Source: Prevotella sp. | GTDB taxonomy: Bacteria > Bacteroidota > Bacteroidia > Bacteroidales > Bacteroidaceae | Direction: 5' to 3' | Assembly: GCA_017471245.1 (NCBI GenBank) | Contig: JAFUVB010000075.1 | Location: 1 to 32,885 of the forward strand | Length of the DNA: 32,885 bases | Shown: positions 1-32,885 of the stretch, one piece after another | Layout: the number at the start of each line of letters is the position of its first letter | How positions within the stretch are numbered: position 1 is the first letter of the stretch | The notes under the pieces: generated by a model | The model's database searches: none | Seen by the model: only the letters and a program-made list of their open reading frames with translations | Told to the model about the DNA's origin: nothing | Position numbers and translations under genes: made by a program

Positions 1-64
1 ATTGACCACCGGCGGATTCCCACATCCCTTATGTTTCTGTCGTCCCATTACGTTGTATGCAGTA

Positions 65-152
65 ATTGTTTTTCGATGACAAAGATACTAATATGTTTCC
101 GAATTCCCAAATGATTACTCGATAAAATGATCACGGAACCGACCCCTGATCA
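65..152 (-). repeat. Left copy of diverged ~85-bp direct repeat containing a minus-strand promoter
   Basis: This block aligns with 1395-1483 in the same orientation. Its opening 20-odd bases (TTTTTCGATGACAAAGATAC onwards) are identical apart from one extra T in the right copy, and the remainder is diverged but colinear. It contains a minus-strand promoter: -7 TATCTTTG (CAAAGATA at 80-87) and -33 TTTG (CAAA at 108-111), 20 nt apart. A 25-bp TGATCA-ended element sits at 128-152, 16 nt upstream of the -33. The promoter points off the left edge of the window, so its target gene is not visible. Confidence 0.7.
128..152 (+). repeat. 25-bp TGATCA-N13-TGATCA element, copy 1
   Basis: The sequence begins and ends in the palindrome TGATCA with 13 bases between. 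It differs from the copy at 228-252 at two positions. It lies upstream of the leftward promoter at 80-111, at the same distance as the degenerate copy 4 lies from its promoter. That fixed spacing would suit an operator or a repeat-element end, but neither role is shown. Confidence 0.65.
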
Positions 153-223
153 TTCCTTTGCCATTATTTAATTAACACTGCAAATATAGTAATATTTTCA
201 TAAATTTCAAAACAATATACTCA

Positions 224-252
224 AAAATGATCACAGAACCGTCCCCTGATCA
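224..252 (+). repeat. 29-bp inverted repeat, left end (25-bp element copy 2)
   Basis: AAAA followed by the 25-bp element (TGATCACAGAACC at its start, TGATCA at its end). It is the exact reverse complement of 1266-1294. It ends 13 bp from the stop codon of the minus-strand gene at 266-1174, so it lies in that gene's 3' region. Confidence 0.9.
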
Positions 253-265
253 GAATTCTTCATTG

Positions 266-1174
266 TCAGGAACTCATATCGTCAGGAATTGCAACAATGA
301 TATGGGCTTCAGGATTTAATCTCTTTATGCCTGGTTCTATCCATTCTAACATACCCTCATTTTTGATGCTCAATTCTTTGGATTTAGCACATGGCAAAAA
401 GCCCCAATATCTCATCATCTTATTCTTTATCATCAAGTCACAAAGACTTGCTGATACAAATATCTTCCTGTATGCAACAAAGCCATCGCCGAAGTATTCC
501 TTGCTCTTGTAAATGTGTGGCAGGGGATGTTCTTGCAGTGGAAAGTAACCGTATGTCATGGGGTCATATTTCTTTACGCCACATAAAGGACATCTTTGAT
601 ATTCATAAAAAGACAAATCCAATGGCTCGTCAATCACTGGAATAACCAATTGAACATAAGTTTCCATTATAGAGTCATCCTTGTACTTCCTCAAAGGACG
701 ACTTTCAATGCCCAAAGGCTTAAAAACTTTTTCATATAGGTCTGTCTGTACGAAGAACTCGTCATAAATCCACTCTATTCCCCCAAAAGGATATTTGGGA
801 ACTCTCCTTAACCTGAAATCATCTTTCTGAATTAGCCCAGTTCCACATTTTTTACACATGTTTTTCGTATTGTACGTATTATGCAAATAGCCCTTGTTCT
901 CTGGCATAGGGTAGCCAAAAGAGTGGCAACGCTCAATAATACAATAGTCAGCAGATAGTATTTCCTTTTTGGAAAATTCAGTGCCTACTTCATATAAATC
1001 ATCGTTGTATTTCCATTTCTTAAAGTATGGTTTCAGCTCCTTATATAAGTTAATGTCGTAGATTCTGAACATCTTCATATTTTCCAAACCCTCTTTAACG
1101 TCAATATTATGTTGATGAAGAATTTGAACCTGATTTTTGTCCCAGTTATGGCAGATCTCTTTGAAAAATTTCAT
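266..1174 (-). CDS. Unrecognised protein with two CxxCG motifs (putative zinc-ribbon)
   Basis: 302 aa with an ATG start. I do not recognise the protein. It has two CxxCG motifs: C107-C110-G111 (CKKCG) and C195-C198-G199 (CPLCG). These could bind one or two zinc ions. Each is followed by a similar stretch (FVQTDLYEKVF near 141-151 and FVSASLCDLMI near 239-249), which suggests an internally duplicated module. There is no signal peptide and no membrane segment, so it is probably cytoplasmic. The layout recalls the double-CxxCG proteins described from myxobacteria, some of which are thought to be immunity-like, but this is a memory-based analogy. The gene is visibly AT-richer than the sugar-enzyme genes beside it and is bracketed by inverted repeats, which suggests acquisition. 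A promoter lies about 240 bp upstream, at 1411-1442. Confidence 0.75.
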   Translation of the reverse strand: MKFFKEICHNWDKNQVQILHQHNIDVKEGLENMKMFRIYDINLYKELKPYFKKWKYNDDLYEVGTEFSKKEILSADYCIIERCHSFGYPMPENKGYLHNTYNTKNMCKKCGTGLIQKDDFRLRRVPKYPFGGIEWIYDEFFVQTDLYEKVFKPLGIESRPLRKYKDDSIMETYVQLVIPVIDEPLDLSFYEYQRCPLCGVKKYDPMTYGYFPLQEHPLPHIYKSKEYFGDGFVAYRKIFVSASLCDLMIKNKMMRYWGFLPCAKSKELSIKNEGMLEWIEPGIKRLNPEAHIIVAIPDDMSS

Positions 1175-1265
1175 ATTTGAATGTTCTTTTTAAAGTTGTA
1201 TTAAATAGATTATACTTTGTCCACGGACTGGTTTTATGTTCCAGCGTTGAACATTGATTTAGGTA

Positions 1266-1294
1266 TGATCAGGGGACGGTTCTGTGATCATTTT
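1266..1294 (-). repeat. 29-bp inverted repeat, right end (25-bp element copy 3)
   Basis: Exact reverse complement of 224-252 over 29 bp. It lies 92 bp upstream of the ATG at 1174, between the promoter at 1411-1442 and the gene. It would therefore be transcribed in the 5' leader, while its complement lies at the 3' end of the transcript. The two ends could be the termini of a small mobile element or could pair in the RNA. Confidence 0.9.
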
Positions 1295-1394
1295 GTTTTT
1301 CTGAACAGATACAAATGAACGTCCGCAAGTATTGAAGGATTGCGGATTTCTGCTTTTCTTTTGTTGTCGCTGTCTTCATACATATATTAGTTAG

Positions 1395-1483
1395 ATTGTT
1401 TTTTCGATGACAAAGATACTGACTTGTTCCCAAACTACCAAATAATAGCCGATTAAAATGATCAAAAGAACCGATCCAGTGAT
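1395..1483 (-). repeat. Right copy of diverged ~85-bp direct repeat (promoter block)
   Basis: Direct repeat of 65-152, offset by about 1.33 kb. It keeps the promoter elements and, at 1459-1483, a degenerate version of the 25-bp element. The distance between that element and the -33 box is the same as in the left copy (16 nt), so the whole block has duplicated as a unit. Confidence 0.7.
1411..1442 (-). promoter_or_regulatory. Bacteroidota-type promoter for the CxxCG gene
   Basis: On the minus strand: -33 TTTG (CAAA at 1439-1442), a 20-nt spacer, and -7 TATCTTTG (CAAAGATA at 1411-1418). This matches the Bacteroidota consensus TTTG/TAnnTTTG. The leader to the ATG at 1174 would be roughly 230 nt and would contain the inverted repeat at 1266-1294. 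Confidence 0.6.
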
Positions 1484-1592
1484 TCTAAAGCGAGCGGTAT
1501 GCGAAAGGAAAACTTGTTTTTCTTTCTCGAAATAGGCGTTTTACAAGCGCGGAAGCGGCGTTTCGGAGCCTTGGAAACGGCAGAACGGAAAA

Positions 1593-1677
1593 GTAAATCA
1601 AATTGATTTACCGCGCAAATTAAATTAATTTGAAAAGTAAATCAAATTGATTTGCTAAGTAAATTAAATTGATTTAC
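1593..1677. repeat. Array of four ~18-bp near-palindromes (AAATCAAATTGATTT type)
   Basis: Four copies sit at about 1593-1611, 1616-1632, 1637-1654 and 1659-1677, which is one every ~22 bp (two DNA turns). Each has arms AAATCAA/TTGATTT or the variant AAATTAA/TTAATTT, mostly flanked by GTAA or GCAA. The regular phasing and symmetric units could be a protein-binding array or simply a repeat relic. Confidence 0.75.
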
Positions 1678-1723
1678 TGAAGCATCGCTACGACATGGAG
1701 CGAGGAAAACGACGAAAAACTGC

Positions 1724-1899
1724 GATGAAATCGGCGATTTTTACGTACGAGAACGACAATGGGGTGAGATGAAATCGGCGATTTTTACGTATGAGAGCGA
1801 CAATGGGATGAGATGAAATCGGCGATTTTTACGTATGAGAGCGACAATGGGATGAGATGAAACAAGAAATTTTTACGTATGTAACCGGCATTTGGGAGA
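1724..1899 (+). repeat. 44-bp tandem repeat, four units (three near-identical)
   Basis: The units are 1724-1767, 1768-1811, 1812-1855 and a decayed one at 1856-1899, each 44 bp. Each of the first three carries GATGAAATCGGCGATTTTTA, whose core AAATCGGCGATTT is an odd-centred palindrome. The rest reads ACGTATGAGAGCGACAATGG with a few changes. 44 is not a multiple of three and no reading frame is conserved across the units, so this is a DNA-level repeat. Confidence 0.9.
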
Positions 1900-1903
1900 G
1901 ACG

Positions 1904-1960
1904 AAAGTGCCGCTTTGAAGGCTCAAAGGCAATGGCTTGGCTCTCCGAAAGCGGCACTTT
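1904..1960 (-). terminator. 13-bp perfect inverted repeat downstream of the GH140 gene; possible terminator
   Basis: AAAGTGCCGCTTT at 1904-1916 is the exact reverse complement of AAAGCGGCACTTT at 1948-1960, with a 31-nt partly pairable loop. It lies 20 bp past the stop of the minus-strand operon. There is no T-run after it on the minus strand, so a classical intrinsic terminator is doubtful. A transcript-end stabiliser or a bare repeat is equally possible. Confidence 0.45.
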
Positions 1961-1979
1961 GCAGGGGTGCGGTTATTGG

Positions 1980-3419
1980 TTACCAGCGCTCGATGAGCGT
2001 GGTGGCATCTTTCTTGATATAGTCTTTCGCGCTGTCCACGGCAATGAGCACGCGGTCGCTGTTGTTGAGATAGGCACCGTCGTAGACGAATTCCGTCACC
2101 TTGCTGTCGTATTCGCCCAGATAGCGCAGCGTGCCGTCGATGGGGTTCATCTGCCACACGTTCTTTTTCTTGCCGGAAATCTTGGTGAGGTCCACCTGCA
2201 TGGGCTTACCGCTGTAGTTGTATACCAGCAGGTAGTCGTTGCCTCGGGTGGCGATGATGCGGTCGTAGCGCTCACCGTTTTGCGAGGCGATGATGCACTG
2301 GTCGGGGATGCGCTCGGTGAAGGGGAATGCGAGGATGAGCCATTTCAGGTATTTCATCTGCTTGAGCCCGGGATCTTCAAGTGCGTCCCACCATGTCTTG
2401 GTGGCGAAGAACGATGCACCCGTGCCGGGTCGGTGGAACTGCATGATGCTGTTGTGGCCGTAGGTGTGGCCGAAGCAGCCAGCGAAGACAGCCCAATAGG
2501 CGTAGCGGCGCACGTCGTAGTCTTGCCAGCGCGGTTCATCATTGCTATGCAGTCCTTGCGGAATGTCCTCGTAAGAGGGTTCCCCGTCGAGCACAGGCTT
2601 CTGCGGTTTCTTCTCCCAGCTCATGTCAACATAGCGCCAGTTGTCTTCCTCGGTGTTGTCCTTGATGGTGTAGTCGCCGTCGCCGTTGCGCTGTCCGTAG
2701 CGACGGTGCCCGCTCTGGAACATGTTGAAGTCGAGCCATTCGCGGTCGTTGAACCAGCGTGCAGAGGTGGTTCTGCCGCGAGGATGGAATGTCATCACGT
2801 GGTTAGGGTCGTATTGGCGGATGGTGCGCGCAAGGATGTCCCATAGTTCGGTGCCTCGGTCGCCGAGCACGTCGCCGCCGATCATCCAGATGATGTTGGG
2901 CTTGTCTTTGTAGCGCTCAGCGAGGAACTTGCCGTAGGTGGCGGCTTTCTCCTTGTCCATGCGCAGGATTTGCGACCCCCACACACAGTCCATGGCGATG
3001 TAGATGCCGTTGCGGGCAGCCACGTCAACGATGTAGTCGAGATGCTCCCAATAGCCATAGACGCCTGGCTTGGAGAATTTTGCGCAGTCGAAGCTCTCGT
3101 CGTTTGCCTGGAAGCCGTAGATGTTGAACGTGGGAATGGCGTTGATCACCTGTATCTGTTCCACGTTGTAGCCTTGCTGGCGCTCTTTGCCCAAGTAATA
3201 GCTCACTTCCTCGCGGTTGAGGCGCTCGGGAAGCAGCCACGAGGTGTTGCCTAACCAGAAGAAGGGCGTGCCGTTTTCGTGGACGAGGAATCGGTGGTTG
3301 TCGCTCACCTTGAGCTTTCCGTTCTGCCAAGGGTGATTGACGGACGCTCTGTTGCGTTGTGCGCTCGCGCCTGAAACGACCAGGGCGACGAGGGCGGAGA
3401 GGATAATGGTTCTCTTCAT
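1980..3419 (-). CDS. GH140 apiosidase-like glycoside hydrolase (DUF4038 plus C-terminal beta domain)
   Basis: 479 aa, the usual family length. The signal peptide is MKRTIILSALVALVVSGASA. The catalytic (beta/alpha)8 DUF4038 domain spans about 35-370 and includes LKVSDNHRFLVHENGTPFFW near the start. The PF12904-type beta-sandwich spans about 378-479. D183 (in IIWMIGGDV) and E280 (in LDGEPSYED) are the likely catalytic pair by position. The family founder BT1012 cleaves the apiose-galacturonan bond of RG-II, freeing side chains A and B from the backbone. It is the last gene of the minus-strand operon, 28 bp after GH95. Periplasmic or surface location is inferred from the signal peptide. The family call is strong; RG-II as substrate follows from the neighbours. 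Confidence 0.88.
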   Translation of the reverse strand: MKRTIILSALVALVVSGASAQRNRASVNHPWQNGKLKVSDNHRFLVHENGTPFFWLGNTSWLLPERLNREEVSYYLGKERQQGYNVEQIQVINAIPTFNIYGFQANDESFDCAKFSKPGVYGYWEHLDYIVDVAARNGIYIAMDCVWGSQILRMDKEKAATYGKFLAERYKDKPNIIWMIGGDVLGDRGTELWDILARTIRQYDPNHVMTFHPRGRTTSARWFNDREWLDFNMFQSGHRRYGQRNGDGDYTIKDNTEEDNWRYVDMSWEKKPQKPVLDGEPSYEDIPQGLHSNDEPRWQDYDVRRYAYWAVFAGCFGHTYGHNSIMQFHRPGTGASFFATKTWWDALEDPGLKQMKYLKWLILAFPFTERIPDQCIIASQNGERYDRIIATRGNDYLLVYNYSGKPMQVDLTKISGKKKNVWQMNPIDGTLRYLGEYDSKVTEFVYDGAYLNNSDRVLIAVDSAKDYIKKDATTLIERW

Positions 3420-3447
3420 GACGGTTATATTTTTTTCTATAGTGGTG

Positions 3448-5898
3448 TTATTTGGTTGCGGAAAGCGACAGCGACTGACCGGCCTTCATGGTTACCTGAT
3501 ACAGGTTTTCATGTTTGCTTGCCATCCTCTTCAGGCCTTTGCCTTTCAGCGGGGTGGCTGAGCGGATGAGCAGTGTGCCGCCTTGCGCTGCCTTGATGGT
3601 GGCAGATGTCAGCCGGTTGTCTTTCCAAGTGATGTCTACCTCGTTGTTGCCGCGCGCCTTCAGTCCGCTCACGTTGCCGTCGCTCCATGCATCGGGCAGG
3701 GCTGGCAGCAGGTGGATCACCTTGAGACGGACATTCTTCACGCTCATCTCTTCCTGACTTTGCAGGAGCATCTCGGCAATGCCGGCGGCACAACCGAAGT
3801 TACCGTCGATCTGGAATGGGGGATGGGCATCGAAGAGGTTGGGGTAGGTGCCGCCCTTCTTCTTCTCGTTGCGCACCAGGGAGAGCTGGTCGGCAATGAG
3901 CTTGGCGGCGTGGTTACCATCGAGGAGCCGCGCCCAGAGGCACACCTTCCAGCCCATTGACCAGCCCGTGGAGGGGTCGCCGCGGTGGACGAGCACCGTC
4001 TTTGCGGCTTCTGCCAGCTGCGGTGTGTTGATGGGCGATATCTGGTTGCTGGGATAGAGCGCATAGAGATGGCTTACGTGGCGGTGGGTGTCGTCGGGGT
4101 TGTCCCAGTCGTCGAGCCACTCCTGCAACTGTCCGTATCGCCCAATCTGCAGCGGTGGCAATCCGGCGAGCTTTTCTTTCAGGCTGTCGGTCAGCGAAAG
4201 GGGCTGATGGAGGATGTCGCTTGCTTGGATGACGTGGGTGAAGAGGTCGCGAATGAGCTCGTTGTCCATGGTCACTCCAGCCGCCGTGGTTGCCCTGTAT
4301 TTGTGTTCGTTCTCTGGCGAGAGGCTGGGGCAAACCACCCAATATCCCTTTTCGGGGTGCTTCACCATGATCTGGTTGAGGAAGCGTGCCGCTCCCACCA
4401 TGATGGGGAAGGCTTCGCTAAGGAAGTGGCTGTCGCCTGTGTAGAGCCAGTGCTCCCACAGATGCTGGCACATCCATGCTGCTCCCGTGAGCCACATGCC
4501 GCTCGTTGCCCTGTCGATGGCACCGGTGACGCGCCAGATGTCGGTGTTATGGTGGAGCACCCAGCCGTCGGCACCGTACATGATGCGTGCGCTCTTGTTG
4601 CCCGTCTCACTGATGTCGTGGATGAGCGAGAGCAGCGGCTCGGTGAGATCCGACAGGTTTGCGACTTCGGCCGGCCAGTAGTTCATCTCCAGATTGATGT
4701 TCGTGGTGTATTTGGAATCCCACGACGGATAGAGCTTGTCGTTCCAGATGCCTTGCAGCGTGGGTGGCTGGTTGCCTGGCTGCGATGTGCAGATGAGCAG
4801 GTAGCGCCCGAACTGGAAGTAGGTTTCCACGAGATGCAGGTCGTTGTTCTGCTTGAACTGCTCCACGCGGCGGTCGGTGGTGAGGTGGGCGAAGCGGTCG
4901 TTGCCCAGATTGAGGCTTACGCGGTTGAACTGTTTCTGATAGAACACCACATGACTCTGTTTCATCTCCTGATAGTTCGTGCGGAGGGCTTCCTTCAGAA
5001 TGCTCTCCGATTTCTCCACATCGTTGCCACTGATGTCATCATAGTGCTTGAAATTGGTGGCAATGGATATATATAAGGTGGCTTCATCGGCACCGTCGAT
5101 GCTCAGCACACCCTCGCGACTCACCATTCTTCCGCCTTTGCAGCGGGCGGTGACGCGTCCGGTGAAGGTTACTTTCCCCTTCAGTCCCTCATGGCTTCCG
5201 CTGACACCGCTCAGTGTAATCTCATCGCCCTCGCTGGCTATCATCACGTCGGGATGAGGCGATGTGAGCGATGCCGTGAACGAGATGGCACCCCGCTTGC
5301 TGGCAGTGAGATGAACGGTGATGACATTTCCCGTGAATGAAGAGATATACTCACGGCGGAAAGTGGTGCCGTTGGCGGTATACTGTGTGATGGCGCGGGC
5401 AGAGTCGAGCGACAGCTCGCGATAATAGTTCGTATAGTTGCCTTGTCCGGGGAAGTTGAGATACAGGTCGCCAAACGGCTGGTAGGGCATGCCGTGGTTG
5501 GTCCGGCTCTGCACGTGAGCCGTTCCCATGTCCTGCGCCTCACGGTATTTTCCTTCCCACACCAGCTGGCGAATCGTTGGCAGGTATTGGCGGGCTTCGG
5601 GATTGGCGTTGTTGTTGGGCTGACCAGCCCAGATGGTTTCCTCATTCAGTTGCAGGCGGTCGGCAAATACATTGCCGAAAACCATTGCGCCCAGTCTGCC
5701 ATTGCCGATGGGCAGTGCCTCAGTCCAGGTTTGCGCAGGGCGGTCGTACCACAGTTTGTGCTCGTTGGCAGCAGCTGGTTGTGAGCACATGGCGACCAAT
5801 AGTATGAGAATGACCAGTAGTGACTGCCAGATATCTGCTTTCTTCGTGAAGAGTTGCGCGATGCCTGAATCTGACGGGATGGATTTTGATGTGTTCAT
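3448..5898 (-). CDS. GH95 alpha-L-galactosidase/alpha-L-fucosidase
   Basis: 816 aa, full length for GH95. The N-terminus has a long polar lead and then a hydrophobic segment (about 26-43), which acts as a signal peptide. The family opening follows at 49-90 (LWYDRPAQTWTEALPIGNGR, then a segment ending LNEETIW). The helical (alpha/alpha)6 core holds N400 and N402 (TTNINLEMNYW), E529 (SLSPENEH) and D603 before HRHVSH. These match the asparagine pair, general acid and aspartate described for GH95. In RG-II, BT1010 of this family removes terminal L-galactose from chain A; other GH95 members are 1,2-alpha-L-fucosidases. The operon context favours L-galactosidase. The gene starts 10 bp after the esterase stop, which suggests co-transcription and possibly translational coupling. 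Confidence 0.9.
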   Translation of the reverse strand: MNTSKSIPSDSGIAQLFTKKADIWQSLLVILILLVAMCSQPAAANEHKLWYDRPAQTWTEALPIGNGRLGAMVFGNVFADRLQLNEETIWAGQPNNNANPEARQYLPTIRQLVWEGKYREAQDMGTAHVQSRTNHGMPYQPFGDLYLNFPGQGNYTNYYRELSLDSARAITQYTANGTTFRREYISSFTGNVITVHLTASKRGAISFTASLTSPHPDVMIASEGDEITLSGVSGSHEGLKGKVTFTGRVTARCKGGRMVSREGVLSIDGADEATLYISIATNFKHYDDISGNDVEKSESILKEALRTNYQEMKQSHVVFYQKQFNRVSLNLGNDRFAHLTTDRRVEQFKQNNDLHLVETYFQFGRYLLICTSQPGNQPPTLQGIWNDKLYPSWDSKYTTNINLEMNYWPAEVANLSDLTEPLLSLIHDISETGNKSARIMYGADGWVLHHNTDIWRVTGAIDRATSGMWLTGAAWMCQHLWEHWLYTGDSHFLSEAFPIMVGAARFLNQIMVKHPEKGYWVVCPSLSPENEHKYRATTAAGVTMDNELIRDLFTHVIQASDILHQPLSLTDSLKEKLAGLPPLQIGRYGQLQEWLDDWDNPDDTHRHVSHLYALYPSNQISPINTPQLAEAAKTVLVHRGDPSTGWSMGWKVCLWARLLDGNHAAKLIADQLSLVRNEKKKGGTYPNLFDAHPPFQIDGNFGCAAGIAEMLLQSQEEMSVKNVRLKVIHLLPALPDAWSDGNVSGLKARGNNEVDITWKDNRLTSATIKAAQGGTLLIRSATPLKGKGLKRMASKHENLYQVTMKAGQSLSLSATK

Positions 5899-5908
5899 AT
5901 TCTTTCTG

Positions 5909-7246
5909 TTATTTCTTGGGTGAGAATCTCAGTGTGTTTTCATCTTCGATGGTTACCTTGTCTTCATCGAGTTGGTTGCGGTTGAGAGAGAATGCCTTGA
6001 TAAAGAATTCATAAACGGCATTGCGCTTGTTGGGACCAAAATCGTGGCGCTCCTTGGGCAGATGGATGTTCATTACCTGTGCTGACTGTCCATAAAAGCT
6101 GTAGATGCGCTGCAGATAAGGATATTCCACTTCAGGCGTTGTGCTTGTCCAGTCGCCGCCGTCGCTCACCACCATCATCGGTTTCGGGGCGAACATGGCA
6201 GCCAGCTCGGCGTTGCAGGTGCCGCCGCCAGCCAGATGGATGGGCTTTCCGCTCTCGCAAGGGCAGCCGCCATCGAACCACGATGACATGCTAACAACGG
6301 GGCAACTGGCTGTGAACCGGTCGTCGAGCACAGCGAGCAGCACGGTCTGCGTGCCGCCGCCGGAGCCGCCGTTCACACCGATGCGTTGCGGGTCGATGTC
6401 CTTATGAGAGTAGAGCAGGTTGAGAATGCGCAGACCGTTGTAGGCTTGCATCACGTGGGCCTCGCTGGTGTGATGCGCCTGGCTGCTCACCTCGTCGGCA
6501 CTTTCGCCCCATCCCCACAGGTCGTAGCTTACGCAAACGGCTCCCATGCGGGCCAGCGTGGCATAGCGTTTCTGCAGGTCGGCATTGTAGCGTCCGCCGT
6601 TGAAGTGGCCGTTGGGACAGACAATGAGCGGATATTTGCCGCTCTTTCGGACACCGTTCCTGTCAAGTTTCCCCTTTTTCCAAGTCAGGGCAACCGGCGA
6701 ATAGATACTTCCGCATACGGTATGACCGTTTACGGTGGAGAGCCGGAAGTTCTGAACAGTGTAGCCATCGTGCTTTCTCACAGGACCGAATTCATTCTTC
6801 TCCACCACACATTGGCTGATGAGCGCATCAATGCCTAATCGTTTCCTTACTTCCATGCGTAAGGAATTGCGTCGAGCTTCCCATTCCACCTTATTATTAT
6901 ATAGTGACGAGAGCCATGCAATGAGTTTCTCGCCGTCGGCAGGTTGTCGCCGAGGGTATTCATACCGCTTCACCTTCCACAGGTTTCCCTGCTGGAAGAC
7001 GGGCTTGAAGTCGAAAGGCGACAGAATGTTGGTGAGCGTTTCTTCAATGCTGTAGGGGCGGATGCGGAAGTCGGCGTATGCCAGTTTCAGCCCTGTGGTG
7101 TCCATGTCGTACTTCAACCGGATGCCGAACTGCCGTTCCACATCGCCCATCACATCGTGGAGCGAGCGGGTGAAGCGATTCTCGAAAGTCTGTGCTGCGG
7201 CACTTAGCGAGAGTAATGCCATGAGGCAGAATGCTGTTCTTTTCAT
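5909..7246 (-). CDS. CE19-type pectin methylesterase (alpha/beta-hydrolase with N-terminal STN-like domain)
   Basis: 445 aa with signal peptide MKRTAFCLMALLSLSAAAQ. Residues about 22-95 look like an STN/secretin-N type small domain (DVMGDVERQFGIRLKYD and SIEETLTNILSPFDF). An alpha/beta-hydrolase fold follows from about 140. S295 in the GGSGG elbow is the likely nucleophile, H401 (ERHDFG) the likely histidine and D365 a possible acid. The architecture and the neighbours match BT1017, the CE19 founder, which removes methyl esters from galacturonic acid in RG-II. It sits 24 bp after the triple enzyme gene and 10 bp before GH95. A generic acetyl-xylan-esterase-like hydrolase is the alternative reading, but the operon makes CE19 more likely. 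Confidence 0.78.
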   Translation of the reverse strand: MKRTAFCLMALLSLSAAAQTFENRFTRSLHDVMGDVERQFGIRLKYDMDTTGLKLAYADFRIRPYSIEETLTNILSPFDFKPVFQQGNLWKVKRYEYPRRQPADGEKLIAWLSSLYNNKVEWEARRNSLRMEVRKRLGIDALISQCVVEKNEFGPVRKHDGYTVQNFRLSTVNGHTVCGSIYSPVALTWKKGKLDRNGVRKSGKYPLIVCPNGHFNGGRYNADLQKRYATLARMGAVCVSYDLWGWGESADEVSSQAHHTSEAHVMQAYNGLRILNLLYSHKDIDPQRIGVNGGSGGGTQTVLLAVLDDRFTASCPVVSMSSWFDGGCPCESGKPIHLAGGGTCNAELAAMFAPKPMMVVSDGGDWTSTTPEVEYPYLQRIYSFYGQSAQVMNIHLPKERHDFGPNKRNAVYEFFIKAFSLNRNQLDEDKVTIEDENTLRFSPKK

Positions 7247-7270
7247 TCTATAGCTTGTTGTTCAAGTTCG

Positions 7271-10200
7271 TTATTGTCTGTATTCGAGTTTTCCAAGTGT
7301 ATCGCGCTTTGCAACGATCTTCCCGTTGACCATCAGCATCATGCCCTTTCCCTGATGATAGCGCTGTCCGTCTTCATCCCAAATGATGGTGATGACATGA
7401 CCATGGTAGTTCACATTGTCTAAACAGAAGTATTTCCATTTGCCTGCCGGTATCAGCGGGTTTACGATAATGCAGCCGTCGGCCTGCGGACGGAGACCGG
7501 CAATGCCAGTAATCATCAGGTCGTTGAAGGTGGAATGATTGTAGTAGCGGCTGCGCTCACGGTCGCCCATGAGCCATGCGCCGTTCACTTCGTCGAGATA
7601 TTCTCCGATGTAAGGACGGCCGCGGTGGTGCTGACTCTCCACGTAGAGTTCCATCTGGCGGAAGAATGTGGAGTCAGCAAGCACGGGATTGGGGTAGTCG
7701 TTCAGGTAGTTTGCCATGGCAGTGAGGGTCTGGCTGCTGGCGAAAGGCCAGATGGCACCATCCCATTCGCAGGTTCCAACGCCATGGGAGCGGAACTGCG
7801 GATGGCGCCTTTCGGCGGTGGTGAGACCGTAGGGAGCCGAGAAGCCTTTCTCGTCGAGCACCTGCAGCCATGCCTTGTCGTATTCGCTGTTGCCGTCGGG
7901 CATGTGGAAATACCATGGGATGTAGCCGATGGCTTCGCGCGCGTTGGCAGAAGTGTCGCCTTGCAGCGTCTCAAAGAACAGGTGTTTCTTGTTCCACAGC
8001 TTTGTATTGATAAGTGTCTTGAGTGCGTTTGCCTCCGATTCATAATGGGCAGCCTTGGCGTCGTCGCCGAACATGCGGTTCATCTGAGCCAATGCTTTGG
8101 CGTTGCCATACATATAACTATTGATGGATGGTCGCGCATATTGTTTCTTTCTGGCTCCGCTAATGCTCTCTTCCATGCCGTCGCGAACATCTTCTTGCCA
8201 GTAGAGTCCGCTGTTCAGCCGATGGCTGTTCTGCCAATAAGCGTATTCTGCTTCAAGACTTGGCACGAGCGACTTCAGGAAATCCTTGTCGCCCGATACT
8301 TTGTAAGCCTCGTAAATGGCGGCGGGATTCCATGAACTGAACTTGTTCATCTTGCTCATCGGACCTCCGTTGTTGCCGAAATACCATGTGCGCAGAATCT
8401 GATGCAGATAAGTGCTGTCGCGCAGCCAGCGGCTTTCCATCACATGATGACCGATGGCGCAGGCTATGAGATTATAGTTGTCAGCATAAGAACGCGGGAT
8501 GAGAAACTCTGTCATGCCGTATCCCACAGGCGTGCGCTTGATGTGCTTGCGCAAAGTCCACCAGCGGTAATAGAACATTTCTTCCATGTTTTCTTGCGGA
8601 CAGTCGAACAAAGGGACGTTCTTGCTCAGCCATTCTGATGAGGCTGCATTGGGAATCTCATTCACGATGTTCTCGTCTTCCATGGCGTTGAAATGCTCCA
8701 CGTAATGCTTGTAGTCGTCATATTTCAGCACGGCGGCATCTCCGTCACCTTCTAAGGCGCGGCTTTTCACGTTGGCAATGAGGAATGTTGCCATGGGATC
8801 CACCTCATCGGCGCGCGGCATGTCGGTGTATTGATCGGCAGGAGTCTCAATGTCAGGCTTATCGAAGGGGTCGCCTGTTCGGAATACGATGCGTGAAACA
8901 GCCTCCACGGGAGTGTCGAACATGCGCTCGCAGGCTTTCTTCCCGTTCAGATAATAGGTGGCTTTGTGCAATGAAATGGATATGTTGGCAGTGATATGAT
9001 AGGTTTCGTTGGCACTGTAGCCTTTCTTCATCGTGCCGTAGCGGGCGCCACCCTTCACCTTCATCACGCCCTCATTGTCGAGAACAATACGGGAGCAGAC
9101 GGTTCCATGGTCATCAGTGAATTCAATGTTCAGCTGTCCATGGTCGTTCTGAAGGGCTTTGATGTCGAATTCAGCCTGCAGTTCTTTCGTTGCAGGAATC
9201 ACCTTCTCCAGTTTGGCATAGTCGTAAGGATCCTTGTCAGCCAGCTTCATCCAGTCTCCTTCCAAAGAAACGGGAGCCCAAAGGGGAGAATAGATGTTCC
9301 AGTCGGTCATCTCCTGCAGCTTTCCGTAGCTGCTGAACGGCTCGGAAGCGTGCGAAGAAGCGTTGATCCTGACGGGAACAGGGATGCGTGAAACCCACAT
9401 GTCTTCCTTATTATTACTGTAGGTAACCCACAAGTCTCCATCCTTTGGCATGCCATTGCCTTCCTGAATGCCGCGTGTGTATTGCGGGCCGAAGCTCTTG
9501 TAGTTGCCGCCATGGCGCTCTGGGGTCACCTCGCCGTTCACCAACGACAGCGTGGTATACTCCAATCCGTCGTTGCTCAGCGAGATGGCAAGCGGCCATC
9601 GGTATTCAGCAGGGTTGTATACTGTGGCATACGTACCGTCGGAAAGTCTCTGCCCCCATATCTTGGCATTGCTGTTCACGAATCCCGGAGCGCGGTAGAC
9701 AGGCTCGCGCCACGTGTTGCCGCCATCAGTGCTCAAGCTTTGCAGCGCATGTTTCCACAGCGCAACCTTTCGTCCGTCGGGCAGTGTGTAGCCGCTGAAG
9801 GCTTTGTAGTCTTTTGCCAGTGGCACGATAGGGTCGCCTTGGTCAGCTTCCTCCGCCCATTGCATGCGTTGCATGGGATTTGCGAGAATTTCATCGCATG
9901 CCTTAACGAATTCCTTGTCTTTCGCTTTTTTGTAATAAGGATAGTCAGTGTTCTTTTCGTTGAAGTCGTGATTATAGTAGATAAAGTATATAGGACCGAA
10001 AGATCCGTCCTTCTTCACTTCACGAACCACACGGCCCACTCCGTTGCCATCGTTGGGATGATCCTTGGGCGTGAGCGCTATTCCGTAGTTGCCTGTGGCG
10101 ATGAGCCTGCCGCTTTTCGATACATACCAACCCACACGGTGGTGCATGACAGCCTGCAAGTTGTTGGCAACAACACCCGGAAGTTCTTTCTTCGTGAACC

Positions 10201-11401
10201 CGTCAGGCACATTGTACGGCGGGAACAGTTCCACGGGTTCACTCCATGAATAGCCGTCATCCGAAGTCTGGAGCATGGTTTTTCCTGGAGGCTCGTGTTC
10301 GTTTCTCGGGTCGGTGAGATAGTGCATGTAGAATTTGCCGTTCCAATAAGCCATCATGGGTTGGTGGTTATACGTCCATGGAACAGCCGCACGCATGGTT
10401 TGGATGCTATGCACGCCCACCACGGGTTTCAGTCCGCCGTCGTGGCGGGCAGGAGTGGCAACAGTTTTTCCTGTATAATGCACCACATCCCTGTTGTAGC
10501 CGATAAGTGCTTTTACGTGTTCTTCGGGAGCCATGAACACGGTTCCATGCTTATGTCCTTCGGGGAATTGCACCGTTCCAGTCTGGTTTTGGAACTGAAT
10601 GAAGTCTTTTGTGCGGTGGGAACCATATACTTTCTGCCTGTAGGCATCGTAGTAGATGTAATACCATTCACCCACTTTCGCCGTGCTTGGTCCTTCTGTG
10701 AATTTTCCTGTGAACGGTTCAGATGCTTCACTCCACGGACCGTATGGACTCTTGCTGAATGCCACCTTGATGTTCAGGTTGGGGCGTGAATTGTCTTTCA
10801 CCACCATCACATAGTCGTTTTTGCCGCGCTTCACCAATGTGGCATCAATGGCACTGAACCCCGGTTCGTAGAACAGCTGTGCCTTTGAGAATGTCTTGAA
10901 GTCCCGGGTCGTCATGTAATACAGACGATGATTGTTGCGATGGTCTTCTTGTCCGTCGGGAAATCTTCCGGGAACGCATGAAGCCCAGATGACAAGATAT
11001 TGTTTCTTCACATCGTCATAGAACAGTTCCGGTGCCCAGGTGTTGACCGTAGAGGTATCCATGCGCGTCTCAATGAAGCGCTGCTTGCTCCAGTGAATAA
11101 GGTCTTTTGATGAGGCATAGCCGAATCCGCGGTCGCCGCGCCAGCTACTTGTCCACACAAGATGATATGTCCCGTCGGGTCCCCTGACGATACTCGGATC
11201 GCGCATCACTTTCTGCTTTCCCACCATCGGGCGCAGGAAAGTCCCCTTGATACTGTCCCATTTAACGCCATCGTAGCTATAGACGAAGCGCAGTCCTTCG
11301 TCTGCCGGTTCATGAAAAGAGGTAGACACATAGATGTCTTTTGCCCATAAACAGGAAAAAGCGCAAATGGCTACCATTAGCGTGATAAGTCTTTTCTCCA
11401 T
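7271..11401 (-). CDS. Trimodular GH43 - GH143-like - GH142-like RG-II enzyme
   Basis: 1376 aa with signal peptide about 1-20. Residues ~22-310 form a GH43-type five-blade propeller with a complete D68 (MRDPS), D186 (AIDATL), E236 (FTEGPS) triad. Residues ~330-700 form a second propeller with Asp-boxes at 379-386 and 557-564 (STDGGNTW), resembling GH143. Residues ~740-850 look like a LamG-type jelly roll. Residues ~905-1376 form an (alpha/alpha)6-type domain (WNPAAIYEAY, CEWDGAIWPFASSQT, YIGEYLDEVNGAW), resembling GH142. In B. theta, BT1020 joins GH143 (DHA hydrolase) and GH142 (beta-L-arabinofuranosidase) for RG-II chain D, and a separate neighbour, BT1021, supplies GH43. Here they appear fused. 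It is the first gene of the operon; no canonical TAnnTTTG promoter was seen upstream. Confidence 0.78.
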   Translation of the reverse strand: MEKRLITLMVAICAFSCLWAKDIYVSTSFHEPADEGLRFVYSYDGVKWDSIKGTFLRPMVGKQKVMRDPSIVRGPDGTYHLVWTSSWRGDRGFGYASSKDLIHWSKQRFIETRMDTSTVNTWAPELFYDDVKKQYLVIWASCVPGRFPDGQEDHRNNHRLYYMTTRDFKTFSKAQLFYEPGFSAIDATLVKRGKNDYVMVVKDNSRPNLNIKVAFSKSPYGPWSEASEPFTGKFTEGPSTAKVGEWYYIYYDAYRQKVYGSHRTKDFIQFQNQTGTVQFPEGHKHGTVFMAPEEHVKALIGYNRDVVHYTGKTVATPARHDGGLKPVVGVHSIQTMRAAVPWTYNHQPMMAYWNGKFYMHYLTDPRNEHEPPGKTMLQTSDDGYSWSEPVELFPPYNVPDGFTKKELPGVVANNLQAVMHHRVGWYVSKSGRLIATGNYGIALTPKDHPNDGNGVGRVVREVKKDGSFGPIYFIYYNHDFNEKNTDYPYYKKAKDKEFVKACDEILANPMQRMQWAEEADQGDPIVPLAKDYKAFSGYTLPDGRKVALWKHALQSLSTDGGNTWREPVYRAPGFVNSNAKIWGQRLSDGTYATVYNPAEYRWPLAISLSNDGLEYTTLSLVNGEVTPERHGGNYKSFGPQYTRGIQEGNGMPKDGDLWVTYSNNKEDMWVSRIPVPVRINASSHASEPFSSYGKLQEMTDWNIYSPLWAPVSLEGDWMKLADKDPYDYAKLEKVIPATKELQAEFDIKALQNDHGQLNIEFTDDHGTVCSRIVLDNEGVMKVKGGARYGTMKKGYSANETYHITANISISLHKATYYLNGKKACERMFDTPVEAVSRIVFRTGDPFDKPDIETPADQYTDMPRADEVDPMATFLIANVKSRALEGDGDAAVLKYDDYKHYVEHFNAMEDENIVNEIPNAASSEWLSKNVPLFDCPQENMEEMFYYRWWTLRKHIKRTPVGYGMTEFLIPRSYADNYNLIACAIGHHVMESRWLRDSTYLHQILRTWYFGNNGGPMSKMNKFSSWNPAAIYEAYKVSGDKDFLKSLVPSLEAEYAYWQNSHRLNSGLYWQEDVRDGMEESISGARKKQYARPSINSYMYGNAKALAQMNRMFGDDAKAAHYESEANALKTLINTKLWNKKHLFFETLQGDTSANAREAIGYIPWYFHMPDGNSEYDKAWLQVLDEKGFSAPYGLTTAERRHPQFRSHGVGTCEWDGAIWPFASSQTLTAMANYLNDYPNPVLADSTFFRQMELYVESQHHRGRPYIGEYLDEVNGAWLMGDRERSRYYNHSTFNDLMITGIAGLRPQADGCIIVNPLIPAGKWKYFCLDNVNYHGHVITIIWDEDGQRYHQGKGMMLMVNGKIVAKRDTLGKLEYRQ

Positions 11402-11609
11402 AGAATTATGAATGTTGTAGTATATACTTATTTTTCAGACGTGGGTGGAGCGGTTTTGTAATCATGCCAGAACGACTTGCCAGAGGCCTCTTTTCCTGAT
11501 TGTTTTTTGTGTCAATAAAAGCACTTCAATAATAAAAAAGGTAAAAATGTTAGGTTAATCATGAGTTTTATTGTAATTTTGCAATCGGTTAAACTTAAAA
11601 AACAAGAGT
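11402..11609. promoter_or_regulatory. Divergent intergenic region between the RG-II operon and the DUF3332 gene
   Basis: 208 bp serving two divergent starts. The plus-strand side has a clear promoter (11550-11581). The minus-strand side, upstream of the triple enzyme, shows no convincing TTTG/TAnnTTTG pair, as would fit an activator-dependent promoter driven by a hybrid two-component regulator. No obvious long inverted repeat was seen. Confidence 0.4.
11550..11581 (+). promoter_or_regulatory. Promoter of the DUF3332 lipoprotein gene
   Basis: -33 TTAG (11550-11553, one mismatch to TTTG), a 20-nt spacer, and -7 TAATTTTG (11574-11581), which matches TAnnTTTG. The ATG follows at 11610, giving a leader of about 20 nt. 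Confidence 0.6.
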
Positions 11610-12167
11610 ATGTATAACAAAAAATTCAAATCAATGATTCTGGCAATGGCGGGTGCCATTGTCATGAGTTCTTGTATCGGTTCCTTTGCACTTTGGAACA
11701 ATGTGAAAGACTGGAATAGTTCAGCAACCAATAGCAAGTTCGTGAATGAGGTTCTTTTCCTGGCATTGAATATCGTTCCCGTTTATGGGATATGCTATTT
11801 AGGCGATGCCTTGATCTTCAATTCCGTGGAGTTCTGGACAGGTGACAACCCCATAGCCAAGAACGTGGGTAAGACTAAAGACGTGATTGGAAGCGACGGC
11901 AAGATGTATGCAGTGACATATCTGAAAGACGGCTATGTGTTCAAGAACGAGGAAGGCGAGGTTCTTCAGTTCACATACGACAAGAAAGAGCGCGTGTGGA
12001 GCGTGGAGACCGAGCAGGGTACGGTGAAGCTCCTGCGCGTGAAGGATAACAACACGGCTGAACTCTACCTGAAAGACGGCAAATCCATAGACATCACATT
12101 AGATGCCCAGGGCGTTTATGCCGCTCGCATGGCTGTTCAGGGCGGTCAGTATTTCGCAACGCGATAA
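11610..12167 (+). CDS. DUF3332 family lipoprotein
   Basis: 185 aa. The signal peptide ends in a lipobox (MSSC, with C22 as the lipidated cysteine), so it is predicted to be membrane-anchored. The block KFVNEVLFLALNIVPVYGIC and the following DALIFNSVEFWTGDNP are hallmarks of DUF3332 (PF11810), a small family of unknown function common in Bacteroidota. The hydrophobic block at about 45-65 may form a helix or hairpin in or at the membrane; the C-terminal ~90 residues are a beta-rich polar region. It is monocistronic with its own promoter. It converges on the M16 gene with 11 bp between the two stops and is not obviously linked in function to either neighbour. Confidence 0.85.
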   Translation: MYNKKFKSMILAMAGAIVMSSCIGSFALWNNVKDWNSSATNSKFVNEVLFLALNIVPVYGICYLGDALIFNSVEFWTGDNPIAKNVGKTKDVIGSDGKMYAVTYLKDGYVFKNEEGEVLQFTYDKKERVWSVETEQGTVKLLRVKDNNTAELYLKDGKSIDITLDAQGVYAARMAVQGGQYFATR

Positions 12168-12178
12168 TCAGAAAAAGG

Positions 12179-13417
12179 TTATAAAAACTCCAGCGTTATC
12201 AGATGCTGGGGATCGAATATCTCCTGTGCAACCTCTTGAAGTTGTGCAGGAGATATTTCGTCAATCTGTGCGAACAGCTGGTTGATGTCCTTCTCTTTTC
12301 CGTTATGCAGGAAACTCTTTCCAAAGTCGAGTGCAAAATTCTCCCTGTTGTCGCAGGCAATGGCTATCTGTCCTTTTATCTGTTGTTTGGCGGCAGACAG
12401 TTGTCGGGGAGAAAGGGGCTTCTGCATCACCTTGTCTAATTCATGTCCCACCAAGCGCAAGCACCGCCTTACATCTTTCTGGTCGCATCCGAAATAAGTG
12501 CACCATGCCCCCGTATCGCTGTAGCTTGCCATGGAACTCTCCACGGTATAGACCAACGCATTCCTTTCGCGCAGAGCAATGCTCAGCCGGGCGCTCATGG
12601 CCGGACCTCCTAAGATGTTGTTGAGCAGATAGAGTGCGATGCGCTTTTCGTGATGAAAGTCATAAGCTCTGCTTCCTATCATCACATGTGCCTGATGAGT
12701 GGATTTGTGGCGGATGACGGTCTGGGCTTGGAGCGGCGCGAGAGGAAGGGTGGAAGTGGGGTCTGCCTGATGCCCGTATCTTTCAGTATGCACGGTGGCG
12801 AGCCTGCTTTCCAACAGCCTCACCGTCTTTTCGAAATCAATGTCGCCGTAGGCAAAGAAAATGGCATTGTCGGGATGGTAGTGCCTGCGGGTGAAGCTCA
12901 GGGCATTGTCGGTGGTGTAAGTGCGCAGCCGCTCTTCAGTTCCAAGGATGTTATGACCGAGAGGATGTCCTTCGAACAGGATGTTCTCGAACTCATCGTA
13001 GATCAGTTCTGCCGGAGAGTCGTTATAGCTTTCGATTTCATCGCAGATCACGTCAATCTCCTTGTCGATCTCATGTTGCGGATAGGTGCTGTGGAACACG
13101 ATGTCGCAGAGCAGGTCTATGGCGCGTGGCAGATAGTCTTTCATGATGGCGGCATAATAAACCGTGTCTTCCTTGTTGGTGAAGGCGTTCAGATCGCCGC
13201 CCACGCGCTCCAGATTGTTGAGAATCTGCATTGACGTGCGCTTTGCCGTTCCCTTGAATGTGGTGTGCTCGCAGAAGTGAGCCAGTCCCTCCTCGCCAGG
13301 CTGTTCGTGGCGTGTGCCTGCCGCAATTTGGAATCCGCAGTAAACCACCTGCGACTTGCTTGGCAGGAAGATCACGCGCAGTCCGTTTGCCAGCGTTGCT
13401 GTATGGTATTGTTTCAT
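12179..13417 (-). CDS. M16 family zinc metallopeptidase (insulinase/processing-peptidase type)
   Basis: 412 aa, the size of single-unit bacterial M16B enzymes. The inverted zinc motif HxxEH is present as H47-F-C-E50-H51, and the third ligand is probably E127 (VICDEIESYNDSP), 80 residues beyond H47 as in the family. The N-terminal M16 domain is about 10-155 and the C-terminal M16 domain about 165-350 (LGGPAMSARLSIALRE with its RE/Y region). There is no signal peptide, so it is cytoplasmic. All active-site residues are present. Its ATG overlaps the stop of the regulator gene by 4 bp (ATGA), so the two are probably translationally coupled. Its substrate is unknown. Confidence 0.9.
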   Translation of the reverse strand: MKQYHTATLANGLRVIFLPSKSQVVYCGFQIAAGTRHEQPGEEGLAHFCEHTTFKGTAKRTSMQILNNLERVGGDLNAFTNKEDTVYYAAIMKDYLPRAIDLLCDIVFHSTYPQHEIDKEIDVICDEIESYNDSPAELIYDEFENILFEGHPLGHNILGTEERLRTYTTDNALSFTRRHYHPDNAIFFAYGDIDFEKTVRLLESRLATVHTERYGHQADPTSTLPLAPLQAQTVIRHKSTHQAHVMIGSRAYDFHHEKRIALYLLNNILGGPAMSARLSIALRERNALVYTVESSMASYSDTGAWCTYFGCDQKDVRRCLRLVGHELDKVMQKPLSPRQLSAAKQQIKGQIAIACDNRENFALDFGKSFLHNGKEKDINQLFAQIDEISPAQLQEVAQEIFDPQHLITLEFL

Positions 13418-16185
13418 GATCTGCCGTGTTTTCTCTTGCTTCTGTATTGTGTGGGTGATTCGCCGTAAGCCTGTTTGAATGCCCTTGAGAAATAGCTGTT
13501 GTCGTCGAATCCGCAGTTCAGGGCGATGTCGCTGATTGGCATGTTGGTCTGCATGATTTGTCTCTGCGCCTTCTCAAGTCTCACTCGCGTCACGAAAGCA
13601 CCGATAGAGATTCCGGTGATGTTCTTCACCTTGCGGTTCAGCTGCGAATAGCTCAGGCATAGGCCGCTGGCGAGCGTGGAAGAAGAGAAGTCTTTGTCGC
13701 CGATGGTGGTCTGGATGCGCCGGGTGAGCAGATCGAGAAACTCCGCGTCGTCCTCGTTCATGTCCATCAGTCTGCCTTCGTTCTGTTCGTCGCCCGTCAG
13801 TTCATCTTTGCCGTGCAGCAGCACACGGCTGAATTTCTCGCGCAGCAGTCGCCTTCCTTCGAGCATACGGTGGATGAGCGAATACAGTTCTTCGGCGATG
13901 AACGGCTTTGTAAGATAGGCATCGGCACCGGCATCGATACCTTTCAGGCGGTCTTCCTCCTGAGTTCGTGCCGAGATGATGATGATGGGTATGTGGTTCA
14001 GGTCTTCAGTCTGCCTGATTCTGCGGCAAAGCTCGTATCCGTACATGTTGGGCATCATGATGTCGGTGATGATCAGGTCGGGAACGATGTCCTCAGCCTT
14101 AGCAAGTGCTTCCACTCCGTCTTTGGCTGTTGTCACGTTATAGTTGTCCTTGATGAGTGAGTGCATGTATTTGGAGATGTCGGCATTGTCTTCCACTAAA
14201 AGAATGGTTTCCTTGTCTTCCAACGGGTCTTCGTTGTTCCCTGCTTTCTCTGCGGGGGCTGAGTCCTTGAAGTCAACGGGTTTCATGCTGCTCAGTGCCG
14301 GATTCCAGGGCGTTGTTTCCATGCCTTCATATTTCATGGGGCCTGTCAGGGTGACGGTGGCACCGCCACTTTTGTTGTTCGAAGCCTTGATGGTGCCCCT
14401 CATGCGGCTCACAATCTGACTCACGTAGTTCAGTCCGATGCCCGTGCCGTTGGTGTTCTCCCGGTTGTTGCTGCCTTGGAAGAACATGGTGAACACGTAG
14501 GGCAGGTCTTCTTCGGGGAATCCGCAGCCGTTGTCGCTCACTTCGAGAATCATGTTCGTGCCGTCGGTGCTGGTCGATACGGTGATGGTTCCTCCCGGCG
14601 GAGTGTATTTCAGGGCGTTGCCGATGAGGTTGCGCAGTGTCTTCTCGGCATATTCTTCCACGAAGTCCACCTGCATGTCGTCGACGGTCGACTTGAAAGT
14701 GATGGTGATTCCTTTCGTGGCGGCATACTGGCGATAGCCCTCCACGGTCATCTTGGTGTAGAGAACGATGTTGCCGGTCACCCATTTCTCGTCGTCGGAG
14801 TTGTTCGACATGATTCTTGAAATGTCGAGCAGCTGGTTCACCAGCGTGAGCAGCGAGCCGCTTTGCTTCTCAATGGTGGCAAGCGTTTCGGGCATGTCCT
14901 GCTGGCTCACCTTCTTTTCTTTCAGCTGGTGGGCGAGTCCCATGATGATGGTGATGGGGGTTCGGAACTCGTGGGTGATGTTGGTGAAGAAGGTGTTGCG
15001 CAGCTTTTCCATCTGTTTCAGCGAGCGGTTGGAGCGCAGCCTGATCTGGTGGGCATAGATCATGAACCCCAATGCGGCGGCGGTGAGTGCGAAAATGATG
15101 AGGCCGATGAGGATGATGCTCCGTTTCTCTTTCTGTTCCTTGTCAAACGACTGCTTCAGGCTGTTGTAGTCTTTCCTGCTTTTCTGCCTTTCATAGTTCA
15201 GTCGCAGTGTCTGCAGCTTGTCGATGTTCTTCTCGTTCACGATGCTGTCGGTGATGTTGTCGGCCTGCTTGTAGTAGTAGAGAGCCATGTCCGGGTGTCC
15301 CGTTTGCTCCTCATAGTCGGATAGAATGTGATAGATGGCTGCGATGTGCTCGCGCGAATGGATCGTCTTGGCAGTGGCGTGCGCCTCCACGATGTGCGTT
15401 TTCGCGTCGTCCAGGTTTCCGGTCTTCAGGTTCACGCGGGCAAGTGCGAGCACCGACTCCAGCCAATGCCATTTGTCGTCGCTGTCTTGCATGATGCCGT
15501 AAGCCTCCTGATACTCTTTCAGGGCTTCGTCGTAGTTCCCCTTGTTCTCGGCAATCCTTCCGAAATGGTTGTGGCAGAGCGAGATGCCCAGGTCGGATTC
15601 AGCCTTGATATTGTGCTCCATGGATTTCCTGTAATACCACAATGCCGAGTCGATGTCTCCTTTCTGCTCCTTGATGCTGCCTATGTTGGCATAGTTGATA
15701 GCCATGCCCAGGTCGCTCTTCAGCAGCTGTTCGCCTTGCAGGGCGCGGTGGAACACGTTCTCGGCATTCACGTAGTCGCCTAACGACATCTGGATGTTTC
15801 CGATGCCGTTGAGCGATATCACCAGGTTTTTGCGTGCCTGATACGAGGTGTCGCCTTCCATTTTCTCGCAATAGTCTAATGCCGTGTAGTGGTAGGAGAG
15901 TGCTTCGTTGAGCATTCCCATGCGCCTCAGGTCGGTCGCCACGTTGTTGTTTGCCACCACAATGCTCTGGGCGTCGTTGATTCTCAGTGCTTCGTGCAGT
16001 GCTTTCTGGTGGATGTCTAATGCATGGATGAAGTCGGAAGCCTCGCGCAGTTCCTTTCCTTCCTTGATAAGCGACTCAATGCTGTCGCGTTTTTCCGCCA
16101 GTTGTTTCTGGTTCATCCTGCTTCCCGTGCAGGCGGCAAGGAGCAGAAACGTGACCACGAGGGCAAGCAAGTTCTTACTGTTCAT
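13414..16185 (-). CDS. TPR-sensor hybrid two-component system protein (histidine kinase, receiver, AraC output)
   Basis: 923 aa. The N-terminal signal or anchor has a lipobox-like LLLAACTG (C19). About six TPR-type helical repeats fill 40-320, then a coiled coil (~318-355), a membrane helix (~357-377), and HisKA with H405 (NITHEFRTP). HATPase_c follows with N523 (NLIGNALKY), D551 (DNGCGF) and a GTGIGL lid. The receiver (~660-775) has D708 as phospho-acceptor and K760. An AraC-type HTH lies at ~815-915 (SQLNRKVKNITGIS and YFSRAFKQAYGESP). All key residues are present. Typical PUL regulators use Reg_prop/Y_Y_Y sensor blades; the TPR sensor is a different class, so control of the RG-II operon is possible but unproven. 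It overlaps the downstream M16 gene by 4 bp. Confidence 0.93.
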   Translation of the reverse strand: MNSKNLLALVVTFLLLAACTGSRMNQKQLAEKRDSIESLIKEGKELREASDFIHALDIHQKALHEALRINDAQSIVVANNNVATDLRRMGMLNEALSYHYTALDYCEKMEGDTSYQARKNLVISLNGIGNIQMSLGDYVNAENVFHRALQGEQLLKSDLGMAINYANIGSIKEQKGDIDSALWYYRKSMEHNIKAESDLGISLCHNHFGRIAENKGNYDEALKEYQEAYGIMQDSDDKWHWLESVLALARVNLKTGNLDDAKTHIVEAHATAKTIHSREHIAAIYHILSDYEEQTGHPDMALYYYKQADNITDSIVNEKNIDKLQTLRLNYERQKSRKDYNSLKQSFDKEQKEKRSIILIGLIIFALTAAALGFMIYAHQIRLRSNRSLKQMEKLRNTFFTNITHEFRTPITIIMGLAHQLKEKKVSQQDMPETLATIEKQSGSLLTLVNQLLDISRIMSNNSDDEKWVTGNIVLYTKMTVEGYRQYAATKGITITFKSTVDDMQVDFVEEYAEKTLRNLIGNALKYTPPGGTITVSTSTDGTNMILEVSDNGCGFPEEDLPYVFTMFFQGSNNRENTNGTGIGLNYVSQIVSRMRGTIKASNNKSGGATVTLTGPMKYEGMETTPWNPALSSMKPVDFKDSAPAEKAGNNEDPLEDKETILLVEDNADISKYMHSLIKDNYNVTTAKDGVEALAKAEDIVPDLIITDIMMPNMYGYELCRRIRQTEDLNHIPIIIISARTQEEDRLKGIDAGADAYLTKPFIAEELYSLIHRMLEGRRLLREKFSRVLLHGKDELTGDEQNEGRLMDMNEDDAEFLDLLTRRIQTTIGDKDFSSSTLASGLCLSYSQLNRKVKNITGISIGAFVTRVRLEKAQRQIMQTNMPISDIALNCGFDDNSYFSRAFKQAYGESPTQYRSKRKHGRS

Positions 16186-16244
16186 TATATTCGCTTTGTT
16201 TTAATGGCTGGTATGTGATGCTTTGTGAATGACAATCTTGATGG

Positions 16245-16252
16245 CAAAGATA
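16245..16252 (-). promoter_or_regulatory. Probable -7 element for the hybrid regulator gene
   Basis: TATCTTTG on the minus strand (CAAAGATA at 16245-16252) matches TAnnTTTG and lies about 60 bp before the ATG at 16185. No clear TTTG occurs 19-21 nt further upstream, so only half of the promoter is visible. Confidence 0.45.
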
Positions 16253-16358
16253 GCGAAAAAAATGATATAACCTTTCACTTTGTCCTAAAAACTTTAAAAA
16301 AAACAAACATTGTCATCACTTTTTTATCACAAACAAAGCGAAAAACAGGGTTAAAGAC

Positions 16359-16389
16359 TTTGCCATTTCATTTTTAAGAGTTATATTTG
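16359..16389 (+). promoter_or_regulatory. Strong Bacteroidota-type promoter of the antitoxin gene
   Basis: -33 TTTG at 16359-16362, a 19-nt spacer, and -7 TATATTTG at 16382-16389. Both boxes match the consensus. The ATG at 16407 follows with a very short leader. Confidence 0.8.
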
Positions 16390-16406
16390 CAAACAAAAAA
16401 AGGAAT

Positions 16407-16640
16407 ATGACACAAGTGATATTAAACGTTACCGACAAGAGCATTCTCCCTGGACTGCGTAAGATACTCAGCCGGGTTGAAGGGGTGGAGCGTGTAAAGG
16501 TTGTCAGAGAGAAGAGCCCCAAGCAGACTAAAAGGGAAAAGTTCCTGAAAGAATTCCGAACAGCTGTGGGTAATGCAAAGGAATTCAAAGAGGGTAAACA
16601 GCAATTCAGCACGTGGGAGGATCTGATGAATGAATTGTGA
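16407..16640 (+). CDS. Type II antitoxin-like small protein
   Basis: 77 aa. It starts MTQVILNVTDKSILPGLRKI and ends KQQFSTWEDLMNEL. This is the typical form of a small Bacteroidota addiction-module antitoxin, with a beta-strand/helix N-terminus, a basic linker (KSPKQTKREK) and a C-terminal helix that would grip the toxin. It has its own strong promoter. The stop overlaps the start of the truncated toxin reading frame by 11 nt, the usual antitoxin-toxin arrangement. Since the toxin is broken, the antitoxin is an orphan and may now act only as a regulator of its own promoter or as protection against related toxins. Family assignment is from pattern memory. Confidence 0.75.
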   Translation: MTQVILNVTDKSILPGLRKILSRVEGVERVKVVREKSPKQTKREKFLKEFRTAVGNAKEFKEGKQQFSTWEDLMNEL

Positions 16641-16695
16641 ATTTCGTTTTTCTCCCGATTTTATCAAGGCTGCAAAGAGGATGTCGAAACCTTGA
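16630..16695 (+). pseudogene. Truncated RelE/YoeB-like toxin remnant
   Basis: A 21-codon reading frame overlaps the antitoxin end by 11 nt. It reads MNCEFRFSPDFIKAAKRMSK and then P and a stop. This looks like the first strand and helix of a RelE/ParE-superfamily toxin, which normally continues for about 90-100 aa. No continuation in any forward frame resembling the rest of such a toxin is visible downstream. It is therefore a remnant, lost by a deletion or other rearrangement after codon 20. Confidence 0.65.
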
Positions 16696-17289
16696 CTGCA
16701 ATTGTAGAAAATCAAACGTGAGCGTTTTGGTGTAAAATTCCCCGATGAAATGGGCGATTTTGTTGTTTTTCTGATGTATTCTTTTTTGCTTTTTGCTCAG
16801 AAAAACATGCTCCGCTATTCCTTTTTCTGTTATTTGGCTTTTCATAGAGTCCGACAGGTAGCCATAAAATTCCGTCAAGAAACCATTCAGTGTTTCCGAA
16901 AATGAATCATTCCTCGTTTTCGAAAAGAAGCCTATCGAAAATGCCGAATATGAGCCTTTCGAAAGCCTTGAAAACGCTTTCAAAAAAGTGTTGTCGCGAG
17001 TTACTCGCTGTTTGTGATTTAAAAACAGCCTCTTTTTGAACTGAAAACTGTGAGTTGTTGAAATGAAAACTGGCAGTTTTTCATGCAAAAACTATTGCAA
17101 ACTCTTTTCCATTCTCGTTTCAGATGTGTAATATCCTGAAAACAAAGCAAATAGCAGAACGGCGGAATGTGGCAGATGGTGGCAGGAAAACAAACAAATG
17201 TTCCCATTATCAGCGCAAAAAAGTGGACGAATGCACGAATTTTCCTATTTTTTGTAAAAAAAATCCTATCACCTTATATAAATATATAG
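16696..17289. other. AT-rich intergenic stretch without a supported gene
   Basis: About 600 bp between the toxin remnant and the promoter at 17290. It has repeated TCGAAAA/TTTCGAAA words around 16890-16985 and a short palindrome (AAAACTGGCAGTTTT, around 17066). I see no RNA gene or credible protein. Confidence 0.5.
16734..16770 (+). terminator. Possible terminator after the antitoxin/toxin remnant
   Basis: An imperfect stem (AAAATTCCC / GGGCGATTTT, 16734-16761) is followed by GTTGTTTTT (16762-16770). The stem includes a word nearly identical to the core of the 44-bp tandem repeat at 1724-1899. The mismatches make the call weak. Confidence 0.3.
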
Positions 17290-17297
17290 TAAATTTG
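17290..17297 (+). promoter_or_regulatory. Probable -7 element of the exported-protein operon
   Basis: TAAATTTG (17290-17297) matches TAnnTTTG, in a very AT-rich context. No TTTG lies at the expected 19-21 nt upstream (the nearest is at 17251-17254, too far), so the -33 is missing or weak. The leader to the ATG at 17396 would be about 90 nt. Confidence 0.5.
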
Positions 17298-17318
17298 CAA
17301 ACGTATAAAAGTGTCTCG

Positions 17319-17360
17319 ATGAAACGCACCTTCGCAAGAAGGCACAGAGAACGGGAATAA
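17319..17360 (+). other. Possible 13-codon arginine-rich leader reading frame
   Basis: ATG at 17319 opens a 13-aa frame (MKRTFARRHRERE) that ends 36 nt before the next gene. A small stem (CCTTC-GCAA-GAAGG) lies inside it. It could be a leader peptide or chance; there is no codon-bias test on so few codons. Confidence 0.2.
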
Positions 17361-17395
17361 AAGAAAATAACAATAATCATTAAAACTTGAAAAGT

Positions 17396-20300
17396 ATGAG
17401 AAGAATTCTAATTTCATTGTTGCTGATGTTCACCGCTGCGGTGACTTGGGCACAGCGATGGACGGTGACGAATGCAAACGCCTACCCAGATGAGACCATC
17501 GTGTACTTGCAAGTTAACCTCAACGGAACTACTGCAACAGACAATGACGGATTGGAGGTGGCAGCCTTCATCGACGGTGAATGCCGCGCTGCTCAAACCA
17601 GTCAGTATTCTCCGGCTTCGGGCGGAGGACCCGAAAACTCTTATCTGTTGAGGGTGAGAGGAAAAAGCGGCACCGATGATGGCAAGACCATCACCTTCAA
17701 AGCCTATTACGAGGGAGTGGTGTATAAGTTCGACTATACCACCACGTGGAGTCAGGAAACGGTGAGTGATATCCCGGTAAAAGTGGAGCTTTCGACTCTT
17801 GTGGGCATCAGCCGAGATTACACTGTAGGCACTGACGACAATCCTATTAATGTGTCACTGCCAGGAACTTACGACATGTCGGGCTTGGCAACCCTGCTGT
17901 TTGGTGCCGACCAGGTTGAGGAAAGTCAGGTCACGGGTTCGTCGGTTGATACTGACGAGACGGAGATTGCCATGCAGTGGGAAGCCGGCAATTCTGAAGC
18001 TTACTTGGAAATTGATGAAAACGGACTGCTCACAGCCAAGGAGGAAACAGAAAGTGCCTGGGTGGGAATGAATGTTGTGGTGAAAGACAAGGTTCAGATA
18101 GACGCGACAACCGGCAACCCTTCGGTCACCAACCACCGAAGCATTGACCCTCAGGGATTCATTGTGAGAATCGCAAGGCCTGTCGTTCCCGTTACCAGCA
18201 TCACATGCGACATACAAGAACTGACAGTATACAGAAACCAAGATGTAAGAAGCGCTCTCGACCAACACATTACTATTTCACCAGACGACGCAACAGACAA
18301 GACATGGTATATTGTTGACAACAATCGTTTGGTAAGTCAGGATGTCGCCAACGAAGCAGGCGAAACCACCATATTCATCTATCCCACCACACCAGCATCC
18401 GACGATGTGGCGCCTGCCGAGGTGAAGCTCACCATCAAGATTCGTCCTACCGACATCAGCGCCGATCCTACGACTGTCGACGTGGAGCTGGGTGACAATG
18501 TGATAGATGCCATCAAGGGCGTGATCACACTCCGTCCGACAGGCGAGTATGTTGACGACGAACTCACCATCACACCTGCCGATGCCACCCTGTATAATTC
18601 GCAGACAGGCATTGCCACAAAGGTAGGAACAACCACGGTAACCGTTACTCCCACCAATGCGGAGACGGCACAGGTGGCTGCACCACCATCGGTAACCATC
18701 ACGCTGAACGTGAAGAAGAGCGTTGCCGCCATTGCCTTGGAGGCAGGCGAGATTACCGTTTACCGCGGTGACAACGTGAAAGATGCCATTGCCGACAGAG
18801 TGACCATCACTCCCGATGATGCCACAGAAAAGAATTTCGAACTGGTGGAGGTAGCAGAGACATTGCTCATCTCCCAAGATATCGCTGCACAGTCTGGCGT
18901 TACGACGGTGAAGGTGCGGTCGGTTGACAACCAGCAGCTCGTTTCTGACAACAGCGTGACTGTGAACATCAAAGAGCGGCCTACAAGAATTTCTGTCAGT
19001 CCGGCAGAAATCACGGTGAACATCGGCGACAACGTGTATGACGCGATAGAAGCCATCGTTACGCTTGAGCCAAACGTAACCTATCTGGATCGCTCGCTCA
19101 CACTCAATGCCGGCAATGCAGCTCTCTATGATGCCAATTTCATTGCCAATCAAGTGGGAACGATGACAGTTACTGTTACCCCCACGGCAGCTCAGCCATC
19201 GCAGGACGGTACTACCCCGTCGGCCACTGTCACCGTGACCGTGGTTCAGCCAGTGGGAGGAATAGAACTGAAGGGCGACCCCATCACGGTTTATCTCGAA
19301 GATGATGTGACAGCCGCATTGGAAGACCAGGTGACCATCACGCCCAATGATGCAACCGACAAGACTTACGTAGTGGTTGAACAGGGTGATGCTGATATGA
19401 AACTGTCCGACGGCTTTGCTGTGTCGCCAGGTATCACCACTGTGAAGGTGGCTACTGCCAACGGCATGGAGTCGACGAAAACCGTTCAGGTGACCATCAT
19501 GATCCGTCCGGACAACATCTCCGGACCGGATGAAATCACTGTGAATGTGGGCGACAACGTGTTTGATGCCATCAAGAATGTCGTTACCATCAGCTCCAAC
19601 GATTACTCGGAGTCTGAATTCATCGACGATGAAATGGAATTGTCGGCAAGTGGTGCCGCAGCATCGCTCTACGACGACAACTATGTGGCAACGACCGTTG
19701 GACAGATGACAGTGACCGTGATTGCCACGGCAACAACGGGACAGCCAAATATGAACATGCTGACTAAGACTATCACCCTGAATGTGAAGAAGGGTGTCAG
19801 CTCGCTCACTGCCACCACCACCAACATCGAGGCCATGATCGGCGACGACGTGGAGGCAATGATCAGGAAACTGGTGACCGTGAATCCTGATGATGCTACC
19901 AATCAAAATTATAGTGTGAACCCGGACAATGCCTCCGGCAACGCTTTCAGCGACGGCATTGCCATGAGGGAAGGCACATGGACACTCATTGCTGTTTCGG
20001 ATGACAATCCGGAAGCAACGCTCACGTTCACCGTAGTAGTGAAGGAGCCTATCGCTCTCACCTTTGAGCCGACGCTTGAGACAACCGTAGGCGGCGAGAC
20101 CACGCTCACGATCCGAAAGACGGCAGGCACCGACAATGTGGATGCCAGCAAGGTGAACGTGGTGTTCGATAGCAACAACTACGGAGCTGTTGTCACAGCC
20201 ACGCCCGATGCAACAGGACTTGTATGGACCATCAAGGGCTTGCAGTTCGGTTCATACAACTTCACGGTTACATACGATGGTGCGGTACAAATGTCAACCG

Positions 20301-21472
20301 ATCAGAGTCAGGCGGGAACAATCAACATCTCGCAGGTGGTTGCTCCTACTTCAGGATGGGATTGGATCACGGTGAACACACTGCCTGGCGGAAGCGGATC
20401 CATCATTCTTCAAGCAAATTCAAACAACGGCTGGGTAAGCGAGATGAACGACGGCACAAACAAGATTATTGAAATCCGTTCACAGAATGCTCTGCTTTAT
20501 AACGACCCGACTCTGGGACTCTTTGGCGACATCACCGAACTGAAACCGAGCGACGGTATGTATAAGGTGAAGTCAGAGGGCAGCGTGGTGTTCAACATCG
20601 GTGTCGACGTGAATCCGATTTCTTCTGCCGACCTCCCGACAACGGTAACAGGCTACACATGGTTGGGCTATCCGCATCAGATCGACCAGCCTCTCACGAA
20701 TCTGGAAGCAGCCTTGGCAAGCACTGCCGAAGAAGGCGATATGATTCTCGGTAAGGAGAACTTTGCTGAGTTCAGCAACGGCGAATGGGTAGCTGTTGAC
20801 GGATTCACATTCAAGGCAGGCAAGGGCTACATGTACTACACCGCCGGAGCCGGAGGCAAGACCATCAACTGGGGAACAGCCACTGAAGTGATTGCCGACA
20901 ACAACACGCCAGCTCCAGCCAAGACATTGCGCGGCACCATCTGGAATTATGACATCAGCGCGTTTGCCGACAATATGCCTATCGTTGCTCAGCTCGACGG
21001 CATCAGCAATCCTGAAGACTACTCCATCGGTGCATTCGTCGGCGACGAGTGCCGCGGCGAAGGCAGTGTGGCAGGTGGCAAGTATATGTTCATCAACGTG
21101 GCTGGCAAGAGCGGAGAAACCGTCAGTTTCAAGCTCTACAACAAGCTGACAGGTGAGTATACCAACCTGAACGCGAAGGTGGCCTATGGAAAGAAGACCG
21201 GATCGGTTAGCAATCCGCTGTCGCTTCTCGCAGGAACCACCGGCATCGGTAATATTGCCGCTGAAGGTGACGGTTCGGCAATCTCCTACAGCAACGGTGT
21301 GATCCGTGTCAATGGAATGCCAAATGCACACGTAACGATTACCAATGCAGCCGGCAGCGTGGTGCGTACGTCTTCCGAAGCAGTTGTCTCTCTCGACGGT
21401 CTTGCCAATGGTGTATACATTGTCACCGTCAGCAACGGAGAACAGCGCGCAAGCAAGAAGATATTGAAGTAG
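17396..21472 (+). CDS. Exported Ig-like repeat protein with T9SS C-terminal sorting tail
   Basis: 1358 aa from the ATG at 17396. An in-frame TTG at 17387 would add three residues; ATG is preferred because the signal peptide (MRRILISLLLMFTAAVTWAQ) begins there. A small domain with the GECR motif (61-64) recurs near the C-terminus (DECR, 1217-1220). Seven BIG2/Ig-like repeats of ~88-95 aa fill ~265-884 in two alternating types (ITVYRGDNV... and ITVNIGDNV...). A further Ig-like module is at ~890-982. The last ~78 residues (about 1281-1358) form a Por-secretion type A tail (ANGVYIVTVSNGEQRASKKI). T9SS export and attachment at the cell surface are therefore inferred. No enzymatic motif was seen, so adhesin or scaffold is the most economical idea. 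It is the first gene of the plus-strand operon. Confidence 0.88.
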   Translation: MRRILISLLLMFTAAVTWAQRWTVTNANAYPDETIVYLQVNLNGTTATDNDGLEVAAFIDGECRAAQTSQYSPASGGGPENSYLLRVRGKSGTDDGKTITFKAYYEGVVYKFDYTTTWSQETVSDIPVKVELSTLVGISRDYTVGTDDNPINVSLPGTYDMSGLATLLFGADQVEESQVTGSSVDTDETEIAMQWEAGNSEAYLEIDENGLLTAKEETESAWVGMNVVVKDKVQIDATTGNPSVTNHRSIDPQGFIVRIARPVVPVTSITCDIQELTVYRNQDVRSALDQHITISPDDATDKTWYIVDNNRLVSQDVANEAGETTIFIYPTTPASDDVAPAEVKLTIKIRPTDISADPTTVDVELGDNVIDAIKGVITLRPTGEYVDDELTITPADATLYNSQTGIATKVGTTTVTVTPTNAETAQVAAPPSVTITLNVKKSVAAIALEAGEITVYRGDNVKDAIADRVTITPDDATEKNFELVEVAETLLISQDIAAQSGVTTVKVRSVDNQQLVSDNSVTVNIKERPTRISVSPAEITVNIGDNVYDAIEAIVTLEPNVTYLDRSLTLNAGNAALYDANFIANQVGTMTVTVTPTAAQPSQDGTTPSATVTVTVVQPVGGIELKGDPITVYLEDDVTAALEDQVTITPNDATDKTYVVVEQGDADMKLSDGFAVSPGITTVKVATANGMESTKTVQVTIMIRPDNISGPDEITVNVGDNVFDAIKNVVTISSNDYSESEFIDDEMELSASGAAASLYDDNYVATTVGQMTVTVIATATTGQPNMNMLTKTITLNVKKGVSSLTATTTNIEAMIGDDVEAMIRKLVTVNPDDATNQNYSVNPDNASGNAFSDGIAMREGTWTLIAVSDDNPEATLTFTVVVKEPIALTFEPTLETTVGGETTLTIRKTAGTDNVDASKVNVVFDSNNYGAVVTATPDATGLVWTIKGLQFGSYNFTVTYDGAVQMSTDQSQAGTINISQVVAPTSGWDWITVNTLPGGSGSIILQANSNNGWVSEMNDGTNKIIEIRSQNALLYNDPTLGLFGDITELKPSDGMYKVKSEGSVVFNIGVDVNPISSADLPTTVTGYTWLGYPHQIDQPLTNLEAALASTAEEGDMILGKENFAEFSNGEWVAVDGFTFKAGKGYMYYTAGAGGKTINWGTATEVIADNNTPAPAKTLRGTIWNYDISAFADNMPIVAQLDGISNPEDYSIGAFVGDECRGEGSVAGGKYMFINVAGKSGETVSFKLYNKLTGEYTNLNAKVAYGKKTGSVSNPLSLLAGTTGIGNIAAEGDGSAISYSNGVIRVNGMPNAHVTITNAAGSVVRTSSEAVVSLDGLANGVYIVTVSNGEQRASKKILK

Positions 21473-21479
21473 AAACATC

Positions 21480-21518
21480 TCTGGAGCCGGGAGCAGTCGT
21501 TGTGTTTCCGGCTCCAGA
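21480..21518 (+). terminator. Strong hairpin between operon genes 1 and 2 (partial terminator or processing site)
   Basis: An 11-bp perfect stem (TCTGGAGCCGG / CCGGCTCCAGA; 21480-21490 with 21508-21518) and a 17-nt loop, 8 nt after the stop of the T9SS-tail gene. The tract behind it (GTGTTTTGTCCTTTATT) is T-rich but interrupted. It may lower expression of the downstream genes or protect the 3' end of the upstream message. Confidence 0.55.
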
Positions 21519-21570
21519 ACGGTGTTTTGTCCTTTATTACCTACATTCAAAATAATTAAAGATAGACATA

Positions 21571-23301
21571 ATGAACAGGAAAAGAGTAAAGATAACAATA
21601 GCTGTGGCGCTGGCTATGTTGTCACCCAAGGTCGTTCAGGCTCAGGACATCATACAGATTGCCAAAAGCGACCCGTTGATTATAACGGGAGCAATCGGTA
21701 CGCAGAACACCTATTACCATTCGTCGGTGGGCGATGGCTATGCTTCTCCCCTTAGTAATATGTTCTATGCTAACCTCAATATCAGCGTCTATGGGTTTAG
21801 CATGCCTTTCTCTTTGATCTACACCAACGACAATCTGGATTTCAATTATCCACATATTTCTTTCAACCTGACACCGAAATATAAGAACTGGACTGGATAC
21901 ATAGGAAAAAGCGCAATGCCTTTCAGCCAGTACGTGATGGGCGTTTCATTCAATGGAGTGGGTCTGGAGTATAACGACAAGACTTTCAGGGCGGGTGCTT
22001 TCTACGGGAAGTTCAATTCAGCCATCAACGACGATCCTTATAATCCCGGAGCACGCGCGCCGCAATACCGCAGGATGGGCTGGGGATTCAAGGTGGGATA
22101 CGGCTCAGCCCGAAACTACATTGATTTGTATCTGTTGAGAGCCTACGATGTGATGGGCTCACTCAATGAAACATGGCGAGATCAGCTCAACGCGCAGGAA
22201 AACCTCGTTTTAGGAGTGAAGGGATGTGTTTCACTGAAGGACTGGCTGTCGCTGACGGCGAATGTAGCCACCTCTGCCATCACGACAGACAGGAATGCCG
22301 ACCTGATAGAAAGTGGAAAGGCAACGCAATACGATGACATTTTCAAGGCACGCTACAGTTCTCTCGTGCGTTTCGCGGGAGATGTCAGTGCCAACCTTAC
22401 ATTACCTAATTTTAATACATCTGTGGTCTATCGGCTGGTTCAGCCCGACTACACCTCGCTCGGCATCTATCACATGTCGAACAACTATCACAGCCTGGGA
22501 CTGAACATGAGCACTTATCTGTTCAAGAAAGTGTCGCTCGCCGGCAACTTCTCTTTCCAGGAAGACAATCTCACCAATGAGCAGCTGTATACCACACGCG
22601 GCTTTGTTTACGGGGCAAATGCAGGAACACGCCTTGGCGAGCATTTCAACCTGAGCGTGGGTTACAATGGTTACCTGCAGACCCAGGACAACGGCACGGC
22701 AATAGTCAACGACACCACGCGGGTGAAACGAGCCATGAACAGTTTCACGGTTGTTCCTTCCTACGCAGTGGAAACAGACAATTTTAGTCATGGCATCTCT
22801 TTCTCTGCCGCATACACGGAAAACAAAGACCTCAACAAATTCTCATACGGGATGAGCGACGTTACGTCTGTTGCCTTGGGCGCTTCTTATGCCTTGGGCG
22901 TGAACGACTGGGCGACCGACTTCGCTCTCAGCTTGAGCCATCAGCTGTCAAAGGGTTACGATACAAAATATACCAGCGATGTGGCATCGCTCACGGCAGG
23001 ACGTTCGTTCCTGAAAGACGATGCTCTCTCTGTCGAGGCAACGCTCTCTCTCTGTTATAACGAAGTGGAATACCAGTCGAAGAGTCTTTCCTTGGGTGGA
23101 GAGATTGCTGTCGGCTATACGCTCAAGGACGTGCATGCGTTTTCTCTCTCAGCCGGTGTGAACAAGTATGGCGACGTGAATGTCACGAAGACACGGTCAA
23201 GTCTTGATGCAACAGACATCACTGCCAGTTTCACCTACACCTATACGTTCTCTATTTTCGAAATGAAGAACCCGAAAGGCGGGGCAAACAAGAAAATGTA
23301 G
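21571..23301 (+). CDS. Predicted outer-membrane beta-barrel protein of unknown function
   Basis: 576 aa with a signal peptide of about 25 residues (ending VVQAQ). The rest is dense in alternating polar/hydrophobic strands with aromatic girdles (for example FSMPFSLIYTNDNLDFNYP, RNYIDLYLLRAYDVMG, SVEATLSLCYNEVEY, DITASFTYTYTFSIF). This is typical of a large beta-barrel of perhaps 20 or more strands. There is no plug, no TonB box and no POTRA domain that I can see, so it is neither TonB-dependent nor BamA-like. It sits 98 bp after the T9SS-tail gene and 53 bp before the giant gene. It may anchor or export the giant protein; that role is inference from position. Confidence 0.75.
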   Translation: MNRKRVKITIAVALAMLSPKVVQAQDIIQIAKSDPLIITGAIGTQNTYYHSSVGDGYASPLSNMFYANLNISVYGFSMPFSLIYTNDNLDFNYPHISFNLTPKYKNWTGYIGKSAMPFSQYVMGVSFNGVGLEYNDKTFRAGAFYGKFNSAINDDPYNPGARAPQYRRMGWGFKVGYGSARNYIDLYLLRAYDVMGSLNETWRDQLNAQENLVLGVKGCVSLKDWLSLTANVATSAITTDRNADLIESGKATQYDDIFKARYSSLVRFAGDVSANLTLPNFNTSVVYRLVQPDYTSLGIYHMSNNYHSLGLNMSTYLFKKVSLAGNFSFQEDNLTNEQLYTTRGFVYGANAGTRLGEHFNLSVGYNGYLQTQDNGTAIVNDTTRVKRAMNSFTVVPSYAVETDNFSHGISFSAAYTENKDLNKFSYGMSDVTSVALGASYALGVNDWATDFALSLSHQLSKGYDTKYTSDVASLTAGRSFLKDDALSVEATLSLCYNEVEYQSKSLSLGGEIAVGYTLKDVHAFSLSAGVNKYGDVNVTKTRSSLDATDITASFTYTYTFSIFEMKNPKGGANKKM

Positions 23302-23354
23302 AAATGCTTTTCTGATGTGACAAATATTATAGAAACCAGAAACAAGATTCAGTT

Positions 23355-26300
23355 ATGAAAACATATAGGTCAACCATCATAGCCATTGCACTCTTCCTCT
23401 CGGCAGTGTCATCGCTTGCCCAGGATGTGACAATAACAGTGACGCCCATTCAGAAGATTCTTCCTCCACAAGTGCTGCTGTATGTCTCCAATCCCGGTAA
23501 GTATTTCAATATATCAATCACGAACAACACGCAGAACACCCAAAACATTTATATGGGTCTGCAACTGGAACAGCGGTTCCCGTCAAGCGGATTGGCGGTG
23601 TCTACTCCTGCCAACCGAATTCCCCGGCAACCGATTTCCATTGGTCCGAATTCCACCCGCCAGTTGAGCCTTGTGGAAGTCAAGACATTGTTTAACCATA
23701 TACCATCGAATGAGATTTCAACCACTCCAGGACTTTTCGATGACTATCTGAACGGCTCCTTCGGACTGTTGCCAGAAGGCGACTATGTGGCTCATCTCAC
23801 TGCTTATAGATGGGATCCCGCATTGGCAAATCCCGTTGTCGTCAGCAATCCGAACAGCGGAACGTGTTATTTCACTGTGTGCTACAAGGCGCAGGCTCCT
23901 TCGTTCATAACACCGATGGTCACGGGAACGGAACTGTTGGCAGTGGCAAGTGTTGATGAGAGCAATGCACAGTTCACTTGGACAGAGTCAATGATCAACT
24001 GCAACCCGGCAGCATCGCAGTTCCGTTACGATTTCGTGGTGAAAGCCTTGCTGCCCAACCAGCAGCCAGATGATGCGATAACATATAATCCTGTGGTTTA
24101 TCATTCCGACGGGCTGATGGTGCCGATGTGCATCATTCCTCCTGCCGTGATTCGAAGCTTGAACAAAAGCATGGTCTACGTTGCTCAGGTAACAGCGCGC
24201 GAAGTAGGCAAGAATCCCTTGAACTATATCATGCTGGAGAACGAGGGAAAGAGCACATACCGCTTGTTCCGCTTTAAAAGCAGTTTGATAACAACCAGAA
24301 CGATAAATAAACCTGGCGGCGTCCACCCCACCGTTCCTTATTCAGGCGGCGTTAATACCAACACCAATTCGGGTGACGTGAACACCACTGCCAATGTAGA
24401 CATCGCTGCCGTAAGCGGCATGCTTTCGGGCGGCGGCGGACCCACAACCAGAAGCATTACCCCGGGAGCCGTCGGTGGAGTAGGCAATACCTTCACTGGT
24501 GGTGATGATGAAGACGATGATGAGAACAAGAAGAAGGATTATGGCATGAGCCTTGACTATGGCGTGCAGGAGGAAGTGGATGAAGAGGCAACATACACTT
24601 TCCGCAACCCGGAACTTGTGGAACCGCTTTTCTTCGAAGGCTCAGCCCGCAAGACTTTTGTTGAGGACGACATCAAGACTTCTTGGAAAAAGGCATGGTT
24701 CCTCGGTGGTGCCGGGGAGCGTCCCGATACCGTCAAGTTTGATTATCACGTAGCTCTTTACAAGGGTGAATGCGGACAGGAGTTTGAAGATATATTCAAG
24801 GAAAAACCTGTTTATACATTCGACACCAAAGAGACAGAGCACACCATTGCATGGAAAGACATAAAGGAGAAGGTGAATGTGAATGACTATCTGGTGCTTC
24901 ATGTCGTTCCTTCCACTACAACGGAGTCGGTAACCTTTGTCAACGACAGCGTGAACGTGAAGGATTTCGCGCTTTCCCAGTTGTTGTCAAAGAAATATTT
25001 CCAGTGCTCCGACATGGTGGAAATCACCAACACCACACCAACCACACTGTCAGCCAACGACCTGAAGGGAAAGGTGGTAGGATTAGGTCAGTATCAACTC
25101 ACCATCGACGAGATAACAAAAGTACCCGGAAAGAATGCCTTCAAGGGCAAAGGGCATGTGGAATGGAACCCGATGGGGTATACGGTAATGGTTGCCGTGA
25201 TGTTCGATGAACTGTACATCAACACCGACAATATCGTATATCAAGGTGATGCCGTAAGCTATCCTGATGAGAAGCATGAGGCTACAGATGCTGAGGTGGT
25301 CGACAAGATCTTTTCCGATACGGGAATTGACCAGATTATCGCTGACACTGGAATCCCTTATGCCGACATGATTACCGGCAACGGTGTGAGTGCACTGAAG
25401 GATATTGCGAAAACCTACGACATCAGCAAGTATTATAAATGGGTGAAAAACGGTGAAAACCTATATAAGAATTTCCTGCATGGAAATATCAGCGACCTGC
25501 ATTTGCCGTTGAAACTGCCCACTGATGTCAACAAGACGATGGTTGACATTCAGATTGCCAGCATGAGATTCTCACCGACGCATTCCACAATGAACGTCAT
25601 CGGTGAGGTGGTGCTTCCTAAGAGCAACTACACGAGGAATGAGATCCTGGTGTTCGGAGCACCGCGCATCTGTATGAGTCCCGACCGTGTTTTGCCAGAG
25701 GGCGGTGCCATCAGTCTTCTGTCCGATTTTAATATCACCGATCCCTCAACAAAGTTCGAGATGGACTTCAAGGCTCCCCAGGATGTCGTCAATCCCAAGG
25801 ATGGATGCTATATCAGTTGGAAAGCCGGCGAACTGGAGCTTGTCCTCATCGACATCGACATGAAGATACCTAAGTTGAGGAAGGTCGATTCTAACGGGAA
25901 TGCCACGAAGGAGAGACCTATCTTGAACATCAAGGAAAGCATCGCTTCATGGGATGACCTGGTGGTGACAGCTACGATGGATGACTTTGAAGTGGATGGA
26001 GTGAGTGGTTGGACCTTCAAGCCAGGATCAATCGTGTTCGACTATTCATGCTGGCGTGAAGGCGGAACAATGACATTGCCCGACAATTACAACTACGACA
26101 GCTTCGACTATAGCAAGAATGAGCTCAAGGCCAATCCTGGTCTTTGGCAGGGATTATATATAAATAATGTGGGAATTCTCTTCCCCAAGACATTGAAGTT
26201 TGGTGATGCCAAGAATACTGAGGGCGGACGCTTGAAGATTTCAGCCGAGAATATCATCTACGACAAGTCAGGCTTGACATTATCACTGAAGACCGGTTCG

Positions 26301-29300
26301 CTCTTGGATGCCAAGACGAGCAAACTGGGCGGATGGGCATTCTCCATCGACAACCTGCAGATGAATGTGCTGCAAAGCAAATTCAAGAACACTTTCTTCG
26401 AAGGGCAGTTTGACGTTCCTCTGCTCGATGGTAATATCGGCTATAAATGTGATATCACAAGCCAAGGTCTGAACGAGGAAAACCAGACGCAAGGCTATGA
26501 CTATACCTTCACCACGCAGCAGATAAACGGGCTGGAGCTGGATTTCTTCTTGGGAAGCGCCAACTTCGAGAAGAATCAGACTTACTTTGAGCTGACGGCA
26601 GGTGACGGCAAGGATACGCGTGTGGAACTCTGTGCAGGAGGTACAGTAACGATTACGGGAACCAAAGAGATCGACTCCAGATTGCCGTTTGGACTCAAGA
26701 TGCCGCGTATCAAGTTCGCCAAGTTGCGCGTCGGTAATTTTTCGCTTGCAGAGTCAAAGTTATACAAGAGCATCACAACAAGCAATTCTTGGACGCTGCT
26801 TGACATTAACAAGGCAGCAGGTTTCAAAGAGGAATATTCATTCACTGGCTCTTCAAGCAACAACAACTCAACAGTCTATTTCGGCCCAGGTGCCTGGAGC
26901 TTGGCTTCATTGCAGAAGAATATTGGTCCGTTTGGCTTCACGCTGAAGAAATATGGTCTGAAGAATAATGGGGAAAAACTGGGATTGAACCTCGAAGGAT
27001 CCATCAACTTCATGGACGACCTTATCAGTGTTGGCACAGATATTACCATCTGGGGAAAGGTGAACTTGCAGAACTTCTCGGCCTCTTACAGTAATACCGA
27101 TTTCAACAAAGCTCAATTCGATATGAGTTGGGCAGGTGTTGAACTTAGCGGCAGCCTTGAAGCCAAGAATGAGACAAAGGGAAATGCTACCGTGGGTGGC
27201 TACAGCGGAAAACTGCATTTCAAACTGCCTGGCGGCATCGTTGAGATAGACGGCACCGGTGGCTACTATTCTTATAGCGGTTCAAGTGCCGTGACCACTA
27301 CGGAGAATTCTCAGAACTACAAGTATGGCTACTTCATTGCCAAGGTGGCTGGAACCGGTCTGCACATTCCTCCCGTTGTAATCAACGAAGTGAAAGGCGG
27401 CTTCTATTTCAATTGTACTGCAGCAAAGGATCAGAACGGCGACCCCACACCTCGCAAGGGATTGATAGGAGGTGTGTTCGGCTTAGGTCTGGCTGTTGAG
27501 GGCGGTGAAAACCTGTTGAACGGAAAGTTCGACATGACGGTTGTCTATGACACGAAGTACAAGTGTCTCTCCACCTTCCTCATGAACGGTACACTGAATG
27601 CGCTCTCAACAGGAGGCGATGACGGAATTATTTCTGCCAAGACCACCATTGCTTACCAATGTCTGAAGGATAATAGCGGTCCTGGCGGCGCAATGCGGAC
27701 CAAGGACCAGTATTTCTCGTTAGACTTGTCTTGCGACGTGAAGATAACACCGGCAAATCTTGCGAATGCCATCACCACAACCATGGATCAGTACACAGGC
27801 ATGATGGCTGAGCTGGAAGGCAACATTAGTGCCGTAACTGGTTTATATAAGGATTCCAGCAGTCAGTGGAAATCAACGACAAGTGCCGGTCTGGACGATA
27901 CAATGGGTACCGACAGCGAGAACAATACATTCAAGGACGGTGAAAAGGCACCAGAGAATTCAGAGCATGGCAGCGGTGAACACCAGAAGAGCAAAGAGGT
28001 GTCTGCCAGTGCCGGCGGACATATCGCCCTGAACTTCAAGGTAACGAAGTATGAGAATTACACTGCATACAGCAAACCTAAATGGCACGTCTATTTAGGT
28101 GAGCCTGGCGACGGCACAGAGGCGAGCGAGGAAGAGAAACGCTGCGGTATCAAGATCATCGACCTGAAAGCCAAGGTGGTCACTGTGAAGATTGGTGCCA
28201 ATGCCTATCTCTGTGTGGGCAACGAACTTCCCAACAACGGAGTCTTGCCCCCTATTCCTGCTGATATCCGTAACTTCCTGAATGGAGGCTCTGCCGGTGC
28301 TGGCGTGGAGCAGGCAGATGCGGCAACTGTGAACCGCTCCCGCGAGGCAGCCATGGAGAAATTCCTGAAGAAAGCAAGTATTAGCGGCGGTGTAATGTTC
28401 GGCTACAAGGCATACGGCTACATCGACGTTGACTTGGGACTGCTCTATGCATACTTAGGTGCTGTGGCAGGTATTGATGTGTCGCTTGTCAAGATCAATA
28501 GTTTCTGCAACGGGAAACAGATGGGTATCAAGGGCTGGTATGCTACAGGTCAGGCATACGCCATGCTCGAAGCCAAGATGGGCATCCGCATCCGCTTGGG
28601 ATTCTATAACAACGACTTCGACATCTTGCATGCCCAGATTGGTGCCATGCTCAAGGCCGGATTGCCTAATCCGTTCTGGATGGTGGGACAGGCTCGCGTG
28701 AAGTTGAAACTCTTAGGTGGACTTATCAAGATCAACCGTGCGTTCAAGTTTGAGTGTGGTTCTGTCTGTCTGCCATACCTTGGCAGTCCGCTGGACAACT
28801 TCGACCTGTTCACCAACTGCTCGGTTGGCGGTGAGAGCAGGCAGGAAGGCTGGGAGGATGCCGAACCAATTACTCCTTCCACGCAGATTGTTGTGGAGAC
28901 CAGCACCGAAATGGCAACCCGCCTGAACCTCTATGATGAGAATTTCGCACAGCAATTGGCATTTGACCGTGGCGGCGACAACGACGACTACAAAGAGTAT
29001 TCCAATCGCTCTTATACCTTTAATTTCGCAACGAGATACTCCAAGCGCGAATCTGGAAAGAGTATAGGCAAAGAGCCTGTATATACTTGGAAAGAAGTTC
29101 CGGGCATAGGATTGACAGAGTTTGAAAGTCCAAACAAGGAGGGTGGCAAATATCAAAATGACAGTATCAACTACGGAAGAGATTACATCGCCGTGGTGTC
29201 CGACGGAAACCGTCACCGCATCTTGTTGAGCAACAGTGTGCTGAGGCCAAACCGCTATTATAAGTTGTGGCTCTATGGAAATGCCAAGGAAATCAAGGAT

Positions 29301-32300
29301 GGATTGGAAAGAGACCCGTATAGCATGGATACCCTCAACGGCACTTACGGCAACTACCCGTGGAGCACCATGAAGGTGTATTATTTCCGTACGGGCAATT
29401 TCAACGCATTCAATTCCTCGCCGTCGATAGGCATCCAGGATGATGTGGCTTTGGCATTCCCGTCGCCCGACGGTCACATGGTTCTCGACACATTGAATGC
29501 CACCCCCAGTGTGTATAGTGCATACAAGGTGGATATCAGCCGGCCGAATATCGCTTTCTTGAGAGATGTCAGTTCGAAGTTTGAAAACAACCGACTGAAA
29601 TGGGCTCTCTATGATGAAACAGCCCAAAAGTATGTCAGCGAGGATGTGTCAAATTACAAGTCTAGTTATGCATATGATAACTTGAACTGGTTGCCCGACA
29701 AGAAACTCATCGAGGAGAGCAATCTCGATCCGACACATACGTATGTCATCAAACTTGAATATGTAAGGCCAAAGACCGCCGCCGAGAAGCAAGCCGAGGC
29801 TGATGCGAAAGCCGCAGAGGAAGCGGCCAAGGCTGCTGAAGAGGCTGCCAACGCATCTCAATCGTCAGGCGGAAGCCAGTCGGGTGGATTCAAGCATGTT
29901 GAAGGCAGCGGTTCGGGAACCCATTACTTTGTTCATGGAGGAGTGGTTTATGAAGAAGGCAGTGTGCATCAGGCAGCCGTTCTGCAACAAATACAGAAGA
30001 AGGAGAGATTGTTCGATGCTGTGAAACAGGCTGGCACCACATCTTCCTTCGTTAACGAGGCCATCCTTACTCCTATGGAAAAGAGCCGCACTTCAGGTTC
30101 ATCCACGGCAAAGCGGGCTTCAACCAGTTCATCGACAGCAACGAAGGCTTCTTCCAGTTCGTCAAGCAGTTCTGGAACCGCCACGCCTGTGCGCTATCGG
30201 AGAGTAACCACCAAATACGTTCCGCTGGTGATACAGACTCCGTTGCGAGGAAATACGAATACCAGAATGGTTGGCAACATCAACGATGTAGGAAAGGTTG
30301 GCAACGTGGGCAGCAACGTAAAAATGCAGCAGCCTTCCGCACAGCCTGTCGTCAATAAAGAGCAGGCCGCAAAGAATTTTGCCGTGTCCGTGGGAAATAT
30401 CCTTACTCCTCAAAAGAGTGCTTCTTCCGTCGGGCAGATACAAAACGTGGATAAAAAGAATTCTTCTCTGGTCGTTGCCAACAAGGTGGTGAATGAATCT
30501 GAAGCAAAAAGAGTATCTTCTTCCAACATGGCCCGACCGTCAGCCGACAATATCTCGTTCAATAACCCTTTCACGAATAAAGAGGTGACAGACATAAAAG
30601 AGATGGCAGATCGTAACAACAGAGACATGGTCTTCACCAACAAGCCGTCAATGACGACTATTCCTAAGACGAAAGATGAAATCATTGCACAGTTCTTCCC
30701 CAATGGCAGACCGTCGAAAGGGAGATTAGGCAAAATGACCGTTGATGAAATCATTGATTATATAGAGAGCAAGAACGTAGATCGCGTAAGACCTGACATT
30801 GTAGAGGAAGTCAAAGCCGAACATAATGTTAAGGATGATCCTTATTTCGCGAGCCATCAAAGTGGCAGCGGCGGAGGTGGCAGCAGTTCTTCTTCTTCGT
30901 CATCGTCGCAGCCAGTATGGTCATGGCCGGAGCCCACTGATCAAGAGAACAAGCATGTGTTGCTGTTTGGTGTCAGGGTGAAGCCGTCAAATATCCTCAA
31001 TCCTGTAACAGAGCAAGTTGTCCAAGAGCCAATGCTTTCTTACAGTTATCCCTTCATGGGTGACCAGGAAATGGGTGTTGCGCATAAATATAGCATGAGT
31101 GACTCCCCCAACGACTATGATCTGGCATTCGATCAGAACGAGGCTCTTGTGAGTGTAGAGGGTGAGAGCGGAAAGAAGTCATTACGTCTGATTGATCCTT
31201 ACTATTATTACAACTATCTGGGAGGTTATGCCAATGTTTCCGGTTGGGAAGCCAAACGATACAAATATGATGATTATCCCAATCTCTCCACGCAGGGACT
31301 GATATTCACCTCAAAGTATCATACGGTTACGCCTACATTGTCGGAAGACCCGAAGCATTCTTACAATTTGGCGCAGGCAGCCCGTACCTACAGGAATTAT
31401 ACAAACACAGAAGACCAGATGAATCAAACCTGGAACATTGGATCGGCTGCCGCACGCATTGGAGGCATCCCTTATGGCCCCATCCCGAGCAAGAGTAATT
31501 TCCAGAATTATCCTTGGATTACAGATGAAGGCTTCTCCTGGATTAAGCCCGTAGCCTATACGAGTTTCGCCCCGTATTATGCCAAGAATACGGTTTTGAC
31601 GCGTGACATCTTCGAGCCCTATACCCAGTTGGCCAGTTTCGTAGATGCCGTTCATAGGGCAGCACGTTATTTCTACGATTTCTTTGAGGACGAGCGCGGA
31701 TGGTTTAACGACATCTACCGTGGGTGCTACATCAACTCTTATTCTTATTTCATTACGAGTCAGGGTGAGTGGCAGAGCCATCTTTTCCAGTCATCTGAAA
31801 AGTCAAGGATGTATACTGAAATACGCGACACGTTGGATAAGTTTAATATATATGAAAGAACTGCGCATCCTTCCTATTACAGTGCCGAAGTACAGCGTTT
31901 CATCAACGACTTCTGCTGGGGAGCATATAGCAGCGAAGATGTCATGGATGGTTTCACCGATTTCAAGGAGTTTCTCGACGATATCTACGAAACGAGGACG
32001 TACAACAGCCAAACACATAATTGGCAGTTCTCCATTAGCAAAAAGGACAAGAGCAAGTGCCTCGAATGGATAAATAAGTACAAGGCTTCTGGAACAGCAG
32101 ATGACATTTATAATAAGATTGCATTTTTGGTCTGTGCGTTTGACGATTTCTACAATCCGTTCCAAGGCGTATACACCGCAGTCTACAACTATCATAATCC
32201 TGTATGGGACGAACTCTGGGCTTCTTATCTGCGCGGCAAGTCTTCGATGTTCGACGACTCTTACATGTTCCAGATGCCCTATCAGCAGATACCGTTGATG

Positions 32301-32630
32301 TATGCATCGCGCTTCAAAGGGAGTAATAGCGACAGCAAGCGCACCAAGTTGGAAGAAGTGCTCGTGGGAATGGGTGGGAGCCATCCGCGCCGAAACCGTG
32401 ACGAGGCCGACAAGATTTGGTATCGCATAGAAGGAACGAAGGGTGCCAATTATTCCGACTATGAGAGGTTTGATGCCGGTAACACGAAATACGTGAAAGG
32501 AGTCATCATAGAGCGTCACCGCGCTAACACGTTCAGTTTCCAGAAAGGTGCATACGAAGTGTACAGATATCCTGGAGTGGACAAGTTCCCTGAAAGTGAC
32601 AAACGCATGGCGATAGATTTGAACAAATAA
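23355..32630 (+). CDS. Giant 3091-aa secreted protein of unknown function
   Basis: Signal peptide about 1-22 (ending SSLAQ). Residues ~23-190 resemble the N-terminal TANFOR-type domain (ITVTPIQKILPPQVLLYVSN), followed by an Fn3-like segment (~190-320). A Gly/Asp-rich linker with an acidic run is at ~350-395. About 400-1600 is a long beta-rich region. A conserved-looking block with NELPNNGVLPPIPADI is near 1620. Glycine-rich strands (GWYATGQAYAMLEAKMG, then LPNPFWMVGQARVKLKLLGG) fill ~1675-1800. A second Fn3-like part is ~1950-2140. An Ala/Glu coiled coil (~2145-2170) and Ser-rich linkers (~2245-2270, ~2500-2525) precede an unfamiliar Tyr/Trp-rich C-terminal domain (~2530-3091). No T9SS tail, transmembrane helix or catalytic motif was recognised. 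I do not know its function. Confidence 0.85.
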   Translation: MKTYRSTIIAIALFLSAVSSLAQDVTITVTPIQKILPPQVLLYVSNPGKYFNISITNNTQNTQNIYMGLQLEQRFPSSGLAVSTPANRIPRQPISIGPNSTRQLSLVEVKTLFNHIPSNEISTTPGLFDDYLNGSFGLLPEGDYVAHLTAYRWDPALANPVVVSNPNSGTCYFTVCYKAQAPSFITPMVTGTELLAVASVDESNAQFTWTESMINCNPAASQFRYDFVVKALLPNQQPDDAITYNPVVYHSDGLMVPMCIIPPAVIRSLNKSMVYVAQVTAREVGKNPLNYIMLENEGKSTYRLFRFKSSLITTRTINKPGGVHPTVPYSGGVNTNTNSGDVNTTANVDIAAVSGMLSGGGGPTTRSITPGAVGGVGNTFTGGDDEDDDENKKKDYGMSLDYGVQEEVDEEATYTFRNPELVEPLFFEGSARKTFVEDDIKTSWKKAWFLGGAGERPDTVKFDYHVALYKGECGQEFEDIFKEKPVYTFDTKETEHTIAWKDIKEKVNVNDYLVLHVVPSTTTESVTFVNDSVNVKDFALSQLLSKKYFQCSDMVEITNTTPTTLSANDLKGKVVGLGQYQLTIDEITKVPGKNAFKGKGHVEWNPMGYTVMVAVMFDELYINTDNIVYQGDAVSYPDEKHEATDAEVVDKIFSDTGIDQIIADTGIPYADMITGNGVSALKDIAKTYDISKYYKWVKNGENLYKNFLHGNISDLHLPLKLPTDVNKTMVDIQIASMRFSPTHSTMNVIGEVVLPKSNYTRNEILVFGAPRICMSPDRVLPEGGAISLLSDFNITDPSTKFEMDFKAPQDVVNPKDGCYISWKAGELELVLIDIDMKIPKLRKVDSNGNATKERPILNIKESIASWDDLVVTATMDDFEVDGVSGWTFKPGSIVFDYSCWREGGTMTLPDNYNYDSFDYSKNELKANPGLWQGLYINNVGILFPKTLKFGDAKNTEGGRLKISAENIIYDKSGLTLSLKTGSLLDAKTSKLGGWAFSIDNLQMNVLQSKFKNTFFEGQFDVPLLDGNIGYKCDITSQGLNEENQTQGYDYTFTTQQINGLELDFFLGSANFEKNQTYFELTAGDGKDTRVELCAGGTVTITGTKEIDSRLPFGLKMPRIKFAKLRVGNFSLAESKLYKSITTSNSWTLLDINKAAGFKEEYSFTGSSSNNNSTVYFGPGAWSLASLQKNIGPFGFTLKKYGLKNNGEKLGLNLEGSINFMDDLISVGTDITIWGKVNLQNFSASYSNTDFNKAQFDMSWAGVELSGSLEAKNETKGNATVGGYSGKLHFKLPGGIVEIDGTGGYYSYSGSSAVTTTENSQNYKYGYFIAKVAGTGLHIPPVVINEVKGGFYFNCTAAKDQNGDPTPRKGLIGGVFGLGLAVEGGENLLNGKFDMTVVYDTKYKCLSTFLMNGTLNALSTGGDDGIISAKTTIAYQCLKDNSGPGGAMRTKDQYFSLDLSCDVKITPANLANAITTTMDQYTGMMAELEGNISAVTGLYKDSSSQWKSTTSAGLDDTMGTDSENNTFKDGEKAPENSEHGSGEHQKSKEVSASAGGHIALNFKVTKYENYTAYSKPKWHVYLGEPGDGTEASEEEKRCGIKIIDLKAKVVTVKIGANAYLCVGNELPNNGVLPPIPADIRNFLNGGSAGAGVEQADAATVNRSREAAMEKFLKKASISGGVMFGYKAYGYIDVDLGLLYAYLGAVAGIDVSLVKINSFCNGKQMGIKGWYATGQAYAMLEAKMGIRIRLGFYNNDFDILHAQIGAMLKAGLPNPFWMVGQARVKLKLLGGLIKINRAFKFECGSVCLPYLGSPLDNFDLFTNCSVGGESRQEGWEDAEPITPSTQIVVETSTEMATRLNLYDENFAQQLAFDRGGDNDDYKEYSNRSYTFNFATRYSKRESGKSIGKEPVYTWKEVPGIGLTEFESPNKEGGKYQNDSINYGRDYIAVVSDGNRHRILLSNSVLRPNRYYKLWLYGNAKEIKDGLERDPYSMDTLNGTYGNYPWSTMKVYYFRTGNFNAFNSSPSIGIQDDVALAFPSPDGHMVLDTLNATPSVYSAYKVDISRPNIAFLRDVSSKFENNRLKWALYDETAQKYVSEDVSNYKSSYAYDNLNWLPDKKLIEESNLDPTHTYVIKLEYVRPKTAAEKQAEADAKAAEEAAKAAEEAANASQSSGGSQSGGFKHVEGSGSGTHYFVHGGVVYEEGSVHQAAVLQQIQKKERLFDAVKQAGTTSSFVNEAILTPMEKSRTSGSSTAKRASTSSSTATKASSSSSSSSGTATPVRYRRVTTKYVPLVIQTPLRGNTNTRMVGNINDVGKVGNVGSNVKMQQPSAQPVVNKEQAAKNFAVSVGNILTPQKSASSVGQIQNVDKKNSSLVVANKVVNESEAKRVSSSNMARPSADNISFNNPFTNKEVTDIKEMADRNNRDMVFTNKPSMTTIPKTKDEIIAQFFPNGRPSKGRLGKMTVDEIIDYIESKNVDRVRPDIVEEVKAEHNVKDDPYFASHQSGSGGGGSSSSSSSSSQPVWSWPEPTDQENKHVLLFGVRVKPSNILNPVTEQVVQEPMLSYSYPFMGDQEMGVAHKYSMSDSPNDYDLAFDQNEALVSVEGESGKKSLRLIDPYYYYNYLGGYANVSGWEAKRYKYDDYPNLSTQGLIFTSKYHTVTPTLSEDPKHSYNLAQAARTYRNYTNTEDQMNQTWNIGSAAARIGGIPYGPIPSKSNFQNYPWITDEGFSWIKPVAYTSFAPYYAKNTVLTRDIFEPYTQLASFVDAVHRAARYFYDFFEDERGWFNDIYRGCYINSYSYFITSQGEWQSHLFQSSEKSRMYTEIRDTLDKFNIYERTAHPSYYSAEVQRFINDFCWGAYSSEDVMDGFTDFKEFLDDIYETRTYNSQTHNWQFSISKKDKSKCLEWINKYKASGTADDIYNKIAFLVCAFDDFYNPFQGVYTAVYNYHNPVWDELWASYLRGKSSMFDDSYMFQMPYQQIPLMYASRFKGSNSDSKRTKLEEVLVGMGGSHPRRNRDEADKIWYRIEGTKGANYSDYERFDAGNTKYVKGVIIERHRANTFSFQKGAYEVYRYPGVDKFPESDKRMAIDLNK

Positions 32631-32646
32631 AGAAACAGTAAAGACC

Positions 32647-32885
32647 ATGAAGATATATAGGATACTATTCATGCTGGCAGCATTGGCCATAGCCGCCGTG
32701 CCGGTCAGTGCTCAGGTAGAGACAGAGGAGGAAGAAGTGATTGACACCTTCCCCAGCCGCAACCTTGCCGTCTCGCAAGACAGTGCTTTCGTGGGGTTCA
32801 ATACCACGGCCATCCGTCTGATGACCCGTGCCTACGGCGACAGCATCGTATTGCGATGGGGCGTTGACGACTATCCCACCTGGCG
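32647..32885 (+). CDS. N-terminus of a further exported protein (Fn3-like), cut by the window edge
   Basis: ATG at 32647, 16 bp after the giant gene, and open to the end (79 complete codons). The signal peptide is about MKIYRILFMLAALAIAAVPVSA, then an acidic ETEEEEV patch. The visible domain start (AIRLMTRAYGDSIVLRWGVD) is a typical first strand set of a fibronectin type III fold. It continues the operon: same strand, very short gap, also exported. Full length and function cannot be judged here. Confidence 0.75.
   Translation, partial: MKIYRILFMLAALAIAAVPVSAQVETEEEEVIDTFPSRNLAVSQDSAFVGFNTTAIRLMTRAYGDSIVLRWGVDDYPTW

Follow-up and report, generated by a model that had tools for sequence, protein, structure and literature searches.

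What kind of system is encoded by four exported proteins, one of them a giant, that are read in one direction up to the end of a Prevotella contig? The window, the whole stretch of DNA analysed here, is one entire contig of 32885 bp, and a sequence-only reading of it had presented the four genes, A to D, as a candidate undescribed system in which a T9SS-tailed repeat protein, an outer-membrane barrel, a secreted giant and an Fn3-like protein resemble an assembly line.

Operon layout and the outer genes

The four reading frames, their common direction and the intergenic gaps of 98 bp (A–B), 53 bp (B–C) and 16 bp (C–D) that had been read from the sequence agree with the ORF coordinates (Table 1), as does the 3091-aa length of the giant. 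Gene D is truncated by the contig end. Its remainder was not found on any other contig of the window genome but is supplied by a close relative, Prevotella sp. UBA4268 (L004), in which the giant is followed by a 740-aa weakly Fn3-like protein and then by two lipoproteins (lipobox proteins of 238 and 749 aa); the extension past position 32885 thus succeeded in the relative only. Where the operon ends in L004, a search for promoters and terminators gave sites no more numerous than in shuffles.

Table 1. Features of the operon in the window
Feature	Coordinates	Strand	Remarks
Gene A, exported repeat protein, 1358 aa	17396..21472	+	from ATG at 17396; in-frame TTG at 17387
Gene A, C-terminal T9SS type A sorting domain	about 21302-21469	+	TIGR04183
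Gene B, 576-aa predicted outer-membrane barrel	21571..23301	+	family without Pfam or NCBIfam model
Gene C, 3091-aa giant	23355..32630	+	
Gene C, TANFOR-type N-terminal region	23355..24305	+	residues 1-317 (about 320), signal peptide included
Gene C, conserved core	24729..29957	+	residues 459-2201; stand-alone protein in some relatives
Gene C, variable tail	29958..32627	+	residues 2202-3091, without known domain
Segment ~99% identical to L004	28572..32885	+	probable recent exchange
Gene D, exported Fn3-like protein, first 79 codons	32647..32885	+	open frame to contig end; 740 aa in L004

As judged from gene order, the four-gene set exceeds what chance would give and its order is found again in relatives and elsewhere in the phylum, which upholds the proposal of one conserved unit. 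The recurrence differs between the genes: barrel–giant–Fn3 neighbourhoods are retained in other classes, whereas the repeat protein is mainly a Prevotella-branch component, with an A relative preceding the barrel in 5/5 Prevotella-branch loci that have upstream DNA and no T9SS-tailed repeat protein at the matching place in most other barrel loci mapped.

The T9SS tail ascribed to protein A was recovered by TIGR04183 at 28.9 bits (cut-off 23), which identifies a type A sorting domain; the Pfam model PF18962 scored 21.9 bits, under its cut-off of 27. The 79 codons of D that lie in the window hardly suffice to recognise an Fn3-like protein, and the 740-aa protein of L004 has only a weak fn3 match (E 0.005, below cut-off). 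No type A sorting domain was present in the 20 D proteins tested. An upstream gene checked as a possible T9SS part proved to encode a hybrid histidine kinase.

TANFOR-type N-terminus and variable tail of the giant

A Sec signal peptide was recognised by eye at the start of the giant. The N-terminus scored 51.3 bits with a profile made from ten proteins that TIGR02542 finds, themselves below the TIGR02542 cut-off, whereas four control proteins of the window scored below 0; profile–profile comparison with TANFOR gave a probability of 99.3%. The published model TIGR02542 itself had zero matches in the window genome at E<=10. By these profile comparisons the giant is, at its N-terminus, a member of the TANFOR group, so that the notion of a giant without known relatives is rejected. 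It had also been suggested that large proteins of other Bacteroidota share parts of the giant, and the relatives of its core and TANFOR part bear this out. Pfam gave scattered weak matches on the core, with Big_5 in 5 of 21 members, and sequence searches of the PDB with core and N-terminal queries returned no informative match.

The tail of the giant has no Pfam match at E<=0.5, and its best PDB sequence match has an E-value of 0.8. No NCBIfam toxin domain was detected in the giant at E<=1, nor in its last 150 aa at E<=0.01. Tails vary among giants: two paralogues of one relative end in LRR/DUF285 repeats, the TANFOR protein of one relative ends in a colicin-type DNase, others are unknowns, and the window tail is unrelated or weakly related to the tails of sister giants. 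None of 53 giant C-termini matched a type A or type B T9SS sorting domain at E<=0.01, although such models can miss divergent signals. The giant as an ordinary T9SS cargo with a C-terminal signal was rejected on this result.

Downstream of position 28571 the giant is nearly identical to that of L004, with 50 differences across 4028 bp, 32 of them at third positions, as against 71-82% identity per 500 bp upstream of 28572. The 3' part of the giant was thus probably exchanged recently between lineages. L004 was assembled from a metagenome and the contig of the window stops within the shared segment, as might be expected if the jump in identity were an assembly chimera rather than biology; the differences within the shared segment, many of them at third positions, and the intact frame of the giant make this rather unlikely.

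Gene B belongs to a predicted barrel family encoded beside TANFOR and core giants

The reading of B as an outer-membrane barrel is supported indirectly. Of 50 family members, 33 have F as their last residue, whereas among 383 other ORFs from these loci the share is 4.7%; the family also shows the stronger beta periodicity (1.17, compared with 0.96, sd 0.16). An AlphaFold model of the barrel from two sequences (window and L004) had a mean pLDDT of 26.4, too low to be of use, and PDB sequence searches with a barrel query gave no informative match. Identity with PorP/SprF (TIGR03519) was rejected: 11 barrels had no NCBIfam match at E<=1, the profile–profile probability was 6.5%, and scores were weak in both directions (the PorP profile gave 3/50 barrels 7-11 bits, and the barrel profile gave 1/12 PorP proteins 8 bits).

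The family was found in at least 162 of 395 phylum genomes, a lower bound, as are our other phylum counts, because few candidates were scored per genome. Among the matches listed, those stronger than about 1e-40 occur in 75 of the 162 barrel genomes; weaker partial matches in frames of 800-900 aa may represent another barrel family. We found no description of the barrel family in the literature searched, and it also has no Pfam or NCBIfam model. The label 'undescribed system' is therefore too strong for the whole: within that literature it holds for the barrel, but a profile match to an already described system was obtained for one part, the N-terminus of the giant.

A TANFOR and/or core giant is encoded at 32 of 40 sampled barrel loci, which were hand-picked from strong matches and spread over genera, hence non-random, with four TANFOR-found loci left out; 8/40 have neither. 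Barrel and giant lie on the same strand in 31/31 measurable loci and no more than 100 bp apart in 29 of these. With the 12 loci that trained the core model excluded, the core lies within 8 kb of a barrel in 24/35 hits and within 20 kb in 31/35 (36/47 and 43/47 with them included). Within the genus, a giant was found in 6 of 60 genomes, the same six that have a full-strength barrel. Exceptions are five genomes of the order with a strong barrel and no giant match (in a less sensitive search), one genome with barrel and core on separate contigs (G077) and one with a core fragment and no barrel match (G065). Fission and fusion of the TANFOR part and the core are seen among relatives. To judge from these gene neighbourhoods, genes of a dedicated barrel family adjoin those of TANFOR/core giants across the phylum.

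SprA was present in all 162 barrel genomes, among the matches listed, compared with at least 304 of 395 genomes overall, and is present in the window genome (G000). In the genomes sampled, the predicted barrel is thus never seen without the T9SS translocon SprA, an association confounded by ancestry because 15 of the 20 SprA-less genomes listed belong to one family. A 61% complete genome (G040) has three giants and no SprA match.

Proposed function and alternatives

The explanation that we favour, at about even confidence, is that the four genes specify a system for T9SS-linked surface display or delivery, built around a TANFOR-type giant, with the barrel as its dedicated outer-membrane partner. 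The giant would enter the periplasm by Sec, and the barrel, seated in the outer membrane, would bind the conserved N-terminal part, proposed as the contact because it is the part most often encoded beside the barrel. The barrel would act as a shuttle, an anchor or both, comparable to SprF in its role for SprB except that the contact would be with the opposite end of the cargo, and export would proceed through the T9SS translocon. The core may serve as scaffold and the exchangeable tail as the outward-facing business end, with activities that, by analogy, could range from adhesin-like repeats, as in some paralogues, to a nuclease, as in one relative. D would be a co-exported accessory, and A and the two lipoproteins Prevotella-branch surface additions. 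The assembly line of the sequence-only reading has no support of its own; a giant paired with an outer-membrane partner of its own accords better with the gene orders.

The same observations admit other readings. That the barrel directly adjoins the giant in most sampled loci, and that no T9SS signal was detected on the giant, would suit a dedicated two-partner route in which the barrel itself is the exporting pore and T9SS is not needed; given the strict co-occurrence of the barrel with SprA, and the failure of Pfam to match either protein to a POTRA or two-partner-secretion family, we consider this decidedly improbable. The giant could also be a full antibacterial polymorphic toxin whose tail is a toxin domain of unknown family. 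Recent exchange is typical of toxin tips, and the exchanged 3' segment, the TANFOR-type N-terminus and the dissimilarity of the tail to those of sister giants all fit such a reading. It is nevertheless improbable, since no toxin domain was found by Pfam, NCBIfam or PDB sequence, and the gene 16 bp on is that of the exported Fn3-like protein and no small immunity gene, with two large or lipobox proteins following in UBA4268.

Somewhat unlikely, finally, is that the system is purely structural in the Prevotella branch, an adhesin or surface stalk whose tail binds host or matrix and carries no toxin. The LRR/DUF285 tails, the co-encoded T9SS-tailed surface protein and lipoproteins, the failure to find a toxin domain and the lack of any small gene in the 16 bp between C and D are in keeping with this, but the DNase-tailed relative is not, the TANFOR proteins of the literature are toxins (PMC7073777), and an adhesin domain is likewise missing from the window tail.

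To return to the favoured partnership of barrel and giant, a broader version, which we put forward tentatively and lean against, is that the barrel and the TANFOR-type N-terminus form a third cargo/partner class in T9SS bacteria, with an N-terminal sorting or anchoring signal, an unnamed barrel family as partner, and C-terminal tails (toxins, adhesins, unknowns) swapped by recombination in the conserved core. If true, the pair would be as widespread as the barrel family and would supply the missing component of TANFOR toxin export, and T9SS bacteria would possess a surface or toxin delivery class overlooked by searches for C-terminal sorting domains. A barrel partner may explain how TANFOR-type giants, whose relatives can carry toxins, arrive at the surface. 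Since the barrel gene beside TANFOR proteins across the phylum is one deletable gene, the export question is directly testable.

Comparison with known systems

Two-partner secretion (type Vb) found no counterpart, as no POTRA, TpsB or TPS Pfam family matched the giant or 11 barrels at E<=1. T9SS type A cargo is represented in the operon by protein A with its type A sorting domain, unlike the giant and the 20 D proteins tested.

In 2020 the TANFOR region was reported to lie N-terminally in polymorphic toxins of Bacteroidetes whose neighbours included T9SS substrates and Fn3 proteins, antibacterial members having an immunity gene directly downstream; export by T9SS was the authors' guess (Jana, Salomon and Bosis, PMC7073777). 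The window giant resembles these toxins in its N-terminus, its Sec signal peptide, its T9SS-tailed and Fn3 neighbours and the SprA of its genome. It differs in being missed by TIGR02542, in the fusion of its N-terminus to a large core, in that neither a toxin domain nor a small immunity gene was found (in L004, D is followed by lipobox proteins), and in the dedicated barrel that adjoins it; the words 'barrel' and 'porin' are absent from the main text of PMC7073777.

SprB–SprF is one of the pairs of type B cargo and PorP-like shuttle, in which a giant surface cargo is encoded beside a barrel gene and the cargo's own barrel is required for its secretion and holds it (PMC9143113, PMC12618676). 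The window barrel comes from a different family and has roughly twice the length, and its giant has no type B sorting domain; what the two arrangements share is a giant with an adjoining gene for an outer-membrane barrel, predicted in our case, in T9SS genomes.

Organization of the operon and its flanks

The window is an entire contig, 32885 bp long. The operon is a real, conserved unit that is partly known already. The open reading frames reported in the sequence-only reading are real, and re-measurement gave the same gaps of 98, 53 and 16 bp between them. Proteins A to D, described there as exported, each begin with an apparent Sec signal peptide as judged by eye, and the T9SS tail proposed for A was recovered as a type A sorting domain above the NCBIfam cut-off.

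Scanning genome contigs identified one relative, locus L004 of Prevotella sp. UBA4268, with the whole giant 88% identical. Extension of the operon past position 32885, suggested earlier as a check, was possible on this contig, which encodes a complete D of 740 aa followed by two proteins with a lipobox as judged by eye, one of 238 aa that also has a Big_2 domain and one of 749 aa; the remainder of D is absent from all other contigs of the window genome. The Fn3-like character attributed to D is seen as a weak fn3 match in the UBA4268 protein but not in the window's fragment, which, like B and C, gave no match at E ≤ 1 in either Pfam or NCBIfam. The gene order, a second point raised for checking, is kept in Prevotella-branch loci. 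In all five with upstream DNA (UBA4268, G053, G021, G049 and G040c) the barrel is preceded by relatives of A, apparently as two tandem genes in G049 and G040c, one in each being cut by the border of the fetched region. The 238-aa and 749-aa proteins were found in 6/7 and 5/7 such loci, respectively, with some positions hidden by overlapping frames in gene picking.

Features of the window and of related loci
Feature	Location	Strand	Description
Gene A	17396-21472	+	ORF; repeat protein
Gene B	21571-23301	+	ORF; barrel
Gene C	23355-32630	+	ORF; giant, 3091 aa
TANFOR-type region of giant	residues 1-317		N-terminal
Core of giant	residues 459-2201		second conserved region
Strongest beta-amphipathic signal in giant	residues 1100-1830
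Tail of giant	residues 2202-3091
Gene D	32647 to contig end	+	open frame, start only
Divergent gene	13414-16185	-	hybrid histidine kinase-like
Upstream gene	7271-11401	-	1376 aa; probable glycosidase
Repeat element, window	1553-1684		single match in window
Repeat element, L004	~24660-24765		3' of operon
Giant of L116	2514-11618		3034 aa; near barrel
Giant of L119	9707-16144		2145 aa; near barrel

The divergent gene beside the operon, retained as a matching region in L004, resembles hybrid histidine kinases that have a receiver domain (many NCBIfam kinase models match, every one below cut-off) and could regulate the operon. The 1376-aa protein, with weak, below-cut-off matches to arabinosidase and arabinofuranosidase models, is probably a multidomain glycosidase. 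An abundant repeat element of ~90-130 bp has close to 60 matches across the window genome, some on both strands; it is probably intergenic and partly palindromic.

A distinct barrel family is paired with giants across the phylum

Relatives of B occur in at least 162 of 395 sampled Bacteroidota genomes, 75 of them with matches stronger than ~1e-40. Eleven members gave no match to any NCBIfam model and only weak matches to four unrelated Pfam families (best E 0.002), and PDB sequences yielded nothing credible. Assignment to PorP/SprF was rejected at a profile-profile probability of 6.5%; a few single sequences scored a weak 7-11 bits, a level that can arise between two families of barrels.

Forty barrel loci were drawn from the strong end of the match list, independently of TANFOR, and surveyed with TANFOR, core and D profiles trained without them. 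A giant with a TANFOR-type N-terminus and/or core was present in 32; it was absent from L104, L110, L111, L116, L119, L121, L128 and L133. In 31 giant loci a barrel ORF was picked, always on the same strand and in 29 cases within 100 bp or overlapping. D-type proteins were found in 19/40 loci, 18 of which also held the giant. Conversely, core matches outside the training set (n = 35) had a barrel within 8 kb in 24 cases and within 20 kb in 31, the remaining four lying on contigs without one. Within the genus, the giant is confined to 6/60 genomes, the same six that carry a full-strength barrel; four others have weak partial barrel matches only. The correspondence loosens outside the genus. Strong barrels with no giant match in a less sensitive single-sequence search occur in five genomes of the order, G077 has core and barrel on separate contigs, the nearest barrel in G078 lies ~25 kb off, and G065 has its core on a 4-kb contig with no barrel match.

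In L116 and L119, same-family barrels lie near giants outside both profiles, and the family may thus serve additional giant classes. Elsewhere (L125, L126, L129, L130, L132, L138, L139 and L140) the barrel's partner is ~3900-4060 aa or larger, with a TANFOR-type N-terminus and no match to the core profile.

The giant combines a TANFOR-type N-terminus with a conserved core

The TANFOR model TIGR02542 found nothing in the window genome at E ≤ 10 and matched 12/395 phylum genomes at E ≤ 0.001, none above its cut-off. A profile was built from ten such sub-cut-off proteins of nine genomes. With it, the N-terminus of the window giant reached 51.3 bits, and four other window proteins stayed below 0. 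Since profile-profile comparison also gave 99.3%, and a BLAST match of another giant from the genus connects the groups (G053 versus T348, E ~2e-12), the N-terminal region is TANFOR-type. The core was found in 47/395 genomes, with no relative in a PDB sequence search and no convincing Pfam family.

Both regions form a single polypeptide in the Prevotella branch and are separate genes of one cluster in L061, L062, L115 and L118. In G301, G415, G384 and G297, TANFOR matches lie ~5-13 kb from barrel and core matches, and one G297 TANFOR protein has a colicin-type DNase at its C-terminus. Alternation between fused and clustered forms usually marks parts that act together, which we infer here. In this unit, a divergent TANFOR giant is paired with a dedicated barrel that has no name as yet.

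The tail varies and the giant's 3' part was probably exchanged

Compared with six sister giants from its genus, the window giant is 33-46% identical in N-terminus and core and 16-26% in the tail; against UBA4268 the values are 86%, 87% and 99%. Some 200 tail residues weakly resemble (22 and 16 bits) the tails of two G040 paralogues, which carry DUF285/LRR repeats further along. G040 has three paralogous giants on three contigs (L055, L056 and L057), of 4454 and 4404 aa with long DUF285/LRR tails and a third with a different tail. Tails of G021, G049 and G040 share their own stretch at 27-36% identity. The window giant is not classed as a toxin here, since its tail matches no known domain (Pfam, NCBIfam, PDB sequence) and no small immunity gene follows.

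In 500-bp steps, DNA identity to UBA4268 stays at 71-82% in the giant as far as ~28500 and rises to 97-99.7% over the remainder of the contig, with 934 differences in the 4001 bp before the junction and 50 in the 4028 bp after it. The last densely spaced difference is at 28571. Most differences fall in third positions on both sides, and the junction (residue ~1739) sits beside one of the core's most conserved stretches. Recent exchange of the giant's 3' part between lineages is the natural reading; a chimeric assembly is a less likely, though not negligible, source of the jump.

Relation to the T9SS and to known systems

SprA, the T9SS translocon, was found in 304/395 phylum genomes, including the window genome. 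It accompanies the barrel in 162/162 genomes, and the 91 SprA-less genomes have no barrel (Fisher p ~2e-25, ancestry ignored); 15 of the 20 SprA-less genomes among those listed belong to one family. Co-occurrence says little within the order, since SprA is near-universal there (96/100). G040, 61% complete, has three giants and no SprA match. At E ≤ 0.01, T9SS sorting domains were detected neither on 20 D C-termini nor on 53 C-termini of giants, a set that takes in stand-alone core and TANFOR proteins.

Jana and colleagues (PMC7073777) propose TANFOR proteins as T9SS substrates and describe T9SS-tailed and Fn3 proteins as their neighbours; the words barrel and porin are absent from the main text of that paper. 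None of the open-access papers found on TANFOR, TIGR02542, polymorphic toxins with type IX secretion, or follow-up work describes this barrel in its title or the opening of its abstract. What merits further work is the phylum-wide pairing of barrel and TANFOR. Its closest working model is SprB-SprF, in which, according to PMC9143113 and PMC12618676, a giant cargo depends on the barrel of a neighbouring gene to be secreted and anchored. In contrast to that pair, the barrel here comes from another family and is about twice as long, the giants carry no detected C-terminal signal, and what accompanies the barrel most often is the TANFOR-type N-terminus.
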